From positions 5,245,001 through 5,309,000 of the forward strand of contig NZ_CP108430.1 of NCBI RefSeq assembly GCF_041435335.1: a DNA stretch of 64,000 bases. The letters run 5' to 3'. This DNA is from Streptomyces sp. NBC_01283 (GTDB taxonomy: Bacteria; Actinomycetota; Actinomycetes; Streptomycetales; Streptomycetaceae). How positions within the stretch are numbered: position 1 is the stretch's first letter; every line of letters begins with the position of its first letter. This document shows, in pieces, positions 1 through 64,000 of the stretch. Position numbers and translations under genes: made by a program. Below the pieces are notes generated by a model. That model searched no databases, was not told the DNA's origin, and saw only the letters and a program-made list of their open reading frames with translations.

Positions 1-1293
1 CTGCTCGACGTACAGGCGCTCGCCGATGCCCGCCTGCTTTCCCCTGCCGCCGGTGGCGGTGAACTTCAGCGATACGTCCTTGGACTCGGCGATGTAGCTG
101 TGGCCCGCGCGGATGCCCGCCTGGATGGCCTCCCGCGTCAGGTCGTCCGCGAGGACCACCGTCTGCGGGCTGCCGACGGGGTCGGGGTCGCGGTGGGCGT
201 CGCTGTTGCCCATGGCGGGGATCCAGGGCCTGCGGCCCCGGACGGAGGCGACCAGCATGCTGTCCCAGTCGGCCAGGGCGATCTCGTCGTCCGGGGTGTA
301 CGGGCCGTTCCACGCCTCGATCGCGTCCGCCTCGCCGAAGCCGAACTTCCAGTTGCAGCCGACGCAGGTGGCGTGCGGATGGGCGGGCACGACGAGGCCG
401 CCCGCGTCCCGGATTTCGCGGGCGTACTTGCCGAAGCGGTTGTCGCGGGCGCGGTAGCGCCAGTCGATGAACGTGCCGGGGTCCGTGCCGAGGGCGACCA
501 CGTGACCGTTGCGGGTGGTGACCTCCTCGCCCAGCATGATCAGCAGGTCGTCGCCCGCCAGATCGGCCCAATGGGCGTGCGCGGAGTGCGTGTTGTGCTC
601 GGAGCTGTTGATGAAGTCGAGCCCCGCCGCGCGCGCGGCGGCCGCGATCTCGGCCAGGGTGCGTTTGCCGTCCGAGTACACGGAGTGCAGGTGGCAGTCC
701 CCGCGGTACCAGGCGCGTCCCCGCCCCTTCGCCCGCTCCGGCGGGTAGACGGCCCTGGGCGTCTTGCCGGGCGCCCCGAACCTGAGGGTGATCGTGACCT
801 CGTAGGGCAGGCCTTGCGGTGCGACGGTGTACGGGCCGAGCGCGATGTTCCAGGTGCCCGCCTTGACCGGGCCCGGGATGTAGCCGGGCGTGGCGTCGTC
901 GGCGCGGATGAAGAACTCCGTGCGCGCGCCGCCCGACCAGCCCCGGAAGCCCTTGCCGCCGAGGGCGGTGCCGCGCTGGTCGAAGACGCCGATGTCGAGC
1001 GCGTTGCCCTGCGTGCCCGCCGGGACGGTGACCTTCTCGTAGGTGTACGCGACGTGGATCTCGCGTACGCCGTCGGGGACTTCGACCGGCAGGTACACGA
1101 AGTCGGGTGACCCGGTGGGCAGCGTGCCGCGCACCACCCTGGTCTCGTCGCCACTTGCGGAGTCACGCCCTGCGGCGCTCGCGAAGCTCACGCTGTTCAA
1201 CGTAAGCGCGGCGGCGGCTCCCGTCACGAGCAGACCGCGCCGGTTCAGGGGCGTGTCGGCGGATCTGGCCGGGCGGTGTTCGTCCTCGCACAT
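1..1293 (-). CDS. Secreted CehA/McbA-type PHP-domain metallohydrolase (3' end cut by window)
   Basis: The start at 1293 gives MCEDEHRPARS and then a twin-arginine-like export signal (NRRGLLVTGAAAALTL), so the product is probably secreted or cell-surface. After a domain of about 150 residues comes the PHP metal-binding fold: DCHLHSVYSDG (H201 and H203), SEHN, GEEVTTRNGHV, PAHPH and GNSDAH, the expected histidine/aspartate ligand set of CehA/McbA-type phosphoesterases. The 431 codons visible here run off position 1 without a stop, so the extreme C-terminus lies outside the window. The family is known for metal-dependent ester or phosphoester hydrolysis. The substrate cannot be read from the sequence, and no operon partner is visible. 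Family assignment is firm; reaction is unknown. Confidence 0.85.
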   Translation of the reverse strand, partial: MCEDEHRPARSADTPLNRRGLLVTGAAAALTLNSVSFASAAGRDSASGDETRVVRGTLPTGSPDFVYLPVEVPDGVREIHVAYTYEKVTVPAGTQGNALDIGVFDQRGTALGGKGFRGWSGGARTEFFIRADDATPGYIPGPVKAGTWNIALGPYTVAPQGLPYEVTITLRFGAPGKTPRAVYPPERAKGRGRAWYRGDCHLHSVYSDGKRTLAEIAAAARAAGLDFINSSEHNTHSAHAHWADLAGDDLLIMLGEEVTTRNGHVVALGTDPGTFIDWRYRARDNRFGKYAREIRDAGGLVVPAHPHATCVGCNWKFGFGEADAIEAWNGPYTPDDEIALADWDSMLVASVRGRRPWIPAMGNSDAHRDPDPVGSPQTVVLADDLTREAIQAGIRAGHSYIAESKDVSLKFTATGGRGKQAGIGERLYVEQ

Positions 1294-1435
1294 GTGTCGG
1301 CTCCCCAGGGTGTCGGAAGGGACTGCAGGGCAACCCTGGTATTGAGCCGTGAACTCCCCGTCAAGGGAAGGCAATTGACAGACCTACGGGCGGTGTCGGG
1401 CTTGCGGGTGGTGTCGGCGCGGGGCCGGTCGGTGC

Positions 1436-1777
1436 TCAGTGGCTGCCGCGGGCCTTGCGCACGCGGCGCAGGGCCAGCACGGCAATGATGATGATCGCGA
1501 TGACGACCAGGACCCCGAGGAACAGGCCGATCTTCCCGCCCTTCGACTTCTTCTTTTTCTTCTTCGGCTTCGCCTCGGGCTTCGTCAGGGGCTTGGAGTG
1601 CGAAGCGTCCGCCGCCCGCGTGTCCGTCCTGGCGGCCACGGCTCCCGTCGTGTGCGTCGTCGAGGTGGCCGCGGACACCGCCGCCGTCCGCGGGGTGGCC
1701 GCGTACACCCCGGTGCCGGCCGTTCCGCCCAGCAGGGCCCCGAGCAGCAGCAATACGGTCGCGAAGCGAAGTCGCAT
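1436..1777 (-). CDS. Small exported, membrane-anchored hypothetical protein
   Basis: A 113-residue protein starting MRLRFATVLLLLGALLGG, a typical Sec signal peptide. An Ala/Thr-rich linker and a lysine cluster (KPKKKKKKSKGGK) follow, then one C-terminal membrane segment (IGLFLGVLVVIAIIIIAVLAL) and a basic tail. The layout is signal peptide, short extracytoplasmic linker, single anchor. No catalytic motif or known domain is visible. It stands alone between the PHP hydrolase and an ankyrin gene, all on the minus strand but with gaps, so no operon is evident. Codon bias and the clear membrane topology support a real gene. Confidence 0.7.
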   Translation of the reverse strand: MRLRFATVLLLLGALLGGTAGTGVYAATPRTAAVSAATSTTHTTGAVAARTDTRAADASHSKPLTKPEAKPKKKKKKSKGGKIGLFLGVLVVIAIIIIAVLALRRVRKARGSH

Positions 1778-1857
1778 GACGGAATCCCCCAGATTCCCCC
1801 GAAGTCTTCGGCTATTGCCCGGATCCCGCGGATCCTAGGGCACGCGGCGCCCCGCGC

Positions 1858-2274
1858 CTAGGCGTTCGCGCCCGCGGCCCGCAGCACGGCCGCCGTCTCC
1901 TCGTGCCCGCACTGCGTCGCCCAGCGCAGGGGAGTGGAGCCCGTGCCGTGATCCTCCCGGAGGTTGGGATCCGCGCCATGGGCGAGGAGTTCGCGGACGG
2001 CGTCGGTGTGGCCCCAGCACGCGGCCGCGCACAGGGGCGTGCCCTGGTCGCCGTGGCCGCTCTCCACGTCGGGGCCTGCGCCCGCTTCGAGGAGTGCCCT
2101 GACGGCGGGCGCCGTGCCGTGGACGGACGCGCCGTACAGCGGTGTCGTGCCGTCGGGGTCGGCGGCCCTCGGGTCCGCGCCCGCGCGCAGCAGCCTCTTC
2201 ACCACCGTGGTGTGGCCCATTCCCGCCGCCATGACCAGCTGTTGTGTCTGTTTCTTGCGTCGCCTTCTGCTCAT
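1858..2274 (-). CDS. Ankyrin-repeat protein
   Basis: The start MSRRRRKKQTQQLVMAAGMG gives 138 residues made almost entirely of ankyrin repeats, with units such as GHTTVVKRLLRAGADPRAAD, GTTPLYGASVHG, GTPLCAAACWGHTDAVRELLAHGADP and STPLRWATQCGHEETAAVLRAAGA. About four repeats are present, enough for a small protein-binding solenoid. The open frame extends upstream to 3003, but that part is shadow sequence of the opposite strand. No strong SD precedes the chosen ATG, so the start is tentative. There is no signal peptide, so it is probably cytoplasmic. Binding partner unknown. Confidence 0.8.
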   Translation of the reverse strand: MSRRRRKKQTQQLVMAAGMGHTTVVKRLLRAGADPRAADPDGTTPLYGASVHGTAPAVRALLEAGAGPDVESGHGDQGTPLCAAACWGHTDAVRELLAHGADPNLREDHGTGSTPLRWATQCGHEETAAVLRAAGANA

Positions 2275-2397
2275 CGGCGCCAGGGTAGTTCGGGGGGCGC
2301 GCGAGGTGGTCGGATTTTTCGCTCCCCCATGCGGCGGAGGCCCGGCGCCCGTGATCGGCCCGTACGCCGATGCGGCGGGCCCGCGCCCGCGGCCAGC

Positions 2398-2952
2398 ATG
2401 ACTCCCATGCTGAAGATGAGCGCACTGCCCGACGTCCCCCGGTGGGCCGTCATCGCCGCCCACGCCGTCCCGCTGGCCACGCTGCCCTCCGGACTGTGGC
2501 GCATCGCCCTGGTCGCCGGACTTCCGGTGGCGGACATGCCCGTCGACGGCTGGGGCGAGAGGGTCTACGTCCTGGGGCTCAGCGTCGTCTCCGAATGCCT
2601 CGCCCTGCTGACGCTGGGCCTGGTGCGCGGCTGGGGTGAGGTCGTGCCGGGATGGATACCGCTGCTCGGCGGGCGCGGGGTGCGGCCGCTCGCCGCGGTG
2701 ATCCCGGCGCTGCTCGGGGCCGCAGGGCTCCTCCTGATCACCGGCTGGTTCGTCTATGCCGCGTTCGCGGATCTGGGCCCCGGAGTCACGGACAGCGCCG
2801 CCCGGCAGGCGGTCCTCGTGGCCTGTTACGCACCGCTGCTCCTGTGGGCGCCGCTGCTCGTCGCGGTGACGGCCGCGTACTACAGGAGGCGGACGGCGAC
2901 AGGAGGTGCGGACTCGGCATGGACTCCTGTGGCGTCGGCGGTTAGTAAGTGA
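2398..2952 (+). CDS. Polytopic membrane protein, unknown function
   Basis: The translation from MTPMLKMSALPDVPRWAV (184 residues; ATGs at 2407 and 2416 are alternatives) contains about four hydrophobic segments: AVIAAHAVPLATLPSGLW, VYVLGLSVVSECLALLTLGL, PLAAVIPALLGAAGLLLITG and AVLVACYAPLLLWAPLLVAV, with a short basic tail. It resembles the four-helix hypothetical membrane proteins common in Streptomyces, but no function can be assigned. It is read divergently from the ankyrin gene and lies 65 bp upstream of the LLM oxidoreductase on the same strand, which gives weak evidence for co-transcription. Confidence 0.7.
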   Translation: MTPMLKMSALPDVPRWAVIAAHAVPLATLPSGLWRIALVAGLPVADMPVDGWGERVYVLGLSVVSECLALLTLGLVRGWGEVVPGWIPLLGGRGVRPLAAVIPALLGAAGLLLITGWFVYAAFADLGPGVTDSAARQAVLVACYAPLLLWAPLLVAVTAAYYRRRTATGGADSAWTPVASAVSK

Positions 2953-3017
2953 GCCCCCGTTCCCGTACGAGGAACCTGCGGGAGCGGTACGACGAGGACC
3001 CAACCGGAGGCCGACCC

Positions 3018-3902
3018 ATGCGCGTTGCCGCCACCCTCTACCTCACCGACGAGACCATCACCCCCGTCCGCCTGGCCCAGGAGCTGGAACAGCGGGGCTT
3101 CGCGGCGCTCTACCTCCCCGAGCACTCCCACATCCCGGTGTCCCGCGAGACCCCGTACCCCGGCGGTGAACTCCCGCCCGAGTGCGCCCGCATGCTCAAC
3201 CCCCTCGTGGCCCTCGCGCAGGCCGCGGCCGTCACCGGACGGCTCGGGCTCGGCACGAACATCACGCTCGTCGGGCAGCACGACCCCATCGACCTCGCCA
3301 AGCAGATCGCGACCCTGGACCACCTCTCCGGCGGCCGGTTCACCCTCGGCATCGGCTACGGCTGGAACAAGGAGGAGGCTGCCGACCACGGCGTCGAGTG
3401 GCGCACCCGCAGGGCGCTCGTGCGGGACCGGATGGCGGTCATGCGGGCCCTGTGGGCCGAGGACCCGACGGCGTACGAAGGGGAGTTCGGGAGCGTGCGC
3501 GCCAGCGACGTGCACCCGAAGCCGGTGCGGGCGCCACGCCCACGCAAGGACGGCCCCCTGTACGGCCCGCGCACCCTCGTCGGCGGGGCCGCCGGACCCA
3601 AGCTCTTCGCGCACATCGCGGAGTTCGCCGACGGCTGGCTGCCCATCGGCGGCGGCGGTCTGCGCGACACCCTCCCCGCGCTGCGCACCGCCTGGGCCGA
3701 GGCGGGCCGCGACCCCGCCGGCCTGTACGTGGCGCTCTCCGCCGTGGAGCCGACCGAGGGCAAGCTCGCCCACTACGCGGAGCTCGGCGTGGACGAGGTC
3801 GTCGTGCAGCTCCCGGCGCGCGGGGAGGCGGAGGTGCTGCGCGTCCTCGACGGATTCCAGCGATACGTGCACGTCACACCCGCCCCCGGAGACCGGCACT
3901 GA
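3018..3902 (+). CDS. F420-dependent LLM-class oxidoreductase
   Basis: MRVAATLYLTDETITPVRLA is preceded by a strong SD (ACCGGAGG, 3003-3010), which fixes the start at 3018 rather than the longer open frame at 2949. The 294-residue product has the luciferase-like monooxygenase TIM-barrel pattern: YLPEHSHIP, GRLGLGTNITLVGQHDPI, LDHLSGGRFTLGIGYGWNKEE, FADGWLPIGGG. This matches actinobacterial F420-dependent LLM enzymes, which use reduced deazaflavin to reduce or oxidise organic substrates. The neighbour fbiC makes the F420 chromophore, 43 bp downstream on the same strand, which supports F420 rather than FMN as cofactor. Substrate unknown. Confidence 0.85.
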   Translation: MRVAATLYLTDETITPVRLAQELEQRGFAALYLPEHSHIPVSRETPYPGGELPPECARMLNPLVALAQAAAVTGRLGLGTNITLVGQHDPIDLAKQIATLDHLSGGRFTLGIGYGWNKEEAADHGVEWRTRRALVRDRMAVMRALWAEDPTAYEGEFGSVRASDVHPKPVRAPRPRKDGPLYGPRTLVGGAAGPKLFAHIAEFADGWLPIGGGGLRDTLPALRTAWAEAGRDPAGLYVALSAVEPTEGKLAHYAELGVDEVVVQLPARGEAEVLRVLDGFQRYVHVTPAPGDRH

Positions 3903-3945
3903 CCTGTGGCTGTTTCTCTGAGCGGTCGCTCGTATGCTCGGACGC

Positions 3946-6579
3946 ATGACCAACAGCGCGCCGCAGGACTCAGCACCCCAGGGGCCGGCCCAAGCGCCCG
4001 CACGGCCCACCGCGAACGCCATGCGTCGCGCGCTCAAACGCGCCAGGGACGGCGTCGCGCTCGACACCGCCGAGGCCGCCGTGCTGCTCCAGGCGCGCGG
4101 CGACGACCTGAAGGACCTCTCCGCGTCCGCCGCGCGGGTGCGCGACGCGGGGCTCGCGGCGGTGGGGCGGCCCGGCGTCATCACGTACTCGAAGAAGGTC
4201 TTCATCCCGCTGACGCGGCTGTGCCGCGACAAGTGCCACTACTGCACCTTCGTCACCGTCCCCGGCAAGCTGCGCCGCGACGGGCACGGCATGTTCCTCT
4301 CGCCCGACGAGGTCATCGACATCGCCAGGCGCGGCGCCGAAATGGGCTGCAAGGAAGCCCTGTTCACGCTCGGCGACCGCCCCGAGGACCGCTGGCCCGA
4401 GGCGCGCGAGTGGCTGGAGGCGGAAGGCTACGACGACACCCTGGCGTACGTCCGCGCGATGGCGATCCGCGTCCTGGAGGAGACGGGCCTGCTCCCGCAC
4501 CTCAACCCGGGCGTCATGACCTGGACCGACCTCCAGCGGCTCAAGCCCGTCGCGCCGTCCATGGGCATGATGCTGGAGACGACGGCGACCCGGCTGTGGA
4601 GCGAGCCGGGCGGCCCGCACCACGGCTCGCCCGACAAGGAGCCCGCGGTCAGGCTGCGGGTCCTTGAGGACGCGGGCCGCTCGAACGTCCCCTTCACCAC
4701 CGGTGTCCTCATCGGGATCGGCGAGACGTACGAGGAGCGGGCGGACGCGCTCTTCCGCCTCCGGGCGACCCAGCGTTCGTACCACGGCATCCAGGAAGTC
4801 ATCGTCCAGAACTTCCGCGCCAAGCCGGACACGGCGATGCGCGGCATGCCGGACGCCGAACTGGAGGAGCTCGCCGCGTGCATCGCGGTCTCCCGCCACA
4901 TCCTCGGCCCGAGCGCCCGAATCCAGGCGCCGCCGAACCTGGTGGACGCCGAGTACGCGCTGCTCATCGGCGCGGGCATCGACGACTGGGGCGGCGTCTC
5001 GCCCCTCACGCCCGACCACGTGAACCCCGAGCGCCCCTGGCCGCACATCGAGGAGCTCGCCGAGAAGACCGCGGATGCGGGCTTCAGCCTGCGCGAACGA
5101 CTCACGATCTACCCCGAGTTCATCGAGCGCGGCGAACCCTGGCTCGACCCGCGCCTGCTCCCGCACGTGCGCGCGCTCGTCGACCCGGAGACGGGCCTGG
5201 CGAACGAGGACGCCCGGCCGAGCGGCCTGCCCTGGCAGGAGCCCGACGAGGGATACGTCGCCTCGTCCGGCCGTACCGACCTGCACCGCACCATCGACAC
5301 CACCGGCCGCACGTCGGACCGCCGCGACGACTTCGACGAGGTGTACGGCGACTGGGAGGCCCTGCGCGAGCAGGCGGCGCCCGGCATGGTCCCCTCGCGC
5401 ATCGACGGTGACGTACGGGCGGCCCTGAAGACGGCTGCCGACGACCCGACGCGCCTGACGGACGAGCAGGCCCTCGCCCTGCTGCACGCGGACGGTCCGG
5501 CACTGGACGCGCTGTGTTCCGTCGCGGACGACCTGCGCAAGTCCGTGGTCGGCGACGACGTCACGTACATCGTCACGCGGAACATCAACTTCACGAACGT
5601 CTGCTACACCGGGTGCCGCTTCTGCGCCTTCGCCCAGCGCCGCACGGACGCCGACGCCTACACCCTCTCGCTCGACCAGGTCGCCGACCGGGCCGCGCAG
5701 GCGTGGGAGGTCGGCGCGACCGAGGTCTGCATGCAGGGCGGCATCCACCCCGACCTGCCCGGATCCGCGTACTTCGACATCGCGCGGGCGGTGAAGGAGC
5801 GCGTGCCGGGCATGCACGTGCACGCGTTCTCGCCGATGGAGGTAGTGAACGGCGCGACCAGGACCGGTCTTTCGATACGGGACTGGCTCAGCGCCGCGAA
5901 GGAAGCGGGCCTCGACTCGATCCCCGGCACGGCGGCGGAGATCCTCGACGACGAGGTCCGCTGGGTCCTGACCAAGGGCAAGCTGCCGACGGCGACGTGG
6001 ATCGAGGTGGTGAGCACGGCCCACGAGCTGGGCATCCGCTCGTCCTCCACGATGATGTACGGGCACGTGGACCAGCCCAGGCACTGGCTCGGGCACTTCC
6101 GCACCCTCGCCGGAATGCAGAAGGACGCGCTGGCCAAGGGAGTCGAGGGCTTCACGGAGTTCGTGACGCTGCCCTTCATCCACACGAACGCGCCGGTCTA
6201 TCTGGCGGGCATCGCGCGCCCGGGCCCGACCACCCGCGACAACCGCGCGGTGGTGGCGATGGCACGGCTGCTGCTCCACCCGTACATCCCGAACATCCAG
6301 ACGAGCTGGGTGAAGCTGGGCACGGAGGGGGCGGCGGAGATGCTGCGCTCGGGGGCGAACGACCTGGGCGGCACGCTGATGGAGGAGACCATCTCCCGGA
6401 TGGCGGGCTCCAGTTACGGCTCGTACCGCTCGGTCAAGGACCTGATCGCGATCGCGGAGGAGGCCGGCCGTCCGGCGAAAGCACGGACGACGCTGTACGG
6501 CGAGGTGCCCCAGGAACGCCAGGAGGCGGCCGCCGCGTCGGACGGCCACCTCCCGGAGCTGCTTCCCGTGCTTGACTGA
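3946..6579 (+). CDS. fbiC: Bifunctional FO synthase (CofG-CofH fusion)
   Basis: This fused two-domain radical-SAM enzyme makes 7,8-didemethyl-8-hydroxy-5-deazariboflavin (FO), the chromophore of coenzyme F420, from 5-amino-6-ribitylamino-uracil and tyrosine. The N-terminal CofG half carries [10 protein letters not shown] (C93, C97, C100) and the C-terminal CofH half [10 protein letters not shown] (C553, C557, C560). Each is a CX3CX2C cluster-binding motif. At 877 residues from ATG 3946 (or 881 from 3934) the length is normal for actinobacterial FbiC, and both halves look intact. The F420-dependent oxidoreductase just upstream is a plausible user of the cofactor. The assignment is secure. Confidence 0.97.
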
Positions 6580-6612
6580 CTCGGGGGAAAGGTCAGCCCT
6601 CCGGGGGTGGGG

Positions 6613-8016
6613 TCAGGAGAGCTCGCCGCCGAAGCGGGCGCCTGCCTCCTGGGTGCCCAGCGAGGACGGGCTGAACGACGTGATGCCGGTCGTCGTGAGG
6701 CCCGTCTTGGCACCGCGGAACAGCCAGGCGGCACCGGAGTCCTTGGTCGTGCCGTCTTCCTGGGGCACGCCCACGGTCAGGTCGGCGAGGCCGTCCTTGT
6801 TCACGTCGGTGAGCTTGACCTCCTCACCGAAGTAGTCGTCCCCCTCCGAGACGCCGGGGACGCCGGCCGTGGTCTGGTTGAAGGCCTGGGCGCCCGTGCC
6901 GGTCAGGCCGTTCGCGCCGCCCTTGAGGAGGACGACGGCGCCCGTGTCCCCGGAGGAGTCGACGTCTTCGCCGGGCACGCCGACCGCGATGTCCGGGTAG
7001 CCGTCGCCCGTGACGTCACCGGCGGAGAGCGAGTAGCCGAACTGGTCGCCCCTGTCGTGCAGGTCGGGGTCGCCCTGCTCGCCCACGCCGGGGACGCCCG
7101 CGGTGTCCTGAGTGATCTTCGCGGTGCGGCTGGAGAAGCCGGACGCGGAGCCGTAGACGACCCGGACGGCGCCCGCGTCGTAGACCTGCATCTCGGAGAC
7201 CTCGTCGACCTCGCGGGCCACGAGGTCGCCGTACCCGTCCTTGTCCACGTCGGCGATGACGCCGTTCGTCGTGAACTTCTTGGTCGGCGTCGACGTCTTG
7301 GAGAGGCCGTCCTTGCTGCCCTTCCACAGGCGCGAGGAGTGCTGCATCTCCTCCATGGCGTGGCCGGTGACGAGGTCGTCGGCGCCGTCGCCGGTCACGT
7401 CGCCCACCATCAGCTCCTGGGGGCCGTCGTCGCCGTTCTCGACGGACGAGGTGGAGGCGGGCTTCCCGTCGCGGGTGAAGGGGCCGTAGCGCACCTCCAT
7501 GGTGGACTGGGAGTTGGCGACGAGGTCGGTCTTGCCGTCGCCGTTGAAGTCGCCGGCCTTGATCTGCTGCACGTAGTCGCCCGGCAGCGCGCCACCCTTG
7601 GTCAGGCCGTCCGCGGAACCCCAGAGCACCGCGTCGGCGGCGTTGCCGTTGCTCGCGACGAGGTCGGTGTATCCGTCGCCGTCGAGGTCGGCCGCCTCGG
7701 TGCTCGCACCGAAGCTGCCGTCCTCCTCGGGGTCGCCGGGTACGCCGGCGGTGGTGCGGTCGACCTGCTTGGCGTGCGCGGTGTCGGCGCCCGAGGGCGA
7801 GCCGTACACGATCGATACGTAGCCCGCGCCGGACGTGCCGCTGACGGCGCCACGGTAGGCGGAGACGGCGAGGTCGGCGTATCCGTCATGGTTGAAGTCG
7901 GTCACGGGCTTGCTCGCCGCGGCGGGTGCGGCGGCGGCGGAACCTGCCGTGGCCACGATGGCGAACGGGGTCGCGAGCGCGGTCACCGCGACGGCGGCTA
8001 TGAGTGAGCGACGCAC
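6613..8016 (-). CDS. Secreted FG-GAP (integrin alpha-like beta-propeller) repeat protein
   Basis: The 467-residue product begins MRRSLIAAVAVTALATPFAI and an AAAAPAAA cleavage region, a clear Sec signal. The mature part is a string of FG-GAP/VCBS-like repeats with calcium-binding loops: DFNHDGYADL, DLDGDGYTDLV, DFNGDGKTDLV, DVTGDGADDLV, DVDKDGYGDLV, DVTGDGYPDIAV and DVNKDGLADLTV. About seven such DxDxDG loops predict a seven-bladed beta-propeller. Its role is probably extracellular binding or scaffolding, as no catalytic domain is fused. It is transcribed toward fbiC with only 33 bp between the two convergent stops. Partner or ligand unknown. Confidence 0.88.
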   Translation of the reverse strand: MRRSLIAAVAVTALATPFAIVATAGSAAAAPAAASKPVTDFNHDGYADLAVSAYRGAVSGTSGAGYVSIVYGSPSGADTAHAKQVDRTTAGVPGDPEEDGSFGASTEAADLDGDGYTDLVASNGNAADAVLWGSADGLTKGGALPGDYVQQIKAGDFNGDGKTDLVANSQSTMEVRYGPFTRDGKPASTSSVENGDDGPQELMVGDVTGDGADDLVTGHAMEEMQHSSRLWKGSKDGLSKTSTPTKKFTTNGVIADVDKDGYGDLVAREVDEVSEMQVYDAGAVRVVYGSASGFSSRTAKITQDTAGVPGVGEQGDPDLHDRGDQFGYSLSAGDVTGDGYPDIAVGVPGEDVDSSGDTGAVVLLKGGANGLTGTGAQAFNQTTAGVPGVSEGDDYFGEEVKLTDVNKDGLADLTVGVPQEDGTTKDSGAAWLFRGAKTGLTTTGITSFSPSSLGTQEAGARFGGELS

Positions 8017-8257
8017 TGGTCCTCCTGTGGGGAAACTGCTGTGACGTAAGGGGAGACAGGTGTTCCGGGTAGGTGGTTGTACCCCGCAGGTTTCTTGTTA
8101 CGACGCCCGGACATTCCCGTTACGTTGCCCCCCGTTTCCCGCCACACGGTTTCGGCCCTCAGGTCAGGGGACGGTGGAAGACTGGGGCAGGACAGCGGGT
8201 TGGGCAGCGGTCAGGGCAAGCGGGCAGGGCAGTCGGGCACGGGTGGAGGGGGAGCCG

Positions 8258-11200
8258 GTGGTGGCGTCGGCCGGGGCGGAGCAGCCGTCCATGCAGGAGT
8301 TGATCCGCCGTCGCAGGCGGGCGGGGTTCGTCGGGCGGCGGGGCGAACTGGACGCCTTCCGCGCCAACTTCGACGTGCCGCCGGGTGACGACCGGCACCG
8401 CTTCCTCTTCCATGTCCATGGGATCGGCGGCGTCGGCAAGACGTCGTTGGTGCGGGAGTGGGAGCAACTGGCGCGCGAACACGGCGCCCTGACCGCGTAC
8501 GTCGACGAGGCGGTCGGGAGCGTTCCCGAGGTGATGGCGGCGATCAGTGCCCAATTCGCCCTGCAGGGCAGGCGCTGCAAGGACCTCAACCGGCTTCTGA
8601 CGACTCATCGTGAGCGTCGCCACGAGGCCGAGTCGGCGGCAGCCGCGGCGATGTCCGACCCGGCCCAGGAGCCGGGGCGCCTGGCTGCGCCCGCTCCATC
8701 GGCGGGCAGTGTGACGGCCGCCCGCGCGAGCCTGGTCGGTCTCGGTCTTCTGCCGGGAGTAGGGGCGTTCGCGGGAGCGGTGGACCCGGCCCAACTGGCG
8801 CAGGGGGCCGACCGGTTGCGCGCGGGTCTGAGCGCGCGCCTCGGCAGCCAGGACGACGTACAGCTCGTCCTGTCCCCGGAACGGGTCCTGACCCCGGTCC
8901 TCCTGAACGAACTGGCCGACGCGGCGAAGGGGGTGCCGTGGATCGTCCTCTTCTTCGACACGTACGAGCGGACGGCGCCGTTCCTGGACGGCTGGCTGCA
9001 CGAACTGATGCTCACCGACCGGCATGGAGCGCTGCCCGCCAACGTGATCGTCGTGACGGCCGGGCAGCACCCCTTCGACACGGCCCGATGGGGCGGCTAC
9101 GGCGACTTCGTGATGGACGTGCCGCTCGGCCCCTTCACGGAGCTGGAGGCGCGGGGGCTGCTCGCCGGAAAGGGCGTGGTGGCGGAGCCGGTGGTGGAGG
9201 AGGTCCTGCGGCTCTCCGGCGGCCTGCCCGTCCTCGTCTCCACTCTCGCCGAGGGCAGGCCCGCCGCCCCGGACGACGTGGGTGACCCGAGCGCCACCGC
9301 CGTGGAGCGCTTCCTGAAGTGGGAACGGGACCCCGTGCGCAGGGCGGCGGCACTGGCGTGCGCGCTGCCGAGACGCCTCGACGCGGATGTGTTCGGGGCG
9401 GCGGTGGAGGGGATCTGCGCGGAGGCGGACGTGCCGGGCCTCTTCGGGTGGCTGCGGGGGCTGCCGTTCGTGAGCGACCGGGGTGACCGGGTGCAGTACC
9501 ACGACGTGGTGCGGGCGCCGATGCTGCGGTCGCAGCGCAAGCGGTCGCCGCGGGGGTGGGCGGAGGCGCACGGCCGGCTGGCGGAGACGTTCGCGGGGTG
9601 GCGGGCGGAGGCGGAAGCCGGTCTCGACGCGGATGAGTTGTGGGGGGACGAGGCGTGGCGGGAGCTGCGGCTCGCGGAGTCGTACCACTTGCTGTGTGCG
9701 GGGGAGCGGGGCGCGCTGCCCGCCGTCCTGCGGGATGTCGTGGACGCCTGCGACGTGGGCGAGGGCGAGGTCGTGGCCCGGCGCTGGGCGCAGGTCCTGG
9801 TGGACGCGGGGGAGGACGCGGACGCGGCGGCGACCGGCAGGTGGGGGCGTGACCTGCTGGCGGCGCTGACCGAGGGCGCGTGCGTCGACGCCCTGGGGCT
9901 CCTTGTCGACCGTGCCGGGTTCGACGCGCGGGGGCAGGCGTTCGCCCGGATACTGCGCGGGCGCGACCTCCGGGAGAGCGGGGCGTACGAGGAGGCGCTG
10001 GCCGAGTACGACCGGGCCATCGGCCTCGATCCGGAGCTGGCGCGGGCCTACTACGGCCGGGGTGTGACCCGTGCCCTGCAGGGCGACTACGCCGCCGCCG
10101 TCGACGAGTTGGGCCTGGCGCTCGCCATCGAGCCGGACGACCTGGACGGCCTGGGCATGCGGGGCGAGTACCGCCGGGTTCTCGGCCGGTGGGCGGAGGC
10201 GATCAGTGACCTGGACCGGGCGATCGAGGTCAGCCCGGCGGACCCGTTCGCCTGGGCGTCCCGGGGCGCGGCCCGGCACGGCCTGGGGCAGGACGACGCG
10301 GCCCTCGCGGACCTGGACCGGGCGGTGGAACTCGATCCGGAGTACTCGTGGGCGCTGGTGCGCCGTGCTCGGGTGCGGCGTTCGCGCGGGGAGTACGCGG
10401 AGCAGATCGCCGACCTCGACCTCGCGGTCCGGCTGGCGCCGCAGTCGGCTTTCCTGGCCTGTGAGCGGGGTGACGCCCTGCGGGGCGCGGGCAAGCCCGG
10501 GGAAGCTCTCGCGGAGTACGACCGGGCGATCGCACTCGACGATGCGTACGCGTCGGCGTACGCGAGCCGCGGGGCCGCGCTGGACGACCTCGGGCGGCGG
10601 GAGGAGGCGCTGGCCGACCTGGACCGTTCCATCGATCTCCACCCCTCCTACGCCTGGGCGCTGGCGCGCAGGTGCAACGTGCACCGGCTCCTGTCGGACT
10701 ACGACCGGGCGTTCGCCGACGCCGACCGGGCGAGCGTCCTGTGGCCGGACAACGAATGGGTCCTGTACCAGCGGGCCGAGGCACTGGACGGTCTGAAGCG
10801 GTACGAGGAGGCCCGCGCCGGTCTGGACCGGGTTCTCGAAATGGACCCCGAGCACGGGCTTGCGCGCGTCCTGCGCGGCTCCGTGCTGCGCAGGCTCGGC
10901 CGTTACGAGGAGGCGTCGGCGGATCTCGGCCGTGCCATCGAGGCGGAGCCGGACAACGCCTGGGCGGTCATCATCCGTGTGCTGACCTCTCAGGCCACCG
11001 GGCGCTGGGAGCAGGCCCTGGCCGACCTCGCGCGCTACGCGGAGATCGGCGAGGACCCGGACTGGACGCGCGCCAAGACCGCCGAGATCCACATGTGGTC
11101 CGGCCACCCGGAGCGGGCGCTCGTCGTGCTGGAGGCCGATACCACCGGCGGAAACCCTGAGGACGCGGAGGAGCTGGCCAAGGCGTTCCGCATGACGGGG

Positions 11201-11611
11201 CAGTGGGACCGTGCGCGGGACGCGGCGCTGACGCTCCGCGCTCGGGACGCGGGGTCCGGGGCGTTCGCGCTGGCCCTCGCGGTGAGCGGCGCGGAGGGGA
11301 CGGCCGCGGCCCGCCCGCTCTGGCAGGAGGTGACCCGCCTCTGGCACAAGCCCGATGTGCCGGCCGCCGTCCGCGACTGCCTGGCGGTGGTGACCGGCGC
11401 GGCCATGGCCGACTGGCCGGCCCTCGACGCGAGCCTGGAGCGCGTACTGGCCGCGGCGCCGCCCGACGTGGAGTGGGACGATCTGGCCGAACTCACCGAC
11501 TTCCTCACGGAACTCCTCGACGCCCCCGACACGAACAGCCCCCGCCTGGCCCCACGCCTGGCCAGAGTGACAGCAGCGAGGGACGACCTCCGGTCGCGGT
11601 ACATGGGGTGA
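8258..11611 (+). CDS. STAND-like NTPase with C-terminal TPR array
   Basis: A protein of about 1117 residues. The GTG at 8258 is chosen because GGAGGGGGAG lies just upstream; the frame stays open to 8060. Residues 55-65 contain a Walker A, HGIGGVGKTSL (K61), and a Walker-B-like WIVLFFDTYE follows further on, so the N-terminal third is an AAA/STAND-type NTPase. A helical arm region follows, then from about residue 565 to 960 some nine or ten TPR units (for example YEEALAEYDRAIGLDPELARAYY). This architecture suits signal-sensing scaffold ATPases, some of which act in immunity, but no effector domain is fused. The same-strand ADP-ribosylglycohydrolase homologue starts 171 bp downstream and may be functionally linked (inference). 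Confidence 0.85.
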   Translation: MVASAGAEQPSMQELIRRRRRAGFVGRRGELDAFRANFDVPPGDDRHRFLFHVHGIGGVGKTSLVREWEQLAREHGALTAYVDEAVGSVPEVMAAISAQFALQGRRCKDLNRLLTTHRERRHEAESAAAAAMSDPAQEPGRLAAPAPSAGSVTAARASLVGLGLLPGVGAFAGAVDPAQLAQGADRLRAGLSARLGSQDDVQLVLSPERVLTPVLLNELADAAKGVPWIVLFFDTYERTAPFLDGWLHELMLTDRHGALPANVIVVTAGQHPFDTARWGGYGDFVMDVPLGPFTELEARGLLAGKGVVAEPVVEEVLRLSGGLPVLVSTLAEGRPAAPDDVGDPSATAVERFLKWERDPVRRAAALACALPRRLDADVFGAAVEGICAEADVPGLFGWLRGLPFVSDRGDRVQYHDVVRAPMLRSQRKRSPRGWAEAHGRLAETFAGWRAEAEAGLDADELWGDEAWRELRLAESYHLLCAGERGALPAVLRDVVDACDVGEGEVVARRWAQVLVDAGEDADAAATGRWGRDLLAALTEGACVDALGLLVDRAGFDARGQAFARILRGRDLRESGAYEEALAEYDRAIGLDPELARAYYGRGVTRALQGDYAAAVDELGLALAIEPDDLDGLGMRGEYRRVLGRWAEAISDLDRAIEVSPADPFAWASRGAARHGLGQDDAALADLDRAVELDPEYSWALVRRARVRRSRGEYAEQIADLDLAVRLAPQSAFLACERGDALRGAGKPGEALAEYDRAIALDDAYASAYASRGAALDDLGRREEALADLDRSIDLHPSYAWALARRCNVHRLLSDYDRAFADADRASVLWPDNEWVLYQRAEALDGLKRYEEARAGLDRVLEMDPEHGLARVLRGSVLRRLGRYEEASADLGRAIEAEPDNAWAVIIRVLTSQATGRWEQALADLARYAEIGEDPDWTRAKTAEIHMWSGHPERALVVLEADTTGGNPEDAEELAKAFRMTGQWDRARDAALTLRARDAGSGAFALALAVSGAEGTAAARPLWQEVTRLWHKPDVPAAVRDCLAVVTGAAMADWPALDASLERVLAAAPPDVEWDDLAELTDFLTELLDAPDTNSPRLAPRLARVTAARDDLRSRYMG

Positions 11612-11782
11612 CTGTTCGGCGTGGTGGAGGGCTGCGGAGATCCATGAAAAGCCCTGGTGAAGGACGGTCAAAAGTGATCTGAAGGGCGTCTCCTTAGATA
11701 TCGCATCGGCCCAGAACCGACGGTTCCCGGTCGATTACAGTGCTGCGCAGAAGTGCAGGGGGCGAGCAGGGGAGGAGGTGCC

Positions 11783-12901
11783 GTGAGCACCGCAGCAGCC
11801 ACCGGAGTCTGGGGCCGCGCCGAGCAGCAGGACTTCCGCAGCCGGGTGCGCGGCACCCTGCTCGGCGCCGCCGTCGGCGATGCCCTGGGAGCGCCCGTCG
11901 ACGCGCTGGACCTGGAGGAGATACGCGAGGCGCATGGGGCCGAGGGGCTTACCGAGCCCGCTGTCGCGCACGGGCGGCGCGGCGCGGTCACCGCCGCCAC
12001 GCAGCTCGCCCTCTTCACCGTCGACGGACTCATACGCGCCCAGGTGCGGCGCGACACCGGCGCCTGGCATCCGCCGACCGACCTGCACCGCGCCTACCGG
12101 CGGTGGGCCGCCACCCAGAGCGACTGGGGCCCCGACGAACGGCGCAAGGAAGACGGCTGGCTGGCCCGGGAGGAGTGGCTCTACTCCCGGCGGTCGCCGG
12201 CCCGCGCCTGTCTGCTCGGGTTCGGGGACGACGCCATGGGCACGCTGGAAGCCCCCAAGAACCCGGACGAGCAGGGCGCCGAGGCCGCCACGCGATCCGC
12301 CCCCTTCGGGCTCCTGGTCGGCTGGGAGCCGCAGCTGGTCCTGCAACTGGCCGTGGAGTGCGCCGTACAGACGCACGGGCACCCCACCGCCTACCTCGCG
12401 GCCGGTGCGCACACCGTCCTGGTGCACGGTCTCGCCCGGGGGGAGTCCCTGGACGGAGCCATCCAGCGGGCGCTCGCGCTGCTGGCCGCCCGGCCCGGCC
12501 ACCAGCCCGTCACCGATGCGCTGAAGCACGCCCTGGGTGCCGTACGGCAGGGCATGCCCACGCCCTCCCGGGTGGAGGAGCTGATGGGGGACGGCGGTGC
12601 GGAGGGCGCGCTCGCCGCCGCCGTCTACTGCGCACTCGTCGGCGAGGACATCCGCCACGGGCTGCGGCTCGCCGTGAACCACGGTGGTGCGTCGGCCGCC
12701 ACGGGCAGCCTGTGCGGGGCGCTCCTCGGCGCGCTGCACGGCGAGACCGCGCTGCCTCCCGGCTGGCTCACCGAGCTGGAGGGGCGCGCCACGATCCTGG
12801 AGCTTGCGGACGACTTCGCCATGGAGATGACGCAGGGGCCCGCGCTGCACGGTCCGGCGGTTTCGTCGCCGGGATGGCTTGCAAGGTATCCGCGCGCGTG
12901 A
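11783..12901 (+). CDS. ADP-ribosylglycohydrolase-fold protein, probably catalytically inactive
   Basis: GTG 11783 is preceded by GGGGAGGAGG and gives 372 residues with the fold of DraG/ARH enzymes: GTLLGAAVGDALGAPVDALD near the N-terminus, ALFTVDGLIRA, and a C-terminal NHGG...TGSLCGALLGALHG. In active family members the dinuclear Mg site is built from a TDDT motif and a GGDSD(S/T) motif. Here these read TAAT (residues 70-73) and GGASAA (A303-S304-A305-A306), so all the metal-ligand aspartates in the two motifs are alanine. Loss of de-ADP-ribosylation activity is expected, leaving possible ligand binding or a structural role. It follows the NTPase-TPR gene on the same strand. A hairpin terminator follows the stop. 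Confidence 0.85.
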   Translation: MSTAAATGVWGRAEQQDFRSRVRGTLLGAAVGDALGAPVDALDLEEIREAHGAEGLTEPAVAHGRRGAVTAATQLALFTVDGLIRAQVRRDTGAWHPPTDLHRAYRRWAATQSDWGPDERRKEDGWLAREEWLYSRRSPARACLLGFGDDAMGTLEAPKNPDEQGAEAATRSAPFGLLVGWEPQLVLQLAVECAVQTHGHPTAYLAAGAHTVLVHGLARGESLDGAIQRALALLAARPGHQPVTDALKHALGAVRQGMPTPSRVEELMGDGGAEGALAAAVYCALVGEDIRHGLRLAVNHGGASAATGSLCGALLGALHGETALPPGWLTELEGRATILELADDFAMEMTQGPALHGPAVSSPGWLARYPRA

Positions 12902-12913
12902 GGTGAGCACGAA

Positions 12914-12945
12914 CGCCGGACAGGCAGATATCAGCCTGTCCGGCG
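12914..12945. terminator. Bidirectional hairpin terminator and Streptomyces intergenic repeat
   Basis: A perfect 12-bp stem (CGCCGGACAGGC / GCCTGTCCGGCG) with an 8-nt loop lies between two convergent stop codons. It is followed by GCTTGAGGAC, so the right part reads CTGTCCGGCGCTTGAGGAC, which resembles a short repeat scattered between genes in many streptomycete genomes. Confidence 0.8.
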
Positions 12946-12975
12946 CTTGAGGACGAACTCGGCGAAGCCGGTGGT

Positions 12976-14547
12976 TTACGGCAACCGGCTCTGTGGGGCA
13001 ACTACTTCCTCAGCATCCTCAGCTGGGGGCGGAACCGCTGCTGAACCGGCGGAGCCGTCCGTGTTGATCATCTCGATGATCGCGTCCCGTTCCGGGGTGT
13101 CCTCCGGCTTCAGATAGCCGACCAGGATGTAGAGGATCAGCGAGACGGCGAGGGGGATCGAGACCTGGTACTCCAGGGGCACCCCGCCCTCGACGTTCCA
13201 GTTGATCGGGTAGTTGACCAGCCAGAAGGCGAGCAGCCCCATCGACCAGCTGGTCAGCGCCGCCGTCGGTCCCGACTTGCGGAACGTGCGCAGCAGACCC
13301 AGCATCATCGGGATCGCGATCGGACCCATCAGGCCCGCCACCCACTTGATGACCACCGTGATGATGTCCTTGAAGGTCGGCGAGCTGACCTGCGTGGCCA
13401 CCGCCATGGACAGGCCGAGGAAGATGACGGTCGTCAGGCGCGCCGCCAGCAGACCCGAGCGTTCGTTCCAGCGCCTGGCCTGCTTGGAGATCACCGGCGC
13501 CACGTCCCGGGTGAACACCGCGGCGATCGCGTTCGCGTCGGACGAGCACATGGCCATCGTGTGGGAGAAGAAGCCGACGATGACCAGGCCCAACAGGCCG
13601 TGCGGCAGGAGCTGTTCGGTCATCAGGGCGTACGAGTCGGAGCCGTCGGGCTTCTGCGCGTTCACCAGGAGCGGCGACATCCACATCGGGAAGAAGAGGA
13701 TGACCGGCCACACCAGCCACAGGATCGCCGAGAGCCGGGCCGAGCGCGCGGCCTCCTTCGGGCTCGCGGTCGCCATGTAGCGCTGGGCCTGGTTGAGCAT
13801 GCCGCCGTTGTACTCGAAGAGCTTGATGAAGAGGAACGCCAGCAGGAAGATCGTGCCGTACGGGCCGACCAGCGGTTTGCCGTGGCCCGCGAGCTCCGGC
13901 TCGTCCCAGACCCCGAAGAAGCCGCCGTGCGGGCCGAGCTTGGCCACCACGGCGATGAACATCGCGACACCGGCCAGGAGTTGGATGATGAACTGGCCGA
14001 GCTCGGTGAGGGCGTCGGCCCACAGGCCGCCGATGGTGCAGTAGATGGCGGTGATCACGCCGGTGATCAGGATGCCCTGGTTGATCGAGATGCCGGTGAA
14101 CACGGAGAGCAGGGTGGCGATGGCGGCCCACTTGGCGGCCACGTCCACGATCTTCAGGAGCATCCCGGACCAGGCGAGTGCCTGCTGGGTCCGGAGGTTG
14201 TAGCGGTTCTTGAGGTATTCCAGCGGCGAGGCCACGTGCAGCCGTGAGCGCAGCCTGTTGATGCGGGGCGCGAAGAGCTTCGAGCCGATGGCGATGCCGA
14301 GCGCGATCGGGAACGACCAGGTGATGAAGGACGTGACGCCGTAGGTGTACGCGATGCCCGCGTACCCGGTGAACATCACCGCGCTGTAGCCGGACATGTG
14401 GTGCGAGATGCCGGAGAGCCACCAGGGCATCTTGCCGCCCGCGGTGAAGAAGTCGCTGACGTTGTCCACGCGCTTGTGCGACCAGATGCCGATCGCGACC
14501 ATCACGCCGAAGTAGCCGATGAGCACGGCCCAGTCGAGACTGTTCAT
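12976..14547 (-). CDS. Sodium:solute symporter (SSS family)
   Basis: ATG 14547 has an ideal SD (GGAGGGGGC) and gives 523 residues with the SSS multi-helix pattern: MNSLDWAVLIGYFGVMVAIG, DFFTAGGKMPWWLSGISHHMSGYSA, YGVTSFITWSFPIALGIAIG, GLWADALTELGQFIIQLLAG and SSDANAIAAVFTRD. These resemble SSS carriers of the SGLT type, which import sugars or other organic solutes with Na+. It ends in a cytoplasmic, acidic tail (PPPAEDAEEVV). The gene stands alone, read toward the ADP-ribosylglycohydrolase homologue, so context does not identify the substrate. Longer upstream reading frame to 14676 is unlikely to be translated. Confidence 0.92.
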   Translation of the reverse strand: MNSLDWAVLIGYFGVMVAIGIWSHKRVDNVSDFFTAGGKMPWWLSGISHHMSGYSAVMFTGYAGIAYTYGVTSFITWSFPIALGIAIGSKLFAPRINRLRSRLHVASPLEYLKNRYNLRTQQALAWSGMLLKIVDVAAKWAAIATLLSVFTGISINQGILITGVITAIYCTIGGLWADALTELGQFIIQLLAGVAMFIAVVAKLGPHGGFFGVWDEPELAGHGKPLVGPYGTIFLLAFLFIKLFEYNGGMLNQAQRYMATASPKEAARSARLSAILWLVWPVILFFPMWMSPLLVNAQKPDGSDSYALMTEQLLPHGLLGLVIVGFFSHTMAMCSSDANAIAAVFTRDVAPVISKQARRWNERSGLLAARLTTVIFLGLSMAVATQVSSPTFKDIITVVIKWVAGLMGPIAIPMMLGLLRTFRKSGPTAALTSWSMGLLAFWLVNYPINWNVEGGVPLEYQVSIPLAVSLILYILVGYLKPEDTPERDAIIEMINTDGSAGSAAVPPPAEDAEEVVAPQSRLP

Positions 14548-14857
14548 GTGCCCCCTCCAGGGGTCCGCCTTGTGAACTGCGCTGAAATGCCGTGCACTTC
14601 GCCAGTTTCGTGACATACGGACCTGGGCGGCCTGAAGTGCCCGCTCATCGTGGGTTCGGGGGCACACTGCGGACAACAGCCCGTGAGGTCAAGAGCGAGT
14701 AAAATCGTTCTGTTTGCTGACCTGTGTTCACATGCTTGATCGACGTGAGGGGGTGGCGCGGCGCCGTCGAGGCCTCGCGGAAACGCAAGAAACGGCTGTA
14801 CGGAACCGAAGTCCCGTACAGCCGTGGTTCGTTCCCCGAGCCGCGCCGCCGCAATGG
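14548..14857. other. Intergenic region without a supported gene
   Basis: This 310-bp gap lies between two minus-strand genes. It holds the terminator of the SDR gene (14792-14825) and, next to the symporter start, its presumed promoter. No ORF with typical codon bias was found. Confidence 0.6.
14792..14825 (-). terminator. Hairpin terminator of the SDR gene
   Basis: A perfect 12-bp inverted repeat (ACGGCTGTACGG / CCGTACAGCCGT) with a 10-nt loop begins 33 bp past the SDR stop codon. No U-tract is present, as is usual in Streptomyces. Confidence 0.75.
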
Positions 14858-15646
14858 CTATCGCATCAGCTCTCCCGCGTTCACCAGGAGCGACTGTCCC
14901 GTGATCGCCCGCGCCATGTCCGACGCCAGGAACACCGCCGCGTCCGCCACGTCGCCGTCCGTCGCCAGCTCCGGAAGCGCCATCCGCGCCGCGAGGCGGT
15001 CCCGTACCTCCACCTCCGGCACCCCTTCGGTGTGCGCGGTGAACTGGACGTACGCCTCGACCGGCGGGCCCCACATCCAGCCGGGCAGCACCGTGTTCAC
15101 CCGGACCCGGTCAGGACCCACCTCGTGCGCGAGGGAGTACATCGCCGACGTCAGCGCCCCCTTCGAGGCCGCGTACGCCGCCTGCCGCACCTGCGAGGGC
15201 GCCGCGACGGCCGACTGCGTGCCGATGAACACCACCGAGCCGCCCCGCTCCTTGAGCGCGGGCAGGCAGGCCCGCGTCATCCGCAGCGTGCCGAGCAGAT
15301 TGACGTCGATGACCTGCTGCCAGGTGGCGAAGTCCGCGTCCTGTACGCCGCCGAAGTAGCTGTCCCAGGCGGCCACGTGGACCACCGCGTCGATCCCGCC
15401 GAACCGGTCGCGCGCCAGCCCCGCGAGGGCCTCGCACTGCGTCTCGTCCGTGATGTCGGTCGGGAGATAGGCGGTGCGCGTTCCTTCGGGGTCGATCTCC
15501 CCGGCCGACTTGGCGAGGTTCGCCTCCGTACGCGCCCCGAGCACCGCGCGGCCCCCGTCCCGTACGACGGCGGCGGCAACCTGATGGCCGAGGCCGGCGC
15601 CGACCCCCGAGACGACGACGGTCTTTCCTTCGAGGAGCGACGGCAT
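14858..15646 (-). CDS. SDR-family NAD(P)-dependent oxidoreductase
   Basis: A 262-residue classical short-chain dehydrogenase: Rossmann motif VSGVGAGLGHQVA (near residue 13), a VVHVAAWDS segment in place of NNAG, catalytic Ser region FIGTQSAVAA and YAASKGALTS (YxxxK). The C-terminal LVNAGELMR follows the usual TGQ-LVNAG pattern. The cofactor and alcohol or ketone substrate are not evident. It is divergent from a gene for an EthD-like protein, with a 6-3-6 palindrome in the 90-bp shared promoter region, so the two are probably co-regulated and act in one catabolic pathway (inference). Confidence 0.92.
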   Translation of the reverse strand: MPSLLEGKTVVVSGVGAGLGHQVAAAVVRDGGRAVLGARTEANLAKSAGEIDPEGTRTAYLPTDITDETQCEALAGLARDRFGGIDAVVHVAAWDSYFGGVQDADFATWQQVIDVNLLGTLRMTRACLPALKERGGSVVFIGTQSAVAAPSQVRQAAYAASKGALTSAMYSLAHEVGPDRVRVNTVLPGWMWGPPVEAYVQFTAHTEGVPEVEVRDRLAARMALPELATDGDVADAAVFLASDMARAITGQSLLVNAGELMR

Positions 15647-15674
15647 GGGGCGCCTCCCGGCTCTGGCAGTTTTG

Positions 15675-15689
15675 CTGACGGGGCGTCAG
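15675..15689. promoter_or_regulatory. Palindromic operator between divergent SDR and EthD-like genes
   Basis: CTGACGGGGCGTCAG is a perfect 6-3-6 inverted repeat, placed 29 bp from the SDR start and 48 bp from the other start. Its position and symmetry are those of a repressor (TetR-type) site. No regulator gene is adjacent. Confidence 0.65.
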
Positions 15690-15736
15690 AGTATGGGCGT
15701 CCACCGGAGGAAGGAAGAGGGAGGATGGGGAGAGGC

Positions 15737-16576
15737 ATGAGCGACGACACCCGCAGCGAGGTCTACGGCGAGCTGGCCGGCGTGGGGCCGTACGGCGTGC
15801 ACCCGGGCCACGCCCTGATCACCATGGTCGAGCCGCACCCGGGCCACGAGTACGCGTACAACCGCTGGTACGAGGACGACCACTACTACGCCGGTGCGAT
15901 GGCGATGCCCTGGATGTACGCGGGCCGCCGCTGGGTCGCCACCCGGGAGCTCCAACTCCTGCGCCTCCCCGAGAAGTCCGCGGTCGCCCAGCCCGTGACC
16001 GCGGGCTGCTACCTCTCCACGTACTGGGTCACCGAGGGCCGCTACGACGAGCACATGAAGTGGACCGTCGGCATCAACAAGCGTCTCAACAGGGACGGCC
16101 GGGTCTATCAGGACCGCACGCACGTCTTCACGGCCTTCCAGGACCACGAGGCCACCGTCTACCGGGACGGGGCGGCCGGGCCCCGCGATTTCCACGCGCT
16201 CGACCACCCCTACCAGGGGCTCGTGCTCGAAGTCATCGACGCCGATTCGGGCGAGCGGCGTGCGGAGTTGCTGGAGTGGCTGCGGGCCAAGCACCTGCCG
16301 CGCGCCCTCGCCGGGTCGCCCGCCGCGATGGTGACCATCTTCCGGCCGACCCCGCTGCCGGGGGACCGGATGACGTACGTGAAGCAGGTCGAGGGAGTCG
16401 ACACCCGGCTGACGCTGCTCTGGTTCCTGCAGGCCGATCCGCGGGAGTGCTGGCAGGAGCACTTCGCCGGGCGGGCGGACGCGGTGGCGGAGTCCGGGGC
16501 GGGGAGGGTGGAGCTGCTGGCGCCGTTCATTCCGACGGTGCCGGGAACGGACACATACGTCGATCAACTTCGATAG
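15737..16576 (+). CDS. EthD/dimeric alpha-beta barrel-like hypothetical protein
   Basis: MSDDTRSEVYGELAGVGPYG with an SD (GGGGAGAGG) just upstream gives 279 residues; the reading frame before it is shadow sequence of the SDR gene. The sequence is rich in conserved-looking aromatic blocks: HPGHALITMVEPHPGHEYAYNRWYEDDHYYAG and MPWMYAGRRWVATRELQ. The NRWYEDDHYY segment resembles the signature of EthD-like ferredoxin-fold proteins, and the second half repeats a comparable pattern. Family members are often small partners in degradation pathways. The divergent SDR gene and shared operator support joint function. Specific activity unknown. Confidence 0.75.
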   Translation: MSDDTRSEVYGELAGVGPYGVHPGHALITMVEPHPGHEYAYNRWYEDDHYYAGAMAMPWMYAGRRWVATRELQLLRLPEKSAVAQPVTAGCYLSTYWVTEGRYDEHMKWTVGINKRLNRDGRVYQDRTHVFTAFQDHEATVYRDGAAGPRDFHALDHPYQGLVLEVIDADSGERRAELLEWLRAKHLPRALAGSPAAMVTIFRPTPLPGDRMTYVKQVEGVDTRLTLLWFLQADPRECWQEHFAGRADAVAESGAGRVELLAPFIPTVPGTDTYVDQLR

Positions 16577-16597
16577 ATCATGGCGCCGGTCGGTTCA

Positions 16598-16660
16598 CTC
16601 GACTGGTCCGGTGCGAGGAAAAGGCCGAGCCCCCTCGGCCGGGACGGCGGGCCAGTCGAG
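16598..16660. terminator. Nested double hairpin between convergent genes
   Basis: An outer 9-bp inverted repeat (CTCGACTGG at 16598-16606, CCAGTCGAG at 16652-16660) encloses a perfect 7-bp hairpin, GGCCGAG-CCCC-CTCGGCC (16623-16640). It lies between the stops of the EthD-like gene and the DUF397 gene, and probably ends transcription from both sides. Confidence 0.7.
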
Positions 16661-16738
16661 AGGGCTCAATCGGGTTCTGCTTATGCAATTGTTGATCTCT
16701 CGCTGTTCCTGTGGTGCTGAGGTGCGACGGGGCGCGTA

Positions 16739-16948
16739 TCAGCCGAGAAGTGACGTCTCCCGGCCGACTTCGGAGACGAAGGCGCGCCATGAGTCGGAGG
16801 GGAAGGCGAGGACGGGGCCCTCGGTGACCTTGGAGTCCCGGACCGAAATTGCCGTGGAAAGAGGGGACTTGACCTCGACACATGCGCCGTTTCCCGTGGA
16901 ATACGAGGACTTGACCCACGTGTTCGTAGCGCCCTGATGAATTGCCAT
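16739..16948 (-). CDS. DUF397 domain protein
   Basis: This 69-residue protein has the DUF397 signature: WVKSSYSTGNGACVEVKSP, VRDSK and FPSDSWRAFVSEV. An SD (CGGAGT) precedes ATG 16948. Small DUF397 proteins are paired throughout Streptomyces with DUF5753/XRE regulators such as the WhiJ-like type, and are thought to modulate the partner's DNA binding. The XRE gene lies upstream on the same strand with a 227-bp gap that contains an 8-bp inverted repeat. This is an ordinary family pair; the target genes are not known. Confidence 0.92.
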   Translation of the reverse strand: MAIHQGATNTWVKSSYSTGNGACVEVKSPLSTAISVRDSKVTEGPVLAFPSDSWRAFVSEVGRETSLLG

Positions 16949-17052
16949 GATTACTCCGTTTTGCCCAGTTGGTGAGTTGCGGTCACCGCCAAGAGCGGCT
17001 GTGCCAACGGATGTTGCTTGATGGCGTGAATGACGCTACTCGCCAACATCGC

Positions 17053-17075
17053 TGAGTGAAGAGAGTGTTCACTCA
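17053..17075. promoter_or_regulatory. Candidate operator upstream of the DUF397 gene
   Basis: TGAGTGAA-N7-TTCACTCA is a perfect 8-bp inverted repeat about 105 bp upstream of the DUF397 start. It could be the binding site of the adjacent XRE regulator or a terminator of its gene. It lacks the GC-rich stem of the other terminators here, which favours an operator. Confidence 0.5.
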
Positions 17076-17175
17076 ACCGGATGGCATATTCCAGTGCGGT
17101 CTTCCGCCTCGCCGAGGTGGAGGTGTACCGTGCGGCACTTTCCCGGTCGGGACGGCTTTCTGCGCGGCGTACGTC

Positions 17176-18033
17176 TTAGCGTGCGTACTCTTTCGCGATG
17201 TCTGCGATGAGTTGGCGTGATTGGTCCACGTTCAGGGCCTGTGCCCGCAGATGTTCGTACATCACGCTGTACTGCTGGACGTCGTTCGCCTTCTCCAGAT
17301 AGAGGTCGCTCGTGACGCCCTCGATGTAGACGACGCTCGAATCCGCGGCATCCGGGAATTCGAGAATCGCGTACTGGCCGTTCAGGCCGGGGTGTGCGCC
17401 CATCTCGAAGGGAATCACCTGGACGGTCACGTGCGGCAGTTGGGACTGCTCCACGAGATGCTCCAGCTGGTCGCGCATGAGATGCCGGGAGCCGACCACG
17501 CGGCGCAGCGCGGACTCGTCAAGGACGGTCCACAGACGCAGCGGATTCTCCGGCGCGCTGATGCGTTCCTGGCGGCGGACGCGGACCTGGACACGCTTCT
17601 CGATGTCGGTCGGCGTGGTCTCCGGCAGCGCTCCGGTGATGAGCGCCTCCGCGTACGGACGGGTCTGGAGCAGGCCGGGGACGACCTGCGGGTCGTACAC
17701 GCGCAGGGACGCGGCGTCCGTCTCCAGGCCGATGTAGACGCTGTACGGAATATCGCCGAAGGAGTGCCACCAGCCCTGCTGGCGGGAGTCCTTGGCCATT
17801 TGCATGAGCGAGTCGACGATGCGGTGGTCCTCGACCTCGTAGACCCCGCAGAGATCGCGCACGTCGCGCTGGCTGATCGAGCGGCGGCCGTTCTCGAGGC
17901 GGCTGATCTTCGACTGCGAGACCAGCAGGCGCTCGGCGACCTCCTCGGCCGTCATGCCTTTGAGCTCGCGGAGCCTGCGGAGCTCCTGGCCCAACCGGCG
18001 TCGCCTGACAGTGGGATTGACATTGGACGCCAC
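17176..18033 (-). CDS. XRE-family regulator with DUF5753 (WhiJ/Scr1-like)
   Basis: GTG 18033 follows a GGAGG. The 285-residue product has an N-terminal HTH (LGQELRRLRELKGMTAEEVAERLLVSQSKISRLENGRRSIS) and then the DUF5753 effector domain: YDPQVVPGLLQTRPYAEALI, VRRQERI, LWTVLDESALRRVVG, VTVQVIPFEMGAHPGLNGQYAILEF. Regulators of this type occur in many copies in Streptomyces next to DUF397 genes and some control development or antibiotic production. The downstream DUF397 gene is the expected partner. A CTGCTG-TT-CAGCAG palindrome 41-54 bp upstream of the start may serve autoregulation. Confidence 0.93.
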   Translation of the reverse strand: MASNVNPTVRRRRLGQELRRLRELKGMTAEEVAERLLVSQSKISRLENGRRSISQRDVRDLCGVYEVEDHRIVDSLMQMAKDSRQQGWWHSFGDIPYSVYIGLETDAASLRVYDPQVVPGLLQTRPYAEALITGALPETTPTDIEKRVQVRVRRQERISAPENPLRLWTVLDESALRRVVGSRHLMRDQLEHLVEQSQLPHVTVQVIPFEMGAHPGLNGQYAILEFPDAADSSVVYIEGVTSDLYLEKANDVQQYSVMYEHLRAQALNVDQSRQLIADIAKEYAR

Positions 18034-18401
18034 GGGACGTGCACCTCCGACTACATGCCTCTACTTTGCGTATCTGCTGTTCAGCAGAGTGCCACCAACG
18101 CGTCGCGCACCGCTGGGAAACAGCCGATGTGCGGTGCGAACTGCAATGCGCAGTCCGATGCGAGTGAAGGTGGACATGAGGAACGGTGTGAGGGGTGCGG
18201 CCCGGTCGCGCGGTGCCACGGCGTGCGGCCGCGCGGGGCGGAGGTACCGGTGTCGTCGTCCGGACGTCCCGGTGCCAGTGCCCCGCGCGGCCCAGCGGCT
18301 CCCGAACCGGGTCTGGGGGACTGCGGTGCGGCGTTGCTGTTGCCGATGCTGCGGGTACTGCGGGTGCTTTGGTGAGTCCTTGCAGCTGTCCCTGACCGGA
18401 C
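18034..18401. other. Gene-free gap with a palindrome near the XRE start
   Basis: This 368-bp gap separates the XRE start from the stop of the GPP34 gene. A perfect CTGCTG-TT-CAGCAG palindrome sits at 18074-18087. Short open frames exist on the plus strand (for example from ATG 18128) but they are Cys/Arg-rich with weak third-position bias and no SD, so no gene is called. Confidence 0.5.
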
Positions 18402-19193
18402 TCAGTGGGCCACGGCGCGTGCCATGGATCCGCGGCGCGGCTGCATCGGAACCCCACCGGGTTCCGGCACGGTCCTGGCCGGCTGTCGGCCACCGCCTGG
18501 TCCACTTGGTACGGCTGGTCCGCCCGGCCCGCCCGGTCCCGCTGGGGCCGGGCTGCGGCGTGGCTGAGCGGCCACACCGTTCTGGACGTCCATCACGGCG
18601 TGCGCCACGAGGCCGCCCATCGGGTCGTGCCTGATCAGGTCCCGGAGACGGGAGCGCGATGAGCGCCCCTCGTTGCCGGGGTAGAGGTGCTTGCCGAGTC
18701 CCACTGCGTGAGCGAGCGCGGCGAGCGCCGCGGTCCGCGGGTCCGGTGGTACGCCGGTGCGGATCGCACTGTCCAGTCGGGACCTGATGTCCCGGCTGAT
18801 TGCCGTGTCCGTCGCCTGGTAGCGAGTCGTCGGCAGTACTCCGCACATCTGGCCCGATACGGCATGCACCATGCCGCACCGCTCCAGGTGCGCGAGGTAG
18901 ATCTGGCGCAGCCCCAGTCGGGGCCCGCCAATCCAGTGGACTGCCCGAACCGGGCTGCCGCGCCTGCGCAGCAGTTCCAGTGCGGAGTCCAGAGTCGGAT
19001 CTCCGGTCGGCCGTGGCATCACCACGGCGATACGATCCCCGTCTGGGGCTATCCGTCCGGCCAGCGCCAGCTCCACTAGCTGTGCTCCGGCCAGACCGAG
19101 GTCGAGCGACTGCGGCTGCGCTGTGGTACCCGTGGCCGGGTCCAAAGCGAGCAGCAGAAGCTCCTCCGGAATTGTTCTGCGGCTCCTGCCCAT
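18402..19193 (-). CDS. GPP34 (GOLPH3/Vps74-like) family protein
   Basis: ATG 19193 with SD GGGGAGG gives 263 residues. MGRSRRTIPEELLLLALDPATG and LGLAGAQLVELALAGRI are typical of bacterial GPP34 proteins, homologues of the eukaryotic Golgi phosphoprotein 3. The core runs to about residue 205 and ends DLIRHDPMGGLVAHAVMDVQ. A Pro/Gly-rich tail (about 55 residues) follows. Eukaryotic members bind phosphatidylinositol-4-phosphate; bacterial members are common in actinomycetes, with unclear roles perhaps at membranes. It is followed on the same strand by the XRE gene, but 368 bp separate them. Confidence 0.9.
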   Translation of the reverse strand: MGRSRRTIPEELLLLALDPATGTTAQPQSLDLGLAGAQLVELALAGRIAPDGDRIAVVMPRPTGDPTLDSALELLRRRGSPVRAVHWIGGPRLGLRQIYLAHLERCGMVHAVSGQMCGVLPTTRYQATDTAISRDIRSRLDSAIRTGVPPDPRTAALAALAHAVGLGKHLYPGNEGRSSRSRLRDLIRHDPMGGLVAHAVMDVQNGVAAQPRRSPAPAGPGGPGGPAVPSGPGGGRQPARTVPEPGGVPMQPRRGSMARAVAH

Positions 19194-19412
19194 CCATGCC
19201 TCCCCGCGTGGATGAATGACAGGGTGACCCCTCTCACATTGGTCTGTCGAGAGTGCGTGACCGGTAAGTACGGGAACCAGTAGGTATGTCGTTCTCGTCT
19301 ACCACGGGGGTTAAGCCCCCACACAGGACACTGGTACATGGTTCGGACAGCGGGTCCGGCCGTGTTTTGGCGCAACGGCAACGCGAGCGGCATGGCGTAC
19401 GAGGAGGCATCG

Positions 19413-22400
19413 GTGGCGGGCGAGACCCCCGACAGGTCGAAGCAGCGGAAGTCGTCGGGGAACCCGACTGGGGCAGAACCGTCCGTGCCGGCACCGGCGC
19501 CGGAGGAACGCGACCCGCGCCTTGCGGTGGCCCGCGAGGTCCCCGCGGCGCGGGAGGACCAGGCGACGGCGGTCTTCTCGACGAAGGCGGTGACGGAGTC
19601 GAAGGCGGCCGGGGCCGCGGGTTCCGGGAGTGCTGAGGGCACGCAGGGTTCCGAGAGCGGCGAGAAGGGCGACGCGCGGCTGCGGGCCGCCGTGGCGGCG
19701 TGGGTGGCCTCGGCGGACGACGAGGCCAGCGAGTCCTCGGAGGCCGCAGCGGAGGGCGAGGGAGCGGCTCCTGGGGAGGACGCGACCTCGGATGACGGGA
19801 AGAACTCCCGGGAGGCGGAACCTTCCGCCGCTTCTGCGCAGGGCAGCACCCCGGCGGACGAGACCCCGGCTGACGCCGAGCCCGAGGACGCCAAGCCCGG
19901 CGAGGCGGCGGGTACGGGCGGTTCTTCGGCTGCGACGGCTGCGACGACTGATGCGGGCGATTCCCGTGACGCCGAGGAGGCGGAGGGCTCCCGTAGCGCC
20001 GACGCTGCTGCGGGCGAGGCCGGGTCTGGGGCCGGCGCGGGCGATTCCCGTGACGCTGACGAGTCCGCGGGCGCGGACGGTGCTGGGGCTGCCGGGGGCA
20101 ACTTCCGCGACGGCGACGAGGCTGCGGGTGCGGCTGGTTCCTCGGGCGGTGCGGGTGGCTCTCGTAGCGTCGACGGTGTCGCGGGCGACTCCCGTGACGC
20201 CGGCGAGGCCGAAGGCGCGGCGGGTTCCTCGGGTGCCGCGGCTGGCTCTCGTAGCGCCGATGCCGCCGCCGGCTCTTCGGCTGTGACGGCTGCCGCAAGC
20301 GACTCCCGTGACGCTGACGAATCTGCGGGCGCGGGCGATTCCCGTGACGGTGACAAGGCCGCGGGCGCGGGCAGTTCGACGGCTGTCGCAGGTGACTCCC
20401 GTGACGGCGACGAGCCTGCGGACGCGGCTGGTTCGACGGGTGCCGCGGATGGCTCCCGGGAGACCGGCGAGTCCGCGGGTGCAGCCAGTTCTTCGGCTGC
20501 CGCGGGCGATGCCCGCGACGGTGACAAGGCCGCGAGTGCGGCTGTCACGGATGACGTGCGTGGCTCCCGTGACACCGACGCCAAGCCGTCCCGTGACGAG
20601 GCCGCCTCGGAGGGCTCCGACAGCTCCGAGCCTGCTGACGCCGCTGACGGCACCAAGGCCGAGACCGACTCCGACTCCGACGATTCCGACACCGACTCCG
20701 ACTCTGACTCCGACGATTCCGGCAGCGACGCCGGCACCGACGGCAAGGCCTCGGACAAAACCCCCGAGCCCCCCTCCGCCGGAGTCGACCAGGCCACCGC
20801 CGTCTTCAAGGCGTTGCCCCCGAAAGCCGTCGACCAGCCGACCACCATGCTCAAGCTGGGCGACCACAAGCCCGGGGCCAAGAAGCCCGAGGACAGAGCC
20901 AAGGGCAAGGCTGAGGACAAGGCCGAGAACAAGGCTGACGCAAAGCCCGAAGCAAAGCCCGCTGCAAAGTCCGAAGGGGACGCCGAGCGCACCAGCAAGT
21001 TCGTCGCGCTCAAGCCGCTGGACCACTCCTCGCCGAGCGGCACGACGCCCCCGGCCGCGCCGGCCCCCGGAGCCAAGGCGCCCACGCCAGAAAAGGCGTC
21101 CACGTCCGAGAAGGCCGCCAACGTAGGGCCCGAGCGCACCACCCAGCAGCCTCTTCCGCCCAGGCCCCCGCTCGACCTCCTCGCCGAGCTGACCAACACC
21201 CCGCCGCCGCCGGAGACCCCGGTCCGCACCGCCGTGCGGAGGGTGAAGATCTGGACGCCGCTGGTGCTGCTCATGGTGGTCGTCTTTGCGGTCGTACAGG
21301 CAGTGCGTCCGCTCCCGACCCCCACCCTCACGCTCACCGCGAAGGAGACCGTCACCTTCGAGGGCGACAAGCCGTCCCTTCCGTGGCCGAGCCAGGGCCA
21401 GGCCGCGATGGACGTCAACGGCATCGGGACGTTCGGCTCGTCCGGCAGCCAGAAGCCCGTGCCGATCGCGAGCATCGCCAAGGTCATGACGGTCTACCTC
21501 GTCCTGCGTGACCACCCCCTGAAGAAGGGCGGCGACAACGGCCCGGACATCCCGGTCGACGCCGCAGCGCAGAAGCACTACGAGACGGGCAAGGCGGAGA
21601 ACGAGTCGGTCGTCAAGGTGACCGAGGGCCAGAAGATCTCCGAGTACGAGGCGCTGCAGGCGGTCATGCTGCCGTCCGCGAACAACGTCGCCAAACTGCT
21701 CGCCCGCTGGGACACCAAGAGCGATTCCGAGGACGAGTTCGTCGCGAAGATGAACAAGACCGCCAAGGAACTCGGCATGAAGAACACCCACTACACGGAC
21801 CCGAGCGGCCTCGACAAGACGACCGTCTCCACCGCATCGGACCTGGTGAAGCTGGGCCGGGCCGCGATGGAGGACCCGGTCTTCAACGAGATCTCCCGCC
21901 AGCCCAGCTACAAGGACCTCAACGGCGACAAGCAGAACAACTTCTTCGGGCTCGTCCCGACGGTCGCCATCGGCATCAAGACCGGCACGACCACCGCGGC
22001 GGGCGGCAACATCCTCTTCGCCGCGGAGAAGAAGGTCGGCGGCGAGACCCGCACGATCATCGGTGCCGCCCTCGGCCAGTACGGGCAGAACGGCACGGCC
22101 AACATCGACGAGGTCACCGGGGTCACCAAGAAGCTCATCGAGGCGGGCCAGGGTGCGCTCACCTCCAAGAAGATCGTGAAGAAGGGTGACGTCGTCGGCG
22201 AGGTCGACGACGGTCTGGGCGGCACGACCCCGGTCGTCGCCACCAAGGACGTCGCCGCGGCGGGCTGGTCGGGCCTGACGGTGAAGCTGAAGCTCGGCGA
22301 CAAGGCCGGTGGCTCGGTCCCGCACACGGCGAAGGCCGGCACCGAAGTGGGTGTGCTGAGCGTCGGTGACGGCAAGGACGGCGCCGTCGAGGTGCCCGTC

Positions 22401-22460
22401 GCGCTCCAGAAGGACCTCGCGGAGCCGGGCTTCGGAGCCAAGCTCAAGCGCGTCGGCTGA
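19413..22460 (+). CDS. D-alanyl-D-alanine carboxypeptidase (S11) with long disordered N-terminus
   Basis: GTG 19413 has a GAGGAGG five bases upstream; ATGs at 19338 and 19392 are alternatives. The 1015-residue protein has three parts. Residues 1 to about 610 are low-complexity Ala/Ser/Asp/Gly/Glu sequence, presumably cytoplasmic. One membrane helix follows (about 612-632, WTPLVLLMVVVFAVVQAV). The extracytoplasmic peptidase S11 domain then carries the full penicillin-binding triad: SIAK (S687, K690), SAN (S755) and KTG (K856). It should trim D-Ala from peptidoglycan stem peptides. The usual S11 enzyme is about 400 residues, so the N-terminal extension is exceptional. It contains threonine motifs DQATAVF (residues 49-55 and 459-465), DQPTTMLKLGD and ERTTQQPLPPRPP, possible kinase targets. 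Confidence 0.92.
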   Translation: MAGETPDRSKQRKSSGNPTGAEPSVPAPAPEERDPRLAVAREVPAAREDQATAVFSTKAVTESKAAGAAGSGSAEGTQGSESGEKGDARLRAAVAAWVASADDEASESSEAAAEGEGAAPGEDATSDDGKNSREAEPSAASAQGSTPADETPADAEPEDAKPGEAAGTGGSSAATAATTDAGDSRDAEEAEGSRSADAAAGEAGSGAGAGDSRDADESAGADGAGAAGGNFRDGDEAAGAAGSSGGAGGSRSVDGVAGDSRDAGEAEGAAGSSGAAAGSRSADAAAGSSAVTAAASDSRDADESAGAGDSRDGDKAAGAGSSTAVAGDSRDGDEPADAAGSTGAADGSRETGESAGAASSSAAAGDARDGDKAASAAVTDDVRGSRDTDAKPSRDEAASEGSDSSEPADAADGTKAETDSDSDDSDTDSDSDSDDSGSDAGTDGKASDKTPEPPSAGVDQATAVFKALPPKAVDQPTTMLKLGDHKPGAKKPEDRAKGKAEDKAENKADAKPEAKPAAKSEGDAERTSKFVALKPLDHSSPSGTTPPAAPAPGAKAPTPEKASTSEKAANVGPERTTQQPLPPRPPLDLLAELTNTPPPPETPVRTAVRRVKIWTPLVLLMVVVFAVVQAVRPLPTPTLTLTAKETVTFEGDKPSLPWPSQGQAAMDVNGIGTFGSSGSQKPVPIASIAKVMTVYLVLRDHPLKKGGDNGPDIPVDAAAQKHYETGKAENESVVKVTEGQKISEYEALQAVMLPSANNVAKLLARWDTKSDSEDEFVAKMNKTAKELGMKNTHYTDPSGLDKTTVSTASDLVKLGRAAMEDPVFNEISRQPSYKDLNGDKQNNFFGLVPTVAIGIKTGTTTAAGGNILFAAEKKVGGETRTIIGAALGQYGQNGTANIDEVTGVTKKLIEAGQGALTSKKIVKKGDVVGEVDDGLGGTTPVVATKDVAAAGWSGLTVKLKLGDKAGGSVPHTAKAGTEVGVLSVGDGKDGAVEVPVALQKDLAEPGFGAKLKRVG
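19920..20620 (+). repeat. Degenerate in-frame repeats encoding GDSRDADE-like units
   Basis: The disordered N-terminus of the carboxypeptidase is built from imperfect repeats of about 36-70 bp containing GGCGA(T/C)TCCCGTGACGC and AGTCCGCGGGTGC-like blocks. They encode GDSRDADESAGAG and SSGAAAGSRSADAAAG units, an array likely to vary in copy number. Confidence 0.75.
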
Positions 22461-22549
22461 GGCACGCACGGCGGAACACGCAACACAACGCGCAGCGCAA
22501 CGCAGAGCACAACGCGCAGCGAGCGCACAGCAGGACGCGCACGGGATGC

Positions 22550-22589
22550 GGGGGCACGGGCGGAGGCGCAAGCCGCCGCCCGTGCCCCC
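22550..22589 (+). terminator. Strong hairpin terminator of the carboxypeptidase gene
   Basis: A 14-bp perfect stem (GGGGGCACGGGCGG / CCGCCCGTGCCCCC) is capped by an inner GGC-GCAA-GCC mini-hairpin. It starts 90 bp past the stop. A 14-bp direct repeat (CACAACGCGCAGCG at 22484 and 22508) lies between. Confidence 0.85.
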
Positions 22590-22652
22590 TGTCCGGCCGC
22601 CCCCCTCGGGGGGTGCCGTGCGTGCTAGCGTCACAAGTTCGGGGAGAGCAGT

Positions 22653-24602
22653 ATGCCGGGGCTGAGCGACGGGGTGTTCCGGGACGGACCCCCCTGGCGC
22701 GGCACCCGGACGGACAGAACGACACGGGGAGTGCCGCAAGTGGCCACAGCGGAGCCGACGCGAGCCGACGACGCCGATCCTGAGCCCGGCACCGGTGGCG
22801 GCACCCGCACCGGGGCGCGAATACGGCTGCCCGCCCAGCGCGGCGCCGAGCCCGCGGCACCCGCACCGGACTCCAAGTGGAACCGGTTCCTGCGCAACCC
22901 CGTGACCATCACGACCGCCGCCGCTGCGGTCCTGCACGTCGTCTGGTTCTTCACCTTCGCCAACAGCGGCGGTGACCTCGCCGCGCAGGACGCGTGGGCC
23001 GAGTTCGTCGGACGGCACCCCGACTCCGCGTACAACCTCGCCTGGTACGGCGGGATGCACCCGGTGTCGTACAGCGTCGTCTCGCCGTATCTGATGTCGG
23101 TGCTCGGTGTCCGGACCACGATGATGATCGCCGGGACGGTCTCCGCCGCCCTGCTCACGATGATCCTGGTCCGCAGCCGCGCCGTGAAGCAGCCCCTGTG
23201 GCCCGCGTTCGCGGGTGTCTTCGCGCTGTTCTGCAACGCGGTGTCCGGCCGCGTGACGTACGGGCTCGGCCAGATGTTCGCGCTCATGGCCGTCGCAGCC
23301 GTCTTCTGCTGGCCCTACCGCTGGCGCTACAAGCGGTGGGCGAAGGCGCTGGTCGCCGCGCCGTTCGCCGCGCTCGCGACCATGGGCAGCCCGGTCGCCG
23401 GCCTCTTCGTGGGCATGGTCGCCGTCACGCTGTTCCTCAGCAAGCGCTATCCCGGTGCGTACGCGCTCGGGCTCGCGCCCGCCGCCGTCGTGGGCATCTC
23501 CGCGTGGCTGTTCCCGTTCTCCGGCACGCAGCCGATGTCGTTCGGGTCGGCGTCGCTGCCCCTGATCTGCTCCGGCCTCGTCTTCTTCCTCGTGCCGAAG
23601 CAGTGGAAGACCGTGCGGATCACCACCGCCGTGTACGCGGCCTTCGTGCTCGGCGTCTGGCTGATCAGCTCGCAGATCGGCTCCAACATCTCCCGTCTCG
23701 CGATGTCCTTCGCGGGTGTCGCGCTGCTGGCCGCGCTGCCGTTCGCGGTGCCGAAGTCCCGCAAGTGGTATGCGATCGTCCTGGCCCTCGTCGGCTTCAC
23801 CGGCTGGGTCGGGTTCAAGGCGGTCGACGACATAATCCACACGACGCCCCAGGCCTCCTGGACGCGTGAGCTGGCGCCGCTCGTCAACGAACTGCAGGAG
23901 GTCGGCGCCGAGAAGGGCCGCGTCGAGGTGGTGCCCGCGCGCAGCCACCGCGAGGCCTCCGCGCTCTCGCCGTACGTGAACCTCGCCCGCGGCTGGAACC
24001 GGCAGGCGGACATGGAGCGCAACCCCCTCTTCTACGACGACACCCTCAACTCCGCGAACTACCACGAGTGGCTCCAGCGCTGGGCCGTGCACTACATCGT
24101 GCTGCCCACGGGCGAGCCCGACGGCGACGGCGGCAAGCGCGAGGCCGCGCTGCTGGAGCGGGGCCTGCCGTATCTGAAGCAGGTGTGGGTGGACTCCAAC
24201 TGGCAGCTGTACGAGGTCACCGACCCGACCCCGCTCGCCGATCCGCCCGCCGTCGTCGACCGTGCCGAGGCAGGCGGAATGACGATCGAGGTGAAGAAGG
24301 CGGGCCGCATCCTGATCCGGATCCCGTACTCGCCGTGGCTCAGCCTCGTCGACGCCGACGGCAAGGGCGTCGAGCGCCCGCGCGAGACCGACGCGTCCAA
24401 GCGGCAGCGCGAGGACGACGAGGACCGCCCCAAGGAGTTCGACAACCTCAACGGCTGCCTGATGGAGGCCGCGGAGGACGCCGAGGGCGACAAGTGGACC
24501 GAACTCATCGCCCCCGGCCCCGGCGTCTACCGCCTGGGCGCGCCCTACCAGCTGCCGCGCGGCACCGCCTGCCCCGAGGAACTGCGCGAGAGCGCGCGCT
24601 AG
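22653..24602 (+). CDS. Large polytopic membrane protein (glycosyltransferase-like topology), unknown function
   Basis: ATG 22653 has GGGGAG six bases upstream and a TAGCGT box (22626-22631) before it, so this start is preferred; GTG 22740 is the alternative. The 649 residues comprise a hydrophilic N-terminus, about ten membrane helices (from TITTAAAAVLHVVWFFTFA to WYAIVLALVGFTGWVGF) and a C-terminal extracytoplasmic domain of about 250 residues with SPYVNLARGWNRQADMERNPLFYD and YHEWLQRWAVHYIVLP. The layout, many helices followed by a soluble domain beginning with conserved aromatic residues, resembles large membrane glycosyltransferases, but no catalytic motif is certain. It follows the carboxypeptidase terminator, so it is its own unit. 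Confidence 0.75.
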   Translation: MPGLSDGVFRDGPPWRGTRTDRTTRGVPQVATAEPTRADDADPEPGTGGGTRTGARIRLPAQRGAEPAAPAPDSKWNRFLRNPVTITTAAAAVLHVVWFFTFANSGGDLAAQDAWAEFVGRHPDSAYNLAWYGGMHPVSYSVVSPYLMSVLGVRTTMMIAGTVSAALLTMILVRSRAVKQPLWPAFAGVFALFCNAVSGRVTYGLGQMFALMAVAAVFCWPYRWRYKRWAKALVAAPFAALATMGSPVAGLFVGMVAVTLFLSKRYPGAYALGLAPAAVVGISAWLFPFSGTQPMSFGSASLPLICSGLVFFLVPKQWKTVRITTAVYAAFVLGVWLISSQIGSNISRLAMSFAGVALLAALPFAVPKSRKWYAIVLALVGFTGWVGFKAVDDIIHTTPQASWTRELAPLVNELQEVGAEKGRVEVVPARSHREASALSPYVNLARGWNRQADMERNPLFYDDTLNSANYHEWLQRWAVHYIVLPTGEPDGDGGKREAALLERGLPYLKQVWVDSNWQLYEVTDPTPLADPPAVVDRAEAGGMTIEVKKAGRILIRIPYSPWLSLVDADGKGVERPRETDASKRQREDDEDRPKEFDNLNGCLMEAAEDAEGDKWTELIAPGPGVYRLGAPYQLPRGTACPEELRESAR

Positions 24603-24612
24603 CCGGGCCGGC

Positions 24613-25521
24613 TCACTGGCGCGGGGCCACCGGGAACGCCACGTCGCACACCGGGTCCTCGGGACCGGCCGTGTCCCACTCCACGAAGTAGATCTCGCGG
24701 CACGGTCCCGTGACCCGCAGGCCTTCCCGGGCCACCCATGCCTCCACGGCCTCGAACGCGCCGAGGATCTGCGGATAGGAGACCTGGGCCTTGGTGATGC
24801 GGGTGCAGGCGATCCGGTGGGCGGGTTCCACGCGGGAGTTCGAGCCGTGCTGCCGGCCCGCCTTCAGCGCCCAGGCCCGTGCCGCCGCCGCGTCCCTGAC
24901 CGGGACGCACGCCTCCGCGGGCCCGTCGCTGTCCTGGGTGACCTCGGCGTGGTAGACCACGAACGCCGGGGCCGCGATGCCGCCACACTCGCGCTCGGCC
25001 GCCTCCTCCAGGCGCCGCGTCGACGCGGCGATCCAGACGGGCAGCTCCTCGGAGAGCAGATGCCTGCTCTCACAGATGACGTACTGCTCCGGCACGTCGA
25101 CGGTAGTGACCTCGAATTCGTTCCCGTACAACTCAGGCACCTCAGACATGTCAGTCATCCCAGAACCTCTTCCGGACAGTCGTCCACGGAGGTACCCCAC
25201 GAGCGTGCGCCGCTCCGCGTGCCGCTCCTCGACGTCCGCCCAGTAGGCGGCGACCGCCCGCCCCGCCTCCTCGCCGTCGAGCTGTACCGTCGCGGTGATG
25301 TCCGCGAGCGGCATGCCGAGGCGGCGCAGCAGGACGACGGTGCGGGCGTGTTCCACCTGCGCCGCGCTGTAGTGGCGGTAGCCGGTGGAGGCGTCGACGT
25401 ACGCGGGGGTGAGCAGCCCGAGTCGGTCGTACAGGCGCAGTGCCTTGGGCGAGAGCCGGGCGCGGGCGGCGAACTCACCGATGGTGAGCAGCGGTTCGCC
25501 TGTCTGCGGGTGTACGTCCAT
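24613..25521 (-). CDS. MerR-family regulator with GyrI-like effector domain
   Basis: ATG 25521 is chosen because GGAGG lies eight bases upstream; an in-frame GTG at 25539 overlaps that SD. The 302-residue protein starts MDVHPQTGEPLLTIGEF and has a MerR winged HTH (LTIGEFAARARLSPKALRLYDRLGLLTPAYVDASTGYRHY), a linker coiled coil, and a C-terminal GyrI-like/AraC-effector domain (FEVTTVDVPEQYVICESRH, YFVEWDTAGPEDPVCDVAFPV) that probably binds a small hydrophobic cation or drug, as in BmrR/TipA relatives. Its stop lies 10 bp past the convergent membrane-protein stop. No efflux gene adjoins. Confidence 0.9.
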   Translation of the reverse strand: MDVHPQTGEPLLTIGEFAARARLSPKALRLYDRLGLLTPAYVDASTGYRHYSAAQVEHARTVVLLRRLGMPLADITATVQLDGEEAGRAVAAYWADVEERHAERRTLVGYLRGRLSGRGSGMTDMSEVPELYGNEFEVTTVDVPEQYVICESRHLLSEELPVWIAASTRRLEEAAERECGGIAAPAFVVYHAEVTQDSDGPAEACVPVRDAAAARAWALKAGRQHGSNSRVEPAHRIACTRITKAQVSYPQILGAFEAVEAWVAREGLRVTGPCREIYFVEWDTAGPEDPVCDVAFPVAPRQ

Positions 25522-25590
25522 GGGGGCATCCTCCGTCACCGGGCCCCTTGGCCCGGCACGGGGACGATGGGCTCTGCCCCAGGGGCAAGG

Positions 25591-26259
25591 TCAACCGCTG
25601 CCGCTGCCGCTGCCGCTGCCGCTGCCGCCGTCCGTTCCGGGAGGTGCGTCCCGGTGGCCGTAGTACGCCTGGGCCTCCAGCCACCGGCGGTGCCTGCCGC
25701 GCCGTACCCCGACGATGATCGCGATGCCGGAGCCCGCGAGGAGTCCGAGGAGCGGCACGACGACGGTCACGACGATGCCGCCGACGAAGGACGCGAGGTC
25801 GGCGTCGTCGCCGGGCGCGAAGGTGAGGACGCCGCCCGCGTCGTCGCACCGCACGCGGTAGTCCGCGTCCGTGTCCGCCTTCAGTACGAACGCCCGCTCC
25901 CACTCGGCGCTGCCCTTGGTCACGGTGAAGGTGGCGTCGGGGACGGTCACCCGGGGCGCGGACCCGGCAGGACCGGAGACCACCTTGCAGTGCGCACGGG
26001 CGACGAAGGGGCTGCGTACGTAGATGGCGGCGTCGTCATCGGGCCCGAACCGCAGCGTGACGGACCGCCCGCTCGGGAACGCCCTGTCGTCGTCGACGGA
26101 GTCGATCGTCGAGCTCAGCGTCAGCACGAAGCTCACGATGCCGATGCCCACACAGACCGCCGCCATCACACCCGCGATGACGAACCACCGCCGCCGGGGC
26201 CGCAGTTGCCCCGAGTCGATGCGGGGAGGCGGGCCGGGCGGTGGCCCATAGGGATACAT
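25591..26259 (-). CDS. Two-helix membrane protein with GS-repeat tail, unknown function
   Basis: From MYPYGPPPGPPPRIDSGQLR the product has 222 residues: a Pro-rich cytoplasmic start, one helix (FVIAGVMAAVCVGIGIVSFVLTL), an extracytoplasmic beta-rich domain of about 100 residues (SVTLRFGPDDDAAIYVRSPF... YRVRCDDAGGVLTFAPGDDA), a second helix (VVTVVVPLLGLLAGSGIAIIVG) and a short basic cytoplasmic tail. The tail ends in GSGSGSGSGSG, encoded by a GCTGCC hexanucleotide repeat. No known domain is recognised. It is transcribed in the same direction as the upstream penicillin-binding protein, 101 bp away. Confidence 0.75.
   Translation of the reverse strand: MYPYGPPPGPPPRIDSGQLRPRRRWFVIAGVMAAVCVGIGIVSFVLTLSSTIDSVDDDRAFPSGRSVTLRFGPDDDAAIYVRSPFVARAHCKVVSGPAGSAPRVTVPDATFTVTKGSAEWERAFVLKADTDADYRVRCDDAGGVLTFAPGDDADLASFVGGIVVTVVVPLLGLLAGSGIAIIVGVRRGRHRRWLEAQAYYGHRDAPPGTDGGSGSGSGSGSG
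25597..25629 (-). repeat. GCTGCC hexanucleotide microsatellite in coding sequence
   Basis: About five and a half tandem copies of CCGCTG encode a Gly-Ser dipeptide run at the C-terminus of the membrane protein. Slippage would change the tail length by two residues per unit and keep the reading frame. Confidence 0.8.
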
Positions 26260-26360
26260 GCCGGAACGATGGCAGCCGGTGGGGGACGGGGAAAGCCCGC
26301 CCCCCACCGAGTCGGCTGATTACGGTGCTTGACCCGCCATCGCGCGCGACTCACCACGGC

Positions 26361-28439
26361 TCATGACTCTTGACCCTTCACGTAGTCGCGCCAGATCCGG
26401 ACGGGAAAGACGTTCCCGTGCTGTGAACTGGCCCCGCCCACACCCGACATGGGCAGGAGCTGAGGCTTGTCCGGGCTGGTCCGGAACATCGTCACGGCGG
26501 TCGACAACTCCTCGGTGGTGGCGGTGAACCAGGCCGAGCGGAGGCGGTCCTGGTCGCCGGTGCGCCCGGCGACGACCGGGCGGTGGACGGACGAGGTGCC
26601 GACGCCCCGCATCGCGGTGGCGGCCTCGTCGGCGACATCGGGGTCCAGCGCGCGGCGGGCGCCGGGACGCGTGAGCCCTTCGGCTTCGACGGTCTCGTCG
26701 TCCTTGGCGACCTTGGTCACCGAGTACGGGTCGTGCTGCAGGCCACGGTTGGCGAAGGTGCCGTAGGCGCCGGCCATGCGGATCGCGCTGGGGGTCGACG
26801 TACCGACGGGAAAGGTCCGCTCCAGGCGGGCCATGCTGTCTTCGAGCAGCCCGGAGGCGACGGCGGTGCGCCGCACCCGCTCCCACCCGACGTCCTTGCC
26901 GAGGCGTACGTAGGTGGCGTTGCCGCCTTTCGCCAGGGCTTGGCGCAGGGTGGGGTGAGTGCTGTCGGGCCCGGCGGTGGCGCGGCCGGCGGTGCTGGTG
27001 ATGTCGCTGCTGCTGCCGCCGGGGGTGGGCACGCCCGATCCCTGCAGGAAGCCGTTGTCGTCGTAGAAGCTCCCGGTGGAGACGGCCTGCCACGGTGCGT
27101 CGCGCCCAACGGAAGGCTCAACGGAAGCCCCACCCTTCCCACTCGCCTGTTTCCCACCCGACTTCCCGCCCGATGTTCGGATGCCGTTCTCCAGGGCGGA
27201 GGCGAGGACGAAGGGCTTGAAGGCGGATCCGACGGGGACGCCGGAGGTGTCTGCGTTGTTGGTGAAGTGCCGGGTGGCATCGGCGCCTCCGTACAGGGCG
27301 ACGATGGCGCCGTCGGACGGACGCACGGAGGCGGCGCCGACCTGCACGCCCTTGTCGGCGGCGCGCTTCTTCGGGTCGATGTCGCGGTCGAGGACGCGCT
27401 CGACCGCGCCCTTCAGCCGCTGGACCTTGCCCTTGTCGAAGGTGGTGTGGATCTTGTAGCCGCCGCGGGCGAGGTCCTTGTCGGTGAGGGAGGTGTGCTG
27501 CTTGATGTACTTGTTCGCGACGTCGACGAGGTAGCCGGTCTGCCCGCCGAGGCTGGTGGTCCGGGACTCCTTGTGGGGTTCGGGGTAGGTGGTGAACTTC
27601 TCGCGGACCTCGGGCTTCATGAGCCCTGCCTTGACCTGCCGGTCGAGGATCCACTGCCAACGGGCTTCGGAGCGGTGGTGGTTGACCGCGCTCACCGAGG
27701 GGTCGTACTGCTCGGCGCCCTTGAGCAGGGCGGCGAGGGCGGCGCCTTGGCTGGGGTTCAACTGCCGGGCGGGGATGCCGTAGTAGGCGTGGGCGGCGGC
27801 CTCGATTCCGTAGGCGCCACGCCCGAACCAACTGGTGTTGAGGTACCCCTGGAGGATTTCCTGCTTGCTCTTCTTCCGGTCCACCTTCAGCGCGATGACG
27901 AACTCCTTGACCTTCCGGGTGACCGTCTGGTCCTGCGAGAGGTAGGTGTTCTTCACGTACTGCTGGGTGATGGTGGAACCGCCCTGGGTCTCCTGGCCGC
28001 GGACCATGTTGACGGCGGCGCGGACCAGGCCCTTGGGCGAGACGCCGGAGTCGCTGTAGAAGGTGTCGTTCTCGGCGGCGATGACGGCGTTCTCGACGGC
28101 GTCGGGAATCTCCGAGAGCCGCACGTTCTGCCGGTTCACCTCACCGGTGCTCACCATCTGGGTGCCGTCGGCCCAGTAGTAGACGTTGGCCTCGCGGCGG
28201 GCGGCGGCGTTCTCGTCGGGGATGTCGACGGAGGCGTACACGAAGGCGAAGAGGCAGCAGAGGGAGCCGACGAGGAACGCGATCCCTCCGAGCCCCTGCC
28301 GCCAGGAGGGAAGCCACCGCCGGAGCCCGCGTCTGCCGTGCCGGGGGTAGTCGACGAGGCGAGCGCGTCGCCGTCGTGGCTTGCGGGCGCGGGGGTTCTT
28401 GGGCGCGCGCACCGGCTTTCCCTGAGTGTGTGTCCCCAT
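26361..28439 (-). CDS. Class A penicillin-binding protein (GT51 transglycosylase plus transpeptidase)
   Basis: A 692-residue bifunctional peptidoglycan synthase. A basic cytoplasmic N-terminus precedes a membrane helix (about residues 50-70). The GT51 domain follows with AENDTFYSDSG, GGSTITQQYVKN and LNTSWFGRGAYGIEAAAHAY. The transpeptidase domain has the nucleophile motif SAFK (S405, K408). Its second motif, normally SxN, reads GGN (G505-N507), and its third, normally KTG, reads RTG (R626-G628). A Gly/Ser/Lys-rich insert of about 30 residues separates the first and second motifs. The glycosyltransferase half looks complete, while the transpeptidase may have altered substrate or beta-lactam handling. 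Two 17-bp direct repeats lie just upstream. Confidence 0.92.
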   Translation of the reverse strand: MGTHTQGKPVRAPKNPRARKPRRRRARLVDYPRHGRRGLRRWLPSWRQGLGGIAFLVGSLCCLFAFVYASVDIPDENAAARREANVYYWADGTQMVSTGEVNRQNVRLSEIPDAVENAVIAAENDTFYSDSGVSPKGLVRAAVNMVRGQETQGGSTITQQYVKNTYLSQDQTVTRKVKEFVIALKVDRKKSKQEILQGYLNTSWFGRGAYGIEAAAHAYYGIPARQLNPSQGAALAALLKGAEQYDPSVSAVNHHRSEARWQWILDRQVKAGLMKPEVREKFTTYPEPHKESRTTSLGGQTGYLVDVANKYIKQHTSLTDKDLARGGYKIHTTFDKGKVQRLKGAVERVLDRDIDPKKRAADKGVQVGAASVRPSDGAIVALYGGADATRHFTNNADTSGVPVGSAFKPFVLASALENGIRTSGGKSGGKQASGKGGASVEPSVGRDAPWQAVSTGSFYDDNGFLQGSGVPTPGGSSSDITSTAGRATAGPDSTHPTLRQALAKGGNATYVRLGKDVGWERVRRTAVASGLLEDSMARLERTFPVGTSTPSAIRMAGAYGTFANRGLQHDPYSVTKVAKDDETVEAEGLTRPGARRALDPDVADEAATAMRGVGTSSVHRPVVAGRTGDQDRLRSAWFTATTEELSTAVTMFRTSPDKPQLLPMSGVGGASSQHGNVFPVRIWRDYVKGQES

Positions 28440-28486
28440 GGTTGGGGAGAGGGGGGTGGCGGGGCGGGGGGTTGGCCGGGGAGGTA

Positions 28487-28531
28487 TTAGGGGGACGTAA
28501 CAGCGGGGAGGGTGTTAGGGGGCGGTAACAG
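28487..28531 (-). promoter_or_regulatory. Pair of 17-bp direct repeats upstream of the PBP gene
   Basis: TTAGGGGGACGTAACAG (28487) and TTAGGGGGCGGTAACAG (28515) are near-identical, 28 bp apart start to start, and 48-92 bp upstream of the PBP start. They may be an activator or repressor site. Confidence 0.45.
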
Positions 28532-28882
28532 TGCGGCCAAGCGGCTGCGGCTGGGGTTGCGGCAGCGGCGGCGGCTGCGGTTGCGGCTTCGGTTGCTGGA
28601 TTGCTGGCGGGGCCCGGCCGCGGCGGCTCCCCTTGGCCACGGCCGGCCCGCCTCAACCATGAGGGACGGCGACGCGGGAGTGTGCCGACCATCATGGGAG
28701 TCATGGAGCGGCGACGGGCCTGAACCAACACCAGCATCCACACCCCGAAGCCACCACTTCCTCTCCCGTGTTCCCGGGGGAGGGCAATCGACACAGGTTG
28801 AATGTGTGAGGTCTGCCTGGGGGCCTTCAGGAGTACGTGGACTTTGATGGGGTCCCGCTGCGACCGGATGAAGGGGATGCGG

Positions 28883-28915
28883 TCGCGAAGTCATCGCGAA
28901 GTCGTCGGGAAGTCT
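28883..28915 (+). promoter_or_regulatory. Three 11-bp phased direct repeats upstream of the hypothetical gene
   Basis: TCGCGAAGTCA, TCGCGAAGTCG and TCGGGAAGTCT follow one another without a gap, 46 bp upstream of GTG 28961. A heptamer repeated at one helical turn is the layout of SARP-type activator sites. Confidence 0.45.
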
Positions 28916-28960
28916 GCATTGCGGGCGCGATCAGCGGGCTGGCCTGCGAGGCTGTGTCGT

Positions 28961-30181
28961 GTGACGTACGCAGTGAGTGTGGACACCCGGATAGCCGGCG
29001 GAACCGCGGAGATGGATGAGCTGCAGCGGTTCGGCGCCGGCGCTCTCCTCGAGGACGGCTTCGAGTCCGTCGAGGAGATCGCGGGCCCTGACGGCATGGA
29101 GATCAAACTCCTCGACACATTTGTGGGCGTGTACCCCGGGGGGGCGCTCCTGAAGGTCTTTGTGGACGCCCCGGCGCTGGAGTTCGCCGAGGAGTCCGTA
29201 CGCGAACTGGTGGAGGAACTGCTAGAACGCACGGAACTGCTCTCGGACTGGACCGTCGAGCGATGCCAGGTGGAGCTTCATCCGGACCTGGCGAAGGAGA
29301 GCCTGGACGCGGCCGACGGCCCGGACGCGCCACCGGATGACGTCGAGTCCCGCCGAGCGCGACTGATGGGGCTGGCCGCGGGAGCGGCATCCACGGACGC
29401 GACCGGGACGGCGGCGGAAACCGACGCGATCCGCGCCAAGATCCGAACCCTGGCCCCGAGGCTGGCGGCTTTCGACGCGGGGATGTTCGGAGTGCTCGAC
29501 GCCGAGGAGGGCGTGGACGGCGAGGAGGGCGAGGACGGTGGGGGCGAGGCCACCGATCAGGACTCGGTCACCTCTACTGTCTCTACCACCTCGACCGAGG
29601 ACGCCGAGCTTGCCGCCGGGGCACTGATCTGGGGCACCGACGTGCTCCTGGACGAGCTGTTCCAGGACGCGCACGCGCTGGACAGGGAGGGAACGAACGT
29701 CGCCGAATGCGACGGCCCCATGTGGCTCCTGGACGAGCTGCCCCCGCGCTACGCCCTGCAGTACGACGCGCGTTTCGCCCGGCGATTCCTGGTGACGGCG
29801 ATCGCGCTGACCACGCGGCTGACGGAGGGAAGTTTCCTGCAGCTGAGCTGCGTGGCCGAAGAGCTGGCGCTCAGGCTGCTGCTGCACGAGGCCGAGGTCA
29901 CGCTCGACACGTTCGGCCTCCTGGACGAGGGCGTCTCTTCGGCACTGGAATGCTTCGCGGCCCTCGTGTACGAGGACATGGACCACGAGTGGCTCTACGA
30001 CGACTCGATGGACGGCATCGACGAGAGCGAGGTGGGCGAGGCCCTCGGCATCACACCCATGGGCATCGCCAACTGGTTCAAGCCCTTCAACAAGGACCGC
30101 TACGTCCACCCGTACGCAGCGGACGAGCCCGAAACCGAAACCGAAACCGACCAGAGCCCGAGCGAGGACTCCAGTCCTTGA
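28961..30181 (+). CDS. Acidic hypothetical protein
   Basis: The likely start is GTG 28961 (VTYAVSVDTRIAGGTAEMDE); ATG 29012 is an alternative, and neither has a strong SD. The 406-residue product is strongly acidic, with an alpha/beta-looking N-terminal domain (ELQRFGAGALLEDGFESVEEI), an Asp/Glu-rich linker (about residues 170-210) and a helical C-terminal half (LPPRYALQYDARFARRFLVTAIALTTRLTEGSF, ECFAALVYEDMDHEWLYDDSMDG). It ends in an ETETETDQS repeat. There is no signal peptide or known motif, so it is probably a cytoplasmic protein of unknown role. Codon bias supports it as real. Three phased 11-bp repeats lie upstream. Confidence 0.75.
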   Translation: MTYAVSVDTRIAGGTAEMDELQRFGAGALLEDGFESVEEIAGPDGMEIKLLDTFVGVYPGGALLKVFVDAPALEFAEESVRELVEELLERTELLSDWTVERCQVELHPDLAKESLDAADGPDAPPDDVESRRARLMGLAAGAASTDATGTAAETDAIRAKIRTLAPRLAAFDAGMFGVLDAEEGVDGEEGEDGGGEATDQDSVTSTVSTTSTEDAELAAGALIWGTDVLLDELFQDAHALDREGTNVAECDGPMWLLDELPPRYALQYDARFARRFLVTAIALTTRLTEGSFLQLSCVAEELALRLLLHEAEVTLDTFGLLDEGVSSALECFAALVYEDMDHEWLYDDSMDGIDESEVGEALGITPMGIANWFKPFNKDRYVHPYAADEPETETETDQSPSEDSSP

Positions 30182-30301
30182 GCACGACCGAGCCCGCTGC
30201 CGGGCTCGGGCCCGCACGTCACAGGAGACGTCCGGTCACCAGCTCTGGACTGTCCAGAACAGTGGATTGCAAGAAACCCCCAAGTCGAACCCCAAGTCGA
30301 G

Positions 30302-30973
30302 TCATTCGTCGTGCGGGGCTTCCAGTTCCAGGAGCCGCTCGGCGATGTCGTCGGCCCACTCCTGCGCCCATCGGCGCAGCCCGGTGATCGCCTGCTCGCT
30401 GAGGCCGTAGGCAGCGAATTCTGTGTCGTCGATCCAGTCCGCTCCGGCGAGGCGTGCCTGGAGATCCGTGAGATCAAAGGTGTCACGGGCGTGGCGGCGC
30501 CCGAGTTCTTCGAGTTCGGGAGGACTCCAGCGGTCTGCGGCTGCCCGGACGTCGATGAGGTCACGGGCGAGACCGCGGTCGGACAGCGCGCGGACCTTGG
30601 TGCCGACGACGTCTTCGAGGGAGAGGACAAGCCCGTACTCGGTCTGAACGGGCGGACGCCAGAGGGCTTCCTTAAGGACATCGACCTCGCACTCCTCGCC
30701 GCTGTGCGGATCGGTGACGATCAGCCGTGCGGAGAGGGGGTCGGTCTCCAATGTCCTCACCCGCCAGCCGCGTTCCTCCAGCCCGGCGCGCACGGTGGCT
30801 GCGATCTTCTCCATCCCTTCGGGATTCTCGGTGGCGACGTCGAGATCCTGGCTGAGGCGGTCGACCAGGCCGTGGGCCTGGACGGCGTAGCCACCGGTGA
30901 GTGCGAGGGGATAGGGGGTGCCTACGGCCAGTACGTCGGCGAGGAGGCGACGGTGCAGTTCGGTCAGGTTCAC
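30302..30973 (-). CDS. AbiEii/AbiGii-type nucleotidyltransferase (toxin component)
   Basis: GTG 30973 overlaps the stop of the upstream gene by four bases (GTGA), which fixes the start and indicates translational coupling. The 223-residue product contains the nucleotidyltransferase signature TGGYAVQAHGL...SQDLDVATE (GG plus the DxD metal-binding pair) and a later acidic residue in EECEVDVLKE, as expected of AbiEii/MenT-type enzymes. Such proteins are toxins of type IV or related toxin-antitoxin and phage-defence pairs that modify RNA targets. The upstream 115-residue gene would encode the antitoxin or regulator. It lies just outside the integrated element. Confidence 0.88.
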   Translation of the reverse strand: MNLTELHRRLLADVLAVGTPYPLALTGGYAVQAHGLVDRLSQDLDVATENPEGMEKIAATVRAGLEERGWRVRTLETDPLSARLIVTDPHSGEECEVDVLKEALWRPPVQTEYGLVLSLEDVVGTKVRALSDRGLARDLIDVRAAADRWSPPELEELGRRHARDTFDLTDLQARLAGADWIDDTEFAAYGLSEQAITGLRRWAQEWADDIAERLLELEAPHDE

Positions 30974-31317
30974 GCAACAGCCCGGGTGCGCGGGGCCAGC
31001 TCGGGGAAGGCGGTTTCCCAGACGTCCCGGAGGTCCCGGCTGATCAGTGTGCGCAGGGTTGGCCACAGGCTGACGAGCAGGTCCTGGTCGAGGTACCGGA
31101 TGAGGTCGTCGTGGAGGCCTTCGGCCAGGACGATGCGATAGCAGCTCATGCGCAGGCGCGGCTGGTCGAGGTCGAACTCGGTCAGCCCGGACCAGGCCAG
31201 GTGTAGCGGCAGGCTCACGGTCCCGTGGGCGGGCCCGGCAAGTGCCGCGAGCTCGGCAGGCAGCCGCCGGGCAAACTTGGCTCGGCGGAGCTCGGAGAGG
31301 CTGGGCGGTGAGGCCAT
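30970..31317 (-). CDS. Putative antitoxin/regulator paired with the AbiEii-like gene
   Basis: MASPPSLSELRRAKFARRLP gives 115 residues; the longer frame upstream to 31458 has no SD-supported start. The sequence is helical (LRRAKFARRLPAELAALAG, RMSCYRIVLAEGLHDDLIRYLDQDLLVSLWPTLRTLISRDLRDVWETAFPEL). No clear HTH is visible. Genes of this size directly upstream of and overlapping an AbiEii-family gene are a common streptomycete arrangement, and they are assumed to neutralise or regulate it. The assignment rests on position and the four-base overlap. Confidence 0.7.
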   Translation of the reverse strand: MASPPSLSELRRAKFARRLPAELAALAGPAHGTVSLPLHLAWSGLTEFDLDQPRLRMSCYRIVLAEGLHDDLIRYLDQDLLVSLWPTLRTLISRDLRDVWETAFPELAPRTRAVA

Positions 31318-31636
31318 GCCCCGATTATCGCCTGAGGGGGAGGCGGGGATGAGAAATGCTCCGACATCCGAGCGAGAAGCTTTCTCGGCGATCAGCCCTG
31401 GGGACCTGCGCACGTTCCATGCTCTGGTCGAGCCTGGCGCGTATGGAGCGGCTCGCACAGGGAAGGGAGGGGCCGCTGGTTGTTGATCTCAGCGATGATC
31501 GGGAGCCCGTGCTGGGACCGACGCCAGGGACCGCAGCGTCAACATCCGCTTCAGACGTTTGTTTGGGCTGCCTGCACGGTGGCCGTCATGGCCTTGCCTG
31601 GACGCCCAATTTCTCAGCCATCTGCAGCCGCTGATG
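31318..31636. other. Gene-free gap holding one copy of an 18-bp direct repeat
   Basis: No ORF here shows codon bias. GGTTGTTGATCTCAGCGA (31478-31495) matches GGTTGCTGATCTCAGCGA (32416-32433) at 17 of 18 positions. The repeat flanks the next membrane-protein gene and the left boundary of the tRNA-linked element. Confidence 0.55.
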
Positions 31637-32128
31637 TCAACTGGTAGCTGGTCCTGGCCCCGGCGATGAGGTCCCGTCGGTGGACGCCTTCTTGCTGTCC
31701 CCGCCCGTCACTTCGTGGAAGAAGCCCGGTACACCAAGGATGATCGCGGGGACAGCAAGTGCCCACCACCACAGGTAAGCGCCGCCGTGGAGGGCGGCCC
31801 ACGTGCCTAGGCCGATGCCGCCGAGACTGAGAACGACCCCCAAGCCCACCCCAACGGCATCCCGCTTGAAGGAGTCTTCGCGCTGACGCATCTCGCTGTA
31901 CCTCTGCGCTGTCGCGTCCACTTGGGACGTGAGGACCGACTTGGCGGTTGTGCCCTCCGCGACAGACTCCACTGCTGCGATTTCTGCAGTCAGGCGAACC
32001 ATGATCTTGTCTGAGCTTGATCGGCGACTTGCCCGAGCGGCGAAAAGGCCCGTGAGCAGGGCAATTACCACGGGGGAGAATGCGGTTACTGCCTGCGTGG
32101 CCGAGGCGACCTGCAACGTCATTCCCAT
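31637..32128 (-). CDS. Small membrane protein of unknown function
   Basis: A 163-residue protein (start 32128, with a second ATG at 32122) with three hydrophobic segments: AVTAFSPVVIALLTGLFAA near the N-terminus, then VGVGLGVVLSLGGIGLGTWAAL and LWWWALAVPAIILGVPGFF. A cytoplasmic, charged helical stretch separates the first and second (RLTAEIAAVESVAEGTTAKSVLTSQVDATAQRYSEMRQREDSFKRD), which could form a coiled coil. No family is recognised. It lies between the 18-bp direct repeats and next to the left attachment site. Confidence 0.65.
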   Translation of the reverse strand: MGMTLQVASATQAVTAFSPVVIALLTGLFAARASRRSSSDKIMVRLTAEIAAVESVAEGTTAKSVLTSQVDATAQRYSEMRQREDSFKRDAVGVGLGVVLSLGGIGLGTWAALHGGAYLWWWALAVPAIILGVPGFFHEVTGGDSKKASTDGTSSPGPGPATS

Positions 32129-32325
32129 CGTCGAGGGCGATAGCGTCCACGGTACCGAGCGTGAGCCTCGCTCCGGCAGGGGCTGGGAAAGGGATTGATC
32201 GTGGCCTCGCCGTAAGGGTCTGCTTGGCGAGGATGTTCAGGGCGTTCCCCGTAGAGGTCGGGGGTGGGCACGTCTCTTTTTGTGCGCTCAGTGATCACGC
32301 ACGCTGATGTCGACTGCGGATGTCA

Positions 32326-32357
32326 AAGGCCCCGGACCAAGATCGGCCCGGGGCCTT
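32326..32357 (-). terminator. Hairpin beyond the displaced tRNA 3' end
   Basis: AAGGCCCCGG / CCGGGGCCTT form a perfect 10-bp stem. The hairpin starts 6 bp past the CCA that follows the left att copy, so it is probably the original terminator of the tRNA-Arg gene, separated from it by the element. Confidence 0.75.
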
Positions 32358-32365
32358 CTGACTGG

Positions 32366-32383
32366 TGCCCCCGGCAGGATTCG
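32366..32383 (-). other. Left attachment site (tRNA-Arg 3'-end copy)
   Basis: TGCCCCCGGCAGGATTCG is identical to the last 18 bases of the tRNA-Arg gene at 38231-38248. On the minus strand this copy is followed by CCA and then a hairpin, as at a normal tRNA end, so it marks the chromosome-element junction. Confidence 0.85.
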
Positions 32384-32523
32384 GACTGGATCTGTACGGG
32401 ATGGGGATGGTCACCGGTTGCTGATCTCAGCGACTGTTGGGGTCTCGCATAGGGGCGACTGAACTACGTCCCGTGAGAGCGGCGGCGCCTAGCGCGAGGG
32501 GCGCGCGAGTAAGCAGACGTGAA

Positions 32524-32564
32524 CCAGGGCGCCGTATCTGGGTTCATGGCATACGACGCCCTGG
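32524..32564 (-). terminator. Hairpin terminator downstream of the DUF6907 gene
   Basis: CCAGGGCGCCGTAT (32524-32537) and ATACGACGCCCTGG (32551-32564) form a 14-bp stem with one mismatch, starting 26 bp past the stop at 32590. Confidence 0.75.
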
Positions 32565-32589
32565 CCTCCATGGCGGCTGACTCAATGGC

Positions 32590-33612
32590 TCACGCCGCCG
32601 CCTGCCCCCTCAGCCATGAGGTGCCAGGCGGCGCGCCCGCCTGTCGGACCTCGGCACCGTCGGTGGCGGTCAGTTCCTCTTGTGTCTCGTGGATGTCTGC
32701 CAGCAGATGCTTCACCCGGTCTTCCAGATATGGGCCGGCGGCTCCCTTGGGGACGGTCACCCAGACCGGCCCGCCTTGCCGCGTATCGCCGACGGCGTGA
32801 CCGAAGAAGCCCTTCACGTTGTTCCGGTGCTCCACGATCCGCACGCCGCAGTAGCCGACCAGTTCTTGCAGAGATGCGACGGCTTCCGGGCGGGCGTACT
32901 CGCGTCCCTGCGCGATGAACTCGTTGAGGCAGGACCGCAGTCGGTCGGCTTCATCGAAGGTCATCTCCACGTGGTGCCGCTTCTGGGTGGTGCCGATGGT
33001 GAGGTCGATCAGAGGACGCGGATCATGCGGCATGTGCTCCATGACGAGATCGAGCGTCTCTGCCTCTTGCCCGTACTTACTGTGGACCACCGGATGCAGC
33101 GCCAATTCCATGCTGGTCTCCTCCGTTGCGTGGAACTGATCGGCCAGAAGCCCGGTCACGCTGTGCTCCTCCTGGTCCCGGTACTGGCACCAGGGCGGGC
33201 AGGGGGCGACGAGTTCAAGTGGATGAGTGGCGGCCGGGTAGAGGTCGACGGCTTCGGCGGCACCGCCGAGGATGACAGCCTCGAACCGGTGCCGCAGCCC
33301 TCGGAGCCGCAGGGCGAATTTCTCCACGCCGGCGATGAGCTCTCCCAGGGCAGCGGAGTCCAGTTCAGCCGTACCGTCGACGGCCGAGAGCCATAGACGG
33401 GGCTGCTCGCCGCGCGCTTCCTCATCGTGTCCGAGGCCGATCTGCACGGACAGCAAGGGTGGTTCGAGGCTCGGACTCATTTCTGCAGGGGCGGTCAGAC
33501 GCACCGGGATGCTGACGTGGCTCCCGACTGCCTCCGCGTGTGCATCGCGGGCGCACCAGGCGGGGCACTCCTGCTCGGCTGGGGGGAAGGGCAGAACTGT
33601 AGTGGTGGACAT
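32590..33612 (-). CDS. DUF6907 domain protein
   Basis: ATG 33612 with SD AGGAGA gives 340 residues starting MSTTTVLPFPPAEQECPAWC. The DUF6907-type pattern appears twice: CPAWCARDAHAEAVGSH...SIPVRLTA with RPWLWLSAVDG-like beta strands (PRLWLSAVDGTAELD) and CPPWCQYRDQEEHSVTGLLADQFHATEE, each starting with a CPxWC motif. The C-terminal part (ASLQELVGYCGVRIVEHRNN...VKHLLADIHETQEELTAT) looks like a further regulatory extension. Proteins of this family are common on actinomycete integrative elements and in genomes, with no established biochemical role. Here it lies inside the tRNA-linked element, next to the left att copy. Confidence 0.8.
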   Translation of the reverse strand: MSTTTVLPFPPAEQECPAWCARDAHAEAVGSHVSIPVRLTAPAEMSPSLEPPLLSVQIGLGHDEEARGEQPRLWLSAVDGTAELDSAALGELIAGVEKFALRLRGLRHRFEAVILGGAAEAVDLYPAATHPLELVAPCPPWCQYRDQEEHSVTGLLADQFHATEETSMELALHPVVHSKYGQEAETLDLVMEHMPHDPRPLIDLTIGTTQKRHHVEMTFDEADRLRSCLNEFIAQGREYARPEAVASLQELVGYCGVRIVEHRNNVKGFFGHAVGDTRQGGPVWVTVPKGAAGPYLEDRVKHLLADIHETQEELTATDGAEVRQAGAPPGTSWLRGQAAA

Positions 33613-33721
33613 GATGTCTCCTTTGTTGGGAGTGACTTCGTGTCCATCAGTTTTGATCCCGCTCATGGGCATCACGCCCTAAGCTCCCAAACTGGGTATA
33701 CGCCCCGTTCGTCCAGGTCAG

Positions 33722-33737
33722 GCTGTGCCCCCGGCAG
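33722..33737 (-). other. Internal, degenerate attachment-site copy
   Basis: GCTGTGCCCCCGGCAG equals 38227-38242 exactly, including the GCTG that flanks the tRNA end on the element side, and is followed by TCGAA after a three-base gap. It looks like the remnant of a junction between two related insertions. Confidence 0.6.
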
Positions 33738-33907
33738 TCGAATGCAGCTCGACGCGCCCCTTGCCAGGGGGCATCTGTTGCCCGGCTCCCGGTCGCGGTT
33801 CGGTGACGGCCCAGGAGACTGCTGTGGTTGCTGTACGTCTCTGTTGTTCCGTAATGCCCAACAGCCATCAACACGCTTTCCAACTGTGGTGGTGGCCCCG
33901 ATGACTC

Positions 33908-33994
33908 TGAACGGGGCCGTTCACCTGCGTTCATGGACGACCGGCCGTGAGAGCTGCTACCGGCTTCCGTCCTGCCTGAACGGCCGTGAACGGC
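33908..33994. repeat. Cluster of TGAACGG heptamers
   Basis: TGAACGG-GG-CCGTTCA (33908-33923) is a 7-bp inverted repeat. Two further TGAACGG copies occur in direct orientation at 33977 and 33987. Four copies within 90 bp suggest a binding site for an element-encoded regulator or replication protein. Confidence 0.5.
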
Positions 33995-34187
33995 GCTGAA
34001 TGAGACGGAGACTGAGACGGAAGCGTGCCCCGCCTTCAGGACGGCTCCGACCCCCAACACGGCCGCCGAAGTGGAGGGGACTTGAGCTGTCCCCCGACAG
34101 GTAGACCCTCCGCTACTCAGCATTGATAAGCGCGAGAGGCCAGGAAACCTCAGGCACGGATCAGCCCTGCACACTACGCTCACCAGC

Positions 34188-35153
34188 ATGAGGCGCCAGC
34201 AGCTTGAGTTAATCACCATTAGGGCAGTCGAGCACGTACTAAGCGGCCGAACCAGCGAGGACTCCCTCATTGAGTTTAAGGCAACTTGGCCCGAGGTGGC
34301 CAAAGTTAGACAATTGGCCGGGCATGCAAATGGCGCTCGCGGCGAAGAGATCATCTGGATCATCGGAGTGGACGAAAAGGCGCACACCCTCACCAACCCG
34401 GAACGGCAAGACTCGGCGCAATGGTGGGCGCAAATGAGCAAAAGGTTTGACGGACTAGTGGCGCCCGAGATGACGGATCTGGTAGTCCCCATTGGAGATT
34501 CAGGTGCCGTCACCTCCCTTCTATTTCAAACCGATCGCTCGCCATATGTAATTACAGTTCCATCCGGAGGGGCAGTAGAACGAGAGGTGCCAATTCGCGA
34601 TGGCACTCGGACACGCAGCGCCACCAGGCACGAGCTGCTACGCCTCCTGGTGCCTGCAGCAACCCTGCCGGACCTCTCCGTGCTTGACGCGCGACTGACC
34701 ATCTCTGAGGTATTGGCCAAGGAGAAAAAGAGGTGGACTGCTCACGCATCGGCAATGCTGTACATCGAGCAGGGTATGAATTCTTCATGCTTCTTCCCCG
34801 CCCACGGAATGCATGGATCACTGGAAACCCATAACGGCACAACCATGTACCGCGCATTCACTAAGGGTATTCAAAGTGACCTGCGGCTTTCATCCGGAGA
34901 CTCGGGCGTTCAATGGCGCGCCGACGGCGCTATCGCAAACGGTCCGACGGCATTTGATGTACTGATCTGGACTTCGAGTGATGGAGAAATTCCGGAGAAC
35001 GTAGCGAAAGCCGACGGTTATACACTGAACCTCTCATTTGAAGTCGCCGGGTCAGACCGAACCATTCCTCTGCCAATTCTTCTCACCGCGCCAGAGGTCT
35101 CCGAAAGACACGGTTTCAAGAAGCTGGAAGCTAGCCGCGCGACTGATTCGTAG
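34188..35153 (+). CDS. AlbA_2/Schlafen-like domain protein, candidate defence gene
   Basis: The 321-residue product starts MRRQQLELITIRAVEHVLSG and shows the AlbA_2 (Schlafen-core) pattern in its first 65 residues: SLIEFKATWP, then RQLAGHANGARGEEIIWIIGVDEKAH, with the E-x-K after a strand, an (A/G)HAN helix and the GVDE strand turn. The rest (FVTVPSGGAVE-like strands, MLYIEQGMNSSCFFPAHGMHGSLE) has no recognised domain. Family members include nucleases and transcriptional regulators, and several act in phage defence. Codon use is clearly less GC-rich at third positions than in neighbouring genes, indicating transfer. No SD is obvious. It is the likeliest accessory function of the element. Confidence 0.75.
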   Translation: MRRQQLELITIRAVEHVLSGRTSEDSLIEFKATWPEVAKVRQLAGHANGARGEEIIWIIGVDEKAHTLTNPERQDSAQWWAQMSKRFDGLVAPEMTDLVVPIGDSGAVTSLLFQTDRSPYVITVPSGGAVEREVPIRDGTRTRSATRHELLRLLVPAATLPDLSVLDARLTISEVLAKEKKRWTAHASAMLYIEQGMNSSCFFPAHGMHGSLETHNGTTMYRAFTKGIQSDLRLSSGDSGVQWRADGAIANGPTAFDVLIWTSSDGEIPENVAKADGYTLNLSFEVAGSDRTIPLPILLTAPEVSERHGFKKLEASRATDS

Positions 35154-35163
35154 GTCGGCGGAG

Positions 35164-35309
35164 CGGCTTTGGGCTGGAGCTGCTTTGGGGCGAGTGATCA
35201 TGGCCCCTTAAGCTTCCGGCGAGTCGGACAGTCTGTGGACCTGCCCGTTAAAGCACGACGTTGGGGCCATGATCTTAGAGGCTCGCCCCAACGTGGCTGC
35301 GTAAAGCCG
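35164..35309. repeat. Nested inverted repeats, MITE-like or IS remnant
   Basis: TTGGGGCGAG-N1-GATCATGGCCCC-like sequence (35185-35207) is inverted at 35263-35291, where a 7-bp insertion separates the two blocks. An outer CGGCTTT/AAAGCCG pair (35164, 35303) and an inner ACGTTGGGG/CCCCAACGT hairpin (35258-35294) complete the structure. There is no ORF inside. Confidence 0.6.
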
Positions 35310-35419
35310 TGGAGCCGACCGCCCCAGCCGCGATGTACCGATTCTCTGAGTTCGGTCGGCGGCCAGCTCTTGTCGCGCGGCCGGGTGGACCGGGCCGGAG
35401 CGGGGCGGAGACAGGAGCG

Positions 35420-35441
35420 GCGGCCCGGGGAGCCGGGCCGC
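35420..35441. repeat. GC-rich hairpin
   Basis: GCGGCCCGG-GGAG-CCGGGCCGC is a perfect 9-bp stem with a 4-base loop. It may be a terminator for the AlbA_2 transcript. Confidence 0.55.
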
Positions 35442-35608
35442 GCGCGGGGAGCGGAGCGAGCCGCCTTGATGGGTGTAGGGAAAGTTCAATCTCTCAGATC
35501 GGCGGTGATCGCCGTGCCGGCCTTTCACTGGTAGGCGCAAGCAGCGAATGGTTCTCCCTGTCGGCCTTCCAAGCCCCGTTAGAGCGGTGCCCCCGGGTGC
35601 CGGGCTTC

Positions 35609-35643
35609 GCGCAGGGCAGGCCCGTGGGGGTCCTGCCCTGCGC
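35609..35643 (-). terminator. Hairpin terminator of the DUF1152 gene
   Basis: GCGCAGGGCAGG / CCTGCCCTGCGC form a perfect 12-bp stem with an 11-base loop, 10 bp past the DUF1152 stop. Confidence 0.85.
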
Positions 35644-35653
35644 ATCCTGCAAC

Positions 35654-36745
35654 TCACCTGTGGTGAAGCTTCCACACAGATGCCGGGAGGTGGCCGGTGC
35701 GCGTGGTGTTGAGCTGGGTGAGGTGCGGGAGGGCTTCGGTGGTGAGTCCCAGGGCCTCTGCGAGGCGGCGGATTGTTGTGTATGTGGTTCCTCGTGTGGC
35801 GGCTTCCCGCTCGAAGGCCTTGATCTGGGTCAGGAGGTCGTGCGGGACGGCAGGGACTCGCTGGTGCTGGGTCAGTCCCCGTGCCTTCGCTCGTTCGTAG
35901 TTGATCTCTGAGGTGCCGCAGACCGTGCGGCAGTGTTCCTCTGCTTCGTCGAGCGTGGTCGTTGCCGTGATGGCTTGGGCCAGGCGGTTGGCGGCGAACG
36001 CCGTCGCCCCGTCGACCTCGTGGACGGTGGGGCCCTCGGCGGTGAGTGGGACCGGGAGTCCGGCGTCGCGGATCTCGCACAAGCCTCGGGCGCCCAGCGC
36101 GGTGGCGGTGAGCAGGGCCGTTGCTTCGGAGGGGTGCCAGGTGAGGATCGGGATGATGGCTTGGGCGTGCTCCGGCGTGAAGGTCGTGAGCAGGGGGCCG
36201 AGGCGCGGGCGGAGGACGTCTGCGGGGAGCTCGCCGTCGAGGCCGGGGCCCGCCACCAAGAGGCGTACCGGCGCCTCGGTGTGGGCGCAGGCGGCCAGGG
36301 TCAGGGCATCGGCCAGCGGGCTGCGCAAGGTGGGTTCGTCGCCGTGGGCCAGGATGTCGCCGCCCACGTCCAGGAGGTCGATCGTCTCCGGGGCGAAGTG
36401 GGTGATCAATTCCGACAGCTGGCGGGTGATGCCTGTTGCCCCGGCGTATGGGTCGATCAGGGCGAAGGTGTGGGGGAGTTCGGCCGCGAGGCGGGGGAGG
36501 GTTGCCGCGTGCGGCGGCTTCAGCGTTGCGGTGCCGGGGACTGCCCAGACGTGGGGGGTGAGTTGGCGCAGGCCGGTGAAGTCGGCGGGGGAGCGCGGGC
36601 CCGGGACCGGGTCGATGATCAGGCGGTCCCAGGAGTACGTCAGGATCAGCGCCGGCTCGTCATCGTCGCCGTACAGGGCGGCGTGCAGCATCACCGCCGC
36701 CACCGCGTCGCCGCCGCCTCCGGCCGCCACAATGAGCCGTTTCAC
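35654..36745 (-). CDS. DUF1152 domain protein
   Basis: From GTG 36745 the 363-residue product begins VKRLIVAAGGGGDAVAAVML, matching DUF1152, in which an AAGGGGDA glycine loop opens a nucleotide-binding-like fold. Further conserved-looking parts are SWDRLIIDPVPGPR, FALIDPYAGATGITRQL and DLLDVGGDILAHGDEPTLRSPLADAL. The longer frame (to 36781) lacks an SD. The DUF1152 family is of unknown function; it resembles ATP-binding carbohydrate or amino-acid kinases only in the glycine loop. The gene is divergent from gntR, and the putative GntR operators lie between, so GntR probably controls it too. Confidence 0.85.
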   Translation of the reverse strand: MKRLIVAAGGGGDAVAAVMLHAALYGDDDEPALILTYSWDRLIIDPVPGPRSPADFTGLRQLTPHVWAVPGTATLKPPHAATLPRLAAELPHTFALIDPYAGATGITRQLSELITHFAPETIDLLDVGGDILAHGDEPTLRSPLADALTLAACAHTEAPVRLLVAGPGLDGELPADVLRPRLGPLLTTFTPEHAQAIIPILTWHPSEATALLTATALGARGLCEIRDAGLPVPLTAEGPTVHEVDGATAFAANRLAQAITATTTLDEAEEHCRTVCGTSEINYERAKARGLTQHQRVPAVPHDLLTQIKAFEREAATRGTTYTTIRRLAEALGLTTEALPHLTQLNTTRTGHLPASVWKLHHR

Positions 36746-36785
36746 GAGAACAGGGTAGAGGTGCGTCCTTTCCGTGCGCACCTAT

Positions 36786-36808
36786 AGTGGCCACTGGTAT
36801 TAGCCAGT
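36786..36808. promoter_or_regulatory. Putative GntR operator in the DUF1152/gntR promoter
   Basis: AGTGGCCACT (36786-36795) overlaps ACTGGTATTAGCCAGT (36793-36808), a 5-bp-arm palindrome. The half-sites match those downstream of gntR (37607-37646). The site sits 19 bp before the gntR start. Confidence 0.65.
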
Positions 36809-36826
36809 CGGTGAAGGGAATGTCGC

Positions 36827-37567
36827 GTGCCCGAGATCGCTGAGGCCTTGCCCAAGTACCTGCAGATCGCCCAGTACCTGCGCGATCAGATCCTGCGTGG
36901 GGATCTGCGGCCAGGCGAGGAAGTGCCGTCCGAGCGGCAGCTGGCCGCCGACTGGAATGTCTCCCGGCCGACCAGTGCCCGCGCCCTGGAGGCGCTGCGG
37001 CATCAGGGTCTTGTCGAGAAGCGGCAGGGATCGGGGACGTACGTACGGGATCAGCAAGTGCACCGGCGGGCTCGCGAGCGCTATGGGCGGGCGCGGCAGA
37101 CGGGGCGGATCTACGGGCCTGGGGAGTACGCGGTCATCGCGTCGGCCGGGTATGCCGAGGCGCCCGGTCACGTGGCCGAGGCGCTCGAACTGGGCAAGGA
37201 ACGCGGGGCTGTTCAGCGGCGGCGGGTGACCAACTCGGCAGACGGGCCCGTCGAGACGTCTACCTCCTGGTTCCCGGCCGAGCTGGGCCGCAGGGCGCCC
37301 CGGCTCCTGGAGCCCGAGCGGATCCGGGAGGGAACGGTCTTGTACGTCGAGGAAACCACCGGTCGGCGAGGCAGCTACGGAGAGGATCGTGTCTGCGCCC
37401 GGCTGGCCACCCGCGAGGAGGGCGACGAGCTTGGGCTCGAACCGCCCGCCGCGGTACTGGTGGTTCACCATGTCGTCTACGACCTGCAGGACCGTCCACT
37501 GGAGTTCGCGGAGGCCGTGTATCCGCCGGGGCGCTGGGCGTTCGAGCAGGGTTACCCGTTGGGGTGA
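36827..37567 (+). CDS. GntR/HutC-family transcriptional regulator with UTRA domain
   Basis: GTG 36827 with SD GAAGGGA gives 246 residues. The winged HTH is canonical (YLQIAQYLRDQILRGDLRPGEEVPSERQLAADWNVSRPTSARALEALRHQGLVEKRQGSGTYV), and the UTRA effector domain follows (residues about 95-240, ending LEFAEAVYPPGRWAFEQ). HutC-subfamily members bind palindromes of the type A(G/C)TGGT-N4-ACCA(C/G)T. Related palindromes lie directly upstream of this gene and again between it and the RsbW-like gene, so it probably autoregulates and controls its neighbours. The effector ligand is unknown. Such regulators commonly repress transfer genes in actinomycete integrative elements, which are absent here. Confidence 0.93.
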   Translation: MPEIAEALPKYLQIAQYLRDQILRGDLRPGEEVPSERQLAADWNVSRPTSARALEALRHQGLVEKRQGSGTYVRDQQVHRRARERYGRARQTGRIYGPGEYAVIASAGYAEAPGHVAEALELGKERGAVQRRRVTNSADGPVETSTSWFPAELGRRAPRLLEPERIREGTVLYVEETTGRRGSYGEDRVCARLATREEGDELGLEPPAAVLVVHHVVYDLQDRPLEFAEAVYPPGRWAFEQGYPLG

Positions 37568-37606
37568 GTGGTGGGCGGCGATTCCCCGGAAGCTCTTGCC
37601 GCCCGA

Positions 37607-37646
37607 AGTGGCCAATGCCACTATCCGGTGAGTGGCCTTAGCCACT
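37607..37646 (+). promoter_or_regulatory. Tandem GntR operators upstream of the RsbW-like gene
   Basis: AGTGGCcaatGCCACT (37607-37622) and AGTGGCcttaGCCACT (37631-37646) are perfect 6-bp-arm palindromes, 24 bp apart, in the 98-bp gap before ATG 37666. They match the sites upstream of gntR. Confidence 0.75.
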
Positions 37647-37665
37647 TATCGGAAGGGGAAGCGCA

Positions 37666-38109
37666 ATGACGCGCACCAACGGCGACTCTGGCGACGACGC
37701 CCTACTCCAACCACTCGGCGGGATGGTCCTCCATCCCCTCCCGGAGTCGGTCGGACGCGCTCGCCGCTGGTTCCGGAAGTTCACCGAGCCGCATCAGCTC
37801 AGCTGCTCCATCGATGACTGCGAGCTGATGGTCTCGGAGTTGGTCACCAACGCCATCCTCTACGGGGAGGCCGACGAGCCCTGGCGGGTACGCGTGCGCT
37901 GGTACCGCTTGGGCGAGACGCTGCGCGTGGACGTGCATAACCCCGGCTGTCCCGCCCATGTCCGCCTCCGCTCGCCCCGGGCCACGGAAGCCCACGGGCG
38001 CGGCCTGCTCCTGGTCGATGCGCTGGCCGATGAGTGGTGGTGCGGGCCGAGTCGGCATGGCGGGACGGCTGTTGTGTTCCTCATGCACCGCGCGTTCAAG
38101 CCTGCCTAA
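37666..38109 (+). CDS. RsbW-like ATP-binding protein (anti-sigma-factor kinase fold)
   Basis: ATG 37666 with SD GGAAGGGGA gives 147 residues with the HATPase_c_2 fold: LPESVGRARRWFRKFTEPHQL, DDCELMVSELVTNAILYGE (N-box with E, L-V-T-N-A), LRVDVHNPGCPAHVRL (G1-like box), AHGRGLLLVDALADEWWC (G2 box) and GGTAVVFLMH. These single-domain ATPases resemble anti-sigma kinases such as RsbW and are abundant in Streptomyces. No anti-anti-sigma or sigma gene adjoins. Two GntR-type operators directly upstream show it is in the GntR regulon. It is the last gene of the element before the tRNA. Confidence 0.92.
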   Translation: MTRTNGDSGDDALLQPLGGMVLHPLPESVGRARRWFRKFTEPHQLSCSIDDCELMVSELVTNAILYGEADEPWRVRVRWYRLGETLRVDVHNPGCPAHVRLRSPRATEAHGRGLLLVDALADEWWCGPSRHGGTAVVFLMHRAFKPA

Positions 38110-38182
38110 GAGCCAGGGCGCGGGGCAAGGCGGACTCCTAGGGGCCCTTGCGGCACGGCGTGGCACGGCCCCGATCATGCAA

Positions 38183-38223
38183 AAGGGCCAGCTCAAGAGG
38201 ATCAAGCCTCTGAACTGGCCCTT
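38183..38223 (-). terminator. Hairpin downstream of the present tRNA-Arg end
   Basis: AAGGGCCAG / CTGGCCCTT form a 9-bp stem with an inner AGAGG/CCTCT pairing. It lies eight bases past the tRNA end, on the element side, and replaces the original terminator displaced to 32326. Confidence 0.75.
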
Positions 38224-38230
38224 AGCGCTG

Positions 38231-38303
38231 TGCCCCCGGCAGGATTCGAACCTGCGACACCCGCTTTAGGAGAGCGGTGCTCTATCCCCTGAGCTACGAA
38301 GGC
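38231..38303 (-). tRNA. tRNA-Arg (anticodon CCU)
   Basis: On the minus strand the gene begins GCCTTCGTAGCTCAGGGGA, and its acceptor strands GCCTTCG and CGGGGGC pair, with G-U pairs. The anticodon arm CCGCT-CTCCTAA-AGCGG gives anticodon CCT. The T arm is CGCAGGTTCGAATCCTGCC-like, with the standard GGTTCGAATCC. Length is 73 nt to the discriminator A. No CCA is encoded here, whereas the copy at 32366 is followed by CCA. The 3' part is the integration target of the adjacent element, which therefore supplies the current 3' end of the gene. Confidence 0.95.
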
Positions 38304-38502
38304 GGGCCTTGCGTGGTGCGTGGTGGGGGCTCTGGGTGAGAGCTCCCGTGCGCGCCGTGCGAGGTCCTGGGCTGCTGCTATGAGCGGCCCACCACAGACT
38401 AGCGGATGGGGCGGACGCGGTGGGATGGGGTTGCGTCCGGGTGCGAGGGGGTGAGCGTGGGTGGCTGGAGTTCGTCAGGGGTGCTGTGGGGGAGGTCTCA
38501 CC

Positions 38503-38586
38503 CGGAAGCCGGAAGCCGGAAGCCGGAAGCGGGAAGCGGGAAGCGGGAAGCGGGAAGCGGGAAGCGGGAAGCCGGAAGCCGGAAGC
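38503..38586. repeat. 7-bp tandem repeat (minisatellite), 12 copies
   Basis: Four copies of CGGAAGC, six of GGGAAGC and two more of CGGAAGC follow without gaps. The array is a likely variable-number locus between two transcription units. The last units also pair with downstream GGCTTCCGG. Confidence 0.9.
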
Positions 38587-38608
38587 CGGGTCCCCGGGTG
38601 GCTTCCGG
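38579..38608 (-). terminator. Hairpin terminator of the pectinase gene
   Basis: CCGGAAGCC / GGCTTCCGG form a perfect 9-bp stem, 19 bp past the pectinase stop; its distal arm is part of the 7-bp minisatellite. Confidence 0.65.
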
Positions 38609-38626
38609 CCTGCCCTCCGCCCCCCC

Positions 38627-40777
38627 TCAGGGAGCCGGGGTCCAGTTGCCCAGCCAGTCGGCGGTCTCCTGGCCCGCCGCCTGCGCGTCCGTCAGCTGCG
38701 GGCGGTCACCGCTCGCGGGGCCCGAGCCCGCGCCCGTGTTCTTGTACTCGGCGAAACGGTCGTCCTTCCAGGAGAAGCCGCCCATGTCCGTCCACGGAGT
38801 CGTCCTGATCGCCGCGCCGAGGGTGGAGTTGCGTACCGTCGTCTGGGGGTCGAGGCTCGCGTCGCCGCCCGCGTGCCAGTTGCGGCCCAGGTAGAAGCTG
38901 CGCGCGGACACGTCGCCGTTGACCGTGCTGTCGGTGATCAGGAAGCCCTTGCGGTCGGGCGCGGTGCTCGGCGCGGTGACGTAGCCCTGCGAGCTGCCGT
39001 CCCAGCGCTTCTTGAGGGTGATCACCGAGCGGTCCACCACGGCCGTCGCCCGGCCGAAGATGAAGTCGGTGTTGCCCACGACGTACGAGTTCCTGACGTA
39101 CGCACGGCCGAGCTTGTCCTTGGCCGCCGTGTCCAGGAGGAGGGTGTCCTGGTCCCCCTCGACGATCACGCCGTCGAGGAACACCTTGTCGGCCGCCGTG
39201 CGCAGCGCCACCGCCTGGTGTCCGGCGAGATTCTGGTTGGCCTTCTCGTCGAAGTCGTTGGAGATCGTCAGGTTGCGGGCCTGGAAGTCGTCCGCCTCCG
39301 CGGCGACGGTCGCGCTGCCCGAGGTGCCGTAGGCGCCGGAACCGTCCGGCTTGGGCGTACCGGCCGCGTTGGCGTACACGATGACCGTGTCCTTGCGGCT
39401 GCCGCCCGTGCCCTGGAGGGTGACATGCGGCTTGTTCGACGGGATCTTGACCGTCTCGCGGTACGTCCCCGGCTTGATGGCGACGGTGACCCGTGACGGG
39501 TTGTTCGCGGGTACGGCGGCGACCGCCGCCTGAACCGTCCTGTACTGGCCGCTGCCGTCCTTCGCCACGGTGAGGGTGGCGGCAGCCGAAGTCCGCGAAG
39601 CCCCTGAAGTCGCCGAAGTACCCGAAGTCGCCGTGGACGCGCGGACGTTCGCGCGCGGGCCCGCCCCCGCCTTCACCTTCGCCGGGACGTCCGCCGCCTT
39701 GTCGAGCGTGTAGCCGTAGAAGCTCTTCGGGTCGAACGCCGTGCCGCCGCTCTCGTTGCGCCCGCTCGTCCCGACGAAGACGTTGCCGCGCTGCACGACC
39801 GAGGCCGAACTGTCCTTCGTGACCGGGTTGTTGAAGCCCTCGAAGTAGCTGTTCTCCAGGACCATCCTCGTGTTGCCGCGCGAGTAGTTGCCGTAGGACG
39901 ACTTGATGTCCGTGCCGGGGGCGTCCTGGAGGTAGTTGTTGTAGAGGTGCGCGTGGGCCACGTTGTCGGTGGACGGGTTGCGCTGCTCGGTCTCGCGGAA
40001 CCAGTTGTGGTGGATCGTGATGTCGGCCGTGGTGTTCTCGGTCCAGCCGATGCCGAAGGTCTTGTTGTTGTCGCTCAGCTTGTTCCAGGACACCGTCAGG
40101 TAGGTCGTGTCCTTGCGGCTGTCGATCAGGCCGTCGGCCATGTGCCGCAGGTCGTTGTGGTCGATCCAGACGTGGTGCGCGCCGTCCATCTGTATGGCGT
40201 CGAAGTCGTGCTCCTTGTCGTTCCACGTGCCCGCGTACGAGTCCCGGATCGTGAGGTTCCGGATGATCACGTTGTGTACGCCCTGGCCCAGGAAGAAGCC
40301 GCCCCCGACGATCTGGCCCGCGGTGCCGGACCCCACGATCGTCTTGTCCGACGCGACCTTGATCTCCTTGCCCTTGGGGTTCATCGTGATCGTCGCGGCG
40401 ACCACGATGACGTACGGATCGGAGGCCGTCGCGTACTTCTCCAGGTCCGCGAGCGTCTTGACGGTGACCGTCTTCCCGTCGCGTCCGCCGTAAGTCCCGT
40501 TCTGGCCGAGGGCGTTGACGGAGGCGAAGCCGTCGGCGACATCGGCGGCATCAGCGACATCGGCGGGGTTGGCGGCGCCGGCTGCGTCAGCTCCCGCCGA
40601 GGCCGCGGGAGCCGCCGTGGCCCCGAAAACCGTGCCGCCGCCGTACGCAAGGCCCGCCGCTGCCGCCATGGCCACCGGGATGCCGACCGCCAGGTTCAGC
40701 CGGCGCCTGCGATGCCGCGCGGTCTTGTGTCCGCGCTGCTCGTGCGGCTCACGCTGCTCGTGCTCGATCGCTCTCAT
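38627..40777 (-). CDS. Bifunctional secreted pectate lyase (PL1)-pectin methylesterase (CE8)
   Basis: A 716-residue fusion, start MRAIEHEQREPHEQRG with a GAGG SD. A long signal region (HRRRRLNLAVGIPVAMAAAAGLAYGGG) directs export. Residues about 85-385 are a polysaccharide lyase family 1 domain: NLTIRDSYAGTW, DFDAIQMDGAHHVWIDHNDL, TVSWNKL and VAHAHLYNNYLQD. A Thr/Ser linker (about 390-415) leads to a carbohydrate esterase family 8 domain: PSRVTVAIKPGTYRE, QAVALRTAADKVFLDGVIVEGDQDTLL, GNTDFIFGRA and YLGRNW. The first cleaves demethylated polygalacturonate by beta-elimination; the second removes methyl esters. Fused, the protein can de-esterify and cleave pectin. Both sets of motifs look intact. 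Confidence 0.93.
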   Translation of the reverse strand: MRAIEHEQREPHEQRGHKTARHRRRRLNLAVGIPVAMAAAAGLAYGGGTVFGATAAPAASAGADAAGAANPADVADAADVADGFASVNALGQNGTYGGRDGKTVTVKTLADLEKYATASDPYVIVVAATITMNPKGKEIKVASDKTIVGSGTAGQIVGGGFFLGQGVHNVIIRNLTIRDSYAGTWNDKEHDFDAIQMDGAHHVWIDHNDLRHMADGLIDSRKDTTYLTVSWNKLSDNNKTFGIGWTENTTADITIHHNWFRETEQRNPSTDNVAHAHLYNNYLQDAPGTDIKSSYGNYSRGNTRMVLENSYFEGFNNPVTKDSSASVVQRGNVFVGTSGRNESGGTAFDPKSFYGYTLDKAADVPAKVKAGAGPRANVRASTATSGTSATSGASRTSAAATLTVAKDGSGQYRTVQAAVAAVPANNPSRVTVAIKPGTYRETVKIPSNKPHVTLQGTGGSRKDTVIVYANAAGTPKPDGSGAYGTSGSATVAAEADDFQARNLTISNDFDEKANQNLAGHQAVALRTAADKVFLDGVIVEGDQDTLLLDTAAKDKLGRAYVRNSYVVGNTDFIFGRATAVVDRSVITLKKRWDGSSQGYVTAPSTAPDRKGFLITDSTVNGDVSARSFYLGRNWHAGGDASLDPQTTVRNSTLGAAIRTTPWTDMGGFSWKDDRFAEYKNTGAGSGPASGDRPQLTDAQAAGQETADWLGNWTPAP

Positions 40778-40870
40778 TGCCTCATCCGCCCTGACCTAGT
40801 GGTGTGCGTTGCGCAGGGCAGTCGCCACCACCGGGCGGATTGGTTGCCGGAGCCGCGCGGACTCGCCGGG

Positions 40871-41416
40871 TCAGCCCGGCCCGGCCGCCCGGTCCCGCTC
40901 CGCGAGGTCCGCGTCCATCGTCGCCCGCAGATCCGCGAGCAACGTCTCGAAACACTCCAGGAGTTCGGGCGGGTACTGGGCCATCGTCGCGTCCATCCGG
41001 ACCGCGAGCGGCGTGAAGAACTCGTCGGCGCGTTCCCGGATGCCGGGCAGGCTGTGCAGCGTGACGACGCGGCGGTCGGCGTGCTCGCGGGTCCGGACGA
41101 TGTGGCCCGCGCCTTCGAGACGGTTCAGGAGCGCGGTCGTGGCGCCCGAGGAGAGCAGGATGCGTTCGCTGAGGCGGGCCGGGGAGAGCGGGGTGCCGCG
41201 GTCCTCGGCGGTGACGATCTCCAGCAGGGCGTCGGCATCCGTGGAGTGCAGGCCGAGCCAGACGGCGAAGCGGCGGCTGAGCTCGTTGTAGCGCTCGCCG
41301 TAGCCCCTGAGCCCGTCCATCAGGCGCTCGCGCTGCGCCGTCACCTCGCCGGGTGTCGGTTCCTCCGTCGCCACCGCGCCGCCCTCTCTTCTGCCGGCTG
41401 TCGTGCTCGCCGTCAT
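40871..41416 (-). CDS. MarR-family regulator
   Basis: ATG 41416 (MTASTTAGRREGGAVA) is preferred over TTG 41437. The 181-residue product has the MarR winged-helix pattern: RRFAVWLGLHSTDADALLEIV, LSPARLSERILLSSGATTALLNRLEGAGHIVRTREHADRRVVTLHSLPG. The wing residues DRR are present. It is divergent from a DHA2 drug exporter, only 77 bp away, so repression of that exporter, relieved by a phenolic or drug ligand, is the natural reading. Confidence 0.92.
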   Translation of the reverse strand: MTASTTAGRREGGAVATEEPTPGEVTAQRERLMDGLRGYGERYNELSRRFAVWLGLHSTDADALLEIVTAEDRGTPLSPARLSERILLSSGATTALLNRLEGAGHIVRTREHADRRVVTLHSLPGIRERADEFFTPLAVRMDATMAQYPPELLECFETLLADLRATMDADLAERDRAAGPG

Positions 41417-41493
41417 CGGCGGGCTGTGCTTTGACAACTTACCGGCCCCAATTTACCTTCATCGTGGAATTACTTCACCATGGAGGTATTGAG

Positions 41494-43134
41494 ATGCGTG
41501 ATCCGTCCCCCGCCCGCCGATGGCTTGGTCTCGTCGCCATCGCCCTCGGTGTCGCCCTGATCGTGGTCGACACCACGATCGTCAACGTGATCGTTCCCTC
41601 GGTCATCGAGGACCTGGACGCCACCTCCGTGCAGGCCCAGTGGATCCAGGAGTCGTACGCGATCGTCTTCGCCGCGCTGCTCCTGCTGACCGGCCGCCTC
41701 GCGGACCTCTTCGGGGCCCGCCGGGTCTTCGTCGCGGGCGTCGTCGTCTTCGGCGCGACCAGCGTGCTCGCCGGGCTCGCGCCCGGCAGCGGGCTGCTGA
41801 TCCTGGCCCGCTTCCTGCAGGGCGCGGGCGCGGCGATGATCCTGCCGACCTCGCTCTCCCTGCTGAACGCGACCTTCACCGGCAAGGCGCGCGGCCAGGC
41901 CTTCGCCATCTGGGGGTCGACCATCGGCGCCGCCGCCGCGCTCGGCCCGCTGCTCGGCGGCTGGCTGGCCGAACACGTCTCGTGGCGCTGGGCGTTCGGC
42001 ATCAATGTGCCCCTGTCCGTCCTCGTCGCCGCCGGCGTGCTGCTGTACATGGCTCCCTCGCCGCGGTCCAAGGGGCGGGTGGACGTGGCCGGTGCGGTGC
42101 TCTCCGCGGCCGGACTCGGGCTGCTCGCCTTCGGGCTCGTCGAAGGGCGTACGTACGGCTGGATCGTCAGCATCGAGCCGCTGGACGTTCTCGGGGTCAG
42201 CTGGGCGAGCGGTCCCTCGCCCGTTCTCGTCGCCCTCGTGCTCTCCGCCGTCACGCTGTACGCCTTCGTCCGGCGGCAGATCGCGCTCAGCAGGAGCGGC
42301 GACCCCGCACACGTCGCACGCGTTCTGATGGACGTACGGCTGTTCTCGATCCCCTCCTTCCGCAACGGCAACATCGCGACCCTGATCATCGGCCTCGGAG
42401 AGTTCGGCATCGTCGCGGTGCTCCCGCTGTGGCTGCAGTTCACCCTCGGCTACAGCGCCCTGGAGGCGGGGCTAGCCCTGGTGCCCATCGCCGTGGGCAG
42501 CTTCGTCGCGACGGGTGCGAGCTTCCCGCTCGCCGCGAAGGTTCCTGCGCTCGGGCAGGTGCGCATCGGCCTGGCCCTGGAGGTCCTCGGCCTTGCGGGC
42601 GTCGGGCTGATCGCCGCTCCGGACAGCTCCTGGTGGGCCGTCGCGCTGATGCTGTTCGTGTACGGGATCGGCGTCGGGTTCGCCACCGCCCAGGTCACCA
42701 ACGTGGTCCTCGCCGAGGTGCCGCAGGAGAGCGCGGGGCAGGGCTCCGGCATTCAGAGCGCCTTCCGCCAGCTCGGTTCCGCGCTCGGGATCGCCGCCCT
42801 GACCACCGTCTTCTTCACCACCCTCAGCACCAACCTGCGCGACAGGCTCGGCGACGCGGGAGTGCCCGCGGGGCAGGCGGACCGGCTCACCGGTGCCGTC
42901 ACCGACAGCGCGGGAGCCGCCATCGGACCCCTCGCGGACCGGCCGGAGACCGCGTCCGTCGCCGACGCGGCGCGCGCGGCGATGACCGACGGGGTCGCGC
43001 TCGGCGGCTATGTCGCCGCGGGCTTCGTCGTCCTCGGGCTCGTCGCCACCTTCCTGATCCCGGCCGCCACCGCCGCCGACGCGAAAGCCGCCGAGGACCA
43101 GGAGAATCAGGGAGACGCGGTCGCCCCGGTGTAG
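41494..43134 (+). CDS. MFS DHA2-family multidrug exporter
   Basis: ATG 41494 with SD GGAGGT gives 546 residues. MRDPSPARRWLGLVAIALGVALIVVDTTIVNVIVPS is the typical DHA2 start with VDTTIVN; GRLADLFGARRVF (motif A) and the proline/glycine motif C region ILARFLQGAGAAMILPTSLSLL are present. About 14 helices are predicted, and a C-terminal acidic tail ends the protein. The family exports drugs and antibiotics by proton antiport. The divergent MarR gene probably represses it. Its last 28 bp overlap the 3' end of the convergent GAF/PucR gene. Confidence 0.93.
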   Translation: MRDPSPARRWLGLVAIALGVALIVVDTTIVNVIVPSVIEDLDATSVQAQWIQESYAIVFAALLLLTGRLADLFGARRVFVAGVVVFGATSVLAGLAPGSGLLILARFLQGAGAAMILPTSLSLLNATFTGKARGQAFAIWGSTIGAAAALGPLLGGWLAEHVSWRWAFGINVPLSVLVAAGVLLYMAPSPRSKGRVDVAGAVLSAAGLGLLAFGLVEGRTYGWIVSIEPLDVLGVSWASGPSPVLVALVLSAVTLYAFVRRQIALSRSGDPAHVARVLMDVRLFSIPSFRNGNIATLIIGLGEFGIVAVLPLWLQFTLGYSALEAGLALVPIAVGSFVATGASFPLAAKVPALGQVRIGLALEVLGLAGVGLIAAPDSSWWAVALMLFVYGIGVGFATAQVTNVVLAEVPQESAGQGSGIQSAFRQLGSALGIAALTTVFFTTLSTNLRDRLGDAGVPAGQADRLTGAVTDSAGAAIGPLADRPETASVADAARAAMTDGVALGGYVAAGFVVLGLVATFLIPAATAADAKAAEDQENQGDAVAPV

Positions 43135-45083
43135 GCGTGCAGGCGCAGGGCCAGCTGGATCTCCAGGGAGCGTTCCGGGGACTGCCAGTCGGGGCCGAGC
43201 AAGTGGCCGATCCGGTCCAGGCGTTGGACCACGGTGTTCACATGGACGTGGAGGGCGTCCTTCGCCTTGGACTGGCTCATTCCGCAGGCGAAGTAGGCCC
43301 GCAGGGTGTGGACGAGTTCGGTGCCGCGTCTGGTGTCGTAGTCGAGCACCGGGCCCAGCGTGCGGCGTACGTAGGAGTCGAGGTTCGTGTCGTCGCCGAG
43401 CAGTACGCCGAGGAAGCCGAGGTCGGGCAGGTCCGCGCCCCGGCCGGTGTGGCCGAGCGCGCGCAGGGCGGAGAGGCAGCGCAGGGCTTCCGCGTGGGCC
43501 TGGGCGAGCGCCTCGGGTCCGGTGGCGGGGCCCGCGGCGCCCACCGTGACCGGAGCCCCGGCGGCCTGGGTGAGCTCGGCGGCCAGCGCGCGGGCCCGGG
43601 AGCCGGTGTCGTCGGCCGGGAGCACCAGGACCACGTGGTCGTGGTGCAGGCCGGACAGGCCGTGGCGGACGCGGGCCGCGCGCGCGGCCGACGAGAGCAG
43701 CAGCCGGCGTGCGGCCGTGTCGCTGTGGGCGACGAACACCGAGTGGGGCAGGGCCAGATCGACGTCCAGGCGGCGGGCGCGCGAGGCGAGGCGGCCCGGG
43801 GTGCCGGAGAGGGAGAGCAGGTCGCCGAGGAGTTCACCGCGTACGCGGTCCTCGGCCTCGGCGGCCGAGCGGCGGAGGAGCAGGAGCAGTGCCGTCACGA
43901 CCCCGGCGCGTTCGAAGAGGCGGCGGTCGGCCTCGCCCAGGTCGGCGCGGTCGGTGAGGGCGATGCTGCCGAGGAGTTCGGGGCCCGCGAGGACCGCGCA
44001 CACCCAGGTTCCGTCGAAGGGGACGGCCCGGCCGCTGGCCCGCGAGGCGGCGACGGCCTCGGCCGGAGGCGTACGGGGCTCGGCGGCACCCGCGTCCACC
44101 ACCCCTGCCAGTTCCGTGCCGTCCGCGTCCACCACCCGGGCCAGCTCCGTGCCGTCCGCGTCATGGATCAGCGTGCCGCCCCGCAGCAGCGCGCCGATGG
44201 CCGTGGCGACCTCGGTGAAGTCCCCGCCCCGCAGCACGAGATCGGTCAGCCGGTCGTGCGCGTCCTCGGCCCGGCGCAGGGCCTCGCTGTGCGCGCGGAT
44301 GGTCTGCGAGGCCGCGTTCAGGTCGACGAGCGCGGCCCGCGTCTCCTCCATGCGCCGCGCGCTGTCGATGGCGATCGCCGCGTGGTCCGCGAGCGAGGAG
44401 AGCAGCGCGCCCTCGTCCGGCGTGAAGGCGCGTGCCGTGCGGTCGGCGGCGAACAGCACCCCGATGACGTGCGTGCCCTGCCGCAGCGGCACACCGAGGA
44501 TGGCGTGCAGGCCCTCCTCGAGGACGGCGCTGTCGATGGGGGTGGTGTGCTGGAAACGCGGGTCCACCTCGTAATCCCCGGTGGCATAGGGGCGGGCGGT
44601 CTGGGCGACGAGGCCGCCGAGTCCCTCGCCCATGCCGAGCCGCAGGTTCTGGAACGCGGCGGAGACCGAGCCGTCCGTCACGCGCATGTACGTGTCGCCC
44701 GCCGCCGGGTCGTTCAGGGAGAGGTACGCGACGTCCGTACGCAGGAGCAGCTTGGCCCGGTGCACGATCGCGCGCAGCACCGCGTCCAGGTCACGCAGGG
44801 CCGCGAGGTCGCCTGCCGTGTCGAACAGGGCGGTGAGCTCGGCCTCCCTGCGCTGGTGCTGGTTCAGGGTGCGGCGCACCCGCAGCGCGGTCTGCGTGGC
44901 CTCGTCGATCTCGGAGAGCTCGGCGGCGCTCGCCCCGGCCGCGCGGGCCGCGGCGGCGGGACCGGCGAACCGCTCGGCCGGAGCGTCGTCGGCCAGCAGG
45001 CCGAGCAGTTCACGCAGGGCGGTACAGGCCTGCTCCCGGTGGGCGGCGTCCGCGGAGCCGGACGCGTCTGTGGAGCTGGACAT
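43107..45083 (-). CDS. GAF-domain/PucR-type transcriptional regulator
   Basis: ATG 45083 starts MSSSTDASGSADAAHREQA; the open frame upstream overlaps the next gene and is rejected. Of 658 residues, about 85-245 form a GAF domain (LFDTAGDLAALRDLDAVLRAIVHRAKLLLRTDVAYLSL ... ILGVPLRQGTHVIGVLFAADR). A central variable region follows, and the C-terminus has the PucR-type HTH (MSQSKAKDALHVHVNTVVQRLDRIGHLLG). It lies downstream of a 3-hydroxybutyrate dehydrogenase and an MHS transporter on the same strand, so it probably controls that catabolic cluster. It is convergent with the DHA2 exporter, overlapping it by 28 bp. Confidence 0.9.
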   Translation of the reverse strand: MSSSTDASGSADAAHREQACTALRELLGLLADDAPAERFAGPAAAARAAGASAAELSEIDEATQTALRVRRTLNQHQRREAELTALFDTAGDLAALRDLDAVLRAIVHRAKLLLRTDVAYLSLNDPAAGDTYMRVTDGSVSAAFQNLRLGMGEGLGGLVAQTARPYATGDYEVDPRFQHTTPIDSAVLEEGLHAILGVPLRQGTHVIGVLFAADRTARAFTPDEGALLSSLADHAAIAIDSARRMEETRAALVDLNAASQTIRAHSEALRRAEDAHDRLTDLVLRGGDFTEVATAIGALLRGGTLIHDADGTELARVVDADGTELAGVVDAGAAEPRTPPAEAVAASRASGRAVPFDGTWVCAVLAGPELLGSIALTDRADLGEADRRLFERAGVVTALLLLLRRSAAEAEDRVRGELLGDLLSLSGTPGRLASRARRLDVDLALPHSVFVAHSDTAARRLLLSSAARAARVRHGLSGLHHDHVVLVLPADDTGSRARALAAELTQAAGAPVTVGAAGPATGPEALAQAHAEALRCLSALRALGHTGRGADLPDLGFLGVLLGDDTNLDSYVRRTLGPVLDYDTRRGTELVHTLRAYFACGMSQSKAKDALHVHVNTVVQRLDRIGHLLGPDWQSPERSLEIQLALRLHAYTGATASP

Positions 45084-45142
45084 GCGACGGGTCGCCTCCG
45101 GGAGCGGGGTACTGCGGGCGCTGCGCGGGCGCGCGCCGCGGG

Positions 45143-46540
45143 TCAGGTCGAGATTGTCGCTGACGGCACGGCGGCGGCGGAATCCCCGGGAGCCGTGCTC
45201 CGCTGGGAGAGCGAGCGGCCCCGGGTCTCCTTCGCCACCAGCACGGTCAGCGTCGTGATCACCACCGTCACGCAGACGTAGAGGGCCACCGGCGTCGCGG
45301 AGTCGTAGTCCTTGAGCAGCTCGACGGCGATGATCGGCGCGAGCGCACCGCCGATGATGGACGCGAGCTGCGAGCCCATCGAGGCCCCGGAGTAGCGGAC
45401 CTTCGTGTCGAACATCTCGGAGATGAAGGCGGCCTGCGGCCCGTACATCGCACCGTGGAAGAGCAGCCCGACCGTGACCGCCAGGGTGATCACCGTGAAG
45501 GACTCGCTGTCGACGAGCGCGAAGAACGCGAACGCCCACGCGGCCATCCCGACGGAGCCGATCAGGGTGACGGGCCTGCGGCCGATCCGGTCCGAGAGCG
45601 CGCCCCACAGCGGGATCGTCACGAAGTGCACGGCGGAGCCGATCAGTACGGCGTTCAGGGCGGTGCTCTTGGGCAGTTCCAGGTGCACGGTGACGTAGAC
45701 GAGGACGAACGCCGTGAGGATGTAGTACGAGACGTTCTCGCCGAGCCGGGTGCCGATCGCGGTGAGGACGCCGCGCCAGTTGTGCCGGAACACCTCGACG
45801 ACCGGAGCGTCCTGCTTGGCCGCCGCCCCGGCCTCGGCCGCCTGGGCCTCCGCGCGGGCCTGCGCCTCCAGGAAGAGCGGGGACTCCGAGACCGAGACCC
45901 GTATCCACAGGCCGATGATCACGAGCACCCCGGAGAGCAGGAACGGGATGCGCCAGCCCCAGGCGAGGAACGCCTCGTCGGACTGGACGGCGGCGAGGAG
46001 CGCGAGGACGCCGGTGGCCAGGAGGTTGCCGCCGGGGGCGCCCGCCTGCGGCCAGGAGGCCCAGAAGCCGCGGTTCTTGTCGTCACCGTGCTCGGAGACG
46101 ATCAGGACGGCGCCGCCCCACTCGCCGCCGAGCGCGAAGCCCTGGATCAGGCGCAGCACCGTGAGCAGGATCGGGGCGCCGACGCCGAGCGTGGCGTGGG
46201 TGGGCAGCAGACCCATCGCGAAGGTGGCGCCGCCCATCATCATCAGGCTCAGGACCAGCAGCTTCTTGCGGCCGATCTTGTCGCCGAAGTGGCCGAAGAC
46301 GACACCGCCGATGGGGCGGGCGGCGAAGCCGACGGCGTAGGTGAGGAAGGAGAGGAGCGTGCCGACCAGGGGGTCGCTGTCGGGGAAGAAGAGGGTGTTG
46401 AAGACGAGTGCGGCGGCCGAGCCGTAGAGGAAGAAGTCGTACCACTCGATGGTGGTGCCGATGAGGCTGGCGCTGATGATGCGGGCGATACCTGGCTTGC
46501 CCGGGGTCCTGCCCTGGGCACGCGGCGTTGCGGCTGCCAT
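45143..46540 (-). CDS. MFS metabolite:H+ symporter (MHS family)
   Basis: The 465-residue product begins MAAATPRAQGRTPGKPGIAR and has the MHS signature: SLIGTTIEWYDFFLYGSAAALVF, FARPIGGVVFGHFGDKIGRKKLLVLSL (motif A), LRLIQGFALGGEWGGAVLIVSEH and NRGFWASWPQAGAPGGNLLA. Twelve helices are predicted. The family imports carboxylates such as alpha-ketoglutarate, shikimate and hydroxy acids. It lies between the 3-hydroxybutyrate dehydrogenase gene (116 bp upstream) and the GAF/PucR regulator (59 bp downstream). Uptake of 3-hydroxybutyrate is the natural inference. Confidence 0.93.
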   Translation of the reverse strand: MAAATPRAQGRTPGKPGIARIISASLIGTTIEWYDFFLYGSAAALVFNTLFFPDSDPLVGTLLSFLTYAVGFAARPIGGVVFGHFGDKIGRKKLLVLSLMMMGGATFAMGLLPTHATLGVGAPILLTVLRLIQGFALGGEWGGAVLIVSEHGDDKNRGFWASWPQAGAPGGNLLATGVLALLAAVQSDEAFLAWGWRIPFLLSGVLVIIGLWIRVSVSESPLFLEAQARAEAQAAEAGAAAKQDAPVVEVFRHNWRGVLTAIGTRLGENVSYYILTAFVLVYVTVHLELPKSTALNAVLIGSAVHFVTIPLWGALSDRIGRRPVTLIGSVGMAAWAFAFFALVDSESFTVITLAVTVGLLFHGAMYGPQAAFISEMFDTKVRYSGASMGSQLASIIGGALAPIIAVELLKDYDSATPVALYVCVTVVITTLTVLVAKETRGRSLSQRSTAPGDSAAAVPSATIST

Positions 46541-46656
46541 GGCGTGATCCGTTTCTCGATGGGGACGTGTCGCGACGGGGACGTGGGGTACGGACGGGGA
46601 CGTGGGGTGCGGTGAGGGCGCTAAATGGCGGTAAATGGCGCTGGGGGAGCGGGGGT

Positions 46657-47448
46657 TCAGCCGGCGGTCCAGCCGCCGTCCAGGGGGAGCGAGGCGCCGG
46701 TCACGAAGCCGCTGTGCGGGCCGCAGAGCCAGAGCGCGGCGGCGGCGATCTCCTCGGGCTCGATCAGCCGCTTGGCCGCGGAACGGCGCAGCAGTACGTC
46801 GGTGAGGACCTGCTCGGGCGGGATGCCGTGGGCGGCGGCCTGCGCGCTGATCTGGTCCTCGACGAGGGGCGTGCGGGTGTAGCCGGGGCAGAGGCAGTTG
46901 CTGGTCACGCCGTGCTCCGCGCCCTCCAGGGCGGTGACCTTGCTCAGGCCCTCCAGGGCGTGCTTGGCGGCGACGTAGGCGGACTTGAACGGGCTGGCGC
47001 GCAGGCCGTGGACGCTGGAGATGTTCACGACGCGGCCCCAGCCCTGGGCGTACATGTGCGGCAGTGTCCGGCGCAGCAGGAGGAACGGCGCGGTGACCAT
47101 GACGCGCTGGATCAGGTCGAACCGCTCCGGGGGGAACTCCTCGATGGCGGCGACGTGTTGGAGCCCGGCGCTGTTGACGAGGACGTCGACGCGGGCGGGC
47201 AGGGCGTCGAGCGCGGCGGGGTCGGCGAGGTCCACGGCGTGCGCCTCACCGTCGATCCCGTCGGCCACCTCCTTGGCCGCGTCGGCGTGCTGGTCCACGA
47301 CATGGACGAAGGCGCCGGCGTCGGCCAGGGCCACGGCGCAGGCCCGGCCGATGCCGCTCGCGCCGCCGGTGACCAGGGCGGTGCGTCCGGTGAGGTCGGT
47401 TCCGGCGGGTCCTGCGGGGGCGTCACCGCGGGGAGTGGGGCTCGTCAT
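46657..47448 (-). CDS. 3-Hydroxybutyrate dehydrogenase (SDR family)
   Basis: ATG 47448 (MTSPTPRGDAPAGPAG) gives 263 residues; the open frame extends a little further without an SD. The SDR motifs are TALVTGGASGIGRACA, LVNSAGLQHVAAIEEFP, SSVHGL and YVAAKHALEGL. NCLCPGYTRTPLVEDQI is typical of D-3-hydroxybutyrate dehydrogenases, which oxidise 3-hydroxybutyrate to acetoacetate with NAD+. It is followed by an MHS symporter and a GAF/PucR regulator, together forming an uptake, oxidation and control cluster. It could feed carbon from PHB or ketone bodies. Strong assignment from the sequence. Confidence 0.92.
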   Translation of the reverse strand: MTSPTPRGDAPAGPAGTDLTGRTALVTGGASGIGRACAVALADAGAFVHVVDQHADAAKEVADGIDGEAHAVDLADPAALDALPARVDVLVNSAGLQHVAAIEEFPPERFDLIQRVMVTAPFLLLRRTLPHMYAQGWGRVVNISSVHGLRASPFKSAYVAAKHALEGLSKVTALEGAEHGVTSNCLCPGYTRTPLVEDQISAQAAAHGIPPEQVLTDVLLRRSAAKRLIEPEEIAAAALWLCGPHSGFVTGASLPLDGGWTAG

Positions 47449-47819
47449 GGCCGGAAACGTAAGGGCGCGCCGCCCGGGGATCCCATGTGTGGGGCCCACA
47501 CAACCAGGGAGCGCTTCATGTGGATGGGTGCGGCCGTCCGGGTACGATCCCGGTGACCCACGTCACGTCCCGCGCCCCGCAAGCTGTGCTACCTTCCGTA
47601 CAGCACGTGTGTACGCCGCTTTCTGTGGCGCCGGTGCCGATCTTCTTTGCTTCCGCCTCGTCGAGGCCCCCGCAGCTCCGTGGTTTCGCAGCTTCCGCAT
47701 ATCCCGAAGTCTCTTTCGCGAAGCCCTCTGCCGCAGTTCTTCTCTCCGCCCGACGCACGGGACGTGAACACACCGTCCCGCCGGGCCCCTTCATTCGCAT
47801 GCTCGCGAAAGGACCCATC
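47449..47819 (+). promoter_or_regulatory. Long leader of the Rho-like gene with a Crp-type site
   Basis: This 371-bp gap between divergent genes holds GGTGACCCACGTCACG (47552-47567), containing GTGAC-N4-GTCAC and fitting the Streptomyces Crp pattern GTG-N6-GNCAC. A -10-like CTACCT lies at 47589-47594, so the Crp centre would be near -41.5 if transcription starts near 47601. From there about 215 bases of pyrimidine-rich leader precede ATG 47820. No ORF is supported. Confidence 0.5.
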
Positions 47820-49043
47820 ATGAGTACCGCAACCATCACCCGTAACAAGAGCACCGCCCAGGCCGCCAACCCGGCCACCAGTACCTCCGCGAACACGGCC
47901 GCCGCGGCCCCCGCCGTCGCCGTCTCCGGCATCCTCGACGTGAGTCACAACGCCAACGGCCATCTCCGTACCGGCGATTGCCTCCCCACCCCGAACGACG
48001 TACAGGTCCCCTCCACGCTCATCCGCCGGCTCGGCCTGCGCGCGGGCGACCTGGTCGAGGGCGTCTGCGGCAAGGCCCGCACCCTCACCGGCGCCGACCG
48101 GGTCAACGGACACTCCGCCGAAGCCCTGCACAGGCGTGCGCGGTTCGGCGACCTCACCCCGCTGCACCCTCGCGAGCGGCTCCGTCTGGAGACGCCGGGC
48201 GACGGCGGCGGCAGCATCGCGACCCGGCTCATCGACCTCGTCTCGCCGGTCGGCAAGGGCCAGCGCGGCCTCATCGTCGCGCCGCCCCGCACCGGCAAGA
48301 CCGTCCTGCTCCAGCAGATCGCGGCGGCCGTCAGCGCGAACCACCCCGAGGCCCACCTCATGGTCGTCCTGCTCGACGAACGGCCCGAGGAGGTCACGGA
48401 CATGAAGCGTTCCGTACGGGGCGAAGTGCTCGCCTCGACCTTCGACAAGCCCGCCAAGCAGCACATCGCCCTGGCCGAACTCGCCGTCGAGCGCGCCAAG
48501 CGGCTCACCGAGGAGGGCAAGGACGTCGTCATGCTCTTCGACTCCCTCACCCGGCTCTGCCGCGCGTACAACAACGCGGCGTCCAGCGGTGGCCGCACCC
48601 TCTCCGGAGGTGTCGACGCCGCCGCCATCCAGGGCCCCAAGCGCCTTTTCGGTGCCGCGCGGCTCGCGGAGGAGGGCGGGTCCCTGACCATGCTCGCCAC
48701 CGTGCTCGTGGAGACCGGATCGCGCGCCGACGACTACTACTTCGAGGAGCTCAAGGGCACCGGCAACATGGAGCTCCGTCTCGACCGCGGCATGGCCGAA
48801 CGACGGGTCTTCCCCGCCGTCGACGTCACCCCTTCCGGCACGCGCCGCGACGAACTCCTGGTGCCCGCCGACGAGTTGACCGCCGTACGCGGCCTGCGGC
48901 GTGCCCTGCACGGCAGGGACCCGCAGAGCAACCTGGAGGCGCTGATCGAGCGCCTGCGCAAGACCCCGGACAACGCCGCCTTCCTGCGCCAGGTGCAGCA
49001 GACCGTGCCCGGCGCCGGTTCCTCCAAGGTCAACGGTGGCTGA
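47820..49043 (+). CDS. Short Rho-like transcription termination factor paralogue
   Basis: ATG 47820 (MSTATITRNKSTAQ) with AAAGGA upstream gives 407 residues; the open frame begins at 47487 but only this start has an SD. It is a hexameric RecA-type Rho ATPase: Walker A APPRTGKTVLL (near residue 158), MVVLLDERPEEVTDM, Walker B VVMLFDSLTRL, the Q-loop region SSGGRTLSGGVDAAAIQGPKR and GTGNMELRLDRGMAERRVFPAVD. Streptomycete housekeeping Rho is much longer (around 670-700 residues) with a long basic N-terminal insert. Here the N-terminal RNA-binding fold is short, and the RNP1 motif, normally GFGFLR, reads NGHLR, losing its aromatic residues. It is therefore a paralogue of uncertain activity. Confidence 0.9.
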   Translation: MSTATITRNKSTAQAANPATSTSANTAAAAPAVAVSGILDVSHNANGHLRTGDCLPTPNDVQVPSTLIRRLGLRAGDLVEGVCGKARTLTGADRVNGHSAEALHRRARFGDLTPLHPRERLRLETPGDGGGSIATRLIDLVSPVGKGQRGLIVAPPRTGKTVLLQQIAAAVSANHPEAHLMVVLLDERPEEVTDMKRSVRGEVLASTFDKPAKQHIALAELAVERAKRLTEEGKDVVMLFDSLTRLCRAYNNAASSGGRTLSGGVDAAAIQGPKRLFGAARLAEEGGSLTMLATVLVETGSRADDYYFEELKGTGNMELRLDRGMAERRVFPAVDVTPSGTRRDELLVPADELTAVRGLRRALHGRDPQSNLEALIERLRKTPDNAAFLRQVQQTVPGAGSSKVNGG

Positions 49044-49053
49044 CCCCGGTGGC

Positions 49054-50337
49054 TTACGGCCGCGTGACGTGCACCCGGTAGCGGCCCTCCTCGTCGACGT
49101 CCGCCACCGTGATGCGCACCCCCGTCCTCTTGTCCGTGAACGTCTGGCCGGGCTCGTAGGCCGCGTCGGAGAGCTCCGCGTGGACGTTCGGCTGGCGGGT
49201 GCAGCCGCCGCTGTCCTTCGTGGAGTCGGAGACGGTGACAGGGCCCTGGCCCGTGTCGACGTCCGCGTCCACCCGGTAGATGAGGACGCCCGGCTTGCAG
49301 ATCGCCTCGTCGTTGCCGCCGCGGGTGCGCACCTCGACGGCGTACCCCGACTGCGTGCCCAGCGGCACGAAGGCGAGCTTGGTGCCGCCCTCCGTGGGCA
49401 GCGGGCTCAGCGTGTGCTCGGTGGTGCCGGAGTTCGACGCGCAGCTGATCTGGTCGTCGCCGAGCCAGCCCAGCTTCCACTTGTGCCAGGCCAGCAGGTC
49501 GTTGTTGGCGCCCCAGTCCTCGCTCATGATGTCCCAGTGGCCGACCGCGCCGCCGCCCTCCTGCGTGTAGAGGTCGGGCAGGCCGAAGACATGGCCGTTC
49601 TCGTGGGGGAGTACGCGGTAGCCGGTCTCGCGGTAGCTGCCCGAGCCGTCGTCCTGCCGGCTGTAGACGAAGGACGCGTTGGAGACCGGGACGCCGTCCG
49701 CGACGGGCGCCTCGGCGTTGCCCGCGAAGGTCACCGACAGGACCGTGTCGAGCGCGGAAGGGCCCGCGTTCGGCGTGATGAGGATGTTCACCAGGTCGTA
49801 CTCCCGGAAATCCACGTCCGGGTCGGCCGCCGCCACGATGTCCTTGACCAGCTCGCGGTAGCCGGGGTCGAAGGGGGCGCCGCGCTCTATCCCGTACTGC
49901 TTGAAGCTCTTGGGCATCCGCAGCCAGTCGGGGATGGGGGATTCCGGGCGGTAGTCGAGCCGTCCGTAGGAGCTGGTGCGGAACCAGTCCGACGTCTGCG
50001 GGAAGAACTCAGCGAGCCGGTCGAGCGCGGTGCCCTCGCCGGGGGCGTCGGAGAAGTCGACCATGAGGTTCAGGGCCCGGACGGTGCCCGTGGAGCGGGA
50101 GTAGCCGGCGGTGGTGGGCATGCCCTCCGACATCTGGACGCCCATCGCGCCGTTGATCATGCACGGGCTGAGTGTCGTCGCGCGGGCCAGGGACACGGGT
50201 CCCGCCGCCGTGGGGGACTCCTCCATCAGGCGGCCGGTGCTCGCCGACGTGGTGACCGTGAGGGCAAGGACGGCGCAGGTGGCCAGTGCCGCGCCACGTC
50301 GTGCTCCGCGTATCTGCCGCCAGGTCGGCTGCTGCAT
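49054..50337 (-). CDS. Secreted M6-family metalloprotease
   Basis: A 427-residue secreted protease. The signal peptide is MQQPTWRQIRGARRGAALATCAVLALTV. The catalytic core has the M6 zinc motif HENGHVFGLPDLY (HExxH with the following glycine and an aspartate) and the downstream GHWDIMSEDWGANNDLLAWHKWKLGWL, a typical immune-inhibitor-A-like sequence. The motif SSYGRLDYRP precedes it. C-terminal beta strands (VRITVADVDEEGRYRVHVTRP) end the protein. It should degrade extracellular proteins. Its stop lies 10 bp from the convergent Rho-like stop. A Crp-type palindrome is 122 bp upstream of its start. Confidence 0.92.
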   Translation of the reverse strand: MQQPTWRQIRGARRGAALATCAVLALTVTTSASTGRLMEESPTAAGPVSLARATTLSPCMINGAMGVQMSEGMPTTAGYSRSTGTVRALNLMVDFSDAPGEGTALDRLAEFFPQTSDWFRTSSYGRLDYRPESPIPDWLRMPKSFKQYGIERGAPFDPGYRELVKDIVAAADPDVDFREYDLVNILITPNAGPSALDTVLSVTFAGNAEAPVADGVPVSNASFVYSRQDDGSGSYRETGYRVLPHENGHVFGLPDLYTQEGGGAVGHWDIMSEDWGANNDLLAWHKWKLGWLGDDQISCASNSGTTEHTLSPLPTEGGTKLAFVPLGTQSGYAVEVRTRGGNDEAICKPGVLIYRVDADVDTGQGPVTVSDSTKDSGGCTRQPNVHAELSDAAYEPGQTFTDKRTGVRITVADVDEEGRYRVHVTRP

Positions 50338-50458
50338 GCGTGGGCCTTCCCCTTGCGGCAGCCGCCGGTCCTGGCTGCACCCTTTCGATCACCCTGTGCC
50401 GGTGGGTGCGCGGGCGCTCGCTGGGTGCGACCGATCGTGGGTTTCTTTTGCATCTAGG

Positions 50459-50474
50459 TGTGATGCGGGTCACA
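50459..50474. promoter_or_regulatory. Crp-type binding palindrome upstream of the M6 protease
   Basis: TGTGATGCGGGTCACA is an exact TGTGA-N6-TCACA match, also fitting GTG-N6-GNCAC. It lies between the divergent protease (start 50337) and TetR (start 50623) genes. Confidence 0.7.
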
Positions 50475-50622
50475 TGAAGAAAGTCGGGGGACGGGAAATA
50501 TCCGGGGACTGTCTCCCCGTTTAGACCTGTGTCCGAGCGAAACGGGGAATCACTCCCCGCATCGCGCAATCGAGGCCCCGGCACCGTCCGGAGGCCCGAT
50601 CACCAGCCTGAGGAGAGCCGCC

Positions 50623-51279
50623 GTGGAGACCGCCACCGCTGCACAGCGCCGCACGCCCCGCCCGCGGGCCGACGCCCTGCGCAACCGGGAGCGGATCGTC
50701 GCCGCCGCACGCGAGATGTTCGTCGAGTTCGGCCCCGACGTGCCGCTCGACGAGGTCGCGCGCCGGGCCGGCGTCGGCAACGCCACGGTCTACCGGCACT
50801 TCGCCGACCGTTCCGAACTGGTCCACCAGGTCGTCCTGCTGGTCACCGACCGCGTCTCGGCACACGCCGAGGCGGCGCTCAAGGCGGCCGAGGCCGACGA
50901 GAGCGCCGCGTTCGACGCCCTGCGCCGGTTCGTACATTCTTCCGCCGACGAGCGGATCGGTGCCCTGTGCCCGATGCTCCAGGCGGCCTTCGACCCCGAT
51001 CATCCGGATCTGGTCGACGCCCGTGAGCGGCTCGAAGCCGTCACCGACGGGCTCATGCACAGGGCGCGCGCGGCCGGGCAGCTGCGCACCGACATCGCCG
51101 TCGGAGACCTGATGGTCGCCCTCTCACAGCTCACCAGGCCGCTGCCCGGCACCGCGTGCCTGAACATGGACCGCTTCGTCCACCGTCATCTGCAGCTGTT
51201 CCTGGACGGCCTGATGACGCCTGCCCGCTCCGAGCTGCCCGGTGAGGCGGCGACCTTGGAGGACCTCCGCCAGAGCTGA
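50623..51279 (+). CDS. TetR-family regulator
   Basis: GTG 50623 with SD GAGGAGA gives 218 residues. The HTH is standard: RNRERIVAAAREMFVEFGPDVPLDEVARRAGVGNATVYRHFADRSELVHQVV. The helical ligand domain follows. It lies 123 bp upstream of a DHA2 exporter on the same strand, so it probably represses that gene and itself in response to a drug. The divergent M6 protease is a less likely target. Confidence 0.93.
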   Translation: METATAAQRRTPRPRADALRNRERIVAAAREMFVEFGPDVPLDEVARRAGVGNATVYRHFADRSELVHQVVLLVTDRVSAHAEAALKAAEADESAAFDALRRFVHSSADERIGALCPMLQAAFDPDHPDLVDARERLEAVTDGLMHRARAAGQLRTDIAVGDLMVALSQLTRPLPGTACLNMDRFVHRHLQLFLDGLMTPARSELPGEAATLEDLRQS

Positions 51280-51402
51280 GCCTCGACCGGGGCCGTTCGA
51301 CCCGCACCGCACGTGGCACGCGCCTGCACGGCGCGCGGCACGCATCTTCTTCACGTCTTTACGTCACTTTTTCACCACTCGTATCGCTAGGTGGCTACTC
51401 CC

Positions 51403-52911
51403 ATGTCAGAAACAGATCCGAGGCGCTGGAAAGCGCTGATCTTCATCGCGCTCGCGCAGCTCATGGTCGTCCTCGACGCGACCATCGTGAACATCGCGCT
51501 GCCCTCCGCACAGCAGGACCTGGGCATCTCCGACGGCAACCGTCAGTGGGTCATCACGGCCTACGCCCTGGCCTTCGGCGGTCTGCTGCTCTTCGGTGGC
51601 CGCATCGCCGACCTCTGGGGCCGCAAGCGCACCTTCGTGACCGGCCTGATCGGTTTCGCCGCGGCCTCCGCGCTCGGCGGCGCCGCGACCGGCGAGGCCA
51701 TGATGCTGGGCGCCCGCGCCCTGCAGGGTGTGTTCGGCGCGCTGCTCGCGCCCGCCGCCCTCTCGCTGCTCGCCGTGATGTTCACCGATGCCAAGGAGCG
51801 CGCCAAGGCGTTCGGCATCTACGGTGCGATCGCCGGTGGCGGTGGCGCCGTGGGCCTGATCCTCGGCGGCTTCCTCACCGAGTACCTGAACTGGCGCTGG
51901 ACGTTCTTCGTGAACATCCCGTTCGCGGTCATCGCCGCGCTCGGCGCGTACTTCGTCATCCGTGAGCCGGCCGGTGCGCGCAACCGCTCGCCGCTCGACA
52001 TCCCGGGCGTCATCCTCTCCACCCTCGGCCTTGTCGCGCTGGTCTACGGCTTCACGCGCGCCGAGTCGGCCGGCTGGTCGGACTCCCTGACGATCGGCAT
52101 GTTCGTCGGCTCCGCCGTTCTGCTCGCCGCGTTCGTCCTCACCGAGGCGCGGGTCAAGTCGCCGCTGCTCCCGCTGCGCGTCCTGACCGAGCGCAACCGC
52201 GGTGGCGTCTACCTCTCGCTCGGCCTCGCGATCATCGCGATGTTCGGCCTGTTCCTCTTCCTCACGTACTACCTGCAGATCGTCAAGGGCTTCTCGCCGG
52301 TCAAGACCGGCTTCGCGTTCCTGCCGATGATCGTCGGCATGATCACGGGCTCCACGCAGATCGGCGCCCGTCTGATGACCCGCGTCCCGCCGCGGCTCCT
52401 CATGGGCCCGGGCTTCGTGGTCGCGGCGATCGGCATGCTGCTCCTGACGCAGCTGGAGATCGGCACCTCGTACGCCGGTCTGATCCTGCCCGCGCAGCTG
52501 CTGCTCGGCCTCGGCATGGGTACGGCGTTCATGCCCGCCATGTCCCTGGCCACGCACGGTGTCGAGCCGCGTGACTCCGGTGTCGCCTCCGCGATGGTCA
52601 ACACCTCGCAGCAGGTCGGCGGCGCCATCGGCACCGCTCTCCTGAACACCATCGCCGCCTCCGCCACGACCGCGTACATCGCGGACCACGCGGCGGGCGC
52701 GACGACTCCCGCGGCCCAGAAGCTGGTCCAGGCGCAGGCCATGGTCGAGGGCTACACCAGCGCGATCTGGTGGGCCGTCGGCATCCTGGCCGCCGCCGCC
52801 GCGATCGCCTTCACCCTCATCACCACCGGTGCCCAGAGCGGCACTCCGGCTTCCTCCGGGGACGCCGAGGGCGTGGAGGACGAGGTGCGGATCCCGGTGG
52901 TCGCGCACTGA
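51403..52911 (+). CDS. MFS DHA2-family exporter
   Basis: MSETDPRRWKALIFIALAQL from ATG 51403 gives 502 residues; GTG 51391 (four residues longer) is the alternative, but AGGTGG at that position would then serve as SD. Typical DHA2 motifs are LMVVLDATIVNIALPS, GGRIADLWGRKRTFV (motif A), LQGVFGALLAPAALSLL and LILGGFLTEYLNWRWTFFVNIP. About 14 helices. Family function is proton-driven export of drugs or antibiotics. The upstream TetR gene, 123 bp before it and on the same strand, is the likely regulator. Confidence 0.93.
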   Translation: MSETDPRRWKALIFIALAQLMVVLDATIVNIALPSAQQDLGISDGNRQWVITAYALAFGGLLLFGGRIADLWGRKRTFVTGLIGFAAASALGGAATGEAMMLGARALQGVFGALLAPAALSLLAVMFTDAKERAKAFGIYGAIAGGGGAVGLILGGFLTEYLNWRWTFFVNIPFAVIAALGAYFVIREPAGARNRSPLDIPGVILSTLGLVALVYGFTRAESAGWSDSLTIGMFVGSAVLLAAFVLTEARVKSPLLPLRVLTERNRGGVYLSLGLAIIAMFGLFLFLTYYLQIVKGFSPVKTGFAFLPMIVGMITGSTQIGARLMTRVPPRLLMGPGFVVAAIGMLLLTQLEIGTSYAGLILPAQLLLGLGMGTAFMPAMSLATHGVEPRDSGVASAMVNTSQQVGGAIGTALLNTIAASATTAYIADHAAGATTPAAQKLVQAQAMVEGYTSAIWWAVGILAAAAAIAFTLITTGAQSGTPASSGDAEGVEDEVRIPVVAH

Positions 52912-52993
52912 CCGCGCCCACCGTGCACCTGGCGTGGCGAGTGGCAACCGCGTAAAGGCGAGTAGCACCACGAGTGGTACCGCGTAAGGGGGC

Positions 52994-53509
52994 CTAGCGG
53001 AGCCAGGGCAGGTCCGCCCCCGCCTCCTTGGGCTGAAGTCCCTCGGCGACGATCATCATGATCTCGCCGAGGGACTTCTGCTGTTCCGGGCTGAGCCGGT
53101 CGAAGATGGCCTGGCGTACGGCGGTGACATGGCCGGGCGCGGTCCTGCGCAGCACCTCGTACCCGGCGTCGGTGAGGATCGCGAACTGGCCGCGCTTGTC
53201 GGAGGGGCAGTCCTCGCGGCGCACCCAGCCGTTCTTCTCCAGGCGCGCGATGGCGTGCGAGAGGCGGGACCGGGTGATCTTGGTGTTCCTCGCGAGCTCC
53301 GTCATGCGAAGGCGCCGCCGCGGGGCGACGGAGAGCTGGACCAGGAGGCCGTAATAGATGTGCGGCATGCCGGCGTCGCGCTGCAACTGGCGGTCGAGGT
53401 GATCTTCCAGGAGCGTGGTGGCTTGCAGGTACGCGAGCCAGGTGCGCTGTTCGTCGTCGTCGAGCCAGCGCGGTTCCCCGTCGGGGGGAGAAGTGGGTGC
53501 CGTATCCAT
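52994..53509 (-). CDS. MarR-family regulator
   Basis: MDTAPTSPPDGEPRWLDDDE from ATG 53509 gives 171 residues; the frame continues to 53566 with weaker starts. The winged helix is typical: RRLRMTELARNTKITRSRLSHAIARLEKNGWVRREDCPSDKRGQFAILTDAGYEVL. It is divergent from an extradiol dioxygenase; repression of that gene by binding the paired TTGA(A/G)AGTTAAA repeats between them is likely. Ligands of relatives are phenolic compounds. Confidence 0.93.
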   Translation of the reverse strand: MDTAPTSPPDGEPRWLDDDEQRTWLAYLQATTLLEDHLDRQLQRDAGMPHIYYGLLVQLSVAPRRRLRMTELARNTKITRSRLSHAIARLEKNGWVRREDCPSDKRGQFAILTDAGYEVLRRTAPGHVTAVRQAIFDRLSPEQQKSLGEIMMIVAEGLQPKEAGADLPWLR

Positions 53510-53533
53510 GTACTCCACTGTACGCAGCCCTTT

Positions 53534-53592
53534 CTTGAAAGTTAAACAATGTCGGAGTAGGGTCATCGTCGAGCGAGAGCTTGAGAGTTAAA
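53534..53592. promoter_or_regulatory. Paired AT-rich direct repeats between MarR and dioxygenase genes
   Basis: CTTGAAAGTTAAA (53534-53546) and CTTGAGAGTTAAA (53580-53592) differ at one position and are 46 bp apart. They stand out in GC-rich sequence, in the promoters of both divergent genes, and are likely MarR operators. Confidence 0.7.
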
Positions 53593-53628
53593 GTAAATCG
53601 TTCTTCGCACGTTCTCGGAGGCGCCGCC

Positions 53629-54411
53629 ATGACCGCAACCCAGGAGCGCATGCCCGCCCTGTACCTCAGCCACGGCGCACCGCCGCTGGCCGACGACGCG
53701 CTCTGGCCCGGCCAGCTCCGTGCCTGGTCCGCCGGGCTGCCCCGCCCCAAGGCCATCCTCATGGTCTCCGCCCACTGGGAAGAGGCCCCGCTCGCGCTCG
53801 GTGCGACGGACACGGTGCCGCTGGTCTACGACTTCTGGGGCTTCCCCGAGCACTACTACCAGGTGACGTACGCAGCGCCGGGCGCCCCTCAACTGGCCGA
53901 TTCCGTACGCAAACTGCTGCGCGGGGCAGGTACGCCGGTGCAGGACATCCCGGATCGCGGGCTCGACCACGGAGCGTACGTCCCGCTCGTCGAGATGTAT
54001 CCGGACGCGGACGTCCCCGTTCTCCAGATCTCCATGCCGACCCTCGACCCCGGGCGCCTGATGGACATCGGCCGCAAGCTCGCGCCGCTGCGGGACGAGG
54101 GCGTGCTCATCGTCGGCAGCGGCTTCTTCACGCACAACCTGGCGGCACTGCGCCAGGGCGGTACGCCGTCGTGGTCGGTGGAGTTCGACGCGTGGGGCCA
54201 TGAGGCGCTGGACGCGGGCGACGTGGACGGACTCCTCGACTTCCGGCACAAGTCCCCGGCGGGCGAGCTCGCACATCCGCGCACGGAGCACTTCGCGCCC
54301 CTGTTCGTGACGCTGGGGGCGGCGGAGGCCGCCGGGGACCTCGTGGGGCAGCGCAGTGTGATCGACGGGTTCTGGATGGGGCTCGCGAAGAGGTCGGTGC
54401 AGTTCGGCTGA
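53629..54411 (+). CDS. Class III extradiol dioxygenase (DODA-type, LigB-like)
   Basis: ATG 53629 with GGAGG upstream gives 260 residues. The metal-binding histidines of the 4,5-DOPA-dioxygenase group are visible: LYLSHGAPPL (H near residue 15), MVSAHWEEAP (H near 50), RGLDHGAYVPLVEMYPDADVPVLQIS (H near 109) and GSGFFTHNL (H near 168). The length is typical of the YgiD/DODA family, which cleaves catecholic rings at Fe or Zn. The substrate cannot be determined. A divergent MarR regulator and the AT-rich repeats between them suggest induction by an aromatic compound. Confidence 0.9.
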   Translation: MTATQERMPALYLSHGAPPLADDALWPGQLRAWSAGLPRPKAILMVSAHWEEAPLALGATDTVPLVYDFWGFPEHYYQVTYAAPGAPQLADSVRKLLRGAGTPVQDIPDRGLDHGAYVPLVEMYPDADVPVLQISMPTLDPGRLMDIGRKLAPLRDEGVLIVGSGFFTHNLAALRQGGTPSWSVEFDAWGHEALDAGDVDGLLDFRHKSPAGELAHPRTEHFAPLFVTLGAAEAAGDLVGQRSVIDGFWMGLAKRSVQFG

Positions 54412-54435
54412 CGGCGCCGCGCCGCGGCCCTGGAC

Positions 54436-54487
54436 GAGCGGCTCGCTGATCTCGCTTACCGCTTACTGGAGCGGCTCGCTGATCTCG
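54436..54487. repeat. 33-bp tandem duplication at the questin-oxidase-like 3' end
   Basis: GAGCGGCTCGCTGATCTCG occurs at 54436-54454 and exactly again at 54469-54487. The second copy encodes the last codons (EISEPL) of the gene; the first lies just past its stop. Confidence 0.7.
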
Positions 54488-55515
54488 ATCGCGCGCAGGG
54501 CCGACGCCAGGGCGCGCTCGTCGCCCACGTCCAGTGCCGTGTCGGCGAACTTGATGACGTGCTCGTCACCGTGTGCCAGGGCCCGCTCGAAGACCTCCTC
54601 GGGGGCGAAGGTGCCGGGTGCGGTGTACGCGACCGGGGCGTCCGGGGCGTACATCGCGGTCACGGCGGCCGATGCCGTCCAGGCCGCGTGCAGGCTCGGC
54701 GCCCACAGGGTGCGGGGCAGCGCGGGCAGGGCGCGCAGCACGGCGTTGGGCGCCGTCGAGGCGTGCACCAGCATGGTCTCCTCGCCGTGGCCGTGCGTGG
54801 CGTACCGGTGGGTGGCCGCGCGCACCAGCTCGGTGAGCCCGCGGTGCGCCTCGTCGGGGTCCGTCACCGTGGCCGCCCACGCGGGCAGGCCCGCGACCCG
54901 GCCCAGCCTTGCGGGGAAACCGCCGTCGGCCCGGTCCGCGATCGGCTCCACGGAATCCAGGGCGCCGGCCGCGGAGGAGGCGCCTCCCGGCAGGAGCGCG
55001 ATTCCTGTGGCGGGGTGGTGGCGGGCGGCCCAGTAGCCGAGGCCGTGGGCGAGTTCGGTGACGCGGGGCTCGGTCTCCGGGGTGGTGAGGAGGGTGCGGA
55101 CGGCGTGCCCCACCCGGATCACGGGGTGCGTGGAGCCGCCGTACATGCCCGGCAGCAGGAGCGGCCACCACGCGGCGAGTACGTCGCGCCAGGGGCGTTC
55201 GCCGACCTCTCTCGCGAAGTACGCGATCCAGTCCGCCGCGCGGCGCGGATCGCCCAGGGCCGCACGCCAGTTGGCGTCCGTGATTGTTTCGACCGCGCTC
55301 GGGTACTCCTCCAACTTCGGCGCGTACAGCTCGAGCCAGCGGTGGACCGCACCGGAGCGGCCGTGCGCGGCGAGCGCCTCGACGGCCATCGGCGCGTGGT
55401 TGGTGAGGCGTCCCAGGCGCTCGGGGCCCGACGCGTGCAGGCGCTGCAGGGCTTCGTCGAGGGTGCCGGTGGTGTCGGTCGGGGTGTCGGCTGCGCTGTC
55501 GGCTGTGGCGTCCAT
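54463..55515 (-). CDS. Questin-oxidase-like family protein (DUF4243)
   Basis: ATG 55515 (MDATADSAADTPTDT) gives 350 residues. Sequence blocks LGRLTNHAPMAVEAL, LYAPKLEEYPSAVE, GYWAARHHPATGIALLPGG and HATPNAVLRALP-like (HASTAPNAVLRALPALP) match the questin oxidase-like family, which includes a fungal Baeyer-Villiger-type enzyme that opens the anthraquinone questin; actinomycete members are mostly uncharacterised. No NAD or flavin motif is obvious. The frame upstream to 55842 is shadow sequence of the GNAT gene. CCTAGG palindromes precede its start, and a short tandem duplication covers its end. Confidence 0.85.
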   Translation of the reverse strand: MDATADSAADTPTDTTGTLDEALQRLHASGPERLGRLTNHAPMAVEALAAHGRSGAVHRWLELYAPKLEEYPSAVETITDANWRAALGDPRRAADWIAYFAREVGERPWRDVLAAWWPLLLPGMYGGSTHPVIRVGHAVRTLLTTPETEPRVTELAHGLGYWAARHHPATGIALLPGGASSAAGALDSVEPIADRADGGFPARLGRVAGLPAWAATVTDPDEAHRGLTELVRAATHRYATHGHGEETMLVHASTAPNAVLRALPALPRTLWAPSLHAAWTASAAVTAMYAPDAPVAYTAPGTFAPEEVFERALAHGDEHVIKFADTALDVGDERALASALRAIEISEPLQ

Positions 55516-55563
55516 GGGCGGCACGTTAGGCGGGGCCTGAGCAGGGGCGTAACGGCCTTGCGT

Positions 55564-55606
55564 CCTAGGTCGGGACCTAGGCCGGGGCCTGCGGGACCTA
55601 GGTCCC
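55564..55606. promoter_or_regulatory. GACCTAGG palindromes upstream of the questin-oxidase-like gene
   Basis: CCTAGGTC-GG-GACCTAGG (55564-55581) and GGGACCTAGGTCCC (55593-55606) are perfect palindromes 49-91 bp upstream of the start, the second overlapping the GNAT stop codon. They could be operators or a GNAT terminator. Confidence 0.5.
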
Positions 55607-56140
55607 GCTTGGGGGCCGGGGGCCGAGGGGACGCTCGTACCAGGCGACGTCCCAGTAGCGGCCGAACTTGCGGCCCACCTCGCGGTACGTGCCGACGTGC
55701 CGGAAGCCGAAACGTTCGTGGAGGCGGCCGGAGGCGTCGTTCGGCTGGGCGATCCCGGCGTAGGCGCGGTGCAGGTCCTCGCCTTCGAGGGCCTCGAAGA
55801 GCGCCTTGTAGAGCAGGGTGCCGATGCCGCGGCCCGTGGCATCCGGCGCGCAATAGACGCTGACTTCCACTGAGGTGGCGTATGCGGGCTTGGCCCGGAA
55901 AGGAGAACTCGTGACGTACCCGAGGATCAGGCCGGAATCCCGCTCCTGGGCAACCAATAGACGGTGGGGGCCGTCTTCAGGATGGGAGAGCAGCCAAGGG
56001 CGGCGCTCTTCCGGCAGGAAGACGGCCGTGTCGAATGTGATCGCCGTCTCACGTACATAGTGGTTGTAGAGAGCGGTCAGGGCGCCGAGATCGGCCTCCG
56101 TGCCCGGCCTGACCTGCACCTCTGTACGTTCCGACGGCAT
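55598..56140 (-). CDS. GNAT N-acetyltransferase (phosphinothricin acetyltransferase-like)
   Basis: ATG 56140 with SD GGGAGGC gives 180 residues starting MPSERTEVQVRPGTEADLGA. The GNAT core shows LYNHYVRETAITFDT, typical of the PAT/YncA-like group, SVEVSVYCAPDATGRGIGTLLYKALFEAL (acetyl-CoA-binding RGxGxG-like loop) and GRLHERFGFRHVGTYREVGRKFGRYWDV. Members acetylate small amines, including phosphinothricin and methionine sulfoximine. The stop codon TAG is part of a palindrome. Substrate cannot be fixed. Confidence 0.9.
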   Translation of the reverse strand: MPSERTEVQVRPGTEADLGALTALYNHYVRETAITFDTAVFLPEERRPWLLSHPEDGPHRLLVAQERDSGLILGYVTSSPFRAKPAYATSVEVSVYCAPDATGRGIGTLLYKALFEALEGEDLHRAYAGIAQPNDASGRLHERFGFRHVGTYREVGRKFGRYWDVAWYERPLGPRPPSGT

Positions 56141-56201
56141 CCGGCCTCCCTTTGTGGCGGCACAGGGTACTGCAACGTCAGGAAAATAGATGCGCGGCTT
56201 G

Positions 56202-56227
56202 GGAATTCTGTCCGGATTCCAGTCGTT
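56202..56227 (+). promoter_or_regulatory. Sigma-R-type promoter upstream of hrdD
   Basis: GGAAT (56202-56206), exactly 18 bases, then GTT (56225-56227), within GGGAAT...CGTTG. It matches the thiol-stress sigma-R consensus GGAAT-N18-GTT of Streptomyces, about 98 bp before the hrdD start. Confidence 0.75.
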
Positions 56228-56324
56228 GTTTCCATCGGAAGCAGGGCACCCGCAAGGGTGTGGTTTCCACCACAGAGGCCCGTGAAAAGGGCCGACCAGG
56301 ACCTCCACACGCAAGGGAGCACGC

Positions 56325-57332
56325 ATGGCAACCCGTGCCGTCGCCCGTCGTAAGTCCGCCTCCACCGGCGAGACCGACGCGGCACGCAGTGTTCGCGCCG
56401 TAGGCGGGGAGATCGCCGACCGCGACCTGGTCGGCATGTACCTCGACGAGATCGCGCGTACGCCGCTGCTCGACGCCGCCAAGGAAGTCGAGCTGTCCCA
56501 GATCATCGAGGCCGGTGTGTACGCCCGGAAGATAATCGACGGCGAGGTCGAGGACTCCGCCGCCGCCAAGTCCGCCTCCCGCGAGGAGCTCGAAGCCCTG
56601 ATCGCGGACGGCGAGCGGGCCAAGGACGTCTTCATCCGGTCCAACCTGCGTCTGGTCGTAGCGGTCGCCCGCCGCTACCCGCGCAGCGGTCTGCCGCTCC
56701 TGGACCTGATCCAGGAGGGGAACGCGGGCCTGGTCCGCGCGGTCGAGAAGTTCGACTACGCCAAGGGCTTCAAGTTCTCCACGTACGCCACGTGGTGGAT
56801 CCGTCAGGCCATCACCCGCTCCATAGCCGACCAGTCGCGCACCATCCGCCTCCCCGTCCACCTGGTGGAGGAGCTCGGCCGGATCCGCCGGGTCATGCGC
56901 GAGTTCAACCGCAAGCACGGGCGCGACCCCGAGCCGGAAGAGGTCGCCGCGGAGCTCGACTCCACGCCGTCGCGTGTCACGGACGTCCTGGACTGGGCGC
57001 GCGACCCGGTATCGCTCAACATGGGCGTGGACGACAACGGCGACACGCAATTCGGTGACCTGCTCGAAGACACCTCGGCGGTCTCGCCGGAGCAGTCCGT
57101 CCTGACCCTGCTGCGCAGCGAGGAACTGGACGACCTGATCGGCCGCCTCGACCAGCGCACGGCCTCCATCATCAAGATGCGGTACGGCATCGAGGACGGC
57201 CGCGAGCGGACCCTGACGGAGGTCGGCAAGCAGCACGGCCTGACGCGTGAGCGGATCCGCCAGATCGAGAAGCACGCGCTCCTCGAACTGAAGAAGCTGG
57301 CTCGCGACACGGGCTTCGACGCGGCGGCCTAG
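56325..57332 (+). CDS. hrdD: RNA polymerase group 2 sigma factor HrdD
   Basis: ATG 56325 with SD AAGGGAG gives 335 residues, MATRAVARRKSASTGETDA..., with GGEIADRDLVGMYLDEIARTPLLDAAKEVELSQIIEAG (region 1.2), NLRLVVAVARRYPRSGLPLLDLIQEGNAGLVRAVEKFDYAKGFKFSTYATWWIRQAI (region 2), RTIRLPVHLVEEL, and ERTLTEVGKQHGLTRERIRQIEKHALLELKKLA (region 4). The length and sequence match HrdD of streptomycetes (332 residues in S. coelicolor), a primary-like sigma factor lacking the long N-terminal part of HrdB. A sigma-R-type promoter lies upstream, matching the known regulation of hrdD in S. coelicolor. A strong terminator follows. Confidence 0.96.
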   Translation: MATRAVARRKSASTGETDAARSVRAVGGEIADRDLVGMYLDEIARTPLLDAAKEVELSQIIEAGVYARKIIDGEVEDSAAAKSASREELEALIADGERAKDVFIRSNLRLVVAVARRYPRSGLPLLDLIQEGNAGLVRAVEKFDYAKGFKFSTYATWWIRQAITRSIADQSRTIRLPVHLVEELGRIRRVMREFNRKHGRDPEPEEVAAELDSTPSRVTDVLDWARDPVSLNMGVDDNGDTQFGDLLEDTSAVSPEQSVLTLLRSEELDDLIGRLDQRTASIIKMRYGIEDGRERTLTEVGKQHGLTRERIRQIEKHALLELKKLARDTGFDAAA

Positions 57333-57370
57333 GCGGCGCGGTCCCAGCCTTCAGTGGACTCCCTATAGCT

Positions 57371-57411
57371 GAGCCCCGGTGCCATCCCCCCCGGCACCGG
57401 GGCTCATTTTT
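57371..57411 (+). terminator. Rho-independent terminator of hrdD
   Basis: GAGCCCCGGTGCC / GGCACCGGGGCTC form a perfect 13-bp stem with a 9-base loop, followed by ATTTTT, a classic intrinsic terminator. Confidence 0.95.
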
Positions 57412-57441
57412 CTTGCCTCCGCAGGGGAGTCGGCCGCCCCG

Positions 57442-58503
57442 CTAGGCCGGGGCGGAGGCGCGGTTCAGGCGGGAACCCATGTCCTGGAGGCATGTGATCA
57501 GTTCCGGGGGGCCGTGGGCCACGAACTCGCAGCCCGCCGTGGCGAGACGGACCGCGAGCCATTCGACGGAGTCCGTCACCGTCGCACGGAGGCGGCACGT
57601 CGTGGCCGTCAGGGACTCCGGCGTGCCCAGGGCCGCCGGGAACCTCGCCGCGATGGACTCCGCCGACGCCTCGAACGTCACGTCGATCGCGTACGAAGGC
57701 TGGCCCCGCCACATCGACCGGCGGATGAACTCCGCGGCGTCCCCCGTCGGCAGCTCCCGGGGGACGAAGCGCGCGCCGGTCGCGAAGGGGGACGAGACCC
57801 GGTCCACGCGGAACGTGCGCCAGTCGTCGCGGTCGATGTCGTACGCCACCAGATACCAGCGCCGCCCCGTCGACACGAGACGGTGCGGCTCCGTCAGACG
57901 CCGGGACTCCGTGCCGTCACCGGAGCGGTACGCGAACCGGAGGCGCTCCTGGCCCGCCGCGGCGGACGCCATCACCGTCAGCGTCTCGGGAGCGATGCTC
58001 GCGCCGTCCCCGCTGGTCAGCGGGGTCGTGGCGATCTGCAGGGTCTGCACGCGGTGCCGCAGCCGGGACGGAAGCACCTGCTCCAGCTTCGCCAGGGCCC
58101 GTACCGATGCCTCCTCCACCCCCTCCACCGCATGGCCCGCCCCGGCCCGCAGCCCCACCGCGATCGCCACGGCCTCCTCGTCGTCCAGGACGAGCGGAGG
58201 CATCGCCTTGCCGGCGACGAGGCGGTAGCCGCCGGTCGCCCCCTGGCTCGCCTGCACCGGATAGCCGAGGTCCCGCAGCCGGTCGATGTCGCGCCGCACC
58301 GTGCGACGGCTGACCCCGAGCCGGTCGGACAGCTCACCGCCCGGCCACTCCCGCGGGGTCTGGAGCAGGGAGAGCAACTGCAGCAGCCGAGCCGGGGTGT
58401 CCGTACCGCCGGAACCGCCGGAACCGCCGGAACGGCCGGACCTTTCTGAGGCCGAGGTCGAAGCCGACGCCGAGCCCGAAGTCGTGCCGGAAGTTGATGT
58501 CAT
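57442..58503 (-). CDS. YafY-type HTH/WYL-domain regulator
   Basis: ATG 58503 (MTSTSGTTSGSASASTS) gives 353 residues; ATG 58524 is an alternative leaderless start. After a Ser/Gly-rich N-terminus comes a winged HTH (ARLLQLLSLLQTPREWPGGELSDRLGVSRRTVRRDIDRLRDLGYPVQASQGATGGYRL), then the WYL-type domain (RFAYRSGDGTESRRLTEPHRLVSTGRRWYLVAYDIDRDDWRTFRVDRVSS) and the C-terminal WCX-like extension. Such regulators sense DNA damage or small ligands. The gene is divergent from a DHA2 exporter only 62 bp away, so it probably controls it through the palindrome at 58523-58558. Confidence 0.92.
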   Translation of the reverse strand: MTSTSGTTSGSASASTSASERSGRSGGSGGSGGTDTPARLLQLLSLLQTPREWPGGELSDRLGVSRRTVRRDIDRLRDLGYPVQASQGATGGYRLVAGKAMPPLVLDDEEAVAIAVGLRAGAGHAVEGVEEASVRALAKLEQVLPSRLRHRVQTLQIATTPLTSGDGASIAPETLTVMASAAAGQERLRFAYRSGDGTESRRLTEPHRLVSTGRRWYLVAYDIDRDDWRTFRVDRVSSPFATGARFVPRELPTGDAAEFIRRSMWRGQPSYAIDVTFEASAESIAARFPAALGTPESLTATTCRLRATVTDSVEWLAVRLATAGCEFVAHGPPELITCLQDMGSRLNRASAPA

Positions 58504-58522
58504 GTTTTCCAGGATGCCGCGC

Positions 58523-58558
58523 ATCTAGGACACGCTCTGGCCTATATGGCTTCTAGAT
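58523..58558. promoter_or_regulatory. Interrupted inverted repeat between WYL regulator and exporter
   Basis: ATCTAGGA (58523-58530) and TTCTAGAT (58551-58558) are inverted copies with one mismatch, in the 62-bp gap between the two divergent starts. CTAG-containing arms are rare in GC-rich DNA. Confidence 0.5.
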
Positions 58559-58565
58559 TCCTCTC

Positions 58566-60119
58566 ATGACTTTCAGCAGCCCCGCCACAGCACCGACCGG
58601 AGCGGCTGCCGCCGACCGGCGCCGCTGGTTCGCCCTCGCCATCGTGATGACCGCGGCCTTCATGGACCTGGTCGACGTCACCATCGTCAACATCGCGATC
58701 CCGTCCATCCAGCAGGACGCGGGCGCCACGTACAGCCAGATCCAGTGGATCACCGCGGGCTACGCACTCGCGTTCGCGGCCGGGCTCATCACCGGCGGGC
58801 GCCTCGGCGACATCCACGGACGCAAGCGGATGTTCCTCATAGGCATCGGCGGCTTCACGCTCGCCTCCGCCCTCTGCGGCTTCGCCGCCAACCCGGAGAT
58901 GCTGGTCGCGTCCCGGATCCTGCAGGGCGGCATGGCCGCGATGATGGTGCCGCAGGTCCTGTCGATCGTGCACGCCACCTTCCCGGCGCACGAGCGGGGC
59001 AAGGTCTTCGGGCTCTTCGGCATGATCGTGGGCCTCGGTGCCGTGTCGGGACCGCTGCTCGGCGCGCTGCTGACCCAGTGGAACCTCTTCGGGCTCGAAT
59101 GGCGCCCGATCTTCCTCATCAACCTGCCCGTCGGCATCGCGGGGCTGATCCTCGGCAGCAAGTTCATCACCGAGTCCAAGGCACCGAAGGCACTCAAGCT
59201 CGACCTCGTCGGCGTCGTCCTCGTCACGCTCGGCCTGCTGATGGTGCTCTACCCGCTCACCCGCGGCCGGGAGCTGGACTGGCCGCTGTGGGGTTACGCC
59301 ATGATGGCGGGCGGACTCGTGGTCTTCGGCGCGCTCGTCGCGTACGAGAAGGCGAAGGCGGCCAAGGACGGTTCGCCGCTCGTGGAGCTGTCCCTGTTCA
59401 AGGTGAAGAGCTTCGCGGCGGGCATCGCGGTGCAGACCGTGTTCGGCGTCTCGATGGGCATCTTCTTCCTGGTCTGGACGCTGTACATGCAGGAGGGCCT
59501 CGGCTGGAGCGCGCTGCGGGCGGGCACGACCGGGGTGCCGTTCTCGATCGCCGTCTCGGTGGCGGCCGGCATGTCCGTGCAGAAGCTCGTGCCGCGGTTC
59601 GGCCGCAAGGTGCTGCAGGGCGGCGCGCTCGTCATGGCCACCGGAGTGCTGCTCTACATCTGGGAGGCGGACCGGTACGGCGCGGGCATCGCGTCCTGGC
59701 AGATGGCGCTTCCGCTGGTCGTGATGGGCGCCGGAATGGGCCTCATCGTCGCGCCGCTGACCGACGCCATCCTGTCGGACGTGCCGCGTGAGCACTCCGG
59801 GTCCGCGTCCGGGCTGCTCAACACCGTTCAGCAGATGGGTACGGCGCTCGGACTCGGCCTGGTCTCCGTGGTGTTCTTCGGCGCGATCGACGAGAAGGCG
59901 GCGCGGAGCGAGGTGCCCATGGAGATCGTGGGCGCGTTCCAGAACTCGCTGTGGTGGGTCGTCGGCGTGCTCGTCGTGATCTTCCTGCTGATGTTCGCCC
60001 TGCCGTCGAAGCCGCGCCGGCATGTCGAGGGCGACGATGGGAGCACAGGCGGTGGGGATGCCGTCGTCGACGCGTCGTCCGGTGAATCTCCTGAGCGGGA
60101 GCCCGCGTTGACCTCCTGA
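58566..60119 (+). CDS. MFS DHA2-family exporter
   Basis: ATG 58566 gives 517 residues; no SD is visible, so it may be leaderless. DHA2 motifs: TAAFMDLVDVTIVNIAIPS, GGRLGDIHGRKRMFLIG (motif A), LQGGMAAMMVPQVLSIV and GPLLGALLTQWNLFGLEWRPIFLINLPVG. About 14 helices. The C-terminal tail is Asp/Gly/Glu-rich. The divergent YafY/WYL regulator 62 bp away is the probable regulator. Likely substrates are hydrophobic drugs; none can be specified. Confidence 0.93.
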   Translation: MTFSSPATAPTGAAAADRRRWFALAIVMTAAFMDLVDVTIVNIAIPSIQQDAGATYSQIQWITAGYALAFAAGLITGGRLGDIHGRKRMFLIGIGGFTLASALCGFAANPEMLVASRILQGGMAAMMVPQVLSIVHATFPAHERGKVFGLFGMIVGLGAVSGPLLGALLTQWNLFGLEWRPIFLINLPVGIAGLILGSKFITESKAPKALKLDLVGVVLVTLGLLMVLYPLTRGRELDWPLWGYAMMAGGLVVFGALVAYEKAKAAKDGSPLVELSLFKVKSFAAGIAVQTVFGVSMGIFFLVWTLYMQEGLGWSALRAGTTGVPFSIAVSVAAGMSVQKLVPRFGRKVLQGGALVMATGVLLYIWEADRYGAGIASWQMALPLVVMGAGMGLIVAPLTDAILSDVPREHSGSASGLLNTVQQMGTALGLGLVSVVFFGAIDEKAARSEVPMEIVGAFQNSLWWVVGVLVVIFLLMFALPSKPRRHVEGDDGSTGGGDAVVDASSGESPEREPALTS

Positions 60120-60157
60120 GTCCCGGGAAGTGCGGGCGGGTGCGGCCCGGGTGGAGC

Positions 60158-61423
60158 CTAGAGCTCTGCCTGGGCCGCCGTCGTGTCCAGGGAGGCGAGT
60201 ACGGCACCGGGGTCGCCGCCCTTGGTGACGGCGGCTCCGATCTCCTTGCGGATGGCGGCCCGGACCGTCGGCCACGAGCGCAGGCTGACCGGCTGGAACT
60301 GCGCCTGCGGCATCTGGTCGATGAACTTCCACAGCGGGCGCTGGGCCGGGTCCGCGCGCAGCGCCGCCGACGCGGAGCCGGTCACCGGGAGCGCGGCCTG
60401 GCCGCCGCCGTACGTCTTCGCCGACTTGCGGCCGTAGAGGTAGCTGAGGAACGTGCCGCACGCCTCGCCGTGGCCGTTCCGCTTGAACGCCATCAGCCAG
60501 TCGCTCAGGCCCACCGGCGCCGCCGCCCCGCCACTCCGCGTCGGGAACGCGGCATGCGCGTAAGGGAACTTGACCTTGTCGGCGGCTCCCATGAGCACCG
60601 GGTGCGCGATCAGCATGCCGATGCGCCCGCGCATGAACTGCTCGTACGCGGCCGTCCTGTTGAGCCCCGCCGGGTCCGCGCCCGCGAGCCCCTTGGCCAC
60701 CAGTTCGTCCCGCAGCCAGGTCAGCGTCCGGACGTTGGCCGCGGTGTTGAAGTCGTAGCCGGCCGCGAGGCCCGCGTAGCCGCCTTCGTCCGCGAGCAGC
60801 CAGGACAGGGCCTCGTCCTCGGCGGCCTCGGGGCCCAACTGCAGCCCGTACGGCGTCTTCACGCCGATCCCCTTCAGCGCGACGGCCGCCGCTCGCAGCT
60901 CGCCCCAGGAGGTGGGGGCGCCGGTGAGGCCGGCCTGCTTGAAGAGGGCCTTGTTGTAGAAGAGGCGCGGGGTGCTGGCGAGGAACGGGATGCCGTACTG
61001 GATGTGCTTGACCGAGCCCGCCTCGGCGTACGAGCGGGTGAAGTCGGCCTCGGTGCGGATGTCGAAGAGCTCGGAGGCGCCGTAGAGCTGATCGTCCTCG
61101 GCGTAGGGGGCGAAGACGTTCGACTGGGCGATGTCGGGGGCCTCGCCGTCCTTCACCCGGCGGGCGAGCGTGCGGTCCAGCTTGTCGAAGGGGACGCGTT
61201 CCAGGGCGATCCTGACGGTGGGGTGCGCCTTCTCGAAGGCGCTGACCAGGCCGCCCCATTGGTCGCCGATGGAGGAGCCGACGCTCTTGTCGTAGCTGGC
61301 GACGAGGACTTTGAGGGTGGTGGTGTCGCTGTCGGGCGAGCAGGCGCTGAGACCGAGTCCGAGGGTGGAGACGGAGGCGCCGGTGAGACCGGCCGAGTTG
61401 GTCAGGAACTGTCGACGACGCAC
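60158..61423 (-). CDS. Extracellular solute-binding lipoprotein (ABC family 1)
   Basis: GTG 61423 gives 421 residues, VRRRQFLTNSAGLTGASVST; GTG 61435 is an alternative. The signal ends in a lipobox LGLSAC, so the protein is lipid-anchored. The mature protein is a family-1 sugar/peptide-type binding protein: TLKVLVASYDKSVGSSIGDQWGGLVSAFEKAHPTVRI, KDGEAPDIAQSNVFAPY, PRLFYNKALFKQAGLTGAPTSWGELRAAA, LLADEGGYAGLAAGYDFNTAAN and AYEQFMRGRIGMLIAHP. No ABC permease or ATPase gene adjoins, so it is an orphan and must share a transporter encoded elsewhere. It is divergent from a TetR gene, 153 bp away. Confidence 0.9.
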   Translation of the reverse strand: MRRRQFLTNSAGLTGASVSTLGLGLSACSPDSDTTTLKVLVASYDKSVGSSIGDQWGGLVSAFEKAHPTVRIALERVPFDKLDRTLARRVKDGEAPDIAQSNVFAPYAEDDQLYGASELFDIRTEADFTRSYAEAGSVKHIQYGIPFLASTPRLFYNKALFKQAGLTGAPTSWGELRAAAVALKGIGVKTPYGLQLGPEAAEDEALSWLLADEGGYAGLAAGYDFNTAANVRTLTWLRDELVAKGLAGADPAGLNRTAAYEQFMRGRIGMLIAHPVLMGAADKVKFPYAHAAFPTRSGGAAAPVGLSDWLMAFKRNGHGEACGTFLSYLYGRKSAKTYGGGQAALPVTGSASAALRADPAQRPLWKFIDQMPQAQFQPVSLRSWPTVRAAIRKEIGAAVTKGGDPGAVLASLDTTAAQAEL

Positions 61424-61576
61424 CGGGCTTGCCACCTTCTTGAACGCACTGGGTCTTGCTGGCTCTGCATGCTGGTGGCAGATTGTGTCACAGGGGCATG
61501 TTGTGCCTCGGAGGTGGCTGGGGTGGTGGGATGGCGGGGCGGCTCTCTCTTTGCCTGCTGGCATAACCTGCCTCGC

Positions 61577-62296
61577 ATGCCCGCAAGTTCGCTCAACTCG
61601 CCCCATTCCGATCGGCTCGGTCCGCTCGGTCCGCTCGGTCCGCCTGATTCGCTCACCGAGCGCCGTAAGGCGGAGACGCGCCTGGACATCGCGCGCACCG
61701 CCGCCGCGCTCTTCGTCGAGAACGGGCTCCGGGCCACCCGTGCCGAGGACATCGCCCGAGCGGCGGGCGTCGCGCCGCGCACCTTCTACCGCTACTTCGC
61801 GACGAAGGAGGAGGCCGTGGCGCCGCTGTTCGCCGCGGGCGCGCGGCAGTGGGCGGAGGCGGTGCGGGGCGCGCCCGCGGGGCTCTCGGTGCGGGACGCG
61901 CTGCGGCATGCGGCGGCGCGGGCGCTGGTCCCGGACAGCGACGCGGCGCCGGGGCTCGCCATCGGGGACGCCGAGGCGCTGGAGTGGGTGCGGGCGCTGC
62001 TGCGGATGGCGGGGGAGAGTGCGGCTCTGCGGGCGGTGTGGTCGGAGGCCTGCCATGACTCGGAGGAGACGCTGATCGCGATCCTGGCGGAGAGGGAGGG
62101 TCACGGACCGGAGGTAGGGCCACGGGCAGAGGTGGCCTCACTGGAGCTGCGGCTCGTGGCGGGTGTGGCCAGCGCGGCGGTTCGGGTGGCGGTGGAGACC
62201 TGGGCGGCCGGTGACGAACCGGCCGGGGGAGAGGCGGGCCCCGCCGCTCTGGCGGAACGCTGCATCGAGGCCCTGGAGGGCTTCCGCTGGCCGTAG
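61577..62296 (+). CDS. TetR-family regulator
   Basis: ATG 61577 (MPASSLNSPHSDRLGPLGPL) gives 239 residues; no SD is clear. The N-terminus has LGPLGPLGP, encoded by a CTCGGTCCG triplicate. The TetR HTH follows: ERRKAETRLDIARTAAALFVENGLRATRAEDIARAAGVAPRTFYRYFATKEEAVAPLF. The divergent lipoprotein gene is the only neighbour and a possible target. Confidence 0.9.
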   Translation: MPASSLNSPHSDRLGPLGPLGPPDSLTERRKAETRLDIARTAAALFVENGLRATRAEDIARAAGVAPRTFYRYFATKEEAVAPLFAAGARQWAEAVRGAPAGLSVRDALRHAAARALVPDSDAAPGLAIGDAEALEWVRALLRMAGESAALRAVWSEACHDSEETLIAILAEREGHGPEVGPRAEVASLELRLVAGVASAAVRVAVETWAAGDEPAGGEAGPAALAERCIEALEGFRWP

Positions 62297-62458
62297 GACA
62301 CGGGTGTGGCGGGCCCTAGTGCCCGTGGGAGCCCACTCCCGACGGGACGAAAGTCCGTTTGTGTCTGTTTGAGGTCCGAGCTTGTTTACTTTGCGGGAAC
62401 CTGGTCGTAGTCTGCGAGTGAAACCACAGGGTCGGGCATTACTCGGAGGCGAACGGAC

Positions 62459-63220
62459 ATGTACGCACCGGAGCGGCAGCAGGAGATTCTGCGGCTCGCG
62501 CGGGACGGCGGGCGGGTCGACGTGCTGTCGCTCGCCGAGGAGTTCAAGGTCACCGCGGAGACCATCCGGCGTGACCTGAAGGCCCTGGACCGGGCGGGAC
62601 TCGTGCGCCGCGTGCACGGTGGTGCCATACCGGCGGGACGCCTCGACTTCGAGCCCGACCTCGCCGAGCGGGAGGGCACGGCGGCCGACGAGAAGGACCG
62701 CATCGCGCACGCCGCCCTCGCCGAACTCCCGGCCGAGGGCAGCGTCATCCTGGACGCGGGCTCGACCGTCGCACGCCTGGCGGCCTCGCTCCCGCTGGAA
62801 GCGACGTTCACCGTCGTGACGCACGGCCTTCCCACCGCCGCCCGCCTCGCCGACCACCCCGGCATCCAGCTCCACCTCATCGGGGGCCGCGTCCGCAGCC
62901 GTACGCGGGCCGCCGTCGACGCGTGGGCGCTGCGGGCGTACGGAGAGATCCGCGCCGACGTCCTCTTCGTCGCCGCGAACGGCTTCTCCGCGGAAGCCGG
63001 CCTGACCACCCCCGACCTCGCCGAAGCGGCGGTCAAGCGCGCGGCGATCGGCGCGGCCCGCCGCGTGGTGCTCCTCGCGGACTCCACGAAGCACGGCCAG
63101 GAACACTTCGCCCGCTTCGGCGACCTCACGGACGTGGACCTCCTGATCACCGACACCGGCCTCACCCCCGCGGAAGCCACGGAGATCGAGAAGGGCGGCA
63201 CGGAGGTGGTGCGGGTATGA
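62459..63220 (+). CDS. fruR: DeoR-family regulator of the fructose operon
   Basis: ATG 62459 with SD GGAGG gives 253 residues: MYAPERQQEILRLARDGGRVDVLSLAEEFKVTAETIRRDLKALDRAGLVRRVHGGAIPAGR (HTH plus the DeoR VHGGA hinge), then a sugar-phosphate-binding DeoR domain (VILDAGSTVARLA, VVTHGLPTAARLADH, FVAANGFSAEAGLTTPDLAEAAVKRAAIGAARRVVLLADSTKHG). The 4-bp ATGA overlap with the downstream fruK gene shows translational coupling. FruR-type regulators respond to fructose-1-phosphate. The fruA PTS gene presumably follows beyond the window. Confidence 0.85.
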   Translation: MYAPERQQEILRLARDGGRVDVLSLAEEFKVTAETIRRDLKALDRAGLVRRVHGGAIPAGRLDFEPDLAEREGTAADEKDRIAHAALAELPAEGSVILDAGSTVARLAASLPLEATFTVVTHGLPTAARLADHPGIQLHLIGGRVRSRTRAAVDAWALRAYGEIRADVLFVAANGFSAEAGLTTPDLAEAAVKRAAIGAARRVVLLADSTKHGQEHFARFGDLTDVDLLITDTGLTPAEATEIEKGGTEVVRV

Positions 63221-64000
63221 GCGGCGGGGACGCGCACGGCGTGGACAAGAACGGCCCCCGCACGCACGCGGGCAGTGGTAAGCAGTTCGGCACAGAAACG
63301 GTACGCACGCGCATGATCCTCACCGTCACCCCCAACCCCTCCCTCGACCGCACCTACGAGGTCCCCTCGCTGGAGCGCGGTGAGGTCATCCGGGCCACCG
63401 GTGACCGGATGGACCCGGGCGGCAAGGGCGTCAACGTATCGAGGGCGGTCGCGGCGGCCGGTGCGGCGACGCTCGCCGTCCTGCCGCTCGGCGGTGCGCC
63501 CGGCGCGCTCGTCGCCCAGCTCCTCGACGAGCAGGGCATCGAGGTCGCGCCGGTCCCGGTCGCGGGCCAGACCCGTTCCAACATCGCGGTGGCCGAACCG
63601 GACGGCACCCTCACCAAGATCAACGCCACCGGCCCCGAACTGACGCGGGCGGAGGCCGAGTCGCTGCTCTCCGCCGTGCGGGAGCGGTCCTCCGGCGCCG
63701 ACTGGATCGCGTGCTGCGGCAGCCTGCCGCGCGGCCTCGCCCCTTCCTGGTACGCCGACCTGGTGGCCCGCGCGCACGCCGCCGGCGCCCGGATCGCCCT
63801 CGACACCTCGGGCCCGGCCCTGCTCGCCGCCCTCGGCGAACGCCCCGAGGTCGTCAAGCCGAACGCGGAGGAGCTCGCCGAAGCGGTGGGCCGCCCCCTG
63901 GCGACGGTCGGCGACGCGGTCAAGGCGGCCGAAGAGCTGCGGCAGCTGGGCGCGCGGGCCGTGCTCGCCAGCCTCGGCGCGGACGGCCAGCTCCTGGTGG
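63217..64000 (+). CDS. fruK: 1-Phosphofructokinase (3' end cut by window)
   Basis: The product phosphorylates fructose-1-phosphate to fructose-1,6-bisphosphate. ILTVTPNPSLDRTYEVPSLERGEVIRATGDRMDPGGKGVNVSRAVAAAG is the typical PfkB-family N-terminus (TPNPSLDRT, GGKGVNVSRA). ATG 63217 overlaps the fruR stop (ATGA) and has GGAGGT upstream, giving a 32-residue extension relative to the conventional start MILTVTPNPSLDRTYE at ATG 63313, which lacks an SD. Which start is used is unclear. The 3' part, with the ATP-binding motifs, is beyond the window, and the last visible residues read GARAVLASLGADGQLLV. Confidence 0.9.
   Translation, partial: MSGGDAHGVDKNGPRTHAGSGKQFGTETVRTRMILTVTPNPSLDRTYEVPSLERGEVIRATGDRMDPGGKGVNVSRAVAAAGAATLAVLPLGGAPGALVAQLLDEQGIEVAPVPVAGQTRSNIAVAEPDGTLTKINATGPELTRAEAESLLSAVRERSSGADWIACCGSLPRGLAPSWYADLVARAHAAGARIALDTSGPALLAALGERPEVVKPNAEELAEAVGRPLATVGDAVKAAEELRQLGARAVLASLGADGQLLV

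Follow-up and report, generated by a model that had tools for sequence, protein, structure and literature searches.

The DNA beside the tRNA-Arg(CCU) gene of the window (the whole 64,000-nt stretch analysed, from Streptomyces sp. NBC_01283) consists of ∼9 kb of leftovers from self-transmissible elements that landed successively and then lost their own machinery. The island most probably represents tandem remnants in a CIME-like (cis-mobilizable element) state: a RepSA/TraB-type actinomycete integrative and conjugative element (AICE) that decayed beside the tRNA, plus a second remnant. The probability of this reading is put at roughly 0.8. Tandem remnants of the cis-mobilizable type are a known kind of genome scar. 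The features of the locus are, from left to right:

28767-28806, no strand assigned: left junction; sequence conserved after the tRNA hairpin in the relative G123, without a tRNA-end copy (G123 comparison)
28802-30181, + strand: ORF, 459 aa; no family match (Pfam, PADLOC/NCBIfam), similar genes elsewhere in relatives
30302-31066, - strand: AbiEii-type nucleotidyltransferase, 254 aa (Pfam PF08843, 1.2e-13; PADLOC AbiEii, 7.4e-6)
30970-31458, - strand: ORF, 162 aa, immediately upstream of the AbiEii gene; position alone makes it a candidate antitoxin; no family match
31637-32128, - strand: ORF, 163 aa; no family match
32307-32386, - strand: left tRNA-end copy (core 32366-32383) with a type-C arm, read as the junction between two remnants (profile E 2.5e-18; alignment)
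32590-33675, - strand: DUF6907 protein, up to 361 aa (Pfam PF21848, 1.2e-21)
33722-33744, - strand: decayed tRNA-end copy, the third; probably where the tRNA-adjacent remnant ends on its far side (16-mer twice in the genome; profile E 0.0094)
33869-34021, + strand: conserved 152-bp block (140 of 392 genomes); in some AICEs it directly adjoins the far-end copy of a tRNA-Ser end
34188-35153, + strand: ORF, 321 aa, with a third-position GC of only 0.60; no family match
35152-35472, + strand: non-coding, structured element shared by AICEs; candidate for a single-strand origin or an RNA (22-copy alignment with covariation)
35654-36781, - strand: DUF1152 protein, 375 aa (Pfam PF06626, 3.2e-77; 20 of 20 module loci)
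36827-37567, + strand: GntR/UTRA regulator, 246 aa (Pfam; 33–35% identity to the KorSA-like GntR of intact AICEs)
37666-38109, + strand: HATPase_c_2 (anti-sigma-type ATPase) protein, 147 aa (Pfam PF13581, 1.9e-13; aligned in 17 of 20 module loci)
38119-38229, - strand: element-side arm; hairpin, then sequence like the arm of intact AICEs, probably ending in the last ∼10 int codons (90% over 200 bp to locus L043)
38230-38303, - strand: tRNA-Arg(CCT), the target gene; core copy 1 at 38231-38248 (ARAGORN; Rfam tRNA, 65 bits)

tRNA-end copies and the unoccupied site

The 18-mer TGCCCCCGGCAGGATTCG was present at 32366-32383 and 38231-38248, both on the + strand, and these exact matches bore out the same-orientation repeat described in an earlier note on this DNA. 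By a first-order Markov model covering both strands, 9e-6 occurrences are expected by chance in 64 kb. The same 18-mer was found three further times in the genome, once in tRNA-Arg(CCG) and in two tandem copies behind tRNA-Arg(CCG). The right copy forms the 3′ terminus of tRNA-Arg(CCT) (minus strand). On its own strand this tRNA reads ...GGGGGCA CAGCGC, followed by a hairpin different from that of the left copy, which on the tRNA strand reads ...GGGGGCA CCA GTCAG and then enters a 10-bp hairpin. Both layouts, with CCA on the left and without it in the present tRNA, are as had been claimed. An Rfam search of positions 28000-40000 returned nothing above threshold except the tRNA.

The site without the insertion was found in G123, a relative in which the neighbouring core is 86–96% identical. 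Its order is tRNA-Arg(CCU), hairpin, 86 bp and then window position 28806, with one tRNA end and colinear flanks. Because the tRNA and hairpin of G123 lead on to 28806, the insertion spans about 28807-38175 (9.4 kb), not 32366-38230, and an additional 3.5 kb of inserted DNA lies left of the left copy. This contradicts the element extent proposed earlier (32366-38248), as well as the expectation that an empty site would join 38249 to 32365. Extents based on repeats can thus mislead, the repeats giving 5.9 kb and the unoccupied site 9.4 kb. The left copy had also been taken for the intact original tRNA end. This reading was rejected because of the native end in G123, GGGGGCACAGCGG, which lacks CCA, and of the finding that CCA follows only 8 of the 35 tRNA-Arg(CCT) genes examined; in addition, the left flank is of the element-arm type. 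Third-position GC was 0.60–0.86 in nine inserted ORFs versus 0.90–0.95 in five flanking genes. Another genome, G015 (locus L059), was rejected as a model of the empty site: its core gene lies just 3 kb from the tRNA, yet other genes lie between them, and G123 is far closer.

A third copy, GCTGTGCCCCCGGCAG, was located at 33722-33737. Across the 9.59-Mb genome its reverse complement, CTGCCGGGGGCACAGC, has two exact occurrences and no more, window positions 33722 and 38227, where chance would give 0.0003 in 64 kb or 0.04 genome-wide. Weighing against a third copy, a search with the 16-mer at up to three mismatches gave 5 occurrences versus 3.65 expected, which is not above chance. Likewise, with a profile built from 86 attachment sites, E values were just 0.0094 for the third copy, 1.8e-8 for the left copy and 6.9e-18 for the tRNA copy. 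The third copy is real but decayed; its existence, as noted earlier, therefore stands, while its reading as the mark of a second related insertion does not. It probably represents the far end of the tRNA-adjacent remnant, the left copy marking the second insertion. No tRNA-end copy beyond these three was detected when 20000-38300 was scanned at up to five edits.

Arms and gene content of the remnants

The arm types at 38230 and 32366 differ and the insertion reaches 28806, as expected of tandem accretion; the earlier suggestion of more than one insertion at tRNA-Arg(CCU) is thereby upheld. The arm at 38119-38229 resembles the AICE arms of loci L043-L045 (three of the seven fetched 20-kb loci with the arm at the tRNA), in which the int gene lies directly next to it. 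Arm and tRNA together share 90% identity over 200 bp with L043, extending 22 bp into the L043 int gene; the tRNA flank of the window corresponds to the int-side arm that intact AICEs have when inserted in the same tRNA gene. The int tail was seen at the DNA level as about ten codons, and tblastn gave no credible match to an int protein tail. G123 has the hairpin only (to about 38176) and diverges beyond it. Since its hairpin resembles that of the window, a hairpin alone is no proof of an element arm. The proposal that an element inserted and supplied a new tRNA end survives as regards the insertion and the element-derived flank beside the tRNA, but not as regards the left copy being the original end. 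The type-C arm of the left copy lies between the tRNA and an integrase gene in two (L041, L042; not L040) of the three fetched genomes that have this arm beside the tRNA. Arrays of tRNA-Arg(CCT) ends were present in 34 of the 59 genomes with a match (60 genomes searched).

Judged from its sequence, the tRNA-adjacent segment is the remnant of an AICE: tRNA-end repeats flank it, and its genes are ones that elsewhere sit within AICEs. The DUF1152-GntR-ATPase module forms the distal part of intact AICEs elsewhere. Twenty module loci were chosen by DUF1152 (hence its presence in all 20), and a full-length integrase was linked to the module in 10. Six of these 10 have an adjacent tRNA gene (Gly CCC in three, Ser GGA in two, Arg CCG in one), with far tRNA-end repeats 15.5–17.8 kb away in four of the six. 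Pfam confirmed Int, RepSA, FtsK and DUF2637 in L044, and HTH_17, RepSA, FtsK and GntR/UTRA in L102. An integrase profile found no match in window ORFs of at least 60 aa, and when the window was searched by tblastn with AICE proteins, GntR was the sole match at E 1e-5 among the proteins tried, RepSA and Tra being unmatched. This agrees with the earlier note, which saw no integrase or transfer gene. With only a probable int tail and neither RepSA nor an FtsK-type tra, the island is not an intact AICE. In L090-L092 the module stands with no int, rep or tra in its vicinity, and in L096 with an int fragment only; it could therefore have arrived already stripped.

Clear covariation was seen in the alignment of 22 copies of the 35152-35472 element, which lies on the same strand as repSA in 12 of 12 cases. 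It had no Rfam match and no blastn match in phage records. On this comparative evidence, AICEs have in common an unannotated structured non-coding element. If the conserved hairpin is a single-strand origin of RepSA elements, it would provide a sequence marker for AICEs and their remnants.

The left copy marks a second remnant, probably the older one, that carries the AbiEii-type gene and has lost its far end. PADLOC/NCBIfam gave nothing specific except AbiEii and general GntR/anti-sigma matches. Elsewhere, the DUF6907 gene had one match (72–73%, in G097), and the 17 kb of sequence fetched around it contained neither a tRNA nor a tRNA end (three mismatches allowed).

Probable decay in place and alternative readings

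In the order of events that we infer, a RepSA/TraB-type AICE would have given the tRNA-adjacent segment (about 33722-38230), entering by tyrosine-integrase recombination between attP and the tRNA end. Integration would have rebuilt the tRNA and placed the element arm and hairpin beside it. A single deletion may then have brought the ATPase gene, which ends at 38109, up against the last int codons (about 38119). Lost in that step would be korSA, tra, spd, rep, xis and all of int but its tail; the non-coding element and the DUF1152-GntR-ATPase module would have stayed behind. No deletion intermediate was found, and the 152-bp block, which abuts a tRNA-Ser end in just 7 of 24 fetched loci, counts against this explanation. 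At the left copy, with its type-C arm, the tRNA-adjacent segment would border on the second remnant (AbiEii among other genes), which has lost the attachment site at its other end. The island would be immobile alone; since it keeps some attachment sites, however, a newly arriving element with matching specificity could conceivably carry it in cis. So read, the scar shows an AICE shrinking to cargo with the tRNA kept intact.

Short cassettes with a tRNA end on either side, most of them lacking an integrase, turn up repeatedly in different species, and relatives suggest that such remnants can pass from one species to another as small blocks. It is unlikely, in our estimate, that such integrase-less cassettes arrived ready-made and were recombined into tRNA-Arg(CCU) by integrases in trans, with no decay in place. 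Consistent with this alternative, 15 of 18 segments of <5 kb between tRNA-Arg(CCT) ends in other genomes had no integrase, two had a fragment and one a full gene (profile, all frames; tblastn matches to one L052 ORF within the tRNA end and arm were excluded). A 2.6-kb cassette was 97.3% identical between G069 and G007, against 82.0% in the sampled core region, but for the remaining cassettes identity above that of the core was less clear or not seen at all. Resident AICEs at tRNA-Arg(CCG) have the same 18-bp core, and in L096, which has no intact int, the module lies 350 bp away from a tRNA end. The int-side arm and probable int tail beside the window's tRNA nevertheless fit decay in place, and the two upstream-arm families of the cassettes (18 and 9 of 51 copies) are absent at its left copy (E 0.03). 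A wider proposal, likewise doubtful, is that the tRNA-Arg(CCU) 3′ end heads an integron-like Streptomyces cassette array. AICE integrases, in trans or on composites, would insert, stack and pass cassettes between species; the two or three pieces of the window would be members, and the driving AICEs would have in common the structured single-strand origin at 35152-35472. Each cassette in such an array would end in a tRNA-end copy plus hairpin arm, and contents would include Uma2-type genes, a PIN-type toxin with its partner, and single unknown genes. Were the cassette reading true, a tRNA end and borrowed integrases would be a streptomycete route to toxin-antitoxin and defence genes. A literature search confined to papers outside subscription found no recognised account of Streptomyces tRNA-end cassette arrays or of the conserved AICE hairpin.

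The model of the earlier note, one 5.9-kb element between both 18-mers with the left copy as original tRNA end, accounts for the exact 18-bp direct repeat and the hairpins on both sides. It is very improbable given G123 (native end without CCA, tRNA joined to 28806), the element-type left arm and the 3.5 kb of further insert leftward. Scarcely any weight is given to a prophage or other non-AICE origin. Phage tyrosine integrases do use the same kind of site, but 30200-38230 was unmatched by megablast in 50,697 phage records, and both the module and the non-coding element occur in linkage with RepSA/FtsK elements.

Relation to known systems

Accretion and decay of Streptomyces AICEs at one tRNA-Arg gene have been described by Choufa et al. 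2022 (PMC9513070). As in that account, where several AICEs or defective AICEs lie between direct repeats at one tRNA-Arg, an old remnant is devoid of traB, integrase or replicase genes have been lost, the repeats enclose cargo and mobilization in cis is possible, the island of the window appears as tandem, decayed remnants. Those cases come from other strains and another site (about 8 Mb), whereas the window's remnant has no int, rep or tra at all and its far end is lost. In terms of the CIME definition (PMC5704250), integration and transfer genes have gone, attachment sites are kept in part (the copies at 32366 and 38231 retain the 18-bp core) and the arrangement is in tandem with other elements. 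It departs from that definition in that the left remnant has lost its far site (the true left end at 28806 has no copy), the third copy is decayed, and mobilization is here putative.

Module, arms and non-coding element belong to pSAM2/RepSA-type AICEs, i.e. to elements with RepSA, an FtsK-type Tra and a tyrosine integrase using a tRNA site, as outlined in PMC3218068; unlike these, the window has lost int, xis, rep and tra. The TR1/TR2 islands of plant-associated Streptomyces (PMC8369830) differ in site (aviX1), size and gene content. There too, a CIME adjoins an ICE with an internal attachment site, a likeness in layout.

An unoccupied tRNA-Arg(CCU) site and the extent of the insertion

A search of 392 genomes with the segment 24600-32390 of the window (G000:C1:5245001-5309000 in a genome of 9.59 Mb) returned a single close match, G123. 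Its fetched locus (L145) was colinear with two stretches of the window, 54411-38626 and 28502-24448, with 85.7-95.7% identity in blocks longer than 500 bp. G123 carries one tRNA-Arg(CCT) followed by a hairpin, resembling that of the window up to about 38176, by 86 bp without counterpart, and by the sequence of window 28806. This layout indicates approximately 28807-38175 to be extra DNA in the window; the empty site had been expected to join 38249 to 32365, but G123 joins the tRNA and hairpin to 28806 instead. Third-position GC was 0.60-0.86 in nine inserted ORFs versus 0.90-0.95 in five flanking genes. The features of the region are:

28802-30181, ORF
30302-31458, AbiEii-type gene and unnamed partner
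32366-32383, left copy of the 18-nt tRNA-end core (18-mer)
33722, third copy
33869-34021, 152-bp block
34188-35153, ORF
35152-35472 (+), non-coding element
35654-36781, DUF1152 gene
36827-37567, GntR/UTRA gene
37666-38109, HATPase ATPase gene
38230-38303 (-), tRNA-Arg(CCT), with the right copy at 38231-38248
38503-38590, run of 7-bp repeats (CGGAAGC/GGGAAGC) shortly past the tRNA

The sequence bears out the earlier note as to the 18-mer copies and their orientation, the CCA and hairpin 3′ of the left copy, and the hairpin 3′ of the tRNA. Its reading of the left copy as the intact original tRNA end, based on the CCA and hairpin, is not supported: the native end in G123 (GGGGGCACAGCGG) lacks CCA, and since CCA follows only 8 of the 35 tRNA-Arg(CCT) genes examined, it is uninformative on which end is original. 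The third copy is real, in that a 16-mer occurs twice in the genome, both times in the island (0.04 expected), but decayed. It has lost three bases of part of the T-loop (TTCGA-CTGCC versus TTCGAATCCTGCC) and, with an E value of only 0.0094 against a profile built from 86 relatives' sites, is at best a decayed site; with loose matching (3 mismatches) the count was no higher than chance. Matches in named records were all from Streptomyces, except for one plasmid listed under Kutzneria.

Probable remnants of two elements

Seven fetched 20-kb loci have the window-type arm (element-side sequence) at the tRNA. In three of them (L043, L044 and L045, from G069, G109 and G052) the arm is directly followed by int and then by xis, rep, spd and tra; Pfam confirmed integrase, RepSA, FtsK and DUF2637 in L044. 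No complete integrase adjoined the arm in the other four (L046-L048, L056). The window arm matches L043 as far as 38119, 22 bp inside int, and one reading frame in it ends in ..RGKADS-stop, the L043 product ending in ..RGDVDS-stop. A tblastn search found no int tail at the window arm; the alignment is thus only suggestive of an arm ending in the tail of an int gene. The end of the ATPase gene (38109) is also the point at which an 83% match to G351 stops. A single deletion may have joined this gene end to the putative int tail (~38119).

HATPase, GntR and DUF1152 genes were also found together elsewhere. Among 20 loci chosen by DUF1152, the best of a longer list of matches, the ATPase aligned in 17, and an AICE-type (actinomycete integrative and conjugative element) integrase was full-length in 10 and a fragment in one more. 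The integrase lay near a tRNA gene in six, with the tRNA end repeated 15.5-17.8 kb away in four of these. L102 and L106 share the order DUF1152, GntR, ATPase, second GntR, FtsK-type tra, DUF2637, rep, int, tRNA; in L102, xis separates rep from int. The shared order indicates that the window keeps the distal half of such an element. L090, L091 and L092 argue against this, as they contain the three genes with no rep, tra or integrase nearby. The ORF at 34188-35153 has a third-position GC of 0.60, far under that usual in the genome, and no family match.

The 152-bp block has sharp ends, is present in 140 of the 392 genomes, and in the window sits 124 bp inward of the third copy; the block recurs at G000:C1:6497653. 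Of 24 fetched loci, 7 have the block directly against a tRNA-Ser end copy and 17 lack this pattern. One of the 7 is L106, where the end copy forms the far end of an AICE bearing the three window-type genes. Because of this pattern, the third copy is likely to be the far end of the right remnant.

The left copy carries a different arm (type C; profile E 2.5e-18), which separates the tRNA from the integrase gene in L041 and L042, though not in L040. To its left lie three ORFs, including the AbiEii-type gene, plus that at 28802-30181; similar genes, and pairs similar to that at 30302-31458, sit elsewhere on relatives' chromosomes. No tRNA-end copy was found at the left junction. Together with the type C arm, this indicates that the left copy marks a second insertion whose far end was lost. 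By the rule that later arrivals integrate beside the tRNA, this left insertion is probably the older of the two.

A structured non-coding element

The non-coding element shows 85-95% identity to copies in many genomes among the matches listed, and occurs in three plasmid records carrying AICE-type genes. Four places in the genome, the window's included, match it over at least 170 bp; the others are at G000:C1:3254619, 6503427 and 3724524. In an alignment of 22 copies, 97.9% of the cells of a 59-pair hairpin were paired and 10 pairs had changed on both sides (3.7 in shuffles), with none of 500 shuffles reaching any measure. Whichever strand was folded, each of 100 shuffles had a higher folding energy than the element (z -3.7 and -4.5). 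All 12 comparisons, drawn from 11 loci (one a dimer) of related elements, placed the element on the same strand as the closest repSA. Among 22 repSA loci, 11 had the hairpin, six the tail alone and five neither, one of the latter adjoining a locus that has it. The element, about 320 bp long and common to AICEs, is unannotated and absent from Rfam. Its fixed orientation and long hairpin fit a candidate single-strand origin of rolling-circle replication, origins of this kind being known in Streptomyces plasmids (a passage in PMC4170104); an RNA is the alternative candidate.

Arrays at tRNA-Arg(CCU) ends and comparison with known systems

Of 60 genomes searched with a 30-mer from the tRNA end, allowing 3 mismatches, 59 matched and 34 had at least two copies on the same strand in a span of 60 kb. 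The count is a low estimate because the left copy in the window is itself too diverged to register; a few of the 3-mismatch matches may be due to chance. Of 57 segments between tRNA ends, 18 were under 5 kb and 10 were of 5-10 kb. By profile, 15 of the 18 short segments had no integrase, two a fragment and one a full gene. Such short, mostly integrase-free cassettes recur between species (L115, L117, L120, L123, L127, L128, L130, L054 and others) and contain Uma2, a PIN-type toxin pair or single unassigned genes. A cassette with a Uma2 gene (Pfam) was present in five genomes; in L115, L117 and L123 the homology stops at the tRNA end. A gene with a PIN domain (23.5 bits, slightly under the Pfam cut-off of 23.6) and its partner were 88.7% identical over 1223 bp, both tRNA ends included, in G100 and G128, and a 2577-bp piece bounded by a tRNA end and a truncated one was 97.3% identical in G069 and G007. 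Core identity, sampled from one region (1.6-4.7 kb per pair), was 86.1% and 82.0%, respectively; only the G069-G007 piece thus represents clear lateral spread, the excess over core for the Uma2 cassettes ranging from several points to none. In L122 (G065), two identical-type arms (CCAGTTCAGAAGGGCCCC...) enclose 2.4 kb of DNA that contains an integrase fragment. A tRNA-Arg(CCG) at G000:C1:3219218-3260123 (L006-L008) holds two tandem elements with the window's 18-bp core and integrases at 3220533 and 3241187; these are possible helpers for the window's sites.

Passages of PMC9513070 describe a stack of AICEs, some of them defective, at a tRNA-Arg. They also describe a traB-less remnant, elements that have lost integrase or replicase genes, and possible mobilization in cis. 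Two AICEs lie in tandem at a tRNA-Arg of S. avermitilis (reported in part of PMC3218068), and CIMEs and CIME accretion are defined in a section of PMC5704250. In light of these reports, the island in the window is a fresh example of a process already described.
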